A DNA stretch of 57,296 bases from Clostridia bacterium (lineage in GTDB: Bacteria > Bacillota > Clostridia > Oscillospirales > Acutalibacteraceae): positions 1 through 57,296 of the forward strand of contig JAFXBF010000008.1 in the NCBI GenBank assembly GCA_017516745.1, in the 5' to 3' direction. The position numbers and the translations under genes are program-made. Every line of letters starts with the position of its first letter. Position 1 is the first letter of the stretch. A model generated the notes under the pieces. The model had not been told where the DNA came from. It worked only from the letters and a program-made list of their open reading frames with translations, and did not search any database. Positions 1-57,296 of this stretch are shown here, piece after piece.

Positions 1-404
1 ACAACGTAGTTGACGTTAAGGTTACCCTGTACGATGGCTCCTATCACGAAGTAGACTCCTCTGAGATGGCGTTCAAGATCGCCGGCTCCATGGCTTTCAA
101 GGAAGCTATGAAGAAGGCCGATCCCGTTCTGACCGAGCCCATCATGAAGGTTACAGTTATCGTCCCCGAGGAATACATGGGCGACGTTATCGGTGACCTG
201 AGCTCCCGCCGTGGCCAGATCCAGGGCATGGAAGCTCGTGGCGGTGCTCAGCAGATCAACGCTTTCGTACCCCTCTCCGAGATGTTCGGCTACGCTACAG
301 ACATGCGTTCCGCTACACAGGGTAGAGGCCAGTACGCTATGGAACCCAGCCACTACGCTGAAGTTCCCAAGAGCATTGCTGACAAACTGGTTGAAAAGCG
401 CTAA
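1..404 (+). CDS. fusA: Elongation factor G, C-terminal part (5' end outside window)
   Basis: This is the last ~133 residues of the translocation GTPase EF-G; the first whole codon begins at position 3. The visible part is the end of domain IV ([17 protein letters not shown], then [13 protein letters not shown]) and domain V ([22 protein letters not shown], followed by [11 protein letters not shown]). These are the highly conserved C-terminal EF-G signatures that contact the ribosomal A site and the GTPase-associated centre. The gene stops 121 bp before tuf in the same orientation, the classic str-operon order (rpsL-rpsG-fusA-tuf). The G domain lies outside the window, so an EF-G paralogue cannot be fully excluded, but adjacency to tuf makes the canonical fusA very likely. 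Confidence 0.95.
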
Positions 405-418
405 AATTAGCGCTTTTC
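393..418 (+). terminator. Hairpin overlapping the fusA stop codon
   Basis: A perfect 10-bp stem (393-402 with 409-418, GAAAAGCGCT/AGCGCTTTTC) has a 6-nt loop and includes the fusA stop codon. Only a weak T-run follows, so it may be an attenuator or an mRNA-processing hairpin between fusA and tuf rather than a full terminator. Confidence 0.4.
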
Positions 419-525
419 CAGCCAATTTAATATTGCTTTTTCCCGCGTAATCATTTAAAATAAAAATGGTTACCAATTCAGAACAAATTTTCTGATGATT
501 TGTTATCATAAGGAGGAAAACACCA

Positions 526-1722
526 ATGGCTAAGGCAAAATTTGAAAGAACCAAGCCCCATGTCAACATCGGCACAGTTGGCCACGTTGACCACGGCAAG
601 ACAACACTGACAGCTGCTATCACAAAGTACCTGGCTCTGCAGGGCAAGGCTGAGATGCAGGACTACTCCGCTATCGATAAGGCTCCCGAAGAGAGAGAGC
701 GTGGTATCACAATCAACACAGCTCACGTTGAGTACGAGACAGAAGCCCGTCACTACGCTCACGTTGACTGCCCGGGCCACGCCGACTACATCAAGAACAT
801 GATCACAGGTGCTGCTCAGATGGACGGCGCTATCCTTGTTATCGCTTCTACAGACGGCCCCATGGCTCAGACTAAGGAGCACCTTCTCCTTGCACGTCAG
901 GTTGGCGTTCCCTACATCATCGTATTCATGAACAAGGTTGACCAGGTTGACGACGAAGAGCTTCTTGAGCTCGTTGAAATGGAAATCCGTGAGACTCTTG
1001 ACGAGTACGAGTTCCCCGGCGATGATACACCCATCATCAAGGGCTCCGCTCTTAAGGCTCTCGAGGCTGCTTCTGCTGATGATCCCGCTTGCGCTTGCAT
1101 CTGGGAGCTCATGGACGCTGTTGACAGCTACATCCCCACACCCGACCGTAAGGCAGACCTTCCCTTCATCATGCCCGTTGAAGACGTTTTCACAATCACA
1201 GGCCGTGGTACAGTTGCTACAGGTAGAGTTGAGCGTGGTCAGCTCAAGACCGGTGAGGAAGTTGAAATCATTGGTCTTACAGACGAGAGAAGAAAGACAG
1301 TTGTTACAGGTATCGAAATGTTCCGTAAGCTCCTCGACTATGCAGAGGCAGGCGACAACATCGGTGCTCTTCTCCGTGGTGTTCAGAGAACTGAGATCGA
1401 GCGTGGTCAGGTTCTTGCAAAGCCCGGTTCAATCAACCCCCACACAAAGTTCTCCGGTCAGGTTTACGTCCTTTCCAAGGATGAAGGCGGCCGTCACACA
1501 CCCTTCTTCAACAACTACCGTCCCCAGTTCTACTTCAGAACAACAGACGTTACAGGTGTTATCAACCTTCCCGAGGGTGTTGAAATGTGCATGCCCGGCG
1601 ACAACGTTGTTATGAACGTTGAGCTTATCACTCCCATCGCTATCGAAGAGGGTCTCCGCTTCGCTATCCGTGAGGGTGGCCGTACAGTCGGTTCAGGCGT
1701 TGTTACAGCTATCAACGAATAA
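526..1722 (+). CDS. tuf: Elongation factor Tu
   Basis: This is the 398-residue GTPase that delivers aminoacyl-tRNA to the ribosome, at the normal family length. The P-loop [10 protein letters not shown] lies near residues 19-28. It is followed by the switch I region ([15 protein letters not shown]), the DCPGHADY G3 motif, the NKVD G4 motif, and domains 2 and 3 ending in [11 protein letters not shown]. The start is fixed by AAGGAGG about 8 nt upstream. It lies directly after fusA and ends at a strong terminator, so it is the last gene of the str operon. Codon use is strongly biased towards C-ending codons, as expected for a very highly expressed gene. Confidence 0.99.
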
Positions 1723-1747
1723 TTTAACCTGATTGTAAATTATATGG

Positions 1748-1787
1748 GTCTGAGTGGCGAAAGTCACTCAGACTTTTTCTTTTTTAT
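1748..1787 (+). terminator. Rho-independent terminator of tuf
   Basis: A 10-bp stem (1748-1757 with 1764-1773) with a CGAAAG loop is followed by a run of Ts broken by one C. Confidence 0.93.
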
Positions 1788-1869
1788 CCCATATTTTCCC
1801 TATTTGTTATCTTTTCTTAATAAGTTTGTAAGAATTGGAGCTTATCATAACGGTTAAGGATGTGATACT

Positions 1870-2628
1870 ATGGAAAAGAAAAGGAAATCAAAACTCAAAA
1901 AGACGATACTATTAACCGTTGGCATAATACTGACCGTCAACGCTGTTGTGATGTTTTTTACATCCAACTTTAATATAGGTCTGCTGTTTGCGCTTTTGCT
2001 GGGCTTGAGCTTCGTGCTTTACGGTGCGTTTCTTGACAAGGCTCGGGACAAGCTGCCTGCATGGCTGAGGACGGCATATTTTGCCTGCGTTTCCGTCTTG
2101 CTTGTATTTGTGATGTTCTTGCTTTCTTACGGCCTCTCCGATACTGTAAGCGGCAAAGAGGACGCATTAATCGTGCTTGGCTCGGGCATAAGAGGTGAAT
2201 TGCTGACTCAAGGACTCAAAAAAAGGCTGGATGCGGCAATTGACTGCTATGAGGAAAACCAAAACCTGCTGATTGTTGTCAGCGGCGGTCAGGGCCCTCA
2301 GGAGGATATAACCGAGGCACTTGCAATGGAAAGGTATCTTATTTCACAAGGAATACCGCAGGAAAGCATAATCAAAGAAGAAAAGGCAACGAGTACTTAC
2401 GAGAATTTCGTGAATTCCAAAAGCATACTCGACAGCCGCTTTAAGGGAGAGTATGAGGTTGCTTTTGTCAGCAATGAATACCACATCTACCGTGCAAGCT
2501 CACTTGCAAGAATATCAGGCTTTGAAACGGTTACACATACTCACAGTAACACAATGTGGTACACGCTTGTGCCCAGTACCCTGCGTGAAACGCTTGCCGT
2601 TGTAAAGCTCTGGATATTCAGAAACTGA
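1870..2628 (+). CDS. YdcF/SanA-like (DUF218) membrane protein
   Basis: This 252-residue protein has several hydrophobic segments in roughly the first 100 residues (for example around 13-32, 36-52 and 72-90), followed by a cytoplasmic or extracytoplasmic DUF218 domain. Domain hallmarks are EDALIVLGSGI, LLIVVSGGQG, the MERYLISQGIP helix and the EEKATSTYENFVNSK segment. This family (YdcF, SanA, ElyC) is linked to envelope or peptidoglycan-precursor homeostasis, but its biochemical activity is not settled. The start follows AAGGATGTG. It is a single gene between two terminators, so probably monocistronic. Confidence 0.85.
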   Translation: MEKKRKSKLKKTILLTVGIILTVNAVVMFFTSNFNIGLLFALLLGLSFVLYGAFLDKARDKLPAWLRTAYFACVSVLLVFVMFLLSYGLSDTVSGKEDALIVLGSGIRGELLTQGLKKRLDAAIDCYEENQNLLIVVSGGQGPQEDITEALAMERYLISQGIPQESIIKEEKATSTYENFVNSKSILDSRFKGEYEVAFVSNEYHIYRASSLARISGFETVTHTHSNTMWYTLVPSTLRETLAVVKLWIFRN

Positions 2629-2659
2629 CATATAACACATAAAAGATATAAAAAAATAA

Positions 2660-2706
2660 GGCATATACATACCGCAAAAAGTATGTATATGCCTTCACCT
2701 TTTTTA
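2660..2706 (+). terminator. Terminator after the YdcF-like gene
   Basis: A 13-bp perfect stem (2660-2672 with 2681-2693) is followed by TTCACCTTTTTT. It also faces the end of the minus-strand regulator at 2714 and may serve both. Confidence 0.85.
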
Positions 2707-2713
2707 TTAATTA

Positions 2714-2968
2714 TTATTTGTCGTTCTCAATGCTGAGAAGCCAGTCAACGCTGACGCCGAGCACCTTTGCAATTGCAACAAGCTCAAAATCCGTAACGTA
2801 TCTGAGCTGACCTTCAAGCTTGGAAAGACCCGAGGCATTGAGGTCAATGCCGTTTATCTGCAGCTGGGTAAGTAAGTCCTTCTGCTTGAGGCCGATAGCC
2901 TTGCGGTGCTGTTCAATTTTTGCGCCGACTATGTTTCTGTCGCCGAGTGACTGCTTTCTTGTTCTCAT
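2714..2968 (-). CDS. Small XRE-family HTH regulator
   Basis: This is an 84-residue DNA-binding protein made of a single Cro/C1-type helix-turn-helix (residues ~15-75): GAKIEQHRKAIGLKQKDL, then ASGLSKLEGQLRYVTDFELVAIAKVLGVSVDWLL. There is no ligand or protease domain. It stands alone and is divergent from pncB, with its own strong promoter (3044-3072). It may regulate itself or pncB; no clear palindrome was seen. The second XRE protein in the window (32615-32857) has the same layout. Confidence 0.85.
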   Translation of the reverse strand: MRTRKQSLGDRNIVGAKIEQHRKAIGLKQKDLLTQLQINGIDLNASGLSKLEGQLRYVTDFELVAIAKVLGVSVDWLLSIENDK

Positions 2969-3043
2969 ATCAATATTCTCCTCTGAATCAGGTAGTAAAC
3001 AAAAAGTATAAAAACAAAAGAAGAAAAGTTTTGCACTGCTCTT

Positions 3044-3072
3044 ATTATATCACTATGCAAATCATAGGTCAA
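3044..3072 (-). promoter_or_regulatory. Sigma-A promoter for the XRE gene
   Basis: Reading the minus strand, TTGACC (complement of 3067-3072) and TATAAT (complement of 3044-3049) are separated by 17 bp, close to the ideal vegetative promoter. Confidence 0.75.
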
Positions 3073-3170
3073 TAATGGAGAGAAGTACATTTTTATACAA
3101 TTGTTAAAAAAGAATTTTTTAAAGCAACAAAATATACACACTGTATATTTTTGAAATGAAATATTTGTGG

Positions 3171-3198
3171 TTGTATTCCTGAAACTTTGTGCTATAAT
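3171..3198 (+). promoter_or_regulatory. Sigma-A promoter for pncB
   Basis: TTGTAT (3171-3176) and TATAAT (3193-3198) with a 16-bp spacer lie 40 bp upstream of the pncB start. Confidence 0.65.
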
Positions 3199-3238
3199 AT
3201 ACCTTACAAATGTATATTTTACTTAATGGGGTGAAATT

Positions 3239-4702
3239 ATGACATTCAAGCGTGACGGTGAAAGAGGCCGCAATCTGACGGCGCTTATGGATTTTTACGA
3301 GCTGACCATGGCTAAGGGCTATTTCAACAACGGTATGGCAGACAGCGAGGCTGTTTTCGATATGTTCTACCGCTCTGTGCCCGATTCGGGCGGCTTTGCG
3401 ATTATGGCGGGTGTTCAGCAGCTTATAGAATACCTTGAATCGCTCACCTTCAGCGAAAACGATATTGCTCTGCTTCGCAAAAAAGGCTTTGACGAAAAGT
3501 TTCTTGATTACCTCAGGAACTTTAAGTTTGCCTGTGACGTGTGGGCTGTTCCGGAGGGCACACCGATTTTCCCCGGTGAGCCTATTGTTACGGTAAAGGG
3601 TCCGGTTATTCAGGCACAGCTTATCGAAACGATGGTTTTGCTTTGCATTAACCACCAGAGCCTTATAGCTACCAAGGCTAACCGTATTGTCCGCGCCGCA
3701 CAGGGCAGAACGGTTATGGAATTCGGCTCCCGCCGCGCACAGGGCTTTGACGGTGCCATATACGGCGCACGTGCTGCTTATATCGGCGGCTGTGTCGGCA
3801 CTGCCTGTACAATGAGCGAGCGTGATTTCGGTATTCCCGCGTTGGGCACAATGGCACACAGCTGGGTGCAGATGTTTGACACCGAGCTTGATGCTTTCTG
3901 CGCTTACGCAAGAGAGTACCCCGATAACTGTACGCTTCTTGTAGATACATACAATGTTCTAAAGAGCGGTATTCCCAACGCCATCGAGGCGTTTAAGCGT
4001 GAGGTGCTGCCCAGAGGCTTCCGCCCCAAGGGTGTGCGTATAGACAGCGGCGACATTACCTATCTTTCCAAGAAAATGCGTAAAATGCTCGATGAAGCAG
4101 GCTTTGAGGATTGCCAAATCGTTGCCTCCAACTCGCTTGATGAATACATTATCCGCGATATGCTTATTCAGGGTGCAAAGGTTGACTCCTTCGGCGTTGG
4201 CGAAAGGCTTATTACGGCTTCCTCCGCACCCGTTTTCGGCGGCGTTTATAAGCTCGTTGCCGTTGCGCACGACGGTGAGCTTGTGCCGAAAATCAAGATA
4301 AGCGAAAATGTAGGCAAGATTACAACGCCCTGCTTTAAACAGCCGTGGAGACTTTACGACAACGAAACGGGTAAGGCTATAGCGGACGTTATAACTCTCA
4401 AAGACGAGACGATTGACGAAACAAAGCCGTACGAAATTTTTGACCCCGTACACACGTGGAAGCGCAAGACGGTGACCGATTTTACGGCAAAACCGCTTCA
4501 GGTACAGCTTTTCAAAGAGGGCGAGTGTGTTTATACCTGTCCTGACCTCAAGGAAACCAAGGCTTACTGCACGGCGCAGGTCGGCACTCTTTGGGATGAG
4601 GTAACCCGTTTTGAAAATCCGCACCGTTACTACGTTGACCTTTCTCAGGCACTTTGGGACGAGAAGCAGAAGCTTCTTGCCGCAAAGACTGATTCAGAAT
4701 AA
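3239..4702 (+). CDS. pncB: Nicotinate phosphoribosyltransferase
   Basis: This 487-residue enzyme makes nicotinate mononucleotide from nicotinate and PRPP, the entry step of the NAD salvage (Preiss-Handler) pathway. Family marks are the N-terminal LTALMDFYELTMAKGYF, the EFGSRRAQGFDGA active-site segment near residue 160, the RIDSGDITYLSKKMRKMLDE block with the substrate-binding Asp, and ASNSLDEYIIRDM. Length fits the long Firmicutes form. The start is the ATG after GGGGTGAAATT. It is followed 23 bp later by a GH2 gene, possibly in the same transcript. It is worth noting because the TIR island further along could act on NAD, though no direct link is visible. Confidence 0.95.
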   Translation: MTFKRDGERGRNLTALMDFYELTMAKGYFNNGMADSEAVFDMFYRSVPDSGGFAIMAGVQQLIEYLESLTFSENDIALLRKKGFDEKFLDYLRNFKFACDVWAVPEGTPIFPGEPIVTVKGPVIQAQLIETMVLLCINHQSLIATKANRIVRAAQGRTVMEFGSRRAQGFDGAIYGARAAYIGGCVGTACTMSERDFGIPALGTMAHSWVQMFDTELDAFCAYAREYPDNCTLLVDTYNVLKSGIPNAIEAFKREVLPRGFRPKGVRIDSGDITYLSKKMRKMLDEAGFEDCQIVASNSLDEYIIRDMLIQGAKVDSFGVGERLITASSAPVFGGVYKLVAVAHDGELVPKIKISENVGKITTPCFKQPWRLYDNETGKAIADVITLKDETIDETKPYEIFDPVHTWKRKTVTDFTAKPLQVQLFKEGECVYTCPDLKETKAYCTAQVGTLWDEVTRFENPHRYYVDLSQALWDEKQKLLAAKTDSE

Positions 4703-4725
4703 TTATAAATACAGGAGAAATTTAT

Positions 4726-6471
4726 ATGAGTAATTTTATTCCCCGCAGTGAATATCCCCGTCCGCAGTTTGTGCGCGAAAGCTATATAAACCTCAACGGC
4801 GAGTGGGATTTTGAGTTTGACTTCGGCAACAGCGGCAAGGCACGCAAAATGTTTGCCGAGGGCGCCGAATACACAAAAAAGATTGTTGTGCCCTTCTGCC
4901 CCGAAAGTGAGCTTTCAGGTGTTAATTACAAGGATTTTATGCACTCCGTATGGTACAGACGCAGTGTTAACCTCGTAAAGGGCGAGGGCAGAACGCTTCT
5001 GCACTTCGAGGCCTGCGATTTTGAAACAACAGTCTGGGTAAACGGTGTTGAGGTCGGCAAGCACACCGGCGGCTACACGGGCTTTGTATTTGATATCACA
5101 GACGCTGTTAATGACGGCGAGAACACAATTGTTGTCAACGCTGTTGACCTTATGATAAAGGGCGTACAGCCCCGCGGCAAGCAGAGCGAGGAATTTTATT
5201 CCCACGGCTGTGACTATACAAGAACAACGGGCATCTGGCAGACCGTATGGATTGAGCAGGTAAGCAATACATATATTGCAAAATCCAAGATTAAGACTGC
5301 TGACCTTTCGGGTATCATCAACTGTGATATTACTGTTGCAGGCGATATCAACGGCACTGAAATTCAGCTTACGGCATATTACGGCGGCGTTGAGGTAGGC
5401 ACGGCTGTTGCGGATGTTATGTGCAACACCGTAAATATTTCAATGGCGCTTAATGAAGCTCATTTTTGGGAGGTCGGCAACGGCAGACTTTACGACCTCA
5501 CTTATGAGCTTGTAAAGAACGGCGAGGTTGTCGACACAGCCAAGGGCTATTTCGGCCTTCGTACGGTATCGCTCAAGGATAACTGCATGTGTATCAACGG
5601 CAAAAAGGTTTTCCAGCGCCTTGTGCTTGACCAGGGCTTTTACCCCGACGGCATTTATACAGCACCCACGGATGAGGCACTCGTGAAGGATATCGAGCTT
5701 TCACTTGCCTGCGGCTTCAACGGCGCAAGACTTCACCAGAAGGTGTTTGAACAGCGCTTCCTCTACCACGCAGACAAAATGGGCTACATCGTCTGGGGTG
5801 AGGCAGGCAACTGGGGGCTTGACCATACGGATGTCGGTGCACTTGCACGCTTTATTCCCGAATGGCTTGAAGAAATTGACCGTGACTACAGCCACCCTGC
5901 AATCGTCGGCTGGTGCCCCTTCAACGAAACGTGGGATCGTGACGGCAGACAGCAGGACAATTCCGTTCTTGCAGGCATTTACCTTGTCACAAAGGCGGCG
6001 GACAACACCCGTCCCTGCATTGACACAAGCGGTAACTACCACGTTATGACCGATGTTTACGATATCCATGAATACGAGCCCGACCCCGCAAAGCTCAGGG
6101 CTATGATGGAGAAAACCGACCTTGCGGCAGGCGTTGTTCACGAGCCGCATCCGCACAGACAGTCCTACGGCGGACAGCCTTATTTCGTCAGCGAATACGG
6201 CGGAGTATGGTGGGCACCCGGCGAAGAAAACGGCTGGGGCTACGGCACAAACCCGACAACAGAGGACGAGGCTGTTGAGCGCATCTGCGGTCAGACAAAG
6301 GCTATCCTCGACTGCAAGGAATGCTGTGCATACTGCTATACTCAGCTGACCAACATCGAGCAGGAGCAGAACGGCGTATATTACTACGACCGCAGCCCGA
6401 AATTTACTCCCGAAAACTACGAAAAAATCCGTCAGGCCTTTGCAGGCAAGGCTGCAATTGAAGAAGAGTAA
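4726..6471 (+). CDS. Glycoside hydrolase family 2 protein (beta-galactosidase/glucuronidase-like)
   Basis: This 581-residue retaining glycosidase has the three-part GH2 core. First is an N-terminal jelly-roll sugar-binding domain (IPRSEYPRPQFVRESYINL, NGEWDFEFD, about 1-170), then an Ig-like domain (~180-280), and a TIM barrel (from ~285). The acid/base glutamate is E401 in PFNETWD and the nucleophile is E490 in YFVSEYGG, so both catalytic residues are present. It has no signal peptide and no C-terminal small-chain domain, so it is probably cytosolic and acts on imported oligosaccharides. The exact substrate cannot be read from sequence. The terminator at 6491-6518 follows. Confidence 0.9.
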   Translation: MSNFIPRSEYPRPQFVRESYINLNGEWDFEFDFGNSGKARKMFAEGAEYTKKIVVPFCPESELSGVNYKDFMHSVWYRRSVNLVKGEGRTLLHFEACDFETTVWVNGVEVGKHTGGYTGFVFDITDAVNDGENTIVVNAVDLMIKGVQPRGKQSEEFYSHGCDYTRTTGIWQTVWIEQVSNTYIAKSKIKTADLSGIINCDITVAGDINGTEIQLTAYYGGVEVGTAVADVMCNTVNISMALNEAHFWEVGNGRLYDLTYELVKNGEVVDTAKGYFGLRTVSLKDNCMCINGKKVFQRLVLDQGFYPDGIYTAPTDEALVKDIELSLACGFNGARLHQKVFEQRFLYHADKMGYIVWGEAGNWGLDHTDVGALARFIPEWLEEIDRDYSHPAIVGWCPFNETWDRDGRQQDNSVLAGIYLVTKAADNTRPCIDTSGNYHVMTDVYDIHEYEPDPAKLRAMMEKTDLAAGVVHEPHPHRQSYGGQPYFVSEYGGVWWAPGEENGWGYGTNPTTEDEAVERICGQTKAILDCKECCAYCYTQLTNIEQEQNGVYYYDRSPKFTPENYEKIRQAFAGKAAIEEE

Positions 6472-6475
6472 AATA

Positions 6476-6518
6476 TAACAAAATTAACGAAAATCGGGCC
6501 GGAATATGCCCGATTTTT
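6476..6518 (+). repeat. 43-bp direct repeat, copy 1 (contains terminator)
   Basis: This is identical over 43 bp to 7322-7364. It contains a 9-bp stem (6491-6499 with 6508-6516) and a T-run, so it works as the GH2 terminator. Similarity continues more loosely through the promoter that follows. The two copies bracket the MNT/HEPN gene pair. Confidence 0.9.
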
Positions 6519-6536
6519 GCTTGCTGAAAAATTTTG

Positions 6537-6565
6537 TTTACCTCTTGAATATAATGTGATATAAT
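6537..6565 (+). promoter_or_regulatory. Extended -10 promoter for the MNT/HEPN pair
   Basis: TTTACC (6537-6542), a 17-bp spacer, and TATAAT (6560-6565) preceded by TG at the extended -10 position. It lies just upstream of the MNT gene. Confidence 0.7.
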
Positions 6566-6588
6566 ACTATTGAAAGAAGGTGAGTCGA

Positions 6589-6930
6589 ATGTGTACACAA
6601 AATCAGCTTGAAAAAATTAAGCAGACTGTTGCTTATAAGGCAAAGAGCGTGCTGAAAGAAAAATTGGTTTCCGTTATTCTCTACGGGTCTTATGCCCGTG
6701 GTGACTATGACAGCGAATCCGATATTGATATTATGGTGGTTGCCGATGTTCCGTCTGAGGAATGCTGGAGCTACAATTCTCGGCTCATCGAAGAAATTGC
6801 AGATTTGGAGCTTGAAAGCGAGATAGTTATCTCAACCCATGTTGTTCAGGCAGACAATTTCAACCGTTACCGTAATGTGTTGCCGTTTTACCGCAGTGTG
6901 GCAGAGGAGGGGATAAGCATTGCAGTGTGA
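6589..6930 (+). CDS. MNT-type nucleotidyltransferase (HEPN/MNT antitoxin-like)
   Basis: This is a 113-residue minimal nucleotidyltransferase. The hallmark GSYARGDYDSESDIDIMVV (residues ~33-51) carries the GS motif and the D-x-D metal-binding aspartates, both intact. Together with the overlapping HEPN gene it forms a HEPN/MNT pair. In studied systems of this class the MNT protein neutralises the HEPN RNase, in some cases by adenylylating it. I chose the ATG at 6589, preceded by AGAAGGTG, over the in-frame GTG at 6580. The pair is bounded by direct repeats, which suggests cassette-like gain. Confidence 0.88.
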   Translation: MCTQNQLEKIKQTVAYKAKSVLKEKLVSVILYGSYARGDYDSESDIDIMVVADVPSEECWSYNSRLIEEIADLELESEIVISTHVVQADNFNRYRNVLPFYRSVAEEGISIAV

Positions 6931-7324
6931 TGATAAGCTGGCTTTGTCGCAGGTAAGACTTGATAAGGCGAAGGAATGCCTTGCCGATGCCAAGTTGTTG
7001 CTTGATAACGGAAGTTATAAGGCACTTGCAAACCGTTCATATTATGCTATATTTCACGCTATGCGTGCAGTGCTGGTTCTCGACGGTTACGACAGCAAAA
7101 AGCACTCGGGTATAATTTCCGAATTTCAAAGGACGTATATCAAAACTGCCGTTTTTGATAAGGAGTTTTCTGTTGTAATCAAGAAACTTCTGCAGGCAAG
7201 AACGGGCAGCGATTACGACGATTTCTTTGCAATTTCAAAAGAGGATACCGCTTCACAGTTTTATGACGCCGTAAAGTTTGTCGAGGCGGTTGAAGCGTAT
7301 TTGAACAGTGTTAAGAAAACTTAA
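6920..7324 (+). CDS. HEPN-domain protein (toxin-like, UPF0332 type)
   Basis: This 134-residue helical protein is of the UPF0332/HEPN type. It has RSYYAIFHAMRAVL (residues ~34-47), the KKHSG segment and RTGSDYDDF (~94-102), in which R-x3-DY is the usual conserved motif of this subfamily. It starts at a TTG (6920-6922) inside the end of the MNT gene, an 11-nt overlap, after GAGGAGGGG at 6904-6912; this implies translational coupling. HEPN proteins of such pairs are typically RNases or partner-regulated toxins. Its stop codon lies at the first bases of the second direct repeat. Confidence 0.85.
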   Translation: MQCDDKLALSQVRLDKAKECLADAKLLLDNGSYKALANRSYYAIFHAMRAVLVLDGYDSKKHSGIISEFQRTYIKTAVFDKEFSVVIKKLLQARTGSDYDDFFAISKEDTASQFYDAVKFVEAVEAYLNSVKKT

Positions 7325-7364
7325 CAAAATTAACGAAAATCGGGCCGGAATATGCCCGATTTTT
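7322..7364 (+). repeat. 43-bp direct repeat, copy 2 (contains terminator)
   Basis: This is identical to 6476-6518. The stem is 7337-7345 with 7354-7362, followed by Ts, so it terminates the HEPN transcript. It overlaps the HEPN stop codon. Confidence 0.9.
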
Positions 7365-7398
7365 TATTGTTTTTCAGAGAAAAATTCTGTTAACCCCT

Positions 7399-7427
7399 TT
7401 ATTATATTATTATAATGTGGTATAATG
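7399..7427 (+). promoter_or_regulatory. Extended -10 promoter for hom
   Basis: TATAAT (7422-7427) is preceded by TG at the extended -10 position; TTTATT (7399-7404) at 17-bp spacing is a weak -35. The layout copies the promoter behind repeat copy 1. Confidence 0.55.
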
Positions 7428-7497
7428 CTAAAGATATGATGGGGAGAATGTTCACCCCCTCAATAAAATGCTAATAAACCCCTTCGGAGGAACAGAT

Positions 7498-8733
7498 ATG
7501 AATATAGCAATCATGGGCTACGGTGTTGTCGGTTCGGGCGTTGCCGAGGTCCTCAAAAAGAACAATGCGAGCATCACAAAACGCAGTATGCAGGATGAAA
7601 TGAAGGTCACACGTATTCTCGACCTTCGTGATTTCCCCGGTGACGAGAACGAGGCTCTTTTCACCAAGGATTTCAAGGATATACTGAATGATGAAACAAT
7701 CGGCATTGTTGTTGAAACAATGGGCGGCGTTCACCCGGCTTACGATTTCGTTCTCGACTGCCTCAAGGCAGGCAAGAGTGTTGTCACCTCCAACAAGGAG
7801 CTTGTTGCCGCAAAGGGCTATGAGCTTCTCAAGGTTGCTCAGGAAAAGAATGTCAATTTCCTGTTTGAAGCAAGTGTCGGCGGCGGTATCCCGATTATCC
7901 GTCCCATCAGCCAGTGCCTTGCCGCAAACGAAATAGATGAAATTGCAGGTATTCTCAACGGCACAACAAACTTCATCCTCACCAAGATGATTAACGACGG
8001 CATGAGCTTTGAGGACGCTCTCAAAATTGCTCAGGAGCTTGGCTACGCAGAGCGTGACCCCAGTGCCGACGTTGAGGGTAAGGACGCCTGCAGAAAGATT
8101 TGTATTCTTGCTTCTCTGTGCTTTGGCAACCACGTCTATCCCGATGAGGTTTACACCGAGGGTATTACAAAAATTGCACTTGCAGACGTTGAGTACGCAA
8201 AAGCCTGGGGCGGCGTAATCAAGCTCATCGGCAGAGCTACACGCTACGGTGACGGCAAGATAAGCGCAATGGTTTCTCCGGCATTCATCCAGAGCCACAG
8301 CCAGCTTGCAGGTGTTGACGATGTTTTCAACGCTATTTTAGTCAGAGGCGATGCTATCGGCGACGTAGTATTCTATGGCAGAGGTGCAGGCAAGCTCCCG
8401 ACAGCCAGTGCCGTTGTTGCAGACGTTATCGACTGCGCAAAGCACACCGAGCGCAGAAAGTTCTTCGGCTGGGAAAACAGCATTGCGGACTACGTTGTCA
8501 GCTACCGTGACATCAAGCATCCCTTCTTTGTCCGTGCTTCCTATACGGACGAAGCTGCCGCAAAGAAGAGCATTGCAGACCTCTTCGGCGAGGTCGAATA
8601 TCTCACCTACGAGGGTGCAGCCGCAAACGAGCTCGGCTTTATCACAGCCGCAATCACACAGCGTGAGTTTGACGAAAAAATCGCCAAGGCAAGTCTTCAG
8701 GTCGGCAGCGTAATCAGAGTCACAGACTATTGA
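7498..8733 (+). CDS. hom: Homoserine dehydrogenase
   Basis: This 411-residue NAD(P)-dependent enzyme reduces aspartate semialdehyde to homoserine, at the branch to threonine and methionine. It has the Rossmann start (NIAIMGYGVVGSGVAEVL, G-x-G-x-x-G), VVTSNKELVA, the catalytic core ILNGTTNFILTKM, and YAERDPSADVEGKDACRK. The C-terminal ~80 residues occupy the place of the usual ACT domain but are divergent. The start at 7498 is preferred over an in-frame ATG at 7468 because CGGAGG lies just before it. lysC follows 84 bp downstream, making a coherent aspartate-pathway pair. Confidence 0.95.
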   Translation: MNIAIMGYGVVGSGVAEVLKKNNASITKRSMQDEMKVTRILDLRDFPGDENEALFTKDFKDILNDETIGIVVETMGGVHPAYDFVLDCLKAGKSVVTSNKELVAAKGYELLKVAQEKNVNFLFEASVGGGIPIIRPISQCLAANEIDEIAGILNGTTNFILTKMINDGMSFEDALKIAQELGYAERDPSADVEGKDACRKICILASLCFGNHVYPDEVYTEGITKIALADVEYAKAWGGVIKLIGRATRYGDGKISAMVSPAFIQSHSQLAGVDDVFNAILVRGDAIGDVVFYGRGAGKLPTASAVVADVIDCAKHTERRKFFGWENSIADYVVSYRDIKHPFFVRASYTDEAAAKKSIADLFGEVEYLTYEGAAANELGFITAAITQREFDEKIAKASLQVGSVIRVTDY

Positions 8734-8817
8734 GTTGCAAAATATAATAAATATATAAAGCAAAGTTAATTATTCTCACAGTTCAAAAAGAACTGTACCC
8801 ACAGGAGGTTATCATAT

Positions 8818-10026
8818 ATGGGATTGATAGTAATGAAATTCGGCGGCAGCTCCGTTGCCAATGCCGAGCGTGTACGCAACGTTGCTTCCATCATCATTGA
8901 CAGCTACAAAAAAGGCAATGATGTTGTTGCTGTTGTTTCCGCTCAGGGTGACACAACGGACGACCTTATCGAAAAGGCAGCCGAAATTAACCCCAAGGCA
9001 TCCAAGCGTGAGATGGACTCCCTTCTCAGCGCAGGCGAGCAGATGTCCAGTGCGCTTCTCGCAATGGCAATCGAAGCAGAGGGCTACCCCGTAGTTTCTC
9101 TTCTCGGCTGGCAGGCAGGCTTCAAGACGGACAACGTCCACGGCTCCGCAAGAATCAAGACAGTTCAGCCCGAAAGACTCAAGAACGAAATCGGCAAGCG
9201 CAACATCGTTATCGTTGCAGGCTTCCAGGGTCTCAACAGCTTTGACGACATCACAACCCTCGGCAGAGGCGGCTCGGACACAAGCGCAGTTGCAATCGCC
9301 GCAGCCCTTCACGCAGACCGCTGCCAGATTTATACGGACGTTGAAGGCGTTTACACAGCAGACCCCAGAAAGATAGGCAACGCAAAGAAGCTTGCTGAAA
9401 TCACTTATGACGAAATGCTCGAGCTTGCAACGCTCGGCGCACAGGTTCTCAACAATCGCTCGGTCGAAATGGCCAAAAAATACAACGTCGAGGTAGAGGT
9501 TCTTTCGAGCCTTAAAAGAGTACCCGGCACCATTGTCAAGGAGGTAGCTAAAATGGAAAAAATGTTAATCAGAGGCGTCACAAAGGATACTGACGTAGCA
9601 AGAATCTCAGTTATCGGTGTTCCCAACACACCCGGTATTGCTTTCAAGCTCTTCGCAAAGCTTGCAGCTAAGAATATCAACGTAGATATCATCCTTCAGT
9701 CTGTCGGCAGAAACGACACAAAGGATATCACCTTCACCGTTGCAAAGGCTAACGGCGAGCTTGCAGTAAGCATCATCAAGGAGTCCTTCGACCTTGCTGA
9801 CGAGAGCATCATCTGCGACACATCCGTTGCAAAGATTTCCGTTGTCGGCGCAGGTATGGAAACACATCCCGGTACCGCTTCCAAGATGTTTGAAGCACTC
9901 TACGAGAAGGATATCAACATCCAGATGATTTCCACAAGTGAAATCAAGATTTCCGTCCTCATCGACATCGAGCAGGCCGACAAGGCTGTTGCCGCTGTCC
10001 ATAAAGCTTTTTTCCCCGAGGATTAA
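8818..10026 (+). CDS. lysC: Aspartate kinase (alpha subunit; beta subunit from internal start)
   Basis: This 402-residue enzyme phosphorylates aspartate, the first step to lysine, threonine and methionine. The amino-acid kinase domain (residues 1-~245) begins LIVMKFGGSSVANAERV and includes FQGLNSFDDITTLGRGGSDTS. Two ACT domains follow (from ~264 VIGVPNTPGIAFKLF and ~343 VVGAGMETHPGTASKMF), which sense lysine and/or threonine in this family. It starts after AGGAGG. A second in-frame start at codon 246 has its own Shine-Dalgarno (see the separate entry), matching the alpha2beta2 class of aspartokinases. Confidence 0.96.
   Translation: MGLIVMKFGGSSVANAERVRNVASIIIDSYKKGNDVVAVVSAQGDTTDDLIEKAAEINPKASKREMDSLLSAGEQMSSALLAMAIEAEGYPVVSLLGWQAGFKTDNVHGSARIKTVQPERLKNEIGKRNIVIVAGFQGLNSFDDITTLGRGGSDTSAVAIAAALHADRCQIYTDVEGVYTADPRKIGNAKKLAEITYDEMLELATLGAQVLNNRSVEMAKKYNVEVEVLSSLKRVPGTIVKEVAKMEKMLIRGVTKDTDVARISVIGVPNTPGIAFKLFAKLAAKNINVDIILQSVGRNDTKDITFTVAKANGELAVSIIKESFDLADESIICDTSVAKISVVGAGMETHPGTASKMFEALYEKDINIQMISTSEIKISVLIDIEQADKAVAAVHKAFFPED
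9538..9555 (+). promoter_or_regulatory. Internal ribosome-binding site and start for LysC beta subunit
   Basis: AAGGAGG (9538-9544), 8 nt, then ATG (9553-9555), in frame with lysC as codon 246. Translation from here would give a 157-residue protein made of only the two ACT domains. This is how class II aspartokinases of the Bacillus type make their beta subunit. Confidence 0.8.
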
Positions 10027-10090
10027 TTTTTTAAAACTATGATAAGGAAGCAGCGGCAGTAGTTTATATTGCCGTTGCGAGGTGAATAAA

Positions 10091-12601
10091 ATGGGTTTTG
10101 ATGCAGAATCTGTAGCCAATCAGAAAATCATCAATGTTGAGATTAACAGCGAGATGCGCAAATCCTTCCTCGATTATTCGATGTCGGTTATCACATCCCG
10201 TGCTCTCCCCGATGTAAGGGACGGTATGAAGCCCGTTCACAGAAGAATACTTTACACAATGTACGAGAACACCCTTTACCCCGACAAGCCGTTCCGTAAG
10301 TGTGCGGATACAGTCGGTTCCGTTCTCGGCCGTTACCATCCTCATGGCGACGCATCCGTTTACGATGCAATGGTTCGCCTTGCGCAGGATTTCTCAATGC
10401 GTTACACTCTTGTTGACGGTCACGGTAACTTCGGCTCAATAGACGGTGACCCGCCTGCAGCCTACCGTTACACGGAGTCCAGAATGAGCAAGATTTCGCT
10501 TGAGATGCTCGGCGATATCGACAAGGACACGGTTGATTTTGTTCCCAACTATGATGACCGTCTTAAGGAGCCCACCGTTCTCCCGTCGAGAATTCCCAAT
10601 CTTCTTGTAAACGGCTCAATGGGTATTGCCGTCGGTATGGCAACAAATATTCCGCCGCACAACCTCGGTGAGGTTGTAGATGCAATGTGCTGTGTTATCG
10701 ACAATCCCGAAGCGGAGCTTGTTGATATTATGGAGCATATCAAGGGCCCCGATTTCCCCACGGCAGGTCTTATTATGGGCAAAGCCGGCATCCGTGCCGC
10801 CTATGCAACGGGCAGAGGCAAGATTACCGTTCGTGCCAAGGCTGAAATCGAGGAAACCAAGAATAACCGCTTCCGCATTGTTGTTACGGAAATTCCTTAC
10901 GGTGTCAACAAGGCTCGTCTTATCGAGAGCATTGCCGACCTCGTAAAGGAAAAGCGTATCGAGGGCATTTCCGATATTAACGACTACTCCGCAATCGAGG
11001 GTATGCAGATTGTTATAGACCTCAAGCGTGAGGCAAATCCGCAGGTTGTGCTCAATCAGCTCTACAATTTCACACAGATGCAGACCACCTTCGGCGTAAT
11101 TATGCTCGCCCTTGTTGACGGTGTTCCGAGAATCCTTACCCTTAAGGAAATGCTCGAAAACTACATCAACTTCCAGTGCGAGGTTATCACACGCCGCACA
11201 CGCTATAACCTCAAGAAGGCTCAGGACAGAGCCCACATCCTCGAGGGTTATCTCATTGCTCTTGATTTTATCGACGAGGTTATCAATATACTCCGTAATT
11301 CTCCTGACCGGCAGACAGGTAAGGCCCGTCTGATGGAGCGCTTCGGCCTTGATGATATTCAGGCACAGAAGATTGTTGAAATGCAATTGGGTCAGTTGAC
11401 CGGTATGGAGCGCCAGAAGATTGAGGACGAAATGGCTGCCCTCAAGGCGAAAATTGCCGAATACCTTGAAATCCTCGGCAGCGAGGCAAGAGTGCGTGAG
11501 CTTGTAAAGGAAGAAGCACTCCAGACCAAGGAAAAATACGGCGATGAGAGGAGGACAGAAATCTGCAATGTCAGCGGCGAGGTTGACATTGAGGATCTTA
11601 TTCCCGAAGAGGAAAGTGTCTATACTCTCACAAGCAAGGGCTACCTTAAGCGTATGCCTGCCGACACCTACCGCAGCCAGCGCAGAGGCGGCAGAGGTGT
11701 TATGGGTATGACCCGCCGTGAGGAGGACTTTGTTACCACAATGTTCACCTGCTCCTCACACGACCATATTATGTTCTTCACCAACTTCGGTAAGGCGTAC
11801 AAGCTCAAGGGCTATGAAATTCCCGAAAGCTCACGTACGGGCAAGGGTATGAACGCTGTCAATATTCTTCCACTCGATGCAGACGAGAAGATTTCGGCAA
11901 TGATAAGAGTACCTGCCGAGGCAGACGGAGAATACCTTTGCATGGTAACAAGAAAGGGTATTATCAAGCGTACTCTTCTTGATGCATACAAGAACATCCG
12001 CAAGAACGGCGTTATTGCAATCAACCTCGACGAGGATGACGAGCTTGCATGGGTCAAGCTCACCTACGGCGACGACGACCTTCTTGTTGCAACCCGTAAC
12101 GGCTTCTCAATCCGTTTCAACGAAAACGATGCAAGACCCATCGGCAGAACAGCCCGTGGTGTTAAGGCTATCGAGCTTCGTGAGGATGACGAGGTTGTCG
12201 GCATGGATGTAGTAACGGATGAAGATTTTGTCCTCACCGTTACCGAAACGGGCTACGGCAGAAGAAGCCCGGGTGACGAATACCGTGCTCAGTCCAGAGG
12301 CGGTAAGGGCGTTACAAACTACAAGACGGAAAAATACGGTAAGGTTGCCGCACTTATGAATGTTAAGGAAGACGAGGACATCATCCTCATTTCCTCAAGC
12401 GGTGTAATTATCCGTATGCCGTCCGATTCAATAAGCCTCTTCTCCCGTACTTCCAAGGGCGTGCGTGTAATGCGTGTGGGCGAGGGCGACAGCCTCGTAA
12501 CGGCTACCACAGCAGAGCGTGAGGAAGACTCCGCCGAAGCACAGGACGAAGAAGCAACACAGGAAACAGAAGAAACAAAAGAAGAAACAACTCAGGAATA
12601 A
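10091..12601 (+). CDS. gyrA: DNA gyrase subunit A
   Basis: This 836-residue breakage-reunion subunit of gyrase makes negative supercoils together with GyrB. The winged-helix and tower domains begin [19 protein letters not shown]; the catalytic tyrosine is Y127 in AAYRYTE. The C-terminal beta-pinwheel carries the GyrA box QRRGGRG, which separates it from ParC, and ends in an acidic, Glu/Thr-rich tail. The QRDR reads [10 protein letters not shown], with Ala88 at the position of E. coli Ser83. The ATG at 10091, with GAGGTG 6 nt upstream, is preferred to the GTG at 10082. It lies 64 bp after lysC without gyrB nearby, an uncommon location. Confidence 0.95.
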
Positions 12602-12627
12602 CAGCAGGTTATTAAAGGGAAAGAGAT

Positions 12628-14181
12628 ATGGAAGAAAATAACAAAAATATGCAGTTTGAGGATGTCTATTCCGACAGCTCAAAGGAAAAGGAAAAGCCGG
12701 CGTATCAGCGTGGCCACAAACCGATTGACCAGCGTGAAATCTGCTATCCCAACAAGTTTGTCGAATTTTTATTGAAGAACAACAAGCGAAACACAAAAAT
12801 TATTTTAGTCGCTATGATTATTCTGATTTTGCTTATGATTGGTGCACTTGTTGCTTCCTTCATTATGGACAAGCTCGACCTTATCAACATTGAGGGTGAG
12901 GACGAGGTTTTCACAGGCGATGAAAACTATTCGGAAAACTTTGATGACGAAGATTTTGAAGCCATGCACGAGGTTTCAAATGCCGCATCGCTTGACGACT
13001 TGCTCAAAAAGTGGTATCAGATGGACGGCAGCATTATGTCGCAGGATTATGTAATAAACGTCCTGCTCATAGGTGTTGACGGCAAAAACGGTGTCAAATA
13101 CGGCGGTAATTCCGACGTGCTTATGCTCGTTTCAATCAACAAAAAGACTGAAACAATAACCCTTTGCTCCTTTATGCGTGACAGCCGCACATATTTCGAG
13201 GCTAACGGCAGAGGCTACTGGGCAAAGGTCAACGCAGCTTATTCCAAGGGCGGTGCTGCGGCAACAATTGCAACCCTTGAAAAGGACTACAAGATAGGCA
13301 TTGACTATTACGTAGCTGTTGACTTTACCAGCTTCCCGAAGGTTATCGATGCCCTTGGCGGTGTCACGGTTGATATGAAGGAATACGAGCAGAGATACAT
13401 CAACCGCACAACCACGGCTATCAAGAAAATTCCCAACTACGGCCCCGTTAAGCTCGACGGTAAGCAGGCACTCGTCTATGCCCGTATACGTAAGTGCGAT
13501 GCGGACAGCGACGTTTCCCGTACACGCCGTCAGAGAACGCTTATCAGTGCCATTATCAAGAGCGCAAAGGGTGCATCACTCACCCAGCTCAACAACGCAA
13601 TAGACACCCTGCTTCCGCTTCTTGCAACAGATTGCTCAAAGAGCCAGATTGTTTCCTACGGCGCACAGGCGCTCACTCAGGGCTGGCTCAACTACGAAAT
13701 CAAGCAGGTTACTATGCCCGACGAGGACACCCGTAAGGACGCCAGGATTAACGGCGTATCCTACTGGGTTGTTGACTATCCGCTTGCGGCACAGCGTGTT
13801 CAGCTTGCGCTTTACGGCACAACAAACATTGAGCTTGATGAGTACCGTGATTCTGCGCTTGATTACGTTAAGTTCAATAACAACGGCTCAGGCAGCTCGT
13901 CTGACAGCACGGAAAGCTATTCGGGTAACAATTACAGCGAGGGCTATTCCGAGGAAACCACAACAAGGCGAGGCATACTCGACTGGTGGAAGCCCGGCAA
14001 CGATGACGACGAAACCACAACGGGTGCGTTGGTTGAAATTCCGAGCGGTGATGAGCCTGCATCAAACGGCGAAGAAACCACAACCGCTCCGAACGAGCAG
14101 CCGCCTGCAGAGGAAACAACAACCAAAAAGCCGTTGGACTCTCTGTTTGACAGGTTTACAACTACTCAACCTGCAGCATAA
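12628..14181 (+). CDS. LytR-CpsA-Psr (LCP) family cell-wall polymer ligase
   Basis: This 517-residue type II membrane protein has a charged cytoplasmic N-terminus, one membrane helix at about 57-79 (KIILVAMIILILLMIGALVA) and an extracellular LCP domain (about 145-400). The domain contains VINVLLIGVD, NSDVLMLVSIN, SFMRDSRTYF, the KVNAAYSKGG region and RTRRQRTLISAI. LCP enzymes transfer teichoic acids or capsule polymers to peptidoglycan. The last ~100 residues are a low-complexity Ser/Thr/Glu/Pro tail with repeated ETTT motifs, probably a wall-embedded linker. It follows gyrA by 26 bp and ends at a strong terminator. Confidence 0.92.
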   Translation: MEENNKNMQFEDVYSDSSKEKEKPAYQRGHKPIDQREICYPNKFVEFLLKNNKRNTKIILVAMIILILLMIGALVASFIMDKLDLINIEGEDEVFTGDENYSENFDDEDFEAMHEVSNAASLDDLLKKWYQMDGSIMSQDYVINVLLIGVDGKNGVKYGGNSDVLMLVSINKKTETITLCSFMRDSRTYFEANGRGYWAKVNAAYSKGGAAATIATLEKDYKIGIDYYVAVDFTSFPKVIDALGGVTVDMKEYEQRYINRTTTAIKKIPNYGPVKLDGKQALVYARIRKCDADSDVSRTRRQRTLISAIIKSAKGASLTQLNNAIDTLLPLLATDCSKSQIVSYGAQALTQGWLNYEIKQVTMPDEDTRKDARINGVSYWVVDYPLAAQRVQLALYGTTNIELDEYRDSALDYVKFNNNGSGSSSDSTESYSGNNYSEGYSEETTTRRGILDWWKPGNDDDETTTGALVEIPSGDEPASNGEETTTAPNEQPPAEETTTKKPLDSLFDRFTTTQPAA

Positions 14182-14194
14182 AAACTATTTTTAC

Positions 14195-14238
14195 GGTCGT
14201 ATCAAAACTTTAATAGGGTTTTGATGCGACCTTTTTTT
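14195..14238 (+). terminator. Terminator after the LCP gene
   Basis: A 14-bp stem with one G-T pair (14195-14208 with 14218-14231) is followed by seven Ts. Confidence 0.95.
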
Positions 14239-14241
14239 AAA

Positions 14242-14401
14242 GGGTACCTTTAAGAACTTATCGCACAATCTTACGTATTCTTTTTCCGTCATATCGTCCC
14301 AAATTGCTCGGCAATACACAGAGTATTACCTGTGCTTTTGAAACTTCTCTGACGAAAAAATAACTACGCAATTTTCGCACGATAAGTTCTTAAAGATACC
14401 C
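14242..14401 (+). repeat. 160-bp palindromic MITE-like element
   Basis: The outer ~22 bp at each end are inverted repeats with one mismatch (GGGTACCTTTAAGAACTTAT at the left, and its near-complement ending GATACCC at the right). The inner arms match imperfectly and a short central hairpin (CACAG...CTGTG) lies near 14317-14332. There is no coding capacity. This shape fits a non-autonomous miniature transposable element or a REP-like hairpin. It ends exactly where the mannosidase translation-initiation region begins, so any promoter for that gene must be inside it or upstream of it. Confidence 0.75.
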
Positions 14402-14419
14402 GTGAAAGGATGTGCAGTA

Positions 14420-17407
14420 ATGCCGTATTCAGAAAAATATATGCTTCGTAAAATTGACGATGCAATCCGAACAATCAAGCCCGTAATTTACACCAAAATT
14501 GCTCCGCTTTCGGTTAAGGCTTATGTAACCCGTGAGCCCGTTAAGTTTAACGAGCGCACGAGCGGTGAAGAAAAAATTCTCACCGTCGGCGAAAGCTGGG
14601 GTAACCTTTGGGATTGCGCATGGTTCTGCTTTGAGGGCAGAATTCCCGAAAGCGAAAGAGAAAAGAACCTTGTACTGATGCTGGACGTCAGCGGCGAAAT
14701 GTGCGTGTTTGACAAAGCAGGCGTACCCGTTGCCTGCCTTACAAACGTTAACTCTGATTTCGATGATTCTCTCGGCAGCCCCGGTAAGCGTATCTATGTG
14801 CTTGACAAGGCAACCAAGGAAAGCGGCGAAATAACGCTTTGGGCGGATGCAGGCTGTAACGATCTTTTCGGAAATTATCAGAACAGCGGCAGGGTTATGG
14901 AAGCAGACCTTGCAATCTGTGACGCAGGGCTTCGTGACATTTACTACGACCTTGCCGTAATCAGAGATATGCTCGGCTGTATTGACAAGAACAGCGCACG
15001 CTATAAGCGCCTTTTAGGCAGAACTTATGACGCTGTGTGTATGATTACCACACCCGATTTTGACAGAGAAGCTGTCAGGAGAATTTTAAATAAAGAGCTT
15101 GACCGCAAGGGCGGTGACAGCTCGCTTCGTGTTACGGGCATAGGTCACGCTCATATCGACCTTGCGTGGCTGTGGCCCATCAGAGAAACCAAGCGCAAGG
15201 GCGCAAGAACCTTCTCTAACGTCATTCAGCTTATGGACAGATACCCCGATTTTATCTTCGGCGCAAGCCAGCCTCAGCTTTATAAGTGGGTCAAGGAGGA
15301 TTATCCCGAGCTGTTTGAAAAAATCAAGCAGAAGGTAAAGGAAAACCGCTGGGAATGTCAGGGCGGTATGTGGGTTGAGGCTGATACCAACGTCAGCGGT
15401 GCAGAGCCCCTTGTAAGACAGTTCCTCTACGGTAAAAAGTTCTTTATGGAAGAATTCGGTGTGGACGTGCGTTCACTCTGGCTGCCCGATGTTTTCGGCT
15501 ACAGTGCAGCGTTGCCGCAGATTATGAAAAAGAGCGGTGTCGATTACTTCGTAACGCAGAAGCTTTCATGGAGTGAGCATAACGTTTATCCTCACCACAC
15601 ATTCAATTGGCACGGTATAGACGGTACGGACGTGCTTGCTCACCTTCTTCCCGAGGATACATACAACGGCCCTGCAATGCCGAGGTCACTCAAAAAGATT
15701 GAGGAAAATTACAAGGACAACGCCGTTTGTGAAGAAGCACTTATGCTCTTCGGTATCGGTGACGGCGGCGGAGGACCGAGCAACTTCCACCTTGAAGGTC
15801 TCAAGCGTATAAAGAATCTTGAGGGTCTTGTTCCCTGTGAGCAGGGCTATTCAATTGATATGCTCGACAGAATTGCAGAAGACAAGGCAGACTATAAAAA
15901 ATGGGTCGGCGAGCTTTACCTTGAAAAGCATCAGGGTACGTACACCACCCAGTCCAGAATCAAGCGCTACAACCGCCGTACGGAATTTGCGCTTCGTGAA
16001 ACGGAGTTTGCCTGTGTTTGGGCAAAGCTTGCCGCAAATGTGCCTTACCCCAAGGCGGAGCTTGACGAAATCTGGGAGGAATACCTGCTCTATCAGTTCC
16101 ACGATATTCTCCCCGGCTCATCAATAAACCGTGTTTATCAGGAGGCGGAGGAACGCTTCAAGGTAATGCTTAAGCGCCTTTCCGAAATCAAAAAGGCAGC
16201 GTATGCCAAGGTTGCCGCAACAATAGGCAGAGTAAACGAAACAATTGTTTTCAACTCCCTTCCCTTCGAGGTTACCGAGCAGTTCAAGACCACGGGCGGC
16301 TACAGACTAATTACCGTGCCTGCTATGGGTATGAAGAGCCTTGACGAAAGCACAGACCGCTTTGAGCCCTGTGCAAGCGACGAAACAGGCCTTGAAAACG
16401 GCAAGCTTTCCGTCACCTTCGATTCAAACGGTGCAATAACCGAAATTTACGATAAAATCAACGGCAGGCAGGTGCTGCTGAACGGCGAAAAGGCAAACAC
16501 CTTTACACTCTACGAGGACAGAGGCGATGCTTGGGATATGCGCTTCAACTATGTTGACGATGCGACAACCCAGATGAAGCTCACAGAGGTTGACTTCTGC
16601 ATTGAGGGCGGCAACGCTGTCAGAACGCAAGTATTCAGTTACAACGAGTCTGTTCTCAAGCAGAAAATCGTTCTCACCCCTGCAGGTATCATCCGCTTTG
16701 AAACCGAGGCGGACTGGCGTGAAAGGAGAAAGATGCTCCGCACAGCCTTCCCGATTAACGTTGTCAGCGATAAGGTCGAGTGTGATATTCAGTTCGGCTC
16801 ACTCGAGCGTTCAACAACCGAAAACACAAGCTGGCAGTATGCACAGTTTGAAATCTGCGCACAGAAGTGGCTTGACATTTCACAGCGTGATTACGGTGCA
16901 GCCGTGCTTAACAACGGCAAATACGGCTACAGGGTCAAGGACACGACAATTGATATCAATCTCCTTCGTTCACCCTGCCATCCCGACGTAAATGCCGATT
17001 ACGGCAAGCATTCCTTCACCTACGCCTTCTATCCCCACAAGGGTGACAGAGTTGAGGCGAAGGTCAGCGAGCACGCATATCAGCTCAATATGCCTTTGAG
17101 TGTTGCCAAGGTTTCGACCGACGGTCAGATTGAGGCAAAGGAAGCTGCCCAGCTTATGAAGTTTGACAACGGCGGTGCGGCAGTAATTGAGAGCATCAAG
17201 GCTGCTGAAGACGGCAAGGGCATCATCATCCGTGTTTACGAAAGCACGGGTGCAGATTGTGATTTTACAATCAGGCCGAATTTCCGCTTCCAGCGTGCAA
17301 GCGTTGTTGATCTTACGGAAAACGAGGTTACCGAGTGCGCTGTTTCGGGCGGCACAATTTCCGCCTCTCTCAAGCCGTTTGAGATTCTTTCAATAAAGGT
17401 AAATTAA
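14420..17407 (+). CDS. GH38 alpha-mannosidase
   Basis: This ~995-residue retaining alpha-mannosidase hydrolyses terminal alpha-mannosides, for example from N-glycan or mannan fragments. It has an N-terminal beta domain, then the GH38 catalytic domain starting GIGHAHIDLAWLWPIRET, whose His-x-Asp binds zinc. The nucleophile is D357 in LPDVFGYSAALP. A three-helix middle domain (QFHDILPGSSINRVY) and C-terminal beta-sandwich domains follow. It has no signal peptide, so it is cytosolic. The ATG at 14420 with AAAGGA upstream is preferred to the GTG at 14402, which abuts the palindromic element. No transporter is adjacent. Confidence 0.93.
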   Translation: MPYSEKYMLRKIDDAIRTIKPVIYTKIAPLSVKAYVTREPVKFNERTSGEEKILTVGESWGNLWDCAWFCFEGRIPESEREKNLVLMLDVSGEMCVFDKAGVPVACLTNVNSDFDDSLGSPGKRIYVLDKATKESGEITLWADAGCNDLFGNYQNSGRVMEADLAICDAGLRDIYYDLAVIRDMLGCIDKNSARYKRLLGRTYDAVCMITTPDFDREAVRRILNKELDRKGGDSSLRVTGIGHAHIDLAWLWPIRETKRKGARTFSNVIQLMDRYPDFIFGASQPQLYKWVKEDYPELFEKIKQKVKENRWECQGGMWVEADTNVSGAEPLVRQFLYGKKFFMEEFGVDVRSLWLPDVFGYSAALPQIMKKSGVDYFVTQKLSWSEHNVYPHHTFNWHGIDGTDVLAHLLPEDTYNGPAMPRSLKKIEENYKDNAVCEEALMLFGIGDGGGGPSNFHLEGLKRIKNLEGLVPCEQGYSIDMLDRIAEDKADYKKWVGELYLEKHQGTYTTQSRIKRYNRRTEFALRETEFACVWAKLAANVPYPKAELDEIWEEYLLYQFHDILPGSSINRVYQEAEERFKVMLKRLSEIKKAAYAKVAATIGRVNETIVFNSLPFEVTEQFKTTGGYRLITVPAMGMKSLDESTDRFEPCASDETGLENGKLSVTFDSNGAITEIYDKINGRQVLLNGEKANTFTLYEDRGDAWDMRFNYVDDATTQMKLTEVDFCIEGGNAVRTQVFSYNESVLKQKIVLTPAGIIRFETEADWRERRKMLRTAFPINVVSDKVECDIQFGSLERSTTENTSWQYAQFEICAQKWLDISQRDYGAAVLNNGKYGYRVKDTTIDINLLRSPCHPDVNADYGKHSFTYAFYPHKGDRVEAKVSEHAYQLNMPLSVAKVSTDGQIEAKEAAQLMKFDNGGAAVIESIKAAEDGKGIIIRVYESTGADCDFTIRPNFRFQRASVVDLTENEVTECAVSGGTISASLKPFEILSIKVN

Positions 17408-17419
17408 TTTATAATAAAG

Positions 17420-17457
17420 GGTGAAGAAAAATTTTAAAAAATTTCTCTTCACCTTTT
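17420..17457 (+). terminator. Terminator after the GH38 gene
   Basis: GGTGAAGA (17420-17427) pairs with TCTTCACC (17446-17453), with A/T-rich inner pairing and a TTTT tail. Confidence 0.8.
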
Positions 17458-17519
17458 GAGTTTTACACACAAAATACACATACACGGTTTATTTTATAAT
17501 CAGAAGGAGGTGAGCGGCA

Positions 17520-18206
17520 ATGTTTAAAATACTTTTTGCCGACGATGAAGCGAAAATCCGTGAAGCGGTATACGACTATTTTACCGCAAAGGGTGTTGAG
17601 GTTTTCCTTGCCGAGGACGGCGGACAGGCGGTTGAAGCGGCAGAGAATAATGACTTTGATTTGGTTATTCTCGACGTTATGATGCCCGTTTTGAACGGCC
17701 TTGAAGCCTGCCGACGCATAAGAAAACTGAGCAAAGCGCCGATTTTGTTTTTATCTGCATTGGGGGAGGAGCGTGATTTGCTCGGCGGCTATTCAAGCGG
17801 AGCGGATGACTATATTGTAAAGCCCTTTCCCTTGTCGGTGCTTTTTGAAAAGAGCCAAAGGATGATGAGGCGCTACAGAGGAGTAAATGACGAAAATCTT
17901 ATAATTTCGGGCGGTATAACGCTCGATAAAAACCGCTTTAAGGTGTTATCAGACGGCGAGGAAATTACGCTTTCAAGCAAGGATTTTCAGCTGCTGGAAT
18001 ATCTTGTGTCAAACAAAAACATTGTCTTAAGCCGACATATAATTTTAAGCCGTGTGTGGGGTTATGATTTTGAGGGTGACGACAGGGTGGTCGATACCCA
18101 TATCAAAATTATCCGCAAAGCCCTCGGCGAAAATGCCACGGCAATCAAAACGGTTGTCAATGTCGGCTATAAATTCGAGGAGGCAGAAGTAAATGAGCAA
18201 AAATAA
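17520..18206 (+). CDS. OmpR/PhoB-family response regulator
   Basis: This 228-residue transcription factor has a receiver domain (1-~120) with acidic pocket DDE at 8-10, phospho-acceptor D52 in LVILDVMMP and the conserved Lys in DDYIVKPF. A winged-helix DNA-binding domain (~130-225) follows, with SSKDFQLLEYLVSNKN and VVDTHIKIIRKALG. It starts after AAGGAGGTGAG. It overlaps the downstream kinase by 14 bp, so the two form one two-component system. Its signal and targets are not evident from the neighbours. Confidence 0.95.
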   Translation: MFKILFADDEAKIREAVYDYFTAKGVEVFLAEDGGQAVEAAENNDFDLVILDVMMPVLNGLEACRRIRKLSKAPILFLSALGEERDLLGGYSSGADDYIVKPFPLSVLFEKSQRMMRRYRGVNDENLIISGGITLDKNRFKVLSDGEEITLSSKDFQLLEYLVSNKNIVLSRHIILSRVWGYDFEGDDRVVDTHIKIIRKALGENATAIKTVVNVGYKFEEAEVNEQK

Positions 18207-19764
18207 AATGTTTACCTATGTTGCAATAGGTCTGCTTTTTGTCTATATTCTCGGCTTTTCGGTTTGCTTTGGGGGTGCTGCTTCCGTTAAGCATCAGGAG
18301 TTTCAGTCGGCGCAGCGGGAGCTGTCTGCCTATGCAAATGAACGATATTATACCGAAAAAGAGGAAGGCAAAAGTGTAACGGATCTGATCAGGTACTGTC
18401 AGCAGATATCAAACGACTTTCCTTATTTTGCTGCAGTTTACGATAAGGACGGCAACATAGTCGCACAGACGGGTACTTACGTATCGTTTACGCTGTTTGA
18501 CGAGGGAAATTTTTACTGTCCGCTGGAGGGATACCTGACCGACGAAATGAAACGGGACATTGCAAAGCTTAAAAAGCAGGCAAAGAAAACTTATGTGCAG
18601 GTCTGCGAATTTGAGTATAACCGTGACGGCGATAAGATAACTCCCGTTAAGCTCGGACTCAAGCTTGCAAACGCAGACGATGATGAAGCAATTACCTTTG
18701 TTTTTTCAGAAGAAGAGGCGGATTCGAGGCTGGAGCTTGAAAAATATCTGACTGCCTATATAACTCTGTATGATATAGATGAAAACCATTACAACAGAAA
18801 AAAGTTCGATGAGCTTCGTGAAGAGGTGTTGTCCGACGAATCGAAAGAAAAGGCAATGGCAGTGATTAAAAATCCGGGTGGAGGAGGTTACAGCAGTTCA
18901 GACTACTTTGAGAACAGTTGCTATTACCTATACGGTGATGAGGAGTATGTAATTATTGAAGCAGGCGGCTACAGACGGATTTTAACCGTTCTTAATTCCG
19001 ATTATTTTCAGATGTTTCTGCTTGAATTCACCTTTGGATTTGCCATTTTGTTCATAGTTATATTTATATTCTCAAACAAGCTCTACAACAAGAACAAGCA
19101 GCTTGAAAATGCACGCATAGCCTTTACAAGTGCTGCTGCACACGAACTCAAAACACCTCTTGCCGTTATATCAAACCTGAGCGAGTGTATAATCGAAAAC
19201 ATTGCGCCCGAAAAGAATGAGCAGTATATGAACTCGATTTATGCCGAAACCGTGCGGATGAACAAGCTTGTCAACACGTTGCTTGAGTACAACCGCATCA
19301 CAACGGCAGAAAAAATTGAAAAAGAGCCCTGCGACCTTTCAAGCATTGCCCAAAAAGAGCTTGAAAAGTATTCAAGCCTGTTTGAAGAAAAGGGTATAGC
19401 CGTCACCGAGAATCTTGAAAGGGCAGATATACTGTGCAACATCGGGCTGATTTCTCTTGTTGTCGATAACTTCCTTTCAAATGCGCTCAAAAACACACCC
19501 GAAAACGGCGAGGTGAAGTTGACTGTGAAAAATGACGGCGGCAAAATAAAGCTGACCGTTTTCAACAGCGGCAGCCATATTGCCCCCGACCACGGCAAAC
19601 ATATCTGGGAGGAGTTTTACCGTATAGATTCCGTGCGCAACAGCTCTGATAAATCAAGCGGTATGGGTCTTGCAATCTGCCGCAAAATCCTCGAGCTTCA
19701 CGGCTGGAAATACGGCTATACAAGCACCAACAAAGGCGTAGATTTTTACTTTTCTGTGTGTTAA
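18193..19764 (+). CDS. Sensor histidine kinase
   Basis: This 523-residue membrane kinase is the partner of the preceding response regulator. It has a first membrane helix at ~9-27, a large extracytoplasmic sensor region (~30-270) and a second helix at ~278-295. The HisKA domain has phospho-acceptor H317 in AAAHELKTPLAVISNL. The HATPase domain shows the N box DNFLSNALKNTP and G box SGMGLAIC. The arrangement is a classic orthodox kinase. The extracytoplasmic domain is not one I recognise, so the stimulus is unknown. Confidence 0.94.
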   Translation: MSKNKMFTYVAIGLLFVYILGFSVCFGGAASVKHQEFQSAQRELSAYANERYYTEKEEGKSVTDLIRYCQQISNDFPYFAAVYDKDGNIVAQTGTYVSFTLFDEGNFYCPLEGYLTDEMKRDIAKLKKQAKKTYVQVCEFEYNRDGDKITPVKLGLKLANADDDEAITFVFSEEEADSRLELEKYLTAYITLYDIDENHYNRKKFDELREEVLSDESKEKAMAVIKNPGGGGYSSSDYFENSCYYLYGDEEYVIIEAGGYRRILTVLNSDYFQMFLLEFTFGFAILFIVIFIFSNKLYNKNKQLENARIAFTSAAAHELKTPLAVISNLSECIIENIAPEKNEQYMNSIYAETVRMNKLVNTLLEYNRITTAEKIEKEPCDLSSIAQKELEKYSSLFEEKGIAVTENLERADILCNIGLISLVVDNFLSNALKNTPENGEVKLTVKNDGGKIKLTVFNSGSHIAPDHGKHIWEEFYRIDSVRNSSDKSSGMGLAICRKILELHGWKYGYTSTNKGVDFYFSVC

Positions 19765-19775
19765 TAGCATTACTG

Positions 19776-19804
19776 TTTACAAATTCCGGTTTTTGTGATA
19801 TGCT
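19776..19804 (+). promoter_or_regulatory. Promoter for the ATP-grasp/HAD gene
   Basis: TTTACA (19776-19781), a 17-bp spacer, and TATGCT (19799-19804) with TG at the extended -10 position. It lies 36 bp before the start codon. Confidence 0.6.
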
Positions 19805-19840
19805 TATTATATATTTATAACACAAGGCAGGAAACCTGTA

Positions 19841-21472
19841 ATGAGGGAAATCCGTATTCTTTTTACCGGCATAGGCAGGCGTGTGGAGCTGATGCAGGCA
19901 TTTCACAATGCTGCGGCAACACTCAACAAAAAGGTTATAATTTACGGAGCAGATATGGCTACAACAGCCCCTGCTCTGGCTTATTGCGACCACATCCGTA
20001 TTGTCTGCGGCATGAAGGGCGAAGAATATATCCCGCAATTGCTCGATATTTGCCAAAAGGACAGCATAGACCTTGTTATACCTACAATCGATACGGATTT
20101 GAAATTGTTGGCGGATAACAAAGAGCGGTTTGAAGAGGTAGGGACAAGGGTGCTGATAAGCGCCCCCGATATGATAAGCATCTGCCGTGACAAGAACAGG
20201 ACTTCGCAGTTTTTCATTGATTGCGGACTGAAAGCACCTATGCCCTGTAACGATTACAAAAAATACAATTCGGGTTTTCCTGCGTTTATCAAGCCGAAAG
20301 ACGGCAGCAGCAGCTTGAATGCCTACAGGATTGAGGATGCCGAAGAACTTGCCTTTTACGCACATATAATTGACGGCTATATTATCCAGCCTTTTATAAC
20401 GGGTAAGGAATATACGGTGGATATATTCTGCGATTTTGACGGAAAGCCTGTCAGCATTGTGCCCAGAGAAAGGGTTGCAGTGCGTTCAGGCGAAGTGCTT
20501 AAAACAAGAATCTGCCTTGACGAAACCATAATTGAACAGGCCAAGGCTATTGTAAACAGGTTCAGACCTTGCGGACCTATGACTGTTCAGCTTATTAAGG
20601 ACAGCCGTACGGGTGACAATTATTATATCGAAATTAATCCACGTTACGGCGGCGGCTCACCGCTTTCTATGAGGGCAGGTGCAAGGTCGGCAGAAACTGT
20701 GCTGAAGCTTCTGGATGGCGATAAAATAGACTATCTTGATATGAGAAGTATAGCCGACGGTGCTCTTTACAGCAGGTTTGACCAGTGTGTCTGCACGGAT
20801 TACGGTAACGCAAGCAAATCCGTGCGGGGTGTAATATTTGACCTTGACGATACACTTTATTCGGAAAAGGACTATATCCGTTCGGGTTTCAGAGCAGTTG
20901 CGGAGTATCTTGGCAATGAAGAATATGCACAAGTGCTCTGGGCTTTCTTTGAAGCAGGCGAGCCTGCCGTGGACAGGCTACTTGAACAAATCGGGCAGAC
21001 AGAGAAAAAAGAGGAGTGCCTCAACATATACCGTGAGCACAATCCCGAAATTGAAATGTATCCGTGTGCCCGTGACATGCTTTTAACTCTTAAGGAAAAA
21101 GGCGTAAAAATCGGAATAATAACAGACGGAAGACCGTCGGGACAGCGCAAAAAAATAGCTGTCTTCGGTCTGGAAAGCATTGTGGATGATATAATTATTA
21201 CCGATGCTCTCGGCGGTGTGCAGTTCAGAAAGCCCAACGATATTTCTTTCCGCATAATGCAAAACCGTTGGCGCATACCGTTTGAAAATCTGATATATGT
21301 CGGCGACAATCCTGTTAAAGATTTTCAGGCACCAAGACAGCTCGGCATGAAAACACTGTTTTTCAATAACAGCGATGGCTTGTATTCGGCTATGGCAGAG
21401 GACAATGAAGTTTTCGGCGACAGAGTTGATAGTACGGAAGAAATCAGAGAGTATCTTTCAAAACTGATATAA
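19841..21472 (+). CDS. ATP-grasp ligase fused to a HAD-family hydrolase
   Basis: This 543-residue protein has two enzymes in one chain. Residues 1-~310 are a carbamoyl-phosphate-synthase-like ATP-grasp module: a Rossmann-like pre-domain (ILFTGIGRRVELMQAF), then PAFIKPKDGSSSLNAYRI, IIQPFITGKEYTVDIF and the metal-binding EINPRYGGGSPLSM. Residues ~328-540 are a HAD hydrolase with nucleophile motif VIFDLDDTLYS, IGIITDGRPSGQRKK and the late GDNPVKDF motif. All key residues look intact. Such ATP-grasp proteins ligate carboxylates to amines, and the HAD part may remove a phosphate before or after. The substrate is unknown. A single gene between a promoter and a terminator. Confidence 0.88.
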   Translation: MREIRILFTGIGRRVELMQAFHNAAATLNKKVIIYGADMATTAPALAYCDHIRIVCGMKGEEYIPQLLDICQKDSIDLVIPTIDTDLKLLADNKERFEEVGTRVLISAPDMISICRDKNRTSQFFIDCGLKAPMPCNDYKKYNSGFPAFIKPKDGSSSLNAYRIEDAEELAFYAHIIDGYIIQPFITGKEYTVDIFCDFDGKPVSIVPRERVAVRSGEVLKTRICLDETIIEQAKAIVNRFRPCGPMTVQLIKDSRTGDNYYIEINPRYGGGSPLSMRAGARSAETVLKLLDGDKIDYLDMRSIADGALYSRFDQCVCTDYGNASKSVRGVIFDLDDTLYSEKDYIRSGFRAVAEYLGNEEYAQVLWAFFEAGEPAVDRLLEQIGQTEKKEECLNIYREHNPEIEMYPCARDMLLTLKEKGVKIGIITDGRPSGQRKKIAVFGLESIVDDIIITDALGGVQFRKPNDISFRIMQNRWRIPFENLIYVGDNPVKDFQAPRQLGMKTLFFNNSDGLYSAMAEDNEVFGDRVDSTEEIREYLSKLI

Positions 21473-21476
21473 CAAA

Positions 21477-21501
21477 AAGGCTGGGTGTTTTGCCCAGCCT
21501 T
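21477..21501. terminator. Bidirectional terminator between the ATP-grasp/HAD gene and rnfB
   Basis: AAGGCTGGG (21477-21485) and CCCAGCCTT (21493-21501) form a 9-bp stem between two convergent genes. Confidence 0.8.
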
Positions 21502-21516
21502 AATTATTGCGTTGTT

Positions 21517-22350
21517 TTATATTCTGTTTATACTCTTAAGTGCAATTTTGCCAAGCTCGATTACGTCTATTGCGCCGACGGGGCAGGCCTCGTGGCACTT
21601 GCCGCAGCCGATACACTTGTCGTAGTCAACCTTTGCGCAGAAGTTTTCGACCTTGACTGCGTCGTATTCACAGGCCTTTACGCACTTCATACAGCCGATA
21701 CAGCCTGCCTTACATTCTTTTCTTGTAAGGGCACCCTTGTCCTTGTTGGCACAGAGTACGGCTGCCTTTGCCTGGTGAAGGGGAAGCAGCTCAATAAGTC
21801 CCTTGGGACAGGTCTTGATACAGGCTTTACACGCACGGCAGGCAAGAGGATTGATTCTCGCTACACCGTCACAGATGTGGATTGCATCATAGGGACAGGC
21901 TTCAATACAGTCACCAAAGCCGATACAGCCGTAGATACAGTCCTTGGGTCCGCCGTAAAGCTGGGTTGCCATTTTACAGCTCTTAACGCCTACGTAATTG
22001 AGCTTTGTGCCTGCGTTGTGGTTGTTACCTTGGCAGAGCACTACAGCCGCCTGCGGAGCAATTTCGCCTGCTGCAAGGCCTGCTATAGCGGCAATCTTTT
22101 TGGAAACCTCGCTGCCGCCGGGGGAGCAGAGTGTTGTGCAGGTTGTTTCGCCCTTGGAGAGTGCGGCTGCGTAGCCGTCACAGCCCGAGAATCCGCAGGC
22201 ACCGCAGTTGGCACCGGGCAGCTCCTCACGGATTTTTTCCGCCTTTTCGTCAACAGGTACTGCCATTACGATTGAAGCAACGGCAAGCATAACTGCGGCG
22301 ATGATACCGATGGCGGCAACAACTATTACTGCAAGTAAAATCGGATTCAT
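21517..22350 (-). CDS. rnfB: Rnf complex subunit B (iron-sulfur electron-transfer protein)
   Basis: This 277-residue protein has an N-terminal membrane anchor (NPILLAVIVVAAIGIIAAVM). A 4Fe-4S region (LPGANCGACGFSGCDGYA) follows, then several CxxCxxCxxxCP ferredoxin motifs, for example CIGFGDCIEACPYDAI, CRACKACIKTCPKG and CIGCGKCHEACPVGAI. It takes electrons from reduced ferredoxin and passes them into the Rnf complex, which drives ion export while reducing NAD. It is the last gene of the operon and ends at the terminator at 21477. Confidence 0.96.
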   Translation of the reverse strand: MNPILLAVIVVAAIGIIAAVMLAVASIVMAVPVDEKAEKIREELPGANCGACGFSGCDGYAAALSKGETTCTTLCSPGGSEVSKKIAAIAGLAAGEIAPQAAVVLCQGNNHNAGTKLNYVGVKSCKMATQLYGGPKDCIYGCIGFGDCIEACPYDAIHICDGVARINPLACRACKACIKTCPKGLIELLPLHQAKAAVLCANKDKGALTRKECKAGCIGCMKCVKACEYDAVKVENFCAKVDYDKCIGCGKCHEACPVGAIDVIELGKIALKSINRI

Positions 22351-22368
22351 TGTTTTTAACCGCCTTTC

Positions 22369-22959
22369 TTAACCGAATATACCGTCTACAATTCCCGTGA
22401 AGCCGAGGAATGAGATGGAGGTGAGGGAGGCCGCAACGAGAGTTATCGGCAGACCCTGCATAAACTTGGGGATATCACAGCTTTCAAGCCTTTCACGAAC
22501 GCCTGCGAAGATAACCATTGCAAGCATAAAGCCAAGACCTGCGCCGAGTGAGTTTACCATTGACTGAGCAAAATTGTAGCCGTTGTCAACGTTGAGGATA
22601 ACTACGCCGAGAACGGCACAGTTTGTTGTGATAAGCGGCAGATAAATGCCGAGTGCACTGTAAAGCGAGGGGATATACTTCTTGAGCACGATTTCAACAA
22701 GCTGAACGAGTGCGGCAATGACAAGGATAAAAACAATCGTCTGCAGATAAGCCATATCGTTCTTTACAAGAAGTGTGTTGATGGGGTAGGTTACGGCAGT
22801 TGCAAGCAGCATAACGAAGATAACCGCAAGCGACATACCCGAAGCGGTGCTCAGCTTTTTTGAAACACCGAGGAACGGACATACGCCGAGGAACTTGCTC
22901 AGCAGGAAGTTTTCCGTAAGGATAGCGGTTATAAGAATTGATAAGAATACCTTTGTCAT
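22369..22959 (-). CDS. rnfA: Rnf complex subunit A
   Basis: This 196-residue integral membrane subunit has six predicted helices. Its conserved start includes ILTENFLLSKFLGVCPFLGVS, and ITTNCAVLGVVILN carries the cysteine near the membrane centre that, together with RnfE, is thought to bind a 2Fe-2S cluster. Its start codon overlaps the rnfE stop (ATGA), which indicates translational coupling. Confidence 0.95.
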   Translation of the reverse strand: MTKVFLSILITAILTENFLLSKFLGVCPFLGVSKKLSTASGMSLAVIFVMLLATAVTYPINTLLVKNDMAYLQTIVFILVIAALVQLVEIVLKKYIPSLYSALGIYLPLITTNCAVLGVVILNVDNGYNFAQSMVNSLGAGLGFMLAMVIFAGVRERLESCDIPKFMQGLPITLVAASLTSISFLGFTGIVDGIFG

Positions 22960-23666
22960 CTTACAGTTGCCTCCTTTACGCTTTCTTCACAGCTGCCCGT
23001 ATTAATAAGCGAGCAGCTTGCTGCCATCGGGCAGCTTTCACAGCCGTGGAGCTCTGCCTTGGGCTTGCCCTTGCTTTCGGCGAGCTTGTTGGCAACAGCC
23101 ATAAGCATACCGAATACGAAGAAGCCGCCGGGAGGCAGAATGAAGATTATCATTGCATATTCTGCTGGGAAAATCTGTGTGCCGCTGATAGCACCTGTGC
23201 CGATAAATTCACGGATAAGTGCCATTGCAAGCAGCGCACCCGTGAAGCCGACGCCCATACCCAGTCCGTCAACTGCCGAGGCGATAACGCCGTTTTTGCC
23301 TGCGAAGGCTTCGGCTCTGCCGAGGATGATGCAGTTAACAACGATAAGCGGCAGGTAAACACCGAGACTTTCGTCAATTGCCGGAGCATAAGCCTTAACT
23401 ACCATCTGAACAATGGTAACAAAAGAAGCAATAATTACGATATAGGCAGGAATTCTGACCTTGCCGGGAATGATTTTGCGCAGCGCTGAAATAACTATAT
23501 TAGAGCAGATAAGAACTATAGAGGCCGCAAGACCCATGCCGAGTGCGCCCGAAACCGAGGTGGAAACGGCAAGTGTCGGACAGGTGCCGAGAACAAGGCG
23601 GAGAACCGGGTTTTCGGCTATAAGGCCTTTGGTAAATTCTTTGCTGAGCGGTTTTTTATCAGCCAT
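22956..23666 (-). CDS. rnfE: Rnf complex subunit E
   Basis: This 236-residue membrane subunit is homologous to RnfA. It has KEFTKGLIAENPVLRLVLG, CPTLAVSTSVSGALGMGLA and the VVNCIILGRAEAFA block with the conserved Cys. The start is the ATG at 23666, preceded by AGGAGG, not an upstream in-frame codon. The C-terminal ~30 residues are a short Cys-containing extension (CESCPMAASC) that may bind metal; this motif is not part of the core family. Confidence 0.94.
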   Translation of the reverse strand: MADKKPLSKEFTKGLIAENPVLRLVLGTCPTLAVSTSVSGALGMGLAASIVLICSNIVISALRKIIPGKVRIPAYIVIIASFVTIVQMVVKAYAPAIDESLGVYLPLIVVNCIILGRAEAFAGKNGVIASAVDGLGMGVGFTGALLAMALIREFIGTGAISGTQIFPAEYAMIIFILPPGGFFVFGMLMAVANKLAESKGKPKAELHGCESCPMAASCSLINTGSCEESVKEATVR

Positions 23667-24225
23667 TGTCTGCACCTCCTGTAATCTGTGTGTAGTAGTC
23701 AAGAGCAATATTTACTGCACTTGTAACAGCCTTGGATGTGATTGTTGCACCCGTAAGTGCCTTGATTTCGTTTTCGCCGGGGTCGTTCTTATTTACGCTG
23801 ATGCCGAGTGTCTTGCCGATGAACTGTTCAAGGAAGCTCGGGTTTGTTGCGTTCATACCGAGACCCGGTGTTTCGCTCAAAGAAAGCGTCTGAACGCCTG
23901 CAACCGTGCCGTCTGCATTTACGCCGACCATTATCTTAACGTCGCCGCCGTAGCCCTTGGCAGAGGTTGTGAATACATAGCCGATTGTGCTGCCGCTTGC
24001 GTCCTTGCCTGTGCAGTAAGCAATGCCGTTAAAGTCTTCGTCAACAAATTCACTTGCGTTTTTGAGAACTTCTTTTCTTGTGTTAAGCTCTGTCTGCACT
24101 GCAAGGTCTGCAATAATCGGAGCGGTCAGCGAGTTTGTGTAAGCAAGCAAAGCAGAGGTTATGATACATATCAATGCAAGCACGACCGTGGGCTTTAAGA
24201 TGTCGCCTATACTGAACTTTTTCAT
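23659..24225 (-). CDS. rnfG: Rnf complex subunit G (FMN-binding)
   Basis: This 188-residue protein has one N-terminal helix (TVVLALICIITSALLAYTNS) and an extracytoplasmic FMN-binding domain. The flavinylation motif is LTGATITSKAV near residues 160-170, in which the Thr carries covalent FMN attached by ApbE; apbE is in the same operon. It overlaps the start of rnfE by 8 nt. Confidence 0.95.
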   Translation of the reverse strand: MKKFSIGDILKPTVVLALICIITSALLAYTNSLTAPIIADLAVQTELNTRKEVLKNASEFVDEDFNGIAYCTGKDASGSTIGYVFTTSAKGYGGDVKIMVGVNADGTVAGVQTLSLSETPGLGMNATNPSFLEQFIGKTLGISVNKNDPGENEIKALTGATITSKAVTSAVNIALDYYTQITGGADNG

Positions 24226-25247
24226 ACCTTAACCGCCTCCTTTTCTGCCTTTTTGGCGGCCTTTTCAGCCTTTTTGTCCTTCTTCGGTGTGCCGAAGGGC
24301 TTGGCTGTTGTGAGTCTTTCAATATGGGGGACGAGGAGATTCATAAGGATGATTGAGAAGGAAACACCTTCGGGGAGGCTGCCGAAAAGACGGATAACGG
24401 TGGTGATTACACCGCAGCCGATGCCGAAGATAATCTTACCCTTGAAGCTGACGGGGCAGGTTGTGTAGTCCGTTGCCATAAATATGGCGCCGAGAAGCAG
24501 GCCGCCGCCCAGAAGCTGGTAAGCGACAAATTCAAAATCGCCTCTGCCTGCAATAAGCATAAATACGGCAACCGTGCCGATATATGCAAGTGGAATTGCA
24601 GGGGAGATAACCTTGCGAACTACAAGGTAGATACCGCCGATAATGAGGGCGAGCGAACATACTTCGCCGAAGCAGCCGCCGTGAAGACCGAGGAACATAT
24701 CAAGAAGAGAGGGAAGCTCTTCGGTTTCACCTGCAAAGGATGTCATAACCTCGGACGGTACCGAAATATTTGCAAGGGGAGTAGCAGTTGTTGTAATGAA
24801 CTTTGAGTCCGTTGCCCAGTTTGCCATAGCAGAGGGGAAGGACATAAGAAGAATGATACGGGCGGCGAGTGCAGGGTTTACAAAGTTCTGGCCGATACCG
24901 CCGAACATCTGCTTTACAACAACTATTGCTATAATGCTGCCCAGCGCTGCAATCCAAAGCGGAATTGATACGGGCAGGTTGAATGCGAGTAAAAGGCCTG
25001 TGACAACAGCACTCAAATCGCTGATAGTCTGGTGGCGCTTCATAACCTTACGGCTCAGATACTCGGAAAGCACTGCGCTGCCTACGCAAACGAGTGTTAC
25101 CATAAGCACTCTGTAGCCGAAGATTACAACTGCCGCAATAAGTGACGGGATAAGTGCGATAATAACGTCAAGCATAATGCCCGAAACCGTGTGCGGTGAG
25201 CGCACGTGGGGTGAAGCGCTGACGGTGAGTTTTTTGTTTACGCTCAT
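24222..25247 (-). CDS. rnfD: Rnf complex subunit D
   Basis: This 341-residue integral membrane subunit of the NqrB/RnfD family has about nine to ten helices and binds FMN. It begins KLTVSASPHVRSPHTVSGIM, a family signature. GGIGQNFVNPALAARI and the TTATPLANI segment, the likely covalent-FMN threonine region, are present. The C-terminus is a short Lys/Ala-rich tail. The start at 25247 overlaps the rnfC stop by 4 nt; its own stop overlaps the rnfG start the same way. Confidence 0.95.
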   Translation of the reverse strand: MSVNKKLTVSASPHVRSPHTVSGIMLDVIIALIPSLIAAVVIFGYRVLMVTLVCVGSAVLSEYLSRKVMKRHQTISDLSAVVTGLLLAFNLPVSIPLWIAALGSIIAIVVVKQMFGGIGQNFVNPALAARIILLMSFPSAMANWATDSKFITTTATPLANISVPSEVMTSFAGETEELPSLLDMFLGLHGGCFGEVCSLALIIGGIYLVVRKVISPAIPLAYIGTVAVFMLIAGRGDFEFVAYQLLGGGLLLGAIFMATDYTTCPVSFKGKIIFGIGCGVITTVIRLFGSLPEGVSFSIILMNLLVPHIERLTTAKPFGTPKKDKKAEKAAKKAEKEAVKV

Positions 25248-26596
25248 TTCTTGGCACCTGCCTCTCTGATAACTGATTTTGCAAGTCGCATGTGCTGTAC
25301 AAGCGGAAGACCTGCAGGGCAGACATAGGAACAGCTGCCGCATTCCATACATACCATAGTGCCTGCTTCGTTGAGCTTTGCAACATCCTTTGCCTTTGAA
25401 TAGCGGACGATAAGGGTGGGCATAAGGCTCATCGGGCAAACCTGTGCACAGCGGCCGCAGCGTATGCAGTCACGCTCGGGTTTTACCTTGAAGGTGCCCT
25501 CTGCAAAAGCAAGAATGGCGTTGTTCTGCTTGAGCAGCGGAATATCCGTACCGACAACTGCAGCACCCATCATCGGGCCGCCCGAAATAATCTTGAACGG
25601 CTCTGCTTTAAAGCCGCCGCAGAAGTCAATAATATCACTCAGGCTCGTGCCTATCGGCACACGCACGTTCTTGGGTGTGTGTATTGCCGAGCCGTCAACC
25701 GTAACGGAACGGCTGATGAGCGGCTTGCCCGTTTCAAGGTAACGCTGAATAAAGGCAACGCTGGCAACGTTCATAAGCACACAGCCGACGTCGGACGGAA
25801 GCTTTCCGGGGGGAACCTTTCTGCCTGTTACGGACTGTATCATAACCTTTTCAGCACCCTGCGGATACTTGGATACGAGCGCCATAATGCTGATATCCTT
25901 GTCACCGCCTGTAAGCTCTTTAATTTGCTTATTGAGCAATTCGATCGCCTGGGGCTTGTTGTCCTCAACAGCGATAACGGCTCTCTTGAAGCCGAGGTAT
26001 TTTTTGAGTGTGGCAACGCCCTTGATAACGTTTGCGCTGTTTTCCATACACTCACGGTAGTCAACGGTAATGTACGGCTCACATTCGGCGGCGTTGATAA
26101 TAAGAGTGTCAATGTTTTCGTTAGGCATAAGGGCGAGCTTTACGTGCGCAGGGAAGCCTGCACCGCCAAGACCGACAAGACCCGAAGCACGAACAGCCTT
26201 TATAAGGTCTGCAGCATTTTCAACCTTGGGTGGCTCAATACCTTCATACATTGTCATTTCGCCGTCAGACTCGATTGTGACTGCCTTTGACAATGAGCCG
26301 TTAGCCAGCTTAACGTCGCCTATAGCGGTGACCTTGCCCGAAACGGAAGCGTAAATCGGTGCGCTGACGAATTTGTCCGTGTCGCCTATAAGCTGACCGA
26401 CCTTGACTTCGTCACCAACCTTGACTACGGGCTCGCACGGTGCACCGATATGCTGTTGCATGGGCAGTACAACCTTTTCCGGCGCAGGCATACGGACGAT
26501 TTTGCAGTTTTCGGTGTTTTTGCTGTGGGAAACATTGACACCGCCTCTGCCTTTAACGACGGCTTTAAGCACGCCGCTTGCGGAGTAACCTTTCAT
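25244..26596 (-). CDS. rnfC: Rnf complex subunit C (NADH-interacting)
   Basis: This 450-residue peripheral subunit contains the NADH/FMN site and two 4Fe-4S clusters. VGLGGAGFPAHVKL is the nucleotide-binding loop. The cysteine motifs CIRCGRCAQVCPMSLMP (residues ~370) and CMECGSCSYVCPAGLPL (~409) hold the clusters. Length matches the family. It is the first rnf structural gene, 4 bp downstream of the Gx transporter gene. Confidence 0.96.
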   Translation of the reverse strand: MKGYSASGVLKAVVKGRGGVNVSHSKNTENCKIVRMPAPEKVVLPMQQHIGAPCEPVVKVGDEVKVGQLIGDTDKFVSAPIYASVSGKVTAIGDVKLANGSLSKAVTIESDGEMTMYEGIEPPKVENAADLIKAVRASGLVGLGGAGFPAHVKLALMPNENIDTLIINAAECEPYITVDYRECMENSANVIKGVATLKKYLGFKRAVIAVEDNKPQAIELLNKQIKELTGGDKDISIMALVSKYPQGAEKVMIQSVTGRKVPPGKLPSDVGCVLMNVASVAFIQRYLETGKPLISRSVTVDGSAIHTPKNVRVPIGTSLSDIIDFCGGFKAEPFKIISGGPMMGAAVVGTDIPLLKQNNAILAFAEGTFKVKPERDCIRCGRCAQVCPMSLMPTLIVRYSKAKDVAKLNEAGTMVCMECGSCSYVCPAGLPLVQHMRLAKSVIREAGAKK

Positions 26597-26600
26597 TCTT

Positions 26601-27146
26601 TCATCTCCTATAGTTATCGTTTGAAACGAAAAATTTACTTTGTTTTATGAGTATCGGGTAAACTGCTTTGAAAACACAGCCCGTTACTATTCCTGTGAGC
26701 ACGCCGAATACCGCGAGCACGGGGGCGTAGCCGATTAACGTCACCGTGTCGGTAAGAATTGCGGCGGCAATAAGCTGGCCGAGGTTGTGTCCGAGGGCAC
26801 AGCAAACACCCGTGCCGATAAGGCCGAGCGGATTGTTTTTGAGCTTCTTTAACAGCAGCCACATCACGAGCATGCTTACCGTGCCGCCGCAAAGGCTCAT
26901 CCAGAAGGCGGTGAAGCCTCTTGTAATTCCCGCGAAGCCCGCCTTTAAAAGAACAATAAAGAATGCATCCGGCAAGCCTATGGCGGAAACCGTGAACATA
27001 GTAACTATATTGGAAAGTCCGGGCTTGGCACCGGGCGGAAGAAACGGAAAAGCAGGCAGCAGCGACTCAAGCCACGCGAGCGCCAGGCCCTGTGCGCCGA
27101 GTATGCCGACAAGGGCAATCCGTCTGACATTCTTGCTTTTTGTCAA
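26601..27146 (-). CDS. Gx transporter family membrane protein
   Basis: This ~181-residue hydrophobic protein has about five to six membrane helices and belongs to the family once called heptaprenyl diphosphate synthase component I. It shows LALAWLESLLPAFPFLPPGA, GLSNIVTMFTVSAIGLPDA, CGGTVSMLVMWLL and a conserved GHNLGQLIAA. It regularly sits beside NusG domain II and rnf genes, but its substrate is not established. I prefer the TTG at 27146 (AAGGTGATATAC in front) over the GTG at 27155. Confidence 0.85.
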   Translation of the reverse strand: MTKSKNVRRIALVGILGAQGLALAWLESLLPAFPFLPPGAKPGLSNIVTMFTVSAIGLPDAFFIVLLKAGFAGITRGFTAFWMSLCGGTVSMLVMWLLLKKLKNNPLGLIGTGVCCALGHNLGQLIAAAILTDTVTLIGYAPVLAVFGVLTGIVTGCVFKAVYPILIKQSKFFVSNDNYRR

Positions 27147-27156
27147 GTATATCACC

Positions 27157-27534
27157 TTAATAAACTATAGCATCAACTTCATTTTTTTCGCCGTTTTCAA
27201 TCACGACTACCACCTTTGCGGGCAGACAGGCCGCCGTGTCACCGCGTTTGGTGAGGCGTCCCGTGTTTACGCAAACCTTGTCGGTGCAGTCTGCTTTACA
27301 AAAAGAAACGGCACCGTTTTCAATCAGCAGCGTTGCTTTCGGCGAGCAGGGGAGAGTGAGCTCATACGGCTTTTCCACCGCTTCAAGCGCCGTTTTTTGA
27401 TAAATTTCGCCGTCGATGTAAATTACCGCCGTTGCGCTTTTCGTGCTGTGCTTTGTGTAAAGCGAAAAGCCGGCACAGCCAAGCACAAGCACGGCTATGA
27501 GTATTAAATCAATGGGCTTTAGCAGTTTATTCAT
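27157..27534 (-). CDS. NusG domain II-containing membrane-anchored protein
   Basis: This 125-residue protein has one N-terminal helix (PIDLILIAVLVLGCAGFSLY) and an extracytoplasmic NusG_II-type beta domain (about 35-115). A Cys pair is seen in FCKADCTDKVCVNTGRL. Members of this family are common partners of ApbE and Rnf genes, and a role in flavin or electron-transfer assembly is inferred only from context. The start overlaps the apbE stop by 4 nt. Confidence 0.88.
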   Translation of the reverse strand: MNKLLKPIDLILIAVLVLGCAGFSLYTKHSTKSATAVIYIDGEIYQKTALEAVEKPYELTLPCSPKATLLIENGAVSFCKADCTDKVCVNTGRLTKRGDTAACLPAKVVVVIENGEKNEVDAIVY

Positions 27535-28559
27535 TTCACTTCACCCAAGGTATAGCTGTCGTTTGTAACGGTGATGGTTTCGTTTTGGAACTCACCGTAG
27601 GTTGTTATAATTTGCTTATCCTCTGTAATGAAAACAGCATCAGCGTTATATTTTTCAAGCAAGGGTAAGCTCTTTTCAATGCCAAGCACAAAGCAGGCTG
27701 TTGAAAGCGCATCGCTTATTGTACCGTATTGAGCTTCCACCGTAACGCTGAGCAAACCGCTGTCGGCAGGGTAACCCGTTGACGGGTCGAAAATATGGTG
27801 GTAGCGCTTGCCGCTTTCGTCTTCAAAAAATCTTTCGTAATTGCCCGATGTGGAAACACAGCCCGGAGCGGTTTCAAGCACGGCGCAGTATTCGTTAGCT
27901 TCACCTAACGGGTCACGGATGCCGACCTTGAACGAAACGTTGGGACCCTGTCCTCTGCCGTCAAGCAGAACACTGCCGCCTACGGCAACAACAGACTCTT
28001 TGCAGTTGCGGTCGGAAACAATACCGTAAGCGTAGTCGCAGGCTATGCCCTTGCCAACTGCACCCAAATCAAGCTTTACACCCTCGGGCAGGTGAACGGT
28101 TTTGCTGCCGTAATCAATCGTCCAGTCGAAACAATTCTCAATTGCGGCTTCGATTTCGGCTTCGTCAGGAACTCGTGCGTTTTCCGTGCCTATACCCCAC
28201 AGGTCTGTCAACTGTGCAACGCCTATACAGAATGCGCCGCCGCTTTCATTTTCAATCTCTTTTAATACGGTAAGCAGCGTTACAAGCTCGTCGGAAATCT
28301 TTGCTTTGCCGTTGTTGATGGCGTATATTTCCGAATTCTCATTAGTCCTTGAAAGCAGCTTTTCGTCAAGGCGGAGTATTTCTTCTTTGATTTTCGTTAA
28401 AGCATCGCTTGATTTTGCGCCCGTGAGTTCAACGCTCACGGTGGTGTTCATTGCAAGAAAGGTGTCCGAAGCGGTTTTGTTGAAAAGGAAATCGCAAACA
28501 ATAACCGCCGCCAGAATAACCACGGCAACGGCGGCAAAAACAATCCCTTTTTTCTTCAT
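27531..28559 (-). CDS. apbE: FAD:protein FMN transferase
   Basis: This 342-residue membrane-anchored enzyme moves FMN from FAD onto threonines of RnfG and RnfD. It has an N-terminal helix (GIVFAAVAVVILAAVIVC) and then the ApbE domain. KLDLGAVGKGIACDYAY is the nucleotide-binding signature; HIFDPSTGYPADSGLLSVTV and the later DALSTACFVLG, with the metal-binding Asp, complete it. The start at 28559 gives the membrane anchor; an in-frame upstream start is possible. It is the first gene of the nine-gene operon, behind a near-consensus promoter. Confidence 0.93.
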   Translation of the reverse strand: MKKKGIVFAAVAVVILAAVIVCDFLFNKTASDTFLAMNTTVSVELTGAKSSDALTKIKEEILRLDEKLLSRTNENSEIYAINNGKAKISDELVTLLTVLKEIENESGGAFCIGVAQLTDLWGIGTENARVPDEAEIEAAIENCFDWTIDYGSKTVHLPEGVKLDLGAVGKGIACDYAYGIVSDRNCKESVVAVGGSVLLDGRGQGPNVSFKVGIRDPLGEANEYCAVLETAPGCVSTSGNYERFFEDESGKRYHHIFDPSTGYPADSGLLSVTVEAQYGTISDALSTACFVLGIEKSLPLLEKYNADAVFITEDKQIITTYGEFQNETITVTNDSYTLGEVK

Positions 28560-28621
28560 TACGGATAATGCACCTCGCAGTATAATTGAACACAAATATG
28601 CTTATAACACTTTCGTTATGC

Positions 28622-28650
28622 ATTATATAATATCTTTATATATAAATCAA
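28622..28650 (-). promoter_or_regulatory. Sigma-A promoter of the apbE-rnf operon
   Basis: On the minus strand, TTGATT (complement of 28645-28650), a 17-bp spacer, and TATAAT (complement of 28622-28627). It lies about 60 bp upstream of the apbE start. Confidence 0.8.
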
Positions 28651-28794
28651 GTGGAAGTTAGTTCATCTTTTTGAAAATATTGAATAAATTTAGAAAAAAC
28701 TTAAAGATTTCTTAAACGTTGTAAAGTATACTTTTGTGAAAATTGGTTGTTTGTTGCATTCTCTGACATAAATTTGTTTGAGATTGTAGTAGGG

Positions 28795-28889
28795 GACGGC
28801 GTCCTCGACATCCCGTTTTGACGGCGTCCTCGACGTCCCGTTTTGACGGTGTCCTCGACGTCCCGTTTTGACGGTGTCCTCGACGTCCC
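28795..28889 (+). repeat. 25-bp tandem repeat, about 3.8 copies
   Basis: Units start at 28795, 28820, 28845 and 28870 (the last partial). The unit is GACGGCGTCCTCGACGTCCC plus GTTTT, with one or two substitutions per copy. Each unit contains partly self-complementary sequence (GACG...CGTC). It lies in a 670-bp gene-free stretch between apbE and the phosphoesterase gene; no gene is seen there. Confidence 0.9.
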
Positions 28890-28904
28890 AACCGTACGGA
28901 TTAT

Positions 28905-29022
28905 GTTACTTTTGTCAAGCGTTACAAAAGTAACCAAAAGAACTTTGGGGCTTGGTGCACTCCGCTTACGGCTGACGGTACCAACTCCGCTGAAGCAGAC
29001 AGAACAAAAAATGTTTTGTTCT
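28905..29022 (+). repeat. Inverted-repeat-rich intergenic segment
   Basis: Two short palindromes lie in this stretch: TTACTTTTGT...ACAAAAGTAA at about 28905-28932 and AGAACAAAA...TTTTGTTCT at about 29000-29022. With the tandem repeat before it, this looks like a dispersed non-coding repeat element. Short reading frames across it show no protein features. From 29045 to 29215 I see nothing recognisable. Confidence 0.5.
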
Positions 29023-29230
29023 GCTGCCGCAACGGCTCTCAAGGTCTGTTCAGGCTTTTAATGTTTGTGTTATCGCCTGCGGAACTTCGCTCGGATAAAT
29101 GAGTTAGGTTTAATGCCCGTCAGCCTGCTCCGTTCAAACTGCCGGCATATTTAATTTTTATGCTTTTGGGGCGTGTGGGTACTGTTTCAAAAACTGTAGT
29201 TTCTTACAAAATGCATTGGGGAGTAACTAT

Positions 29231-30055
29231 ATGAAAAAAAGAAAAACAACATTTCGCATAGGGCTTGTGGTGCTTATATTGCTTATTGTCTTCTGGGCGG
29301 TGAATAATTTTTGCATCAAAGTCGAAAAAACAACACTTCTCAGCGAAAAAATAACCTCACCAGTCAGAATAGTGCTTGTGTCGGATTTGCATTCATCCTC
29401 TTTCGGCAAGGATAACGGAATACTGAAAAACTTAATAAAGCAACAAAAGCCCGATTTGATTTTTGTCCTCGGTGATATGTATTCACGCTTTGAGGCAGAA
29501 AGACCCGACAAGGCGGTTGAATTCACAACAGCACTTTCCTCATTTGCACCCGTGTATTTTGTAAGCGGCGACCACGATTATCAACAGAATTATTTCAAAG
29601 CACTTGAAGAGGGCGGTGTAAATGTGTTAAACTTTGAAAAAAGCGATATCACCGTCAACGGGAATGAATTAAGCATCTACGGAATAAGAAGCGAGTGGTT
29701 TTCGCCAACCTTCAGCCTGAACAACGCTTTTGACCCTGCCGATGAGGAAAGACTGAATATCCTGCTTGCCCATTGCCCGTATATGGAGAAATTCTCATCG
29801 TTTGAAAGTCTCGATTTCGTCTTTTCGGGCGATACCCACGGCGGTATGATACGCCTGCCGTTTTTAGGCCCCGTTTATTATAACGGCAGTATTCTGCCGA
29901 AAATAACCTATAACGGCAAAATGTACGACAAGGGTCTGTATAATGCTGACGGCACACAGCTTTTTGTCACCTCGGGTGTGGGCAATTATCCCCTGCCTGT
30001 AAGGTTTAATAACAGACCCGAGATAGTTGTGATTGATTTGTTACCGGACAAATAA
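29231..30055 (+). CDS. Membrane-anchored metallophosphoesterase
   Basis: This 274-residue calcineurin-like phosphoesterase is of the YkuE type, anchored by one N-terminal helix (GLVVLILLIVFWAVNNF). Metal-site motifs in order are LVSDLHSSSFG (D-x-H), FVLGDMYS (GD), SGDHDYQQN (the GDHD variant of GNHD), LLAHCPYMEKF (H) and FSGDTHGGMIRLP (GDxHGG). All are present. The natural substrate could be a phospholipid or nucleotide derivative; it cannot be read from sequence. The ATG at 29231, just after GGGGAG, is preferred. The alcohol dehydrogenase gene follows 18 bp later. Confidence 0.88.
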   Translation: MKKRKTTFRIGLVVLILLIVFWAVNNFCIKVEKTTLLSEKITSPVRIVLVSDLHSSSFGKDNGILKNLIKQQKPDLIFVLGDMYSRFEAERPDKAVEFTTALSSFAPVYFVSGDHDYQQNYFKALEEGGVNVLNFEKSDITVNGNELSIYGIRSEWFSPTFSLNNAFDPADEERLNILLAHCPYMEKFSSFESLDFVFSGDTHGGMIRLPFLGPVYYNGSILPKITYNGKMYDKGLYNADGTQLFVTSGVGNYPLPVRFNNRPEIVVIDLLPDK

Positions 30056-30073
30056 ATAAAGGAGAAATAAATT

Positions 30074-31183
30074 ATGTCATACGATTTTTATATGCCTGCC
30101 CGTGTTGTCGGCGGTGAAAACGTTGTTGTCAAGCAGTCTGCACTGCTTAAAAAATTCGGCTCGTCCTGCCTGATTGTAACGGGCGGTACGGGCGCAAAAA
30201 AGAGCGGTGCGCTTGACGATGTTGTAACAGCACTCAATGAGCAGAACATAAAATATGAAATTTATGATAAGATAGGCGAAAATCCGCTTGTTGCCGCCTG
30301 CCATGAAGCGGGTGTGCTTGCAAGGGAATGCAAGGCGGATTTCCTAATCGGTATCGGCGGAGGCTCTGCACTCGATGCAGTAAAAGCGGTTGCCGTTTTT
30401 GCCGCCAACCCCGAAGTTGAGCCCGAAGAAGTCTATGCAATGAACTTTAAAAACGAGCCCCTTCCCACCGTCGGTATTGGCACAACCTCGGGCACGGGCA
30501 GCGAAATTTCCGCCGTCAGCGTGCTCACCGATACAAAGGGCGTAAAGCGCAGCATCAAGGGCGATTTCGGCTATTTCAATCTCGTTCTTGCCGACTGGCG
30601 CTACAACCGTTCCTGCCCGATGAGTGTTACGGTTTCGACAGCGCTCGATGCGTTTATGCACGCCGCTGAGGGCTGGCTCGGCCCGAAGTGCAACGAGCCT
30701 GCAACTGCCTTTGCCGCAGAAGCCTTACCGAAAATTTATAAGTGGCTCAAATATTTTTATGAAACAAAAAATCTTCCCGATGACAAGGGCAGGGAGGAGC
30801 TTTACCACGCTTCTTTGAGCGCAGGCTTCACTCTCAATTACTGCGGCACGCTGTTTCCGCATCCCGTCGGATATATCATCACCGAGCATTACGGCATTCC
30901 TCACGGCAGAGCCTGTGCGGCGTTTTTTGACGTGCTTATGGAAAGGGCAGAGGAGTTTGCACCCGAAAGGGCACGGTCGCTTGTTGCTTTGCTTGGTGAC
31001 GATAAGGACAGCATAATTAAAATAATCAAAACGCTTGCCGACTGCGGCAGTATTGAAATAAGCGAAGAAAAAGCCAACGAGCACATAAAGCGCTGGAAAG
31101 CTAACCCCAAAAACTTTGAATGTACGCCCGGCGGATATACGCCCGAATTGGCGGCAGAAGCCCTTGTTAATTTAAGCAAATAA
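30074..31183 (+). CDS. Iron-containing alcohol dehydrogenase
   Basis: This 369-residue group III dehydrogenase has an N-terminal NAD(P)-binding domain (IGGGSALDAVKAVA, then GTTSGTGSEISAVSVLTD). The C-terminal helical metal domain carries the DAFMHAAEG motif and the ITEHYGIPHGRACA histidines. It is likely to interconvert an aldehyde and an alcohol during fermentation; which one is not clear. It starts after AAAGGAGAAATAAATT and may be co-transcribed with the phosphoesterase gene. Confidence 0.9.
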   Translation: MSYDFYMPARVVGGENVVVKQSALLKKFGSSCLIVTGGTGAKKSGALDDVVTALNEQNIKYEIYDKIGENPLVAACHEAGVLARECKADFLIGIGGGSALDAVKAVAVFAANPEVEPEEVYAMNFKNEPLPTVGIGTTSGTGSEISAVSVLTDTKGVKRSIKGDFGYFNLVLADWRYNRSCPMSVTVSTALDAFMHAAEGWLGPKCNEPATAFAAEALPKIYKWLKYFYETKNLPDDKGREELYHASLSAGFTLNYCGTLFPHPVGYIITEHYGIPHGRACAAFFDVLMERAEEFAPERARSLVALLGDDKDSIIKIIKTLADCGSIEISEEKANEHIKRWKANPKNFECTPGGYTPELAAEALVNLSK

Positions 31184-31265
31184 GCGTAGAATAAGGGCAG
31201 AATATCAAAAAAAACGGGTGCGTTTTTGGCTAATTTGTGCTATGTTACAAAAGTTGGAAAAGTGC

Positions 31266-31294
31266 TTGCATATCAGGAAAAAAACGGATAAAAT
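31266..31294 (+). promoter_or_regulatory. Sigma-A promoter for gap
   Basis: TTGCAT (31266-31271), a 17-bp spacer, TAAAAT (31289-31294), then a 49-bp leader to the gap start codon. Confidence 0.65.
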
Positions 31295-31343
31295 AACAAA
31301 GGTATAAAAAATTCCAATTATAATTTTTTGGAGGTATATTAAA

Positions 31344-32381
31344 ATGTCAGTTAAAGTTGCTATTAACGGTTTCGGCCGTATCGGTCGTCTCGCATTCCGC
31401 CAGATGTTCGGCGCAGAAGGCTACGATGTTGTTGCTATCAACGACCTCACAAAGCCCTCAATGCTCGCTGCACTTCTCAAGTACGACACCGCACAGGGTG
31501 GTTACTGCGGCACAATCGGTGAGAACCTTCACACTGTTTCCGCAAACGATGAGGAAGGCACAATCACTGTAGACGGCAAGACTCTTAAGATTTACGCAAT
31601 GGCTAACGCTGCTGAGCTCCCCTGGGGCGAAATCGGTGTTGACGTTGTTCTCGAGTGCACAGGCTTCTACTGCTCCAAGGCAAAGAGCCAGGCTCACATC
31701 GATGCAGGCGCTAAGAAGGTTGTTATCTCTGCTCCCGCAGGCAACGATCTTCCCACAATCGTTTACAGCGTAAACGAGAACACACTCACAGCTGATGATA
31801 CAATCATCTCTGCTGCTTCCTGCACAACAAACTGCCTTGCTCCCATGGCAAAGGCTCTCAACGATTACGCAGCTGTTCAGAGCGGTATCATGACAACTGT
31901 TCACGCTTACACAGGCGATCAGATGATCCTCGACGGTCCTCACAGAAAGGGTGACCTTCGCCGTGCACGTGCCGGCGCACAGAACATCGTTCCCAACTCC
32001 ACAGGCGCTGCAAAGGCTATCGGCCTTGTTATCCCTGAGCTCAACGGCAAGCTTATCGGCTCCGCACAGAGAGTTCCCACCTGCACAGGTTCAACAACAA
32101 TTCTTGTTGCTGTTGTTAAGGGCAAGGATGTTACTGTTGACGGCATCAACGCTGCTATGAAGGCTGCTGCTTCCGAGTCCTTCGGCTACAACGAGGAGCA
32201 GATTGTTTCTTCCGACGTTATCGGCATGCGTTACGGCTCACTCTTCGATGCAACACAGACAATGGTTGCAAAGATCGACGATGACACATACCAGGTACAG
32301 GTTGTTTCCTGGTACGACAACGAGAACTCCTACACAAGCCAGATGGTTCGTACAATCAAGTACTTCGCTGAGCTTGCCTAA
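31344..32381 (+). CDS. gap: Glyceraldehyde-3-phosphate dehydrogenase, type I
   Basis: This 345-residue glycolytic enzyme oxidises glyceraldehyde-3-phosphate with NAD and phosphate. The Rossmann motif is [25 protein letters not shown] carries the Asp typical of NAD specificity. The active site is [12 protein letters not shown] with nucleophile C160. [31 protein letters not shown] and [15 protein letters not shown] complete the family pattern. A strong TTTTTTGGAGG site precedes the ATG. Codon bias resembles tuf, so expression is probably very high. Confidence 0.98.
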
Positions 32382-32417
32382 GTTCTGAAACTGCGAATAA
32401 AGTCGTAAGACCATATA

Positions 32418-32449
32418 AAAAAGAACTGTCCGTATGGGCAGTTCTTTTT
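32418..32449 (+). terminator. Terminator of gap
   Basis: AAAAAGAACTG (32418-32428) pairs with CAGTTCTTTTT (32439-32449). A leader resembling ATAAAGTCGTAAGACCAT precedes it and recurs before the next hairpin. Confidence 0.9.
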
Positions 32450-32573
32450 GTATATTTGTCACTTTTTTGCCCGCTCGACGTACCTTTGTACGCCTTCGGG
32501 GCAAAGAACACAGCATCTTATCAACTTTCTTGTAGTTTAATTTTTAAGGGTTGGATAAAATCGCAAGACCATA

Positions 32574-32604
32574 AAAAGAGCTGCTCAAAACGAGCAGCTC
32601 TTTT
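32574..32604. terminator. Second, bidirectional terminator between gap and the XRE gene
   Basis: A 13-bp stem (32574-32586 with 32592-32604), T-rich on both strands. It can stop gap read-through and the minus-strand XRE transcript. Its upstream leader resembles that of the 32418 terminator. Confidence 0.85.
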
Positions 32605-32614
32605 GCATGTGATT

Positions 32615-32857
32615 TTATTCTCTGCCAAACAAGAAATCAAGCGAAACATTAAGCACTTTTGAAATTGCATCAAGTTCAATATCTGTTACGGCACGGTGAC
32701 CGTTTTCAATGCGTGATATAGAACCTCTGCAAGTATAAACGGCTAACAATTCAAGTTTGTTTGAAAGCTGTTGCTGGCTCATATTTGCTTTAATGCGTGC
32801 TTGCTTAATTCTTTCACCTGTAATATTCAATTGTTCGTTATCAATAATTCTTTTCAT
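32615..32857 (-). CDS. Small XRE-family HTH regulator
   Basis: This 80-residue single-domain Cro/C1-type repressor-like protein has GERIKQARIKANMSQQQLSNKLEL and SISRIENGHRAVTDIELDAISKVLNVSLDFL. It is divergent from the gene at 32963, and the space between them carries two TGTC...GGACA palindromes around a promoter. The likely role is control of itself and that neighbour. Confidence 0.87.
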   Translation of the reverse strand: MKRIIDNEQLNITGERIKQARIKANMSQQQLSNKLELLAVYTCRGSISRIENGHRAVTDIELDAISKVLNVSLDFLFGRE

Positions 32858-32872
32858 AAAAATTACACCATA

Positions 32873-32938
32873 TGTCTTGATTTAGGACAAAAATAGTGTA
32901 TACTGTATTTTATGAAATATTGTCCTACTGATAGGACA
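32873..32938. promoter_or_regulatory. Divergent regulatory region: two operators and a promoter
   Basis: Operator 2 is a perfect palindrome TGTCCTA-CTGA-TAGGACA (32921-32938). Operator 1 (32873-32889) is an imperfect copy, TGTCTTG...TAGGACA. Between them, TTGATT (32877-32882) and TATACT (32899-32904), 16 bp apart, form a plus-strand promoter whose -35 lies in operator 1. Binding at both sites would cover the promoter. Confidence 0.75.
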
Positions 32939-32962
32939 CAATTATTGTTTGAGGTGTTAAAT

Positions 32963-33436
32963 ATGGCAGAAAGTTTTGTTGTCAGCTTCTTTGTGGATGA
33001 ATGCTCAGATGAAGAAATGAATACGTATATTGGCAGCAGATTTATACCGTACATATATGAATTGATGCAAGAACATAAAAATATTGTGTTTCTTCTGCCC
33101 TACGGTTATGCTTCTTCCGAATCCGTTGCACGCACGGTGCGTGTCATTGCAGAATCGCATCCCGAAGTCAGGGCACAATGTTGGTCGGTTTGCAGTTGTT
33201 CGGCAGAGGGCTTGTACGAAAAAATGTTTGGTGAAAAATCCAATCTCTTTAACCGTTGTGTGCTGTTGGATAATTTTGATGAAGTGCCGTTGCGGCAGGG
33301 CAGAATTGTGAGAAACAAGAAAATGGTGGATATGTCCGATTTGTCACTTTTCTATATCGAAAAACGCAATGGGCGGATATATAACACTATGAAATATGCC
33401 AAGGAAACAGACAAGAAATATATCAGGATGAAATAA
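32963..33436 (+). CDS. Uncharacterised protein, possibly SLOG/DUF1273-like
   Basis: I do not recognise this 157-residue protein with certainty. It alternates predicted strands and helices (ESFVVSFFVDEC, NIVFLLPYGYA, CVLLDNFDEVP) and ends RNKKMVDMSDLSLFYIEK, then an IYNTMKYAKETDKKYI helix. The pattern 'xMVDxSDLxxxY...T...A' resembles the nucleotide-binding SLOG superfamily (YpsA/DUF1273-like). No transmembrane segment or signal peptide is visible. The ATG at 32963 with GAGGTG upstream is used, because an earlier in-frame ATG would begin inside the operator at the expected transcription start. Control by the divergent XRE protein is inferred. Confidence 0.6.
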   Translation: MAESFVVSFFVDECSDEEMNTYIGSRFIPYIYELMQEHKNIVFLLPYGYASSESVARTVRVIAESHPEVRAQCWSVCSCSAEGLYEKMFGEKSNLFNRCVLLDNFDEVPLRQGRIVRNKKMVDMSDLSLFYIEKRNGRIYNTMKYAKETDKKYIRMK

Positions 33437-33454
33437 TGTGGAATAAACAAAAAT

Positions 33455-33489
33455 AAAGCTGACAAGGTGGAAAAAAACTTGTCAGCTTT
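33455..33489. terminator. Bidirectional terminator
   Basis: AAAGCTGACAAG (33455-33466) pairs with CTTGTCAGCTTT (33478-33489). It lies between the convergent genes ending at 33436 and 33495. Confidence 0.88.
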
Positions 33490-33494
33490 AATTC

Positions 33495-34274
33495 TTATTT
33501 TGTATTGGTTACGGGAATTTTTGTGTTTTCTGTTTTTGATACTCTCTTGTTATGAATAGCAATAAGGGCTGTTGATACGCCGAAGAAAATGCCCGAAAGA
33601 ATAATTACAACGGCAACGAGCAGAAGCGTACCGATTAACGAATCGTAGGGCTTGTCCTTGAACAGCATTTCCCACATCTGGGGGCCGTTGAGGAACGGGT
33701 AAGGATAAAAGCCGTCAATCGCACCGAGAATGATGCACATAATAAAATACAGTATCGGGAAAATCAGGTTAATGAGGGAATTCTTGACCTTGGGAAGCAC
33801 CTTGTTTTCAACAGGGAAAAACCAAAGTGCGGTAAATACTACAGGCACAATCAGGTGATTCCATATATTGATTACGTTTGAAAACCAGATGCCCTTTTCC
33901 ATCGGGAACGGCTGACTGAAGGGGAGAAGCACCGTAAAATAAATTATGCCCGTAACGCATATGTACAGCGTTATAGCGCCCCTCAAAAGCTCGCTGTGGG
34001 TGAATTTGTAAAGCGGCTTCACGCCAAGGTTGCCGAGCGCAAAAAGGATGAGATAAAGGTCAACGAATATGTTCGATTCATTCGTGAACATTCTGAGGAA
34101 TGCTGCTCCGCTGACACCGTTTGTGATGATTTTGTTTTCAAGCAGGTAGTCCATACGGGGGCGTAAAATCGCCTCATAGCTGAAAATGTGGTGTGCCATA
34201 AGCAGTAAGCCCAGAACACCGAAGATAAGTAAAAATACGGAAACGGGCTTGCTTTCAAGTTTGCTGTTTTTCAT
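33495..34274 (-). CDS. Pr6Pr-family (FAR-17a/AIG1-like) membrane protein
   Basis: This 259-residue protein has about seven membrane helices. It resembles the FAR-17a/AIG1/Pr6Pr family, with FLRMFTNESNIFVDLYLILFA, LLRGAITLYICVTGIIYFTV, WNHLIVPVVFTALWFF and GAIDGFYPYPFLN. Conserved His and aspartate/asparagine residues within helices suggest an intramembrane hydrolase-like fold, but its bacterial role is unknown. The ATG at 34274 follows GGAGGT. It lies 33 bp behind the SGNH-like gene, probably in the same transcript. Confidence 0.75.
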   Translation of the reverse strand: MKNSKLESKPVSVFLLIFGVLGLLLMAHHIFSYEAILRPRMDYLLENKIITNGVSGAAFLRMFTNESNIFVDLYLILFALGNLGVKPLYKFTHSELLRGAITLYICVTGIIYFTVLLPFSQPFPMEKGIWFSNVINIWNHLIVPVVFTALWFFPVENKVLPKVKNSLINLIFPILYFIMCIILGAIDGFYPYPFLNGPQMWEMLFKDKPYDSLIGTLLLVAVVIILSGIFFGVSTALIAIHNKRVSKTENTKIPVTNTK

Positions 34275-34307
34275 TGTGACCTCCAATGCTTTATTTAAGA
34301 TTAAATT

Positions 34308-35408
34308 TTATTCTGCTTTATATTGAGCTGCCTGCTCACGTGCGGAGAAAGCGTAATCCAATATTGTTTTTGAATTCTGTTTTACCTGTTTGCAGGTGTG
34401 GCCGATTGTGGCATTAAAAATATCGGTTTCCATCCGGGCTTGTATTTCTTCGCCGAAGTGGTTGAAGTCGATATATTTGTCAAGATCTGTTGTGTATTCT
34501 TCTGCTTGAAAATCGAGCAGTCTTATGTTTTCGTGTTCGTCTGCAAAACGGGCAATCTGCTCTCTTAAATCAAAGAGAATTTCCAGCTCTTTTTCGGTTT
34601 CTTTAGCCCAGTAAAGTGCGGAGTAGGGCGGAAGCAGCAAAGTCAGCGTTTCGTTTTCATCAAGCTCTGTTGACAGTGCGGTAAGAAAATTCTGTGTGTT
34701 TTTTGCGTAGTTGGCGGTGAATTCGGTTTCGCTTCCTTCGTTGAACGCTACGGTGTTTAAAAGAAAGGACTTATACATTTCTTCTTTGCCTATAGGGTCT
34801 GTGTTGTCCCATTGGCACATTTTGTTGATGTCTGTGGCTTCGCTGATTGTGCTGTTAAAAGACTCGGGAAGAGGAAGGTGTAAAACCGAGTTAACCGACA
34901 GAATAATGTTTAGGGGTATAAATCTTAACCATGTTTCAAAACCGAGAAGGTATTTGAACTGTACAAGCCCCTTGCCCGAATACATATGCTCGGGGAAACG
35001 TCCGCTGTCGGGTTCAATGCTTGCTGCAGCGGCCAAGCGGTGAAGGTCGAGGCTGATAAGATAATCGCTTGCCTTGTTCTGTTCGTTTGCGAATTTATAA
35101 AGCCATAGCAATTCCGACGGTGTCATTGCGCCGACGGTTATTTTAAGCGGCTTGCACTCAAGCTCTTTTTCAAAGCGTTCAGCACTGATATTCTGAACCA
35201 TTGACGAGCCTATTATTGCATAGTCGTAGTCGTAATTCTTTGCGGCGGCAACGGTTGAATAAACGGGTGAATAGTACCGTACTCCCTTGCCGTTCCAGCG
35301 GTAAACATTCTGCGGGTCGAGAATATATGCCGAAACACAAAGTGTGCAGGAAAGCCCAAGGAAAACGGCAAGCAGTATGCTGATATATTTTACAGCCTTG
35401 TTTCTCAT
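34308..35408 (-). CDS. Exported SGNH/AlgX-like protein, partner of MBOAT
   Basis: This 366-residue protein has an N-terminal membrane anchor or signal (SILLAVFLGLSCTLCVSAYI). The extracytoplasmic domain starts with YDYAIIGSSMVQNIS, whose G-S-S fits the nucleophile block of SGNH esterase/acyltransferases. DLHRLAAAA and the late KYIDFNHFGEEIQ contain the Asp/His expected of the second catalytic block. It directly follows the MBOAT gene (9-bp gap). In such pairs the membrane protein moves the acyl group across the membrane and the SGNH partner places it on a surface glycan. Confidence 0.75.
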   Translation of the reverse strand: MRNKAVKYISILLAVFLGLSCTLCVSAYILDPQNVYRWNGKGVRYYSPVYSTVAAAKNYDYDYAIIGSSMVQNISAERFEKELECKPLKITVGAMTPSELLWLYKFANEQNKASDYLISLDLHRLAAAASIEPDSGRFPEHMYSGKGLVQFKYLLGFETWLRFIPLNIILSVNSVLHLPLPESFNSTISEATDINKMCQWDNTDPIGKEEMYKSFLLNTVAFNEGSETEFTANYAKNTQNFLTALSTELDENETLTLLLPPYSALYWAKETEKELEILFDLREQIARFADEHENIRLLDFQAEEYTTDLDKYIDFNHFGEEIQARMETDIFNATIGHTCKQVKQNSKTILDYAFSAREQAAQYKAE

Positions 35409-35417
35409 TTTTTTACC

Positions 35418-36848
35418 TCAGAAGTTGAAATAAATGAATACAGCCGAACGTGACATACATAAAACGGAAAATACAAGCAACACGGCGGTTACAACAGCAC
35501 GGGAAGCGGTGAGTTTTGTGCCTGCAACCATATGGCTTGTGCCTTTTTCTTTGAACGTAAGAACAAAGCAGAAAACGGTTATAACAGCGGCAAAGGCAAT
35601 TGAAGCAATGTTCGGCATACCGATTATGCCATCCGTCATAAGACCTTTGAACTGGGAAATGCCAAGGTCTGCAAAATTTACAAGACCTTTATAAACGTGT
35701 GCCGCCTGTGAAAGATTTTCTGCCCTGAAAACAACAAAGGCGAGTGCGGCAAAAAGGAAGGTAAAGGTTTTGCGTATTATAAGAGGAAGCTTATGTATTG
35801 GCTTGGCAAAAATTTCCTCCGCAACCCTTGCAACGCCGTGTGCGATGCCCCATATAATAAAAGTCCAGTTTGCGCCGTGCCATATACCGCTTACAAGGAA
35901 GGTCACAAACAGGTTAAGGCATTTTCTCGCCTTGCCCTTGCGGTTTCCGCCGAGAGGGACATAGACAAAGCTGTGCAGTGACCTGCCGAGGGTAATGTGC
36001 CAGCGTTTCCAGAATTCGCCTATGCTTGCAGACTGATATGGCGCTTCAAAATTGACGGGCAGGTCGTAATTGAACATCCTGCCAAGCCCTATAGCCATCT
36101 CCGAATAACCCGAAAAATCAAAATATATCTGGAAAGCGTAAGCAAATGCGCAGACCCACGCAGGCAGCAGCCCGAGGTCTGACTGTGACGAAAAGCCGTT
36201 ATCAACCATAACGGAAAGTCCGTCCGCAATAATGAGCTTTTTTGCCATACCGACAGTGAATATTGAAAAGCCCGTTGCGAAATTTTCAAGGTTGAAAAAC
36301 CGCTTGGCTTCGTCTTTAATCTGCGGCACAAGCTCCTCATAAAGCACAATAGGGCCTGCGATAAGCTGCGGAAAAAATGAAACAAAGAGCGTGTAATCAA
36401 TAAAATTAAGGCTTTTGTCAGTTGTTTTGTAGGTGCGCAGCTGAAATGAAAGCTGTTGGAAGGTAAAGAAACTTATTCCGAGGGGAATAAGAATGCCTTT
36501 CAGCGTAAAGTCTGTCGAGGCAATTGAATTAATTGTGCCGACGGCAAAATCGTAGTATTTGTAATAGCCGATAAGCCCTACGTTAAAAACAACCGAAAGG
36601 AAAAGCAAAAGCTGCTTAACCCGTTTGCTGTCTGTGCCGAGTGAAATTTTTGCGACGGTGAAGTTTACGAGAATTGATGCCGCAATGATGAAAAAATATC
36701 TCCACTCAAAAAACGAATAAAAGAAAAGCGAGGCAGCAGCAAGAAAGACACGCTGAGGATAGGGGTTATTTACACGGGAAAGTGCAAAATAGCCCAAAGC
36801 CGTCAACGGGAGAAACGCAAATAAAAATTCGTAGGAAGAGAAAAGCAT
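35418..36848 (-). CDS. MBOAT-family O-acyltransferase
   Basis: This 476-residue polytopic membrane protein (about eleven helices) is of the AlgI/DltB type. It begins MLFSSYEFLFAFLPLTALGY, has IPLGISFFTFQQLSFQLRTY and FFPQLIAGPI, and carries the catalytic histidine in SGIWHGANWTFIIWG. It probably O-acetylates a cell-surface polysaccharide together with the following SGNH-like protein. There is no dlt gene nearby, so a D-alanylation role is less likely. Confidence 0.92.
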   Translation of the reverse strand: MLFSSYEFLFAFLPLTALGYFALSRVNNPYPQRVFLAAASLFFYSFFEWRYFFIIAASILVNFTVAKISLGTDSKRVKQLLLFLSVVFNVGLIGYYKYYDFAVGTINSIASTDFTLKGILIPLGISFFTFQQLSFQLRTYKTTDKSLNFIDYTLFVSFFPQLIAGPIVLYEELVPQIKDEAKRFFNLENFATGFSIFTVGMAKKLIIADGLSVMVDNGFSSQSDLGLLPAWVCAFAYAFQIYFDFSGYSEMAIGLGRMFNYDLPVNFEAPYQSASIGEFWKRWHITLGRSLHSFVYVPLGGNRKGKARKCLNLFVTFLVSGIWHGANWTFIIWGIAHGVARVAEEIFAKPIHKLPLIIRKTFTFLFAALAFVVFRAENLSQAAHVYKGLVNFADLGISQFKGLMTDGIIGMPNIASIAFAAVITVFCFVLTFKEKGTSHMVAGTKLTASRAVVTAVLLVFSVLCMSRSAVFIYFNF

Positions 36849-36898
36849 ATTCTTCTGCGCCTAAAACAGCTTATCCTTTCGTAAAGTGAAACACCTTG

Positions 36899-38254
36899 TC
36901 AGTTCTTCAGGCTCTGTACCGGTGCGGGAATTCTGCCGCCACGGGAAATGAACTTTGCAGGTGAAATTTTGCTGATATCCATAACAGGGCCGCCGCCGAG
37001 AAGGCCGCCGAAATCGAGCTCGTCGCCGACGGTTTTACCGATAGCCGGTATAACCCTTACAGCAGTTGTCTTGCTGTTAATCATACCGATTGCGGCTTCG
37101 TCTGCAATAATTGCGGAAATAACCTCGGCAGGTGTGTCGCCGGGTATGTTAATCATATCAAGGCCGACCGAGCAGACAGCAGTCATAGCCTCAAGGCGCT
37201 CAATGCTCAGCGCACCGCTTCTTGCCGCATCAATCATACCTGCGTCCTCTGTTACGGGAATAAATGCGCCCGAAAGACCGCCTACGTGGGATGATGCCAT
37301 TATGCCGCCCTTCTTGACCGCATCGTTAAGCAGGGCAAGTGCGGCAGTTGTGCCGTGGCAGCCGCATTGCTCAAGACCCATTTCCTCAAGGATATGCGCA
37401 ACCGAATCGCCGACAGCAGGTGTCGGCGCAAGGGAAAGGTCAACGATGCCGAAGGGCACACCGAGCCTGCGTGAAGCCTCCTTGGCCACGAGCTGACCTA
37501 CACGGGTAATTTTAAAAGCGGTTTTCTTAACAACGTCGGCAACGTCGGTCAGGTTGCCGTCGGGAATTTTTTTGAGCGCGTTGCTTACAACACCGGGGCC
37601 CGAAACGCCTACGTTGATTACGCAGTCGGGCTCGCCTGCGCCGTGGAATGCGCCTGCCATAAAGGGGTTATCCTCGGGTGCGTTGCAGAAAACAACGAGC
37701 TTTGCAGGGCCGATACAGCCCTTGTCTGCCGTAGCCTTTGCCGCATCAACAACCGTCTGACCCATAAGCTTGACTGCATCCATATTGATGCCTGCCTTTG
37801 TTGAGCCTATGTTGACGCTTGAGCAGATGTGCTCGGTAATTGCAAGTGCCTCGGGAATACTGCGGATGAGCGCTTCATCGCCTGAGGCAAAGCCCTTTTG
37901 CACAAGTGCGGAATAGCCGCCGATAAAGTTTACGCCTACCGTCTGCGCAGCTCTTTCAAGAGTTTTTGCATACTCAACGGGGTTGCCGCCCGAGCAGGCG
38001 GAAACCATAGCAATCGGCGTAACGGAAATACGCTTGTTGATAATCGGAATACCGTATTCCTTTTCTATCTTCTCACCCGTGCTGACAAGGTATTCAGCTT
38101 TACGGGTAATTTTGTCATAAACCTTGTCACAGCTTTTCTTGATGTCGCTGTCACAGCAGTCGAGCAGAGAAACTCCCATAGTAATCGTGCGTATGTCGAG
38201 GTGCTCCTCCTCAATCATCGCAATGGTTTCGAGTATATCGCCTGTGTTCATCAT
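36899..38254 (-). CDS. PFL (UPF0210/DUF711) family protein
   Basis: This 451-residue cytosolic protein belongs to a family structurally related to pyruvate formate-lyase but without known activity. Marks are [56 protein letters not shown] and [17 protein letters not shown]. It follows the ACT protein gene by 17 bp. This ACT plus UPF0210 pair is strongly conserved in Firmicutes, suggesting ligand-controlled activity of the enzyme-like partner. Confidence 0.9.
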
Positions 38255-38271
38255 AGTCGGATTCCGCCTTT

Positions 38272-38541
38272 TCAGATTCTGTGCATGGAGTTGAAAATAT
38301 CCTCATGCATAACGTGGATTTTCAGGTTTCTCTCTTCGCCGTAAGCCTTAAGCTCATCGGAAAACTCCGTGAATTCAAGCTGCATTGCGATGGTGTCCAC
38401 AAGCATAATCATACAGAACATATCCTGCAGAATTGTCTGTGAAACGTCAACAACATTAACATCGTGCTCAGCGCAGAATGTCGAAACCTTTGCAAGAATA
38501 CCAACCGTGTCCTTGCCAACAACAGTAATAACCGCTCTCAT
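38272..38541 (-). CDS. ACT domain protein (UPF0237)
   Basis: This 89-residue single ACT domain begins [20 protein letters not shown], followed by [18 protein letters not shown]. Such stand-alone domains bind small ligands, often amino acids. It is the first gene of a pair with the UPF0210 gene. Confidence 0.92.
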
Positions 38542-38635
38542 AATATCTGCCTCCGTAATAGAGATAATTTAACTTAATAATTTTATCACAAATAAACTAT
38601 TAAAACAATACCAAAAACGTGATTGGATATAAAAA

Positions 38636-38665
38636 GAACGCATAGCGGTATAATACTATGCGTTC
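38636..38665 (-). terminator. Terminator of the CFI-box gene
   Basis: A 10-bp stem (38636-38645 with 38656-38665); on the minus strand it is followed by TTTTTATA just after the gene's stop codon. Confidence 0.85.
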
Positions 38666-38672
38666 GATAAGA

Positions 38673-39593
38673 TTAATCCTTGTAGGGTGTGTCTTCAAAA
38701 CCCTGTTGTTGTAATTTGCTTACAATAATATCAAGATACTTCTTAAAGCTTTTTTTAAACCACTTGTTGCTGCCAAACCAACGAACAAGTGTTGGGCTGA
38801 TTGAATAATAGATATTGATAAACGCTTTTCCGTACCAAGTTTTAGATAAAGTGTAATCACGATATCTGCGAAGTGTCCATACAGGTGGGCAATCGTAAGC
38901 ACCGTAAACACAGGTGGCGATATAGCATCCGCTTTTTTTCTGTGAAGCAGGTGTATTGGTTGCTGATGAAGTTGGCGTTTGTTTTATAAGAGTGTTCGTG
39001 CTTTCCAAAGTTTCAACAGCCTTTTTGTCTGCAAAATGATGAATGCGTTCAATCGGCAAAGCGTTGAGTTGCTTTTCAATCTGGCTTTTTATGTAATCCT
39101 TATTGACACCGTAGGAAGTCCAAAGCTTTATAATGGGAATACCGGCTTCTTCGCAAATCTTTTGGATTTTTTCATCTCTTTCTTTTCGGTCTGCATTAAG
39201 ATGTGTCTGGTCGTTTATTTCAATGACTATCAGCGGTTGATATTTCTCGTTTGTAATAAGAAAGTCAACATTTCTGAATAACTCATTGTGAAAACGGGCA
39301 TCGTCAGTCCTGTTTATAAAGCTGGCTAAATTGATTTGAGGAAAAACCAAAAAGCCGTCAGGGACAACCTCTTTAATTGCATCATAAAAAAGCTGCTCAT
39401 TTTTGCTGATTAAAGAACTTTTTAAAGAATAAAGAAAATTTTCATTATCGGAAACGACAGGACAAGGGAGTTGTGTGTAATGCCAATTGTTGCATTTACT
39501 GCATTTTATGATTTCTCCTTTTTCCTTTTTTAGGTTGCAAGCTCGGCAAAGGGGATATTTACCGCTTTCAGCACCGCATATCTTACACTTCAT
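38673..39593 (-). CDS. Zinc-ribbon, DUF2726-like, CFI-box protein
   Basis: This 306-residue protein has three parts. Residues 1-~50 hold Cys pairs of zinc ribbons (CKICGAESGKYPLCRAC and CSKCNNWHYTQLPC). Residues ~65-185 are a DUF2726-like, PD-(D/E)XK-related domain: EQLFYDAIKEVVPDGFLVFP, then NVDFLITNEKYQPLIVIEIND with the candidate catalytic Asp and Glu-x-Asn. Residues ~235-300 are the CFI-box-CTERM motif, CYIATCVYGAYDCPPVWTLR. No membrane segment is clear. DNA or RNA processing is plausible, but no activity is established. It is the last gene before the tRNA and the accessory region. Confidence 0.8.
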   Translation of the reverse strand: MKCKICGAESGKYPLCRACNLKKEKGEIIKCSKCNNWHYTQLPCPVVSDNENFLYSLKSSLISKNEQLFYDAIKEVVPDGFLVFPQINLASFINRTDDARFHNELFRNVDFLITNEKYQPLIVIEINDQTHLNADRKERDEKIQKICEEAGIPIIKLWTSYGVNKDYIKSQIEKQLNALPIERIHHFADKKAVETLESTNTLIKQTPTSSATNTPASQKKSGCYIATCVYGAYDCPPVWTLRRYRDYTLSKTWYGKAFINIYYSISPTLVRWFGSNKWFKKSFKKYLDIIVSKLQQQGFEDTPYKD

Positions 39594-39706
39594 TATTAGT
39601 CCCTCCTTGTTATATAGGGAGAATTTACATTTAAACTATATCATAACTTGCAGTATTTTGACAATACATAGTTTTTGATTTGTTAAACCACTTTTACAAA
39701 AATCCC

Positions 39707-39735
39707 TTGAATTTTCTTCGTTCAGCGTTTATAAT
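39707..39735 (+). promoter_or_regulatory. Promoter of tRNA-Arg
   Basis: TTGAAT (39707-39712), a 17-bp spacer, TATAAT (39730-39735); the tRNA begins 12 bp later. The rest of the stretch from 39594 to 39746 shows no gene. Confidence 0.85.
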
Positions 39736-39746
39736 AGTTATGTTTT

Positions 39747-39823
39747 CCGCCCGTAGCGAAGCTGGATATCGCAGCAGATTCCGATTCTGAAGGCCGGGGG
39801 TTCGAATCCCTTCGGGCGGGCCA
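39747..39823 (+). tRNA. tRNA-Arg (anticodon CCG)
   Basis: The 77-nt cloverleaf can be drawn by hand. The acceptor is CCGCCCG (39747-39753) with CGGGCGG (39813-39819), discriminator G, and encoded CCA (39821-39823). The D stem is GCGA/TCGC. The anticodon loop is TTCCGAT with anticodon CCG, reading CGG arginine. The T arm has loop TTCGAAT. The anticodon stem has one mismatch at its top (G27/A43) and the T stem has two G-T pairs, so folding is good but not ideal. Confidence 0.85.
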
Positions 39824-39864
39824 AATCAGCAGTTCACGCTTCGGCGTGGAGTGCTGATTTTTTT
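39823..39864 (+). terminator. Terminator of tRNA-Arg
   Basis: AAATCAGCA (39823-39831) with TGCTGATTT (39852-39860), an inner CACGC/GCGTG stem closed by TTCG, and a T tail. Confidence 0.85.
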
Positions 39865-39898
39865 CGGTGCGAGGGATTCGAAGTAGGAGCAGTGTAAG

Positions 39899-39922
39899 AA
39901 AAACAGTCCGGTGGACTGTTTT
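39899..39922. repeat. Short hairpin downstream of tRNA-Arg
   Basis: AAAACAGTCC (39899-39908) pairs with GGACTGTTTT (39912-39921). It lies between the tRNA and the repeated tRNA 3' end and may be a second terminator. Confidence 0.6.
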
Positions 39923-39955
39923 TCCCTGCGAATGACCGAGCACCGCAGTGCGAGA

Positions 39956-39977
39956 GTCGAATCCCTTCGGGCGGGCC
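39956..39977 (+). repeat. Repeated tRNA-Arg 3' end (candidate attachment site)
   Basis: A 22-bp perfect copy of the tRNA 3' end (39802-39823, from TCGAATCCC to GGGCCA) lies 154 bp downstream. An inverted 11-bp fragment (AGGGATTCGAA) lies at about 39873-39883. Such copies are usually left by integrative elements that use tRNA genes. Confidence 0.7.
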
Positions 39978-39981
39978 ATTA

Positions 39982-40022
39982 TGAGTGTTAATAACGGATT
40001 CAAGTTATTAACACTCTCTTTT
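39982..40022 (+). terminator. Hairpin with T tail
   Basis: A 13-bp stem (39982-39994 with 40003-40015) and a T-rich tail, just after the repeated tRNA end. Confidence 0.7.
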
Positions 40023-40045
40023 TGCTAAAAAATAAGTTTTTTATT

Positions 40046-40073
40046 GGTCGCAGACTTTTTACGGTCTGCGACC
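40046..40073. terminator. Hairpin after the serine recombinase gene
   Basis: GGTCGCAGAC (40046-40055) pairs with GTCTGCGACC (40064-40073), 10 bp past the recombinase stop codon. The T-run on the minus strand is not immediate. Confidence 0.6.
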
Positions 40074-40082
40074 TTTCTTGTT

Positions 40083-41762
40083 TTATGCTGTCAGGTATTC
40101 AACTGCAACACCTTGTCGTATGTCAGCTTTGTAATTTTCGCTGTCTGTTGGCAGTTCAAGATACCCTACAAATCGGTAATGGATAACGATTCTTTGAGTT
40201 CTGTTTTTGCCCGTGCCTTCAATCTCGTGAACTTCAATTCGGTCAATCAGTTCGTGCAGCAGAGGTGCTGTCAGCGTTTCCATTTGCATAAATTTTCGTA
40301 TTGCGGCTATAAAAATTTCTTTGCCCTTTTGCGTCTTTTCCAAAGAGCCAATCTGTGTGCGGAGTTCAGGAACCTTTGCTTTCAACTCAACCCTTTCAAC
40401 CTCATACTTGTGTGACATACACATAAACCATTCGTCCGTAACCTTACCGCTTGAATTGTCCTCATAAAGCTTGAGATAAAGCCTTTCAACCGTTTCAATT
40501 CTCTCAATGGTTTTCTTCAATTCGGCTTGTAAATGATTTTTCTGTGCGAGTATGTCAGCATTGGTTTTGTTTGAAAGAATTTCTGCAAAAGCTTCTTCAT
40601 CATACTCCATAAATGAAATTAACTTTCTCAACTCTATCAAAACAATCTGTTCTATTGCATCTGTTCTCACATAATGCCTGCTTTCACAGGTGCCACGATA
40701 ATCCTTCTTGTAATTTGAACAACTGAAGAAATGAATATCCTTGTTGCGTGGATTGACGTGTGACCACAGTTTTTTACCGCAATCGGCACAGTAAAGAAAT
40801 TCACAAAAGATGCTCTTTTCGCCGTTTTCGGGTTTAGGTGCTCTGCGTTTGGTTTTTGCGTTCTTCTCTTGCACCATTTCAAAAACTGCTCGGTCAATAA
40901 TCGGCTCATTAACATCTTTGAATATCAGCCAATTTTCACGGTCGTTCATATACCGTCTTTTGTTTTTGAATGACTTTGAATAGGTTTTGAAATTAATTAC
41001 GTCACCGCAGTATTCTTGCTGATGCAGTATCCCCGATACAGTCGACGGCAACCATTTATAAGGGTCCTCATAAGCCTTTTTTCCGCCTCTGCCGATACCT
41101 TTGCTTTGCCAATACGCTCTTGGTTTCAGGATCTTATTTTCGTGCAGAATGTGAGCGATTGTTTCGTTACCATTGCCCTCAAGACACATTTTAAAAACGC
41201 TTCTGACAACTTCGGCAGCTTCAACATCAATTACCCATTTTGTTGGATTCAGCGGGTCTTTATTGTATCCGTAAGGCGGCTGTGCCAACGGTTCTCCGCA
41301 GTTACCTCTGATACGGTAAGCTGAACGGACTTTCTTTGAAATGTCACGGGCATACATTTCGTTCATTATGTTCTTGAACGGTGCAATTTCGTTTTCACCC
41401 TCTGCACTGTCAACCATATCGTTGATTGCAATAAATCTTATGTTGTGGTCGGGAAAGAAACTGTCCGTATAATGACCGACAGAAACATAATCTCTGCCGA
41501 GTCGTGAAAGGTCTTTTACCATAATAGTGCTGATATATCCCATATCAATATCGTCAAGTAAATCCTGAAATCCTGGACGGTTGAAGTTTGTGCCTGTGTA
41601 ACCGTCATCAACATAGTATTTGGTATTTGACAGCCCCAACTCTTTTGCCTTCTGAGCGAGTAGTTTCTTTTGATTGGCTATGGAGTTGCTCTCCTTGTCT
41701 GTACGGTCATCTCTTGAAAGACGACAGTACAGAGCAGTAATTCCTACATTGTTTGACTGCAT
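40083..41762 (-). CDS. Large serine recombinase
   Basis: This 559-residue integrase/excisionase resembles the TndX/TnpX group of mobilisable clostridial elements. The resolvase domain has catalytic S16 in LYCRLSRDD, followed by YVDDGYTGTNFNRPGF and VKDLSRLGRDYV. The recombinase domain has APPYGY-like QPPYGYNKDP. The zinc ribbon is CADCGKKLWSHV with a second Cys pair (SCSNYKKDYRGTC), then a coiled coil (~400-470). All key parts look intact. It overlaps the upstream small gene by 19 bp and is last in a five-gene operon. Confidence 0.93.
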   Translation of the reverse strand: MQSNNVGITALYCRLSRDDRTDKESNSIANQKKLLAQKAKELGLSNTKYYVDDGYTGTNFNRPGFQDLLDDIDMGYISTIMVKDLSRLGRDYVSVGHYTDSFFPDHNIRFIAINDMVDSAEGENEIAPFKNIMNEMYARDISKKVRSAYRIRGNCGEPLAQPPYGYNKDPLNPTKWVIDVEAAEVVRSVFKMCLEGNGNETIAHILHENKILKPRAYWQSKGIGRGGKKAYEDPYKWLPSTVSGILHQQEYCGDVINFKTYSKSFKNKRRYMNDRENWLIFKDVNEPIIDRAVFEMVQEKNAKTKRRAPKPENGEKSIFCEFLYCADCGKKLWSHVNPRNKDIHFFSCSNYKKDYRGTCESRHYVRTDAIEQIVLIELRKLISFMEYDEEAFAEILSNKTNADILAQKNHLQAELKKTIERIETVERLYLKLYEDNSSGKVTDEWFMCMSHKYEVERVELKAKVPELRTQIGSLEKTQKGKEIFIAAIRKFMQMETLTAPLLHELIDRIEVHEIEGTGKNRTQRIVIHYRFVGYLELPTDSENYKADIRQGVAVEYLTA

Positions 41763-42037
41763 TTATCCTCCTCTCCGGCAGTCGAACATACATATTCCGC
41801 TTGTATTGTATTTTTATCTTCGGTGGTTGTCAAATGTGCGAAATCGCTACCGATAAATTCTGATAATTTTTCTTTCATAGTTTTGTGTTCTGTTTTGCTA
41901 AAACGAGATGAAACAATATACCGAACACCGTTGATGACATATTCATTAGCATCATCATCTTTGTTGAGTTTTAATTCAGCACAAGTGTCTCCGATTATCT
42001 CGTGAAATTTTAATTTCAATAGTTTCCAAAATCTCAT
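41744..42037 (-). CDS. Small uncharacterised protein of the recombinase operon
   Basis: This is a 97-residue protein starting MRFWKLLKLKFHEIIGDTCA and containing VINGVRYIVSSRFS, which looks like a two-strand unit. I do not recognise a family. Its start overlaps the ParB-like stop (TAATG) and its end overlaps the recombinase start, so all three are likely translated together. A role in recombination control is only inferred. Confidence 0.65.
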   Translation of the reverse strand: MRFWKLLKLKFHEIIGDTCAELKLNKDDDANEYVINGVRYIVSSRFSKTEHKTMKEKLSEFIGSDFAHLTTTEDKNTIQAEYVCSTAGEEDKCSQTM

Positions 42038-42876
42038 TATCTCGCACCTCGATTTTGTTTTCTCTCCAGATACTTTGCGTAATATTCGCAAGCCTTGATT
42101 ATGAATTCCTGCATTTGTCTTTCATCGGACTTGGGAGAGTATTTCTGCAGTCTTTCCATAGACATTTTAAACATCGGCTTTTGGTTAGCTTTCTCTTCAT
42201 TCATAATTGCTTTTATTGAGCTTTCGGTCAGTTCTACCGATTTGAAAAGTTTCCGCATTCTGTTCGCCTGAGAATATGACGGAGTACATTCCGTTTCTTT
42301 GATTTCGTTAAGCAACATCCGTTGAGTACCTTTATCAAGATACGATAACTCAACCGCAACGGAAAATGCTATTTTGTTTTCATCAACCATAGTAAGCAGT
42401 TCGGGAATAAGCATAGTCAGGCGGATATACCGCTGTACTTGCCTGCCGCTGTCGGTGTCGGAAACATCTTCTCTAGACTTGTGGACAGCTTGTCCACAAG
42501 TTAAATCTGTCCGTTTGCCTTGCGCCTTTAAAGCGTCAAGCTTCAGCTTGTATGCCTTTGCCTTTTCACTCGGTAAAATATGTTCTCTGTGCAGGTTGCT
42601 GTCAACAAGCATAATAGTCGCTTCTTCTTTGCTTACATCACAAACGGTAACGGGTACGGTTTCAAGATTAAGCATACGGGCAGCGTGTAATCTGCGGTGT
42701 CCCGAGATTACTTCATATTTACCTTTCTCTTCCGTCGGTCTGACAACAAGGGGTGAGATTATTCCGTTCTCACTTATGCTATCAAGCAGCGATTCTAATT
42801 CTTCACCCTGACGGATTTCGTACGGATTCTCATTAAACGGAATGAGATTGTTAATATTTACTTTATCAATTTTCAT
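42037..42876 (-). CDS. ParB/RepB-like partition protein
   Basis: This 279-residue DNA-binding protein has the ParB N-terminal domain: NLIPFNENPYEIRQGEELES, GIISPLVVRPTEE, the VISGHRRLHAARML CTP/catalytic-like motif, and SNLHREHILPSEKAKAY. A helix-turn-helix domain and a charged C-terminus follow. There is no ParA nearby. It probably maintains or regulates the mobile module. The start overlaps the preceding gene by 4 nt. Confidence 0.88.
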   Translation of the reverse strand: MKIDKVNINNLIPFNENPYEIRQGEELESLLDSISENGIISPLVVRPTEEKGKYEVISGHRRLHAARMLNLETVPVTVCDVSKEEATIMLVDSNLHREHILPSEKAKAYKLKLDALKAQGKRTDLTCGQAVHKSREDVSDTDSGRQVQRYIRLTMLIPELLTMVDENKIAFSVAVELSYLDKGTQRMLLNEIKETECTPSYSQANRMRKLFKSVELTESSIKAIMNEEKANQKPMFKMSMERLQKYSPKSDERQMQEFIIKACEYYAKYLERKQNRGAR

Positions 42877-43205
42877 AATTTGACTCCCTTCTTTTTCCTA
42901 CGCTTTATGTCGTAAGATACAAAATTTACATTCATTAAAATATACATTGTTTCAATCACAAGTTCAGAAGTTACTTCGGCTTCGGTTCCTCGGAACATCA
43001 AAGCTTTCATATTTGCCGCGAGCTTTCCCAAAGCAGAGAAAAGCTGCATATAATCATCCGAAGGTTTTTCCTGTATTGGATAACCCTCAATGATAAGTCG
43101 AATCAGCTTTTCTTTCGGGAATATGCTTTTGTTTACCAGTTCATTGATACGGTCAAATTCTTTGTTTGTAACTCTGACTGCAATTCTGTTATTTCTGTTT
43201 CTCAT
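42873..43205 (-). CDS. MobC/RHH-like small protein
   Basis: This 110-residue protein begins RIAVRVTNKEFDRINELVNK, a strand followed by helices typical of ribbon-helix-helix relaxosome proteins. The helical second half (LFSALGKLAANMKALMFR) also fits the MobC group. No relaxase gene is found in the window. It overlaps its neighbours on both sides. Confidence 0.65.
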   Translation of the reverse strand: MRNRNNRIAVRVTNKEFDRINELVNKSIFPKEKLIRLIIEGYPIQEKPSDDYMQLFSALGKLAANMKALMFRGTEAEVTSELVIETMYILMNVNFVSYDIKRRKKKGVKL

Positions 43206-43524
43206 GGTTAATCTCCTTTGTTAATTCATCATTGATTTTTATCATAAGTGTTTCGGTATCCCGAATAACTTTTCTGAACATCGGGACATCAAGAACCTTG
43301 CTGTGCCAGGCACGGTCAGCAACAACTCTGAAGCGTTCAATCAGATCGTTTGCTTCGTTGGTTAGCTCAACATAGTTAATATTCACTGTGGGTTTCATAA
43401 CTGTTTCATTGATACATCTGCGAACATACTCCGAACGTGTTGTTCCTGCCAAGTCTGCTGCTTCATCAAGGTCATTGAGTTCTTCATCATTAAGATAGAA
43501 GAATATTGTTTTGGTGTATTTCAT
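43189..43524 (-). CDS. MobC/RHH-like small protein
   Basis: This 111-residue protein has KTIFFYLNDEELNDLDEAAD and TTRSEYVRRCINETV, the strand-helix-helix of a ribbon-helix-helix DNA-binding protein, then a helical C-terminus. The start at 43524 has AGGAGG immediately upstream; longer in-frame starts are unlikely. It is the first gene of the recombinase operon. Confidence 0.7.
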   Translation of the reverse strand: MKYTKTIFFYLNDEELNDLDEAADLAGTTRSEYVRRCINETVMKPTVNINYVELTNEANDLIERFRVVADRAWHSKVLDVPMFRKVIRDTETLMIKINDELTKEINHEKQK

Positions 43525-43760
43525 TCTTACCTCCTTTCTGCGGGTTTTAGGGGTGCGGGTCTCCGGTGGAGACCTTTGAATGCATTTTGCATTCAAAAGC
43601 ACCGACCGAGCCGGCAGGCGAGAAGTCCCTAACAAGTGGGATTTGTATGCACAAATCCATTGCTCGCTAAGACTTATGCCACGAACAAGTTCGTGGTTTT
43701 GTTTTGTCTTTCGGCAGGTACTAAATCATAGACATCAACTCCTTTTTTATGAAGGGCAAA

Positions 43761-44290
43761 ACCCCTTTCACTTATTTGAACAAATACCCCTAAAATGGAC
43801 ACCCCAATTTTGCTGTTTCGGAAAAAGTTTATAAAGAATTTAAAAAAGCCCTTCACTATGTATGAACTGGGAGAGAATTGCAGGGTGTTCTGCAAAAAAA
43901 TTTAAAATATCCTTCACTTATTTGCACTGGGAGAAGCCATTTGCACACCCAAATTCTGAGTTGTTTACAAAGAGTTTAAAAACACCCTTCACTTATTTCC
44001 ACCGAGAGAAGACGTTTGTACGCCCTAATTCCGAAATATTTACAAAGAATTAAAAATTCCTCTCATTATGTTTGCACTGGGGAAGTCGAAATTGGGGTGA
44101 TTTTTTGAAAAGTTTTCAAAAAATTTTTTGTGACGGCAAAAGTGCCGTTATCATTTCGAAATCATTCCGTATTATCTGTGAAGTGACGGCAGAATTGCCG
44201 TCACTTTTTTAACCCCTCCACTTGTTTGGAATTAGAAAGTACTTTTGTACACCTTGCTTCCAAAAATATTTGCAGACAATAAAAAATGCC
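43761..44290 (+). repeat. Degenerate tandem repeat array (about six units)
   Basis: Units begin near 43761, 43849, 43911, 43985, 44057 and 44211, with spacing mostly 62-88 bp. They share CCCTTCACTTATTT, a GGGAGAAG-like stretch, a TTTGTACACCC-like stretch and TTTACAAAGAATTTAAAA. Identity between units is partial. Short reading frames here have no protein features. This is most of the 1-kb gene-free stretch between the mobile module and the TIR operon. Confidence 0.6.
44181..44210 (+). terminator. Hairpin with T tail inside the repeat region
   Basis: AAGTGACGGCA (44181-44191) pairs with TGCCGTCACTT (44196-44206), then Ts. A related smaller hairpin (GACGGC...GCCGTT) lies at about 44132-44149, and another (44288-44310) follows. 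Confidence 0.7.
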
Positions 44291-44375
44291 CTCCCGAAAA
44301 TCGGGAAGGCAAAAAAGTGTTGCTTGATTTAGTGCAATATTTTATTTTTAATCTCTTTTCACAATGCTCTTAAAA

Positions 44376-44407
44376 TGAAAAAAGACGGCAGAAGAAATCT
44401 ACCGTCT
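44376..44407 (-). terminator. Probable terminator of the TIR operon
   Basis: AGACGG/CCGTCT stem (44383-44388 with 44402-44407) with a run of Ts on the minus strand, about 120 bp past the stop codon of the TIR-NACHT-LRR gene. Confidence 0.6.
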
Positions 44408-44524
44408 ATGAGTATATTATTTGATTAGTTGTTCAAATAATTTGCAATAGTAGTTTTTCTCTTGATTAAATTATCGTTTATGAACCATAGAATTTATACT
44501 TGCAAAGCGTGGTATATTATGTAT

Positions 44525-47500
44525 TTAGTCAATAAAGGTTATGATATTGCGGTTAACATCTCCGAAAATACGGCTTATATCATCCTCAAATCTTCGGCTG
44601 ATTTTTATGGAAGTAAGATTGGAACAACCATCGAAAGCGTCATCACCGATAATTCTGACAGAAGACGGAATTGTAATTGAGGCAAGTGATGAACAGCCAT
44701 TAAACGAATCTTCTCTGATTTTAGTAACACTGTCAGGAATGTTGATTGACGTTAATGATGAGCAGTCCGAGAAAGCTGATTTCCTGATTTCGGTTACGCT
44801 GTCAGGAATATTTATTGATGTTAGCGAAGAGCACTCTTTAAATACATCATCTTCAATTTCTGTCACACTGTTAGGAATATTAATTGACCTCAAAGAACGA
44901 CAATATTCAAAAGCTTTTTTTTCGATTTTTGTTACACTATTGGGAATATTAAGTGATATTAGCGAAGAACAACCCGAAAATATACCTTCACAAATTTCTG
45001 TTACGCTGTCAGGAATATTTATTGATGTTAAGTCTAAACATCCTGAAAACGCATGCCTTCCTATTTCTGTTACAGTATCAGGAATATTAATTGACGTCAA
45101 AAACCAACAAGATTTAAATGCATCCGCTCCAATTTTCTTAACACTATTGGGAATGTTAATAGATGTTAATACCGAACAATCCCAAAATGTACCCGAACCG
45201 ATTTCTGACACTCCGGACGGAATGTTAACCGATATTAATTCAGAACAACCCGAAAACGCATACCTTCCTATTTCTGTTACAGTATCAGGAATATTAATTG
45301 ACTTCAATGCAGAACAGTCCCTAAATGCATTAGCTCCAATTTTTGTTACACTGTCAGGAATATCAAGCAATATTAATGATGAACAACCGTCAAATACACC
45401 CTGCTGAATTTCTGTCACTCCAAACGGAATATTAACCGATTTCAAAGAACAACAACCTATAAATGAATTATCTTCGATTTTTGTTACACTGTCGGGAATA
45501 TCAAGCGATGTTAATGATAAACAGCCTTCAAATGCACCCTGCCGAATTTCTGTCACTCCAAACGGAATATTAACCGATTTCAAAGAGCGGCAGCCCTTAA
45601 AAGAACTTTCTCCGATTATTGTTATGCTATCAGGGATATTAATAGATTCAAGTAACCTGCAACCTTCAAATGCATTACCTCCAATTTTTGTTACAGACTC
45701 AGGAATAGAAATTTTTTTTATTTTTTTATTTCTAAACTCTTTGCTTTTTATTTCTGTTGCTCCATAAGGAATCGTTACTTCTTCCGTTATTTCTTCTGGC
45801 GGAGAAGAAAAAGAAATAATATCAGAATTTATATTACGAAACATATATTCGACTTCATTTTCAAATGTTTTGCTCATTTTAACAGAAATCAAACCATCAC
45901 AATCTCCAAAAGCCATATATCCGATTTCTGATACGCTGTCAGGTATGTTGAGTGATATTAGCGAAGAACACCCTGAAAACGCAAACAAATCGATTTTCAC
46001 TACACCATCAGGAATATTAATATATGCTAATGCGGTACATTTCCCAAATGCACCAAAACCAATTTCTGTCACTCCGTCCGGAATGTTAACCGACTTCAAA
46101 GAACAACAACCTACAAATAAATTATCTTCGATTTTTGTCACTCCGTTCGGAATATTAACTGACGTTAATGTAGAGCATCCCCTAAATGCATATGAACCGA
46201 TTCGTGTCACTCCGTCCGGAATGTTAACCGATTTTAAAGAACAACAGCCATCAAATAAATGGTCTTCGATTTTTGTTACACCATCCGGAATATTAACCGA
46301 TATTAATTTAGAACATCCTGAAAACGCATCCGACCCGATTTTCATCACGCTATCAGGAATATTAATTGATGTTAATGCAGAGCATCCCTCAAATGCATAC
46401 AAACCGATTTCTGACACTCCGGACGGAATGTTAATCGATTTTAATGAAGAACATCCTGAAAATGCAAATCCTTCAATTTTTTTGACGGATGACGGTAAAA
46501 CTACACTTTCTAATGTTATTAAATTGCGAAAAGTCCGAACAGATATTTCTGTTATACCATACGGTATTGAAAAATTTAACGAATGGTACAATAATTTATT
46601 CTCTAAAATAACAACGCCCTGAAAAAGAGATATGTTTTTATTCCATGCATCTCCGTAATCTGCTAAACATAATATGTTTTCCGGCAGATACATCACATTG
46701 ATGTGTCTTCTGTTGATTGCAATGTATTCCATTGTTGTGTTTTCGGATGAAGAAAGAATAAGACCCGTTAACTTGCGACAGGATTTTTTTGAAAGTCTGC
46801 TTTCAATTTCATAAATTACATACGGGCAGGACACAATGCCAATAAATTCATCGTTAAGCTCATTATATGCTGTATGCGAAAACAAGCCCAACTCATCGGA
46901 AAACGGAGTTGACATTCTGCCGATAACGCCGCAGCCGTTTTTCATAAAGCTTTTTGCTTCGCTTATATTAAAACAACGCGGATAAACATCTTCGCCGTCG
47001 GAATAATCTGTTTCACCCAGATAAAACAATTCGCAAAGAGCCTTTCTGACACCGCTAAGGTTTTCTTGTGCCGCCGCAAAAAGTTTGGCAGAAGAAACCT
47101 TGTCCGTAAATGATTCAGCAGTATATTTACCGCCCATAATAAAACACACATCGCGGACAAGAGCAAGCATTTTTGCAAAACCAGGCTCTTGCTGTAAACT
47201 TTCCAATGCTATAAGGCATGCCTCATAAAGCCCATATTCCGGTACATACCAGAATAAAGGTCCGTAAGCAGGATAAACCCCTTCTGCGGATTTCTTGATT
47301 ATATCAGAAACAAGAACATTCTGAGCATATTCCTTAAAGCGCAAAAGGTCCCGGCAAGTATCAAAAAGGATGGTATACTCACAAATGCCAAAACAGGTTA
47401 TAAGCTCGTAAAGTGACTTCGTTGTATTTTCATCTATAAGACTGTCCGCCTTGACAAGGAACATTTTTATGACTGCAGACCAATATGGATCGGCATAATG

Positions 47501-49123
47501 AGAAAAAAGTTCCTCAACAGTAGCAACGTCCTCAATTTCGTCGTAATCATCAAAAGCTGACTCATAATATTTTACCGCCGTGAAATACTCAAGAAACATC
47601 TTGTGGTAAAATTCACCGTCAACAAAAATTGCACGGCTTTCCAGATAATTAACCAAAAATTCACTTCGGCTCTGAATATCATCCTCGTATTTTCTCGTTT
47701 TGAGAATACGGCTGAATATCTTCTGAGGTTCAACATTTTTACCCTTTGAAAGAAGAAGATATCTCTCCTTAGAAAAATCTTTCAATATACCCGAAATTTC
47801 TTTGCTGACCATTTCTTTATATTCATCGGGAATAACTATGTCCGTAAAATTATCCAACTTCAGGATAATTTCAGATATTGCATCGTAAATCCCGACAACT
47901 GTTTTCGGTATATCGTTTTTTACATCGTAAATAATCGCAAGCTGTGATAGTAACATCGGGTTTGAGCGAATTTCCTCGTTGAGGTCGCTTACTTTAACAA
48001 AGAAAGTATTAAATTCATTCTCTCGTTCAAAGCAGACAAACAGCTTTTCGGAAAGAGTTCGGATTTCATCTTCATTCAGTTTCTCAAGCAAAAATCGGCG
48101 TACCTTTTTGCCGTCTATGGCAATTAAATCTGCATCGGAAACATTTCTGCCGGTAAATACAAGTATAGTATTTTCCCTGTTTGATTTATAAAACTCTTCT
48201 GCTTTTGAAATGAGCTTTCTTTTGTCTTCGATCGTTGCTATTTCATCTATACCGTCGAAAACAAGCATAATCTTACGGTTGTTAATTAAGCTTACAAAAT
48301 CACTCTCTGTATAAAAATAACGGTTTGAGCAAACACGGCTGAACTCTTTGAATGCCGCTGAAAAAACATCCAACGAAGATATGATTTTTGAGCAAGGAAG
48401 ACTTATGATAATAACATCATCAGGTGCATTTTCTCTTATTTGATTTATATATTGAGATTTACCACAACCAGCAGGGCCATAAATAAATGATATGTCGTTT
48501 GATTCGTATAAAAAGTCTGTTGATTTGTGCGTAGCCTTTTTATCGCCGTTTTCATCTGTTTCGCAAAGTGTACGGTTAATAAAGAGTTTTGAAAAATCAA
48601 AATCATGGTCTTTGTTCTTACTTATTCGACTTAACGATATCAATTTTATATATTCAGATTTTGATGCTTGTTTATACTTGGTATCAAGAAGGTTTATGAT
48701 AAGCGAAACAACTTTATCAAGAGTATCCTTAAGCGCCGTTTCGGTCAATCCGTTTTCATCAAGTATGACCGAGCTGCCGTATTCTTTGATATTCCACGGC
48801 TCTGCACCAAAAACATCCTGGCTTGTCCATACGGGAACAATACGGTTTTCGTATTGCTCAAGCTTTTTATATTCCTCAATTTCAATCGGAACATACTTGC
48901 TCTGAAATGTAGCAGAAGAAACAATCGGCAAAAAAATGTTGCACACTCCAACAGCTTCTCTGCTCCATTGTCTGAAATCTCCGCTGCACTGATGGTCGGA
49001 TTCAAGGCAAGATATATCGTTTTTTCTTAAATAATCAACAACTTGATTCTTAAGTTCACGGTCTGCCCCTGTCCAGCTGATAAAAACATCGTGCTGTTTT
49101 ATGTCGATCCGTTTCATATTCAT
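44525..49123 (-). CDS. TIR-NACHT-LRR protein (NLR-like)
   Basis: This 1532-residue protein has four parts. An N-terminal TIR domain (about 11-145) starts HDVFISWTGADRELKNQVVD. A NACHT-type STAND NTPase follows, with Walker A GPAGCGKS (216-223) and Walker B IMLVFDGIDE (285-294). A helical middle region runs to about 840. The C-terminal array has 27 BspA-type leucine-rich repeats of 23 residues, typified by VTKIGxNAFxGCSSLxSINIPDS. The repeats fall into two blocks (10 and 17), each ending in a similar cap (FENEVEYMFRNINSDIISF and FEDDISRIFGDVNRNIITF). Such proteins are activated by ligand binding to the repeats and oligomerise through the NTPase. The TIR glutamate position appears to be Q52. 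It is the last gene of the operon. Confidence 0.9.
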   Translation of the reverse strand: MNMKRIDIKQHDVFISWTGADRELKNQVVDYLRKNDISCLESDHQCSGDFRQWSREAVGVCNIFLPIVSSATFQSKYVPIEIEEYKKLEQYENRIVPVWTSQDVFGAEPWNIKEYGSSVILDENGLTETALKDTLDKVVSLIINLLDTKYKQASKSEYIKLISLSRISKNKDHDFDFSKLFINRTLCETDENGDKKATHKSTDFLYESNDISFIYGPAGCGKSQYINQIRENAPDDVIIISLPCSKIISSLDVFSAAFKEFSRVCSNRYFYTESDFVSLINNRKIMLVFDGIDEIATIEDKRKLISKAEEFYKSNRENTILVFTGRNVSDADLIAIDGKKVRRFLLEKLNEDEIRTLSEKLFVCFERENEFNTFFVKVSDLNEEIRSNPMLLSQLAIIYDVKNDIPKTVVGIYDAISEIILKLDNFTDIVIPDEYKEMVSKEISGILKDFSKERYLLLSKGKNVEPQKIFSRILKTRKYEDDIQSRSEFLVNYLESRAIFVDGEFYHKMFLEYFTAVKYYESAFDDYDEIEDVATVEELFSHYADPYWSAVIKMFLVKADSLIDENTTKSLYELITCFGICEYTILFDTCRDLLRFKEYAQNVLVSDIIKKSAEGVYPAYGPLFWYVPEYGLYEACLIALESLQQEPGFAKMLALVRDVCFIMGGKYTAESFTDKVSSAKLFAAAQENLSGVRKALCELFYLGETDYSDGEDVYPRCFNISEAKSFMKNGCGVIGRMSTPFSDELGLFSHTAYNELNDEFIGIVSCPYVIYEIESRLSKKSCRKLTGLILSSSENTTMEYIAINRRHINVMYLPENILCLADYGDAWNKNISLFQGVVILENKLLYHSLNFSIPYGITEISVRTFRNLITLESVVLPSSVKKIEGFAFSGCSSLKSINIPSGVSEIGLYAFEGCSALTSINIPDSVMKIGSDAFSGCSKLISVNIPDGVTKIEDHLFDGCCSLKSVNIPDGVTRIGSYAFRGCSTLTSVNIPNGVTKIEDNLFVGCCSLKSVNIPDGVTEIGFGAFGKCTALAYINIPDGVVKIDLFAFSGCSSLISLNIPDSVSEIGYMAFGDCDGLISVKMSKTFENEVEYMFRNINSDIISFSSPPEEITEEVTIPYGATEIKSKEFRNKKIKKISIPESVTKIGGNAFEGCRLLESINIPDSITIIGESSFKGCRSLKSVNIPFGVTEIRQGAFEGCLSLTSLDIPDSVTKIEDNSFIGCCSLKSVNIPFGVTEIQQGVFDGCSSLILLDIPDSVTKIGANAFRDCSALKSINIPDTVTEIGRYAFSGCSELISVNIPSGVSEIGSGTFWDCSVLTSINIPNSVKKIGADAFKSCWFLTSINIPDTVTEIGRHAFSGCLDLTSINIPDSVTEICEGIFSGCSSLISLNIPNSVTKIEKKAFEYCRSLRSINIPNSVTEIEDDVFKECSSLTSINIPDSVTEIRKSAFSDCSSLTSINIPDSVTKIREDSFNGCSSLASITIPSSVRIIGDDAFDGCSNLTSIKISRRFEDDISRIFGDVNRNIITFID

Positions 49124-49374
49124 TTGGCATTATCTCCTTCAGTGAGTTTGGGCTATATGGCTTAATTGCATCTAAATTATAGAGGCACCGCCTATCACAA
49201 CAGAGTATGTGTATCTGTTTATTATCTTTCAACACAATACAGCAATGATATGCCTGTTCATTTCTCTATACTTTGTTGATTGGTCGAAATATTTGTATAA
49301 CTTCTTGATTACTTTTTACCGTTGCTTGATTTTTCAAGGTCATCATATACTTGCGAACTATTATTCTCGCTTGC
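49124..49374 (-). other. 251-bp spacer between the two large TIR-NACHT genes
   Basis: No gene is seen. A TATAAT on the minus strand (complement of 49176-49181) could be the -10 of a separate promoter for the LRR gene, but no convincing -35 lies at the right distance. AAGGAG lies shortly before the LRR gene start. Confidence 0.4.
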
Positions 49375-52300
49375 TTAATCAATTATTGCACCATATTGTT
49401 TAAGTAAAAGCTTTTCTTCATCAGATAAATCGGAAGTAAAGTGTGTTTTGCTAAAATCCACCCCTATCAATTCAAGGCCGGGTTTTATACTTAATTCACC
49501 AATACGGGTAAAGTCCAAACAGCAGTTTTCTTTTTCGCTGTCGCATAATCGATACACTGCCAACTTTGTGCCTTCTTCAAGAACCAGCATCTTTGAATGG
49601 TCGGAGTTTATTTGACATAACTCAAATTGCAGATTAGGACAGTTTGAATTGAAAGAATATATCTCTTCTAACGTGTGTGAACTATAGAGCCATATGGATT
49701 TGTTGAAAGTATTATCGTTTCTTCTTGACAGAATAATGAATTCCGAAGTGCAAAGAAGAATCTCTCCTTCAATTTTTAGTATTGATTCAAACGATTTGGT
49801 TTCTCTTACGACAACCTCTTCATCTTTTTCTTCGAAAAGATACCTGCCATCATCACTGAATTTTAACCATGAGTGAAATTCGCTTTCTGCATCAGAACAG
49901 CCATGGAGGATTTTTGTTAACGAATAATCTTTTGTAGTCCAAATGTATAAATCACCACTTTTTGAGATCGCTGCAACATATTCCTTGCTGACAGACACAG
50001 AAACAAATGGTTCATTATTAATATCAAGTTTTTTAATTATTGTTCCATGTTTTACATCAATTATTGTTATAGACTTATATTCATGTGAATGCAAATCTGC
50101 TTTTTCTGCATCGCTATAAGCGACAACTACGTCACTCGAAATCGAAGAAGCAATCATATTATCAAAAGTACAAACAGGATAAAAATTGTTTGTATCATAA
50201 ATGACACTTCGTTTGACCGTATCATTTTCTCTTAAAATATAACGAGTGCCGTCTTGACTAAACCAACCGGAGCCCGGCAGACAAGTTATAATCTGGAAAT
50301 CCGAAACTCTGATAAAAACAGATTGTCGCCCAAGCGGTCCCAAACAGATCATTTCTCCGTTCGGACTGAACTGCATTTTACTCAAAGGGCTCCACGAAAG
50401 TGATTTTTCATTTAGTAATGTAAGTGTTTTAGAATTCCATAGTCTTAACTTTCTGTCTCTTGAAAAGGTAGCTATATAATTATTATCGGGTGAGAAAGCA
50501 AAAGTTTGTATAGTGGAATATGTTCCGTTTATTTGGGCAACTTGTATAAACCTGTCCATGTCATATACAAACACTTTTCCCTCCAAGGTTCCCAGTGCTA
50601 TCCTTGTGTCCGAGCCGTCAAAACTTACTGTATTAACTCTGTTTATGGAAAAACTGTGTATTAATTCTTTGTTTTTAGTTGTATAAAAATTTACACAATC
50701 ATCAAATACAATCGCAAGCCATGCCCCTGTATTGCTGTATTTTATATGATGTACATTTTTAAAAAAGCGTTCAGTCGAATAGTATACAGATTTGCTTTGA
50801 GATTCCCAGCAAGAAGAGAAGACAAATTCACTTTGCCGTTGCCAGGAAAACGGATCAAAATTTTTTACTGACAGACTGTCGGCACTAACATTTCTCTCAA
50901 AAACACTTATTTCTCCGTTTTTACAGCCGGCTATATGCAAAACATCTTTGAATTTCTTTGCATGTTTTTCTCTGTTGCCATTCAATATATTCCAAATTTC
51001 AATTTTCTCTTCCGTATCTACATTATCAGTATTTTCATTGTGAACAAGTCTCGTTAAAACCGCAACACATGAATTACCACAAATAAAATCAGCTGAAATT
51101 ATATTCTCTTCCTCTTCACAAAAAAGTTCAAGAACAAAGGAATAGTCAATCAACGATAATACCTGTAGTGAATACGAAGTGCTAAGCAATAAATACTGTC
51201 CATCGTTGCTGAACATAACTGAGTTTGCATATGAATCAATTTTTGCTTCTTTCTCTACTGTGTTAGTTTGTGTGTTCCATAAATAAATACTGATCAGCGA
51301 CGGTTCAAATATGTTTTTTTCATCTCTGCAAACAGTCAATACATATTTTGGTTCATTAAAGAAGCAAGCCCCGAGAATCAAACCGTTATGGTAAAAATTC
51401 GAAATAAGACTGCCTGTTTTTATCTTCCAAATCTTTACATAACCGTCATGCCCAGCTGAAAGTACAAATTCACCGTCTTTGCTGAAAGATAAGGTTTCCA
51501 CTGCACTCAAATGACCGGAGTAAAAAATATTTTCTCTTTTCATTGTAGCTGCATTGACATTAGCTGCTAATTCGGGAATGCCCAATCCCGTTGCATTCAG
51601 ATTGCAATCAGATAAATCCAAGCGAGAAAAATCAACTCCTGCAAGTTTCCCTCTGGATTCATAAAATATTTTTACAATCGAATGCAAGGCATACCCGATA
51701 TCTTCATCAAAAGAACCCCTATAAATATCAAGAACTCTTTCCAAAAGATTTCGGTCACACTTTTCTGCAGGAACGCCGTAATTCCATTTTTCGTTTGCAA
51801 AATACGGCTTGTTTCTATGCTCGCCTAAATATTCGCCTATAAACTTGCGAACGGTATAGTTAACCGGTTCGTCTTTGAATGCATTATTCATACATTCAAG
51901 GGCAAGCTCTTTTTCGCCTTCTTCATAAAGATAAACGGAAAGTCTTATTGTGTTAATGTTTTTTACAGCTGCAAAATAATCTCGGATGTGCTGATGAACA
52001 AATCCGTATTTGCCATTGCTCTCCTGCATAATTCCGAGTGCAAAAACACAGCAATTGATAATACTCTCTGTAATTTCCGTTATATCATCACCAAGGCGTT
52101 CGAGTATTTTCTTTGCAATTTTATAAGTATGCATTTTTGCAGATGCGCCGCTTCGATATTTGGTAAATATTTCCCTGCCAAACTCACCGCAAACAGACAT
52201 ATCATCAGTTTCTGTTAATATAGGTTCAATTATCTTTCTTATCTCCCTAACTCGAAGATAGAATTCATTGTTTCGTTCCATATGCCAAGCGATTTCAGGC

Positions 52301-53880
52301 AAAACAAAATCAAGAATAAAATTTTGCATATCACCATCTATTCTTTTTTTCTGCACCGCACTTGCAACATCTGTAACATTCTTTTCAACTTCAGCAAGTC
52401 GTTGTTGCATAGTATATACAGAAATGTTTTTTCTGCGTTCGTTAAAGAATAATTTCAGAATTTCGCCTTGTGTTGATGCTTCATCACATTTTGACAACGA
52501 AGCGTACATCGTTAAGAAAAGAGGAATTTGCAATGCTTCAAACAAACCTTCATCTTCTGATATTTTATCAATAGCTTCCTTTGAAAAATCACAACTTTCC
52601 AGATATCTTTTTATTATTTCTTCTTCTATGCCGGATAAAAACAGTCGTGATAATGAGTCGTTACATATATCAGACTCATTGGAACGGCTTGTTAAGACAA
52701 TTCTTACATTAGGGCATTCAGTCAACAACAAATCTATTTCGCGCATTATCATCTGAACAACACTTAATCTTGTTTCTTCAATTGTTACAGATGAAACCTC
52801 GTTAAGCCCGTCCAGGAGCAGCAAATACTCCGGGGCAGGTGTTGTTTTGGACAATATATCTGTTATCGGCTTAACTGCAACGTCATAAGGTATCGATGCA
52901 AAAACCTCGTCTATATCTCTTACTTCTTTTGCTGTAACTTGCTTAATGGTTCGGTCTGTTCTTATTTGCTTGAAAATTGACCTTCTGATAAAACTTGATT
53001 TGCCGCCCTCATATAATGCACCGTATGTATCGGGAGCAAAAGATAACTCGACAAACAATGGTATCTGAGCATTTTCTGAATACTGCTTGTCTGCATAAGC
53101 GTTATTCATTATGTGCATCAGAGCCGTTGTTTTGCCTATACCGCCTTGCCCGATAAGATAAAAACTGTTTTGTGTTTGGCTGACAGCTTCAAATAACGGA
53201 AGTTTCGTTTCATTTTCATTGTTTTTTTTGTAAACACTAATCGGCATATATTGTTGATCTTTCTTTTGCGAAGAAGCATTGGGTAATATGCTTTCGTTAA
53301 TGTTTAAATTTGCAAAACGTCCGCCGGGTTGCTTGCTGTTTTCCAGCCATCTGTGTGCAGCGAACCACAAGTTCCTTCGGTTTATGTTTGTTACAGATTT
53401 AAAAATTTCATAAAAGATTTCCGAATTATCTGAACCATATTGAAGAAATTTTCGCTGAGCCTTTGTTATGTTTCGTAACTTTTGCGGAAGAGTATTGATT
53501 TCAGGAACAACTGCCCCTGCTGTCTGAACCACTGTTATAGTTCTTTCAAGTTTGTTTTTTTCATATTCGGCAACAGCTAATTCGATTTCATCCTTAACAT
53601 AATCGCGCTCGTCGTTTTCTTCGTCAACATCCCGGTAAATAAAAGCATCAGTAGATCCGATAAGAATATAATGAGGTGCGTTTTTTATTGCATATTCAAT
53701 TGAGTCCCAGAAATAATGTCCATCAGGCATTTCCGCCTTGTCAAAGAATACTCTTAATCCTTTTGCTGTCAGATATGTATATAACGATTCTGCAACCTCT
53801 GAACCACCGCAACCTTCTTCTTGTTTTGTCACATCAGGGTTTGTTCTGCGATATGATATAAAAGCATCGTAAACTTTCAT
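49375..53880 (-). CDS. TIR-NACHT-WD40 protein (NLR-like)
   Basis: This is a 1501-residue protein. The TIR domain (about 3-165) begins VYDAFISYRRTN and contains GLRVFFDKAEMPDGHYFWDS. The NACHT NTPase has Walker A GQGGIGKT (244-251), Walker B LLLLDGLNE (353-361) and sensor-like IVLTSRS (394-400). A helical region runs to ~740; a short pentapeptide-like stretch (GVDFSRLDLSDCNL) precedes WD40 repeats from ~785 to ~1450, for example TLSFSKDGEFVLSAGHDGYV and FAFSPDNNYIATFSRDRKLR. It ends VDFSKTHFTSDLSDEEKLLL. The WD40 propeller(s) are probably the sensor. The acidic residue near the TIR active site is D59 rather than a clear Glu. Confidence 0.92.
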   Translation of the reverse strand: MKVYDAFISYRRTNPDVTKQEEGCGGSEVAESLYTYLTAKGLRVFFDKAEMPDGHYFWDSIEYAIKNAPHYILIGSTDAFIYRDVDEENDERDYVKDEIELAVAEYEKNKLERTITVVQTAGAVVPEINTLPQKLRNITKAQRKFLQYGSDNSEIFYEIFKSVTNINRRNLWFAAHRWLENSKQPGGRFANLNINESILPNASSQKKDQQYMPISVYKKNNENETKLPLFEAVSQTQNSFYLIGQGGIGKTTALMHIMNNAYADKQYSENAQIPLFVELSFAPDTYGALYEGGKSSFIRRSIFKQIRTDRTIKQVTAKEVRDIDEVFASIPYDVAVKPITDILSKTTPAPEYLLLLDGLNEVSSVTIEETRLSVVQMIMREIDLLLTECPNVRIVLTSRSNESDICNDSLSRLFLSGIEEEIIKRYLESCDFSKEAIDKISEDEGLFEALQIPLFLTMYASLSKCDEASTQGEILKLFFNERRKNISVYTMQQRLAEVEKNVTDVASAVQKKRIDGDMQNFILDFVLPEIAWHMERNNEFYLRVREIRKIIEPILTETDDMSVCGEFGREIFTKYRSGASAKMHTYKIAKKILERLGDDITEITESIINCCVFALGIMQESNGKYGFVHQHIRDYFAAVKNINTIRLSVYLYEEGEKELALECMNNAFKDEPVNYTVRKFIGEYLGEHRNKPYFANEKWNYGVPAEKCDRNLLERVLDIYRGSFDEDIGYALHSIVKIFYESRGKLAGVDFSRLDLSDCNLNATGLGIPELAANVNAATMKRENIFYSGHLSAVETLSFSKDGEFVLSAGHDGYVKIWKIKTGSLISNFYHNGLILGACFFNEPKYVLTVCRDEKNIFEPSLISIYLWNTQTNTVEKEAKIDSYANSVMFSNDGQYLLLSTSYSLQVLSLIDYSFVLELFCEEEENIISADFICGNSCVAVLTRLVHNENTDNVDTEEKIEIWNILNGNREKHAKKFKDVLHIAGCKNGEISVFERNVSADSLSVKNFDPFSWQRQSEFVFSSCWESQSKSVYYSTERFFKNVHHIKYSNTGAWLAIVFDDCVNFYTTKNKELIHSFSINRVNTVSFDGSDTRIALGTLEGKVFVYDMDRFIQVAQINGTYSTIQTFAFSPDNNYIATFSRDRKLRLWNSKTLTLLNEKSLSWSPLSKMQFSPNGEMICLGPLGRQSVFIRVSDFQIITCLPGSGWFSQDGTRYILRENDTVKRSVIYDTNNFYPVCTFDNMIASSISSDVVVAYSDAEKADLHSHEYKSITIIDVKHGTIIKKLDINNEPFVSVSVSKEYVAAISKSGDLYIWTTKDYSLTKILHGCSDAESEFHSWLKFSDDGRYLFEEKDEEVVVRETKSFESILKIEGEILLCTSEFIILSRRNDNTFNKSIWLYSSHTLEEIYSFNSNCPNLQFELCQINSDHSKMLVLEEGTKLAVYRLCDSEKENCCLDFTRIGELSIKPGLELIGVDFSKTHFTSDLSDEEKLLLKQYGAIID

Positions 53881-53904
53881 CTTTTCAACATCCTTTGACT
53901 TCGA

Positions 53905-55305
53905 TTATTCTTCTATGTCTAATCCAATTCTGAGAAGAGTTAATTTTAATACAGCCAATGCAGTATCCCAAAGACCAACGCGTTTAAATTCTTTAAGTTT
54001 TTGTTTGATTGTTTCTTTTTCTAATGGAACAAATATAAGTTGATTTTTTTCATAAGTATCTTTTCTTAACGGATGTTCTTGGGTTAGTTGTTCTCTTGTT
54101 CTGTCCGTGAAAATTGTTCCAACAATATTCCATTGACCGTATTGCTTGTCTAAAATAATTCCGTTCAGCTTTATATCTATGTTTGAATCATTATATGAGA
54201 CCTCTTCTTTATAGGCCCTACGGCATTCATTAATAACATAGTTGTCGTCAGATATATCATATTCAAAACCAGGTGATTCGGAAACTTCGATTTTTAAACC
54301 CTCAACAATGGAGCAGTCAAATTCTCCTGTTCGGATTCTGCGCTGTGTGCTTCTTCTGGAAAACACTAAATAATTATCAGCAGTAATAACCATCAAAGCC
54401 AAACCCATAGCATTTGGAATACAAAAGACATCTTCCTCACTGTCATAATTATAAATTTTTTCGTTTATTTTCAGTCTTTCGTTATTCCATAGCTGAATAC
54501 ATTTATTGAACAATTTGTATTCAATTGTCCTGAAAAGTATTTCAATATCCAAATTATCTGTATTGCTTTCTCTGGCAGACATGCATCTGACAACAGAAAT
54601 CATATCATCGTTCTGCTTTGGTTCAAATACGTTACTGCTGATACGTTCTATCTTTTTGTAAAAATCTATTTCGTCTGAATATTCCAGAAATTTAATTGAA
54701 ATCGGCTTTTGTAAATCCTGCAAAATTATATCTACTGTTGTTTGGCTTTTACAAAACTCAAAATTGCCTACGAGTTTATCGCCGAAAAATTCAGAAGATA
54801 ATATTGAATTATATAAATTTTCAAACAAATCCTCTTCATCATCTTTTCGGGTGTTAAACTTTACGACATTGCTTTGAGCAAAATGGTTTACACTATCAGA
54901 CGTTAAAATATCTGCTTCACTAAAAAGTTGCCTTAATATGATTTGTTCATTAATTGTAATTGCGTCCCTGTCAAGAAAAACAGTTACCAGTTTAAAACTT
55001 TTGTCATTTTGGATTTTTCGTTCAATTTCAACGATTTCCAATGATGTAATGCATTCTATCCTAACAGCATCATTGCTTTTACTCGTTTTGTTGTCTGAAA
55101 CAAAATTTTCAAAGAAATCGTTCGTTATAAACAGAACCGCACATTTTGCATAAGAAATCAAATCCGGTATATCGCTTTTGTAATTTCCGTAAGCTTCATC
55201 ATCTGAATACCAAACACCATCATATTTTCTGCTTGTCATATATTTTTTAAACAGTTTTGCAGTTTGAGCGCCGCTACTTCTGTAACATAAAAAAATATCA
55301 CTCAT
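53905..55305 (-). CDS. TIR protein with degenerate Nudix-like C-terminal domain
   Basis: This 466-residue protein has a TIR domain at 1-~165 (SDIFLCYRSSGAQTAKLFKK, SYAKCAVLFITNDFF). A middle part (~170-290) is not recognised. Residues ~298-440 look Nudix-like: MGLALMVITADNYLVFSRRS, then FDCSIVEGLKI, and a Nudix-box remnant R363-A-Y-K-E-E-V-S370 where REUXEEXG is expected, so the two late glutamates stay and the first is lost. The TIR site aligned with the catalytic Glu appears to be S44. It starts after GAGGTG, 17 bp behind the PP2C gene. The Nudix-like part may bind or cleave a nucleotide such as an ADP-ribose product; this is inference. Confidence 0.7.
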   Translation of the reverse strand: MSDIFLCYRSSGAQTAKLFKKYMTSRKYDGVWYSDDEAYGNYKSDIPDLISYAKCAVLFITNDFFENFVSDNKTSKSNDAVRIECITSLEIVEIERKIQNDKSFKLVTVFLDRDAITINEQIILRQLFSEADILTSDSVNHFAQSNVVKFNTRKDDEEDLFENLYNSILSSEFFGDKLVGNFEFCKSQTTVDIILQDLQKPISIKFLEYSDEIDFYKKIERISSNVFEPKQNDDMISVVRCMSARESNTDNLDIEILFRTIEYKLFNKCIQLWNNERLKINEKIYNYDSEEDVFCIPNAMGLALMVITADNYLVFSRRSTQRRIRTGEFDCSIVEGLKIEVSESPGFEYDISDDNYVINECRRAYKEEVSYNDSNIDIKLNGIILDKQYGQWNIVGTIFTDRTREQLTQEHPLRKDTYEKNQLIFVPLEKETIKQKLKEFKRVGLWDTALAVLKLTLLRIGLDIEE

Positions 55306-55321
55306 AAAAAACACCTCAAAA

Positions 55322-56137
55322 TCAGTTTACAACAAATTTAATATAGGTTCTATCATCATAGCTGTTAAGATTGTTATAAAATCCTTTAACAGTTCTGTTT
55401 GATTCAATTAACAAAGGATCTTTTTCCAATACTTCGCCCAAAATGTTTTCACTTTCTTCCAAAGAAGAACGCAATTGTGGATAACCGTCTGTAGCTAAAA
55501 TAATTATATCGTTACTTTTTACATCAATACTTGTGAAAAAATCTCCATTTAACTCGAAACCATCCAGTATTGGATATCCAAATTCATTGTTTTGGTTTGC
55601 AAATAAAGGCTGGTAATTTAATAACTTATATATATATATTGCACCTGCATCAGAATCCAGTAATTCTTCTTTTGATTTTCCCAATCTCATTTCTGCTTGA
55701 TTAACAAAACTTCTGACCTGAGCATTTAGTTCGTCAATTTTTTTGTTGAATTGATACTCGTTTTTATTTATCATCCATTTACAATCGCCGTATGACCAAA
55801 TTTGTTTGTCTTTTATGCTGTATATGAGAATTGACGCCATCAATCTTTTAGCTGGATTATTTTTAGCTTCAGGGTAATCCTTTTGCGCCTGATTCAACAG
55901 CGCATTGAGCGATTTTATAGCCTCAAAGCCAGACACTGTATTTTTCAAGTTTAATATACCGTTAACAAGTATATCCTTTGCGAGCAGTCCACCTGGCAAT
56001 CCTTTAAAATCAGTAGCATTGGAAGCTCCGTCTATCACCGCTATATAATCATCTGTTATTATAAGTCCATCTTCATTAAGCTCTTGATCCTTTCTTTTCC
56101 CCAATATAAAGCTTTCAAGTATTGTAACATCATTCAT
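55322..56137 (-). CDS. PP2C-family protein phosphatase
   Basis: This 271-residue protein has the ordered PP2C motifs: NEDGLIITDDYIAVIDGASN (metal-binding ED and DG), RLMASILIYSI, IWSYGDCKWMIN (GDS variant GDC), DIIILATDGYPQL (TDG), and the terminal DDRTYIKF (DD). All metal ligands are present, so it is likely active. There is no kinase gene in the window. It is the first gene of the TIR operon and could dephosphorylate one of the sensors, but no partner is shown. Confidence 0.82.
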   Translation of the reverse strand: MNDVTILESFILGKRKDQELNEDGLIITDDYIAVIDGASNATDFKGLPGGLLAKDILVNGILNLKNTVSGFEAIKSLNALLNQAQKDYPEAKNNPAKRLMASILIYSIKDKQIWSYGDCKWMINKNEYQFNKKIDELNAQVRSFVNQAEMRLGKSKEELLDSDAGAIYIYKLLNYQPLFANQNNEFGYPILDGFELNGDFFTSIDVKSNDIIILATDGYPQLRSSLEESENILGEVLEKDPLLIESNRTVKGFYNNLNSYDDRTYIKFVVN

Positions 56138-56171
56138 AAATAATACCTACCTTAACTAAGACTATGATTTA

Positions 56172-56200
56172 ATATTATCATATCTTAAATCTAAATTCAA
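56172..56200 (-). promoter_or_regulatory. Promoter of the PP2C-TIR operon
   Basis: On the minus strand, TTGAAT (complement of 56195-56200), a 17-bp spacer, and TAATAT (complement of 56172-56177) with TG at the extended -10 position. Confidence 0.65.
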
Positions 56201-56356
56201 TTATTTGATTGTCAGTTTAGAAGAAAACAACAACCGAATCGTGTCACTAAAAATATGATGAACTTAATTATAAAAACAAATTAATTGACTATATGTTTTA
56301 GTGAAAAAGCTTTGATGTGAATTACCGTTGATAAAAGATTCTTCTTTCTTGATATA

Positions 56357-56385
56357 TTGATTTTTAAGCTGAAACTTTCTATAAT
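56357..56385 (+). promoter_or_regulatory. Promoter of the zinc-ribbon/TIR gene
   Basis: TTGATT (56357-56362), a 17-bp spacer, TATAAT (56380-56385), then AAAGGAGG before the ATG at 56413. The divergent PP2C promoter lies about 160 bp away. Confidence 0.8.
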
Positions 56386-56412
56386 AAAATTTATATAAAG
56401 GAGGTTTTTGCT

Positions 56413-56613
56413 ATGATATGTCCTTTTTGCGCATCTGAAAACATCTTTTACAGTAAAAAAAGAACAATGTATTTCTGTGAAGATTGCGATGCAAGTTTTG
56501 AAACACCAGCTTTCAATAAAGGAATGCGCATTTTTATCAGTTATGGTCATGATAAAAATGCTTCTGTTGTCTCTTCAGCAAAGACAAAACCCCCGGTTCT
56601 ACCGGGGGAATAA
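56413..56613 (+). pseudogene. Zinc-ribbon/TIR gene cut off by an IS200-type insertion
   Basis: The 66-residue product starts with a zinc ribbon (CPFC at 3-6 and CEDC at 22-25) and then MRIFISYGHDKNASVV, the first strand of a TIR domain. Only about 15 TIR residues remain. The rest (SSAKTKPPVLPGE) is read from the IS left end. With its own promoter and ribosome-binding site, the gene was once complete. The missing 3' part may lie beyond the IS, outside the window. Confidence 0.7.
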
Positions 56614-57296
56614 AAAAGCTTTAGTAAAAATAAACAGTGGCGAGCAAGGGCAAGCCACAAAAACGTAGAGAAAAGAATTAACCTCCGAGTATAATAGAAG
56701 TGGTTTGGCAGCCGCATTACTAAAATACAGGAGGTTAAAAACATGATAAAAAAAGACGGAAACAACGAAATAAAAACATTATCACACTCAACGTACAGAT
56801 GTCAGTACCATATAGTATTTGCACCGAAATACAGAAGAAAAGAAATATATGGAAAACTGAAAAAAGATATAGGCGAGATAATAAGGAAATTGTGCGAACA
56901 AAAAGGAGTAGAAATCATAGAGGCAGAAGCCTGTAAAGACCTTTAGTATCAATACCACCGTACTTAAGTGTAGCACAATTTATGGGATATCTCAAGTGTA
57001 AAAGTACGTTGATGATATTTGACCGACATGCAAATTTGAAATACAAGTATGGGAATCGACATTTTTGGTGTAGAGGGTACTATGTAGATACAGTCGGTCG
57101 AAACAAGAAAGTGATAGAAAAGTACATTAAAAATCAATTAGAAGAAGATTTTGCAAATGACCAGATATCACTCAAAGAGTACATCGACCCGTTCACGGGT
57201 GACAAGAATAACTAAGCAAAAATAAACAGCCGCACGAGAGCGGCTGCTTGAGATAGTAATGCGGTGTCAAACTTCAGTGCCGACTTTTAGTCGGCA
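56580..57296 (+). mobile_element. IS200/IS605-family element (start approximate; runs to or past the window end)
   Basis: The element has no inverted repeats, subterminal hairpins at both ends and a Y1-type transposase relic. The left hairpin is CCCCCGG-TTCTA-CCGGGGG (56590-56608). The right hairpin TGCCGAC-TTTTA-GTCGGCA (57278-57296) ends at the last base of the window. A further stem (57227-57246) follows the transposase gene. The exact left boundary cannot be fixed without an uninterrupted copy of the target gene. Confidence 0.8.
56743..57215 (+). pseudogene. tnpA: TnpA (IS200-type Y1 transposase), frameshifted, HUH motif deleted
   Basis: The first part (56743-56946) encodes STYRCQYHIVFAPKYRRKEI and GVEIIEAEAC; the second part, in another frame (56982-57215), encodes LMIFDRHANLKYKYGNRHFW and later the DTVGRNKKVIEKYIKNQ region around the catalytic Tyr. 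Between them, after the GAC codon near 56938, the codons expected for His-x-His-Met are missing. The frame change of +2 fits a 10-bp deletion. Without the HUH motif the enzyme cannot cut DNA, so this copy is inactive. Confidence 0.88.

Follow-up and report, generated by a model that had tools for sequence, protein, structure and literature searches.

Does a dense run of TIR-bearing genes in a clostridial genome encode one immune system, or are its members neighbours that share a mobile element? The run lies in the window, by which we mean the whole stretch of DNA analysed, one complete 57,296-base contig of a 2.89-Mb genome. The first-pass annotation had read it as a single immune or conflict system in which a phosphatase switch accompanies two parallel sensors, and the joint occurrence of its four genes elsewhere was set beforehand as the test of that reading. 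No such co-occurrence was found in the searched data, and the four genes, here called P1 to P4, are better regarded as neighbours that share an element than as a conserved four-part machine.

Gene layout of the cluster

ORF calls place all four minus-strand reading frames where they had first been claimed: P4 at 55322–56137 (271 aa), P3 at 53905–55314 (469 aa), P2 at 49375–53880 (1501 aa) and P1 at 44525–49123 (1532 aa). The likelier start of P3 is an ATG at 55305 that by eye lies behind a GAGGTG. P4 and P3 are separated by 7 bp, P3 and P2 by 24 bp, and P2 and P1 by 251 bp. Downstream of P1, two terminator-like hairpins occupy the minus strand within 44287–44407 (44311–44287 and 44407–44383), in a scan whose 9 sites are no excess over the 7.7 of shuffled sequences. 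The 7-bp and 24-bp gaps, together with these hairpins, support the operon-like array that had been proposed. In base composition, P4 and P3 (GC 0.33 and 0.32) differ from P2 and P1 (0.36 and 0.36), and the two former genes are near-equal in GC and GC3 (0.326/0.276 for P4 and 0.318/0.27 for P3).

The count of four TIR-bearing genes in 12 kb is reduced to three. The supposed fourth, on the plus strand at 56413–56580 and divergent from the array, is the cut-off start of a zinc-ribbon/TIR-like gene (family named by eye), a fragment of 56 residues of which about 15 look TIR-like by eye. It is cut by an IS200-type element (56581–57296, plus strand, start approximate, label by eye) whose transposase frame is broken and inside which the contig ends, and we therefore rejected it as a TIR gene. 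Of 79 further genomes in the family, 3 contain weak relatives of this fragment (E 0.004–0.006).

The cluster is cargo of a tRNA-targeting integrative element

The P1–P4 cluster is low-GC cargo (0.32–0.36) of an integrative element that targets tRNA genes. The integration target is a tRNA-Arg (ccg) on the plus strand at 39747–39823 (ARAGORN; Rfam tRNA, 56.8 bits), the last 22 bases of which (39802–39823) form the first copy of a direct repeat. The second exact copy (39957–39978, plus strand) marks the left end of the element, and these are the 2 exact matches of the repeat in the window, where 0 are expected. An inverted repeat at the element's end (39983–40016) resembles, by eye, those beside the tRNA in four sister loci. 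The genes that follow on the minus strand encode a large serine recombinase (40083–41762; Resolvase, Recombinase, Zn_ribbon_recom and DUF4368 over cut-offs), a ParB-like protein (42037–42876; TIGR00180, 86.3 bits, cut-off 58.45), a possible mobilization protein (42873–43205; MbpA, E 0.035, below cut-off) and a small ribbon-helix-helix-like protein of uncertain start (43189–43635; VapB-type antitoxin, 24.7 bits vs a cut-off of 60, label by eye). Only this left end is seen, as the right end lies beyond the contig.

DNA matches to the element backbone occur in 36 of 80 genomes, and five sister loci were read. Four of these (C11 and C22 from the host genome itself, G006 and G101 from relatives) have the recombinase beside a tRNA gene (Ser, Pro, Tyr or Gln), and an inverted repeat of similar form lies between the two; the fifth (G052, L077) showed no tRNA. 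The distance from repeat to recombinase is 104 bp in the window, compared with 106–111 bp from the tRNA 3′ ends in the four sister loci. Between the tRNA and the second repeat copy the window carries 133 bp, which are perhaps the trace of an earlier insertion. Possible signs of mobilizability are, for the window's element, the sub-threshold MbpA match only and, in the C11 sister, a relaxase-like gene (by eye), beyond which lie a DUF2971 gene and two large genes that match nothing in Pfam.

The composition of the element sets it apart from its surroundings, with a GC of 0.36 vs 0.47 at positions 1–39700 of the window. Host genes have values of 0.50–0.53 in seven of the eight measured (0.44 in the eighth), and along the element GC is 0.41 for the recombinase and ParB genes, 0.36–0.38 for the two small genes, 0.36 for P1 and P2 and 0.32–0.33 for P3 and P4.

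P1 and P2 follow the plan of bacterial NLRs

P2 had been described as a TIR-NACHT-WD40 protein, and all three domains score over their Pfam cut-offs (TIR_2, 35.8 bits; NACHT PF05729, 35.3 bits, cut-off 26.7; WD40, 63.5 bits, cut-off 27; for WD40 proteins 25 of up to 54 Pfam families are listed, and TIR is not among the 25 listed for the protein L039). The corresponding description of P1 as TIR-NACHT-LRR holds for its two ends, TIR_2 (36.2 bits, cut-off 28) and LRR_5 (663.5 bits), and not for its centre, where the NACHT match (PF05729) reaches 16.3 bits vs a cut-off of 26.7 and ATPase_2 26.3 vs 33.2. A Walker A motif from residue 216 and an FDGIDE box at 285–294 are present, and we describe this region as a STAND-like P-loop NTPase. 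The nucleotide-binding motifs read GPAGCGKS and FDGIDE in P1 and GQGGIGKT and LDGLNE in P2. A simple motif counts 23 units in the BspA-type LRR region of P1, at a regular spacing of 23 residues with one break.

One glutamate is invariant in all 13 TIR domains aligned, namely those of P1 (E81), P2 (E98) and P3 (E93) and ten others, two of which belong to P3's own relatives. We take this column to be the catalytic NADase residue, by which all three TIRs of the cluster would carry the catalytic glutamate of a TIR NADase.

Relatives of both proteins are few. Among 197 genomes, one has a strong relative of P1 (G074, 43%), G122 matches P1 in the TIR only, and the genome that carries P1 contains a paralogous region; P2 has one strong relative (G174, 38%), a weaker one (G144) and four that are TIR-only or marginal. 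The G174 match aligns from residue 196 of P2, and thus without the TIR. Weak matches of P1 in four plasmid records cover NACHT/NB-ARC regions only and were set aside. The stretch of P1 just before the LRRs (residues 518–790) is 49% identical to a TIR-LRR protein on contig C9 of the same genome, a protein with no NACHT match and with Sel1 below cut-off, and this recurrence indicates that sensor modules are exchanged between the TIR proteins of one genome. On a Haliscomenobacter plasmid, two NACHT genes with WD40 repeats stand in tandem, 33 bp apart, beside a caspase-family gene. Given this tandem, the two sensors here may lie together by more than chance, and paired sensors may be a theme.

The architecture of P1 and P2, with an N-terminal effector, a central NACHT/STAND region and a C-terminal sensor, is that of the bNACHT proteins. 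Both combine an effector with a repeat sensor over cut-offs (TIR_2 and LRR_5 in P1, TIR_2 and WD40 in P2), P2 also has its NACHT match over cut-off, and P1 its LRRs. Excerpts of the bNACHT25 paper (PMC12169576) describe the same tripartite plan and term proteins that combine NACHT and LRR bona fide bacterial NLRs, and a review notes, in the portion available, that TIR effector regions occur on NACHT proteins (PMC10952713). In contrast to the bNACHT proteins, P1 has an NTPase below the NACHT cut-off, the antiphage role of both proteins is putative, and the element that carries these two genes also bears a TIR-Nudix gene and a PP2C-like one. The view of P1 and P2 as NLR-like TIR proteins of a known antiphage kind, carried on a mobile element, is supported.

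A cluster of TIR genes is ordinary for this host genome, as its 14 TIR_2 matches and a denser island indicate. Seven of the 14 fall within 13.7 kb on contig C26; the window holds two, and P3 is not among them. With 14 genes placed at random, 55% of trials give a 12.1-kb stretch that contains two or more of them, and 1.7% give one with three or more. Other TIR proteins of the host are TIR-Mrr-NACHT on C23, TIR-Sel1 on C11 and TIR-LRR on C9. One strand of the C26 island carries a TIR-LRR-CutA1 frame together with another TIR protein whose NACHT and beta-propeller matches are sub-threshold; this pairing of TIR-LRR and TIR/beta-propeller proteins in one island of the same genome speaks against independence.

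P3 joins a TIR to a Nudix domain

P3 is the unusual part of the cluster, and its TIR-Nudix fusion looks new. The first reading as TIR-Nudix-like stands for the Nudix part through relatives, with no direct match to Nudix in Pfam, PADLOC or NCBIfam, and the TIR_2 match of 19.3 bits is below the Pfam cut-off. Full-length relatives number two, one in a goat-rumen Clostridia assembly (G046, the same gene as L014; 40% or 37% identity depending on the search) and one in a buffalo-rumen Lachnospiraceae assembly (L013, 39%). As a single query P3 recovered nothing from the genome-contig collection, and a two-row alignment recovered two relatives, one of them the already known G046 gene. In overlapping samples of 97, 394 and 398 genomes, full-length matches were confined to the window's genome and G046, and searches of solved structures and of plasmid and phage records with P3 gave no match. 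Two further candidates, L011 and L012 (E 3e-4 and 6e-4), were rejected, since by eye the ORFs at these loci resemble a permease, a response regulator and an aminotransferase.

When a three-sequence profile was run against 397 further genomes from the phylum, 4 yielded relatives confined to the C-terminal part (E 5e-5 to 1e-3). In profile–profile comparison the stand-alone family matches P3 with 94% probability (E 1e-7) over 249 columns. One of four stand-alone members exceeds the Pfam NUDIX cut-off (L047, 23.3 vs 21.1), one is just below it and two are without match; the nearest solved relative of the family is, weakly, NUDT22 (E about 0.03). Judged by these profiles, the P3 C-terminus is homologous to Nudix proteins.

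The Nudix helix keeps R-x-x-x-E-E, in likeness to the superfamily. The first glutamate of REUXEE, which we take to be the Nudix box consensus, is however replaced in all six proteins aligned, so that the complete box expected of an active Nudix hydrolase appears to be absent from them. The P3 domain further differs from other Nudix proteins in its position behind a TIR and in escaping direct Pfam detection. A TIR-Nudix fusion is not described in the literature searched, a scope outside which most subscription papers fall, and neither ‘TIR-Nudix’ nor ‘Nudix-TIR’ occurs (0 occurrences) in the accessible part of a review of NAD-ADPr (PMC9503650).

P4 is a likely PP2C-fold phosphatase

The label PP2C given to P4 is based on motifs and sub-threshold matches, and not on any direct match to a model in Pfam, PADLOC or NCBIfam. 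ED, DG and DDR are invariant in all five members of the P4 family, which also have GDC in common, and the sequence ASDGYP of four members reads ATDGYP in P4. We read the ED, DG, DGYP and DDR motifs as the acidic metal-binding motifs of PP2C, which P4 thus seems to possess. One relative (L052) matches PP2C_2 at E 0.015, with 15.3 bits vs a cut-off of 24. Against solved structures, a first P4 alignment gave only chance-like matches, and the best two hits of the P4 profile are 1txo and 2cm1 (E 0.09 and 0.11), the latter named PstP phosphatase; both are PP2C structures. Set against an unambiguous PP2C from the host genome, P4 aligns in the C-terminal motifs, though at 1% probability and so without significance. 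From its sequence, P4 is likely a PP2C-fold phosphatase.

Two strong relatives of P4 and one partial match (G183, E 3e-4, to part of P4 only) were found in 245 genomes, and none besides its own gene in a search of 299. Matches also occur in three plasmid records, and partial ones on two short contigs of a phage collection.

Relatives of the four genes were found apart

A search for relatives yielded one strong relative of P1, one strong relative of P2, two of P3 and five of P4, and a reading of their neighbourhoods found no partner genes from among P1–P4 nearby. Among 13 fetched loci outside the window, none combines relatives of any two of P1–P4 (P1 matches beginning beyond residue 800 were omitted as LRR-only); the exception in that comparison is an island of the window's own genome (L033) with two TIR proteins, both of which resemble P2. 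P4 occurs in none of five genomes that carry relatives of P1, P2 or P3, and P3 in none of five with relatives of P1, P2 or P4, in searches for which the only control is that the same profiles recover the window's own genes. As few relatives were found, this absence of co-occurrence is weak evidence, and the four genes may still act jointly here. In titles and the beginnings of abstracts, the literature searched does not announce the set P1–P4.

These observations bear on two readings that would tie the genes together. That P4 and P3 form a two-gene unit, a phosphatase with a TIR-Nudix enzyme, beside two unrelated TIR-NLRs is unlikely: the 7-bp gap and near-equal GC and GC3 would suit it, but both other carriers of P3 lack P4 nearby and genome-wide, and the five P4 relatives lack P3 nearby, two of them in searched genomes that lack P3 altogether. 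Somewhat less likely again is one integrated four-gene system, in which P1 and P2 would be alternative sensors, P3 a TIR-Nudix effector or amplifier common to both, and P4 a phosphatase to restrain or reset it. The shared strand, the close spacing of P4, P3 and P2 and the existence of tandem NACHT genes elsewhere fit such a system, as does the lowest GC of P3 and P4, which may therefore have been acquired together. Against it, no pair of the four was found together elsewhere, 251 bp separate P2 from P1, and a catalytic glutamate is present in every one of the TIR proteins, such that P1 and P2 need no shared effector. The proposal of two parallel sensors and a phosphatase switch in one immune system is accordingly not supported.

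Comparison with known systems

Several described systems share components with the cluster. Thoeris likewise employs TIR enzymes with predicted NAD+ chemistry, but the ThcB4 match of P2 reaches a mere 14 bits where the cut-off is 220, and a ThsA-type reader (SIR2-SLOG or macro-domain) is not present in the four genes among the Pfam, PADLOC and NCBIfam matches listed, with the contig ending nearby. Membership in Thoeris was rejected since the reader gene is not among the four. The STAND-centred conflict systems of Kaur et al. 2020 (PMC7159879) mix TIR, STAND and repeat-sensor domains in a like manner, and the sections available name PP2C and Nudix as accessory domains. They differ in that MoxR, vWA and GTPase are not among the Pfam matches listed for the four genes, and in that their PP2C is, in those sections, linked to a protein kinase, while no kinase was found among the four genes here. 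In SpbK-type defence, a single TIR protein acts as an NADase, according to the part of PMC12847820 available; P3 resembles SpbK as a single TIR protein with predicted NADase activity and is set apart from it, by description, in adding a Nudix domain.

Proposed function of the cluster

The explanation that we favour, and consider probable by a modest measure, is mobile abortive-infection cargo, with P1 and P2 as independent TIR-NLR sensors, P3 as a TIR-Nudix NAD-consuming enzyme and P4 as a likely phosphatase. The triggers, NADase activity, abortive outcome, Nudix substrate and phosphatase role that we infer would fit together as follows. The C-terminal LRR or WD40 repeats of P1 and P2 would recognise an invader or a sign of damage, and the central NTPase would oligomerise and thereby cluster the TIR domains, which would break down NAD+ and stop the infected cell. 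The TIR of P3 would split NAD+, yielding ADP-ribose or a cyclic form of it. The Nudix domain of P3 would bind or hydrolyse this product and in that way either render the loss of NAD+ irreversible or limit the signal. P4 may tune P3 or another partner, a role that is a guess and the weakest step. Points against this explanation are that P1 NACHT and P3 TIR lie below Pfam cut-offs and that the tight P4–P3–P2 spacing also fits a functional unit.

A bolder version is a long shot: P3 could be a new kind of immune enzyme that makes an ADP-ribose-type signal through its TIR and also senses or destroys it through a specialised Nudix domain. It would then serve as shared amplifier for two TIR-NLRs, P4 would be the reset switch, and the set would be the bacterial equivalent of sensor-plus-helper NLR networks on one mobile element.

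Pattern scans of viral contigs for P1, P2, P3 and P4 found no relative and P3 is absent from phage and plasmid records, so there is no direct link to phage. It is nonetheless improbable that the genes are not phage defence at all and instead encode signalling or stress proteins of the mobile element, for instance to fend off other elements or regulate transfer or upkeep, with the TIRs as NAD+ switches: the genes are element-borne, the phage link is missing and P3 and P4 relatives lie among housekeeping-type genes, but TIR-NACHT proteins with sensors are, in the sources as available, an established antiphage kind.

Implications

Most of the cluster represents bacterial immunity of a known kind, its genes lying side by side, and not one conserved new machine, and the first-pass annotation is upheld in part, both in its domains and genes and in its interpretation. 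A conserved new four-gene system would matter more, and the evidence does not favour one. What the locus presents is a set of TIR-NLR receptors, close in plan to the immune receptors of plants and animals, carried by a tRNA-targeting element in a clostridial genome. If the account of P3 is true, its TIR-Nudix fusion would join the production and the removal of a signal in one immune protein.

TIR proteins and their neighbourhoods in other loci

The genome from which the window derives also carries a TIR island on contig C26 (fetched loci L033, G000:C26:230001-249999, and L034), which is denser than the cluster in the window. Seven TIR_2 matches in this island fall within 13.7 kb, and it also contains a TIR-LRR-CutA1 frame and one TIR protein with NACHT and propeller matches, both of them weak. 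Directly upstream in the same region, a Card1-like nuclease domain lies within a 993-residue protein. On contig C23, TIR, Mrr-type nuclease and NACHT domains are all found above cut-off in a single protein (L036:5604-9182), an NLR-like core that may carry two effectors. The neighbourhood on contig C9 (L035:10357-19998) comprises two TIR frames, a partial kinase and a clear PP2C_2 phosphatase; an additional gene there is kinase-like by eye. In G074, a genome with a strong relative of the TIR-LRR protein P1, a 1737-residue protein on contig C2 (L042:5115-10328) joins an N-terminal TIR to SecA-like DEAD and P-loop domains, an unusual combination.

The match to P2, the TIR-NACHT-WD40 protein, on a Haliscomenobacter hydrossis plasmid falls in the first of two tandem NACHT genes with WD40 repeats (L053:7287-16055), and the pair is adjoined by a caspase-family gene likewise bearing WD40 repeats. 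Stand-alone Nudix-family relatives of the C-terminus of P3, the TIR-Nudix fusion, adjoin genes that by eye resemble sugar/glycosyl transferases (L046-L049), hinting at a nucleotide-sugar substrate.

Non-coding DNA and possible cargo of the integrative elements

A spacer of 133 bp (window 39824-39956) separates tRNA-Arg from the second copy of its last 22 bp and is possibly a remnant of an earlier integration at this tRNA. The mobilization-type genes are separated from P1 by non-coding DNA (window 43640-44500) in which 75-bp repeats occur along with a 19-bp inverted repeat. This DNA gave no match in an Rfam search and may be a transfer origin or a regulator. Adjoining the sister element on contig C11 of the same genome (L074:3753-12492) are genes for two large proteins of 898 and 1396 aa, neither with a Pfam match, followed by a DUF2971 gene; these genes may represent additional, unknown defence cargo.
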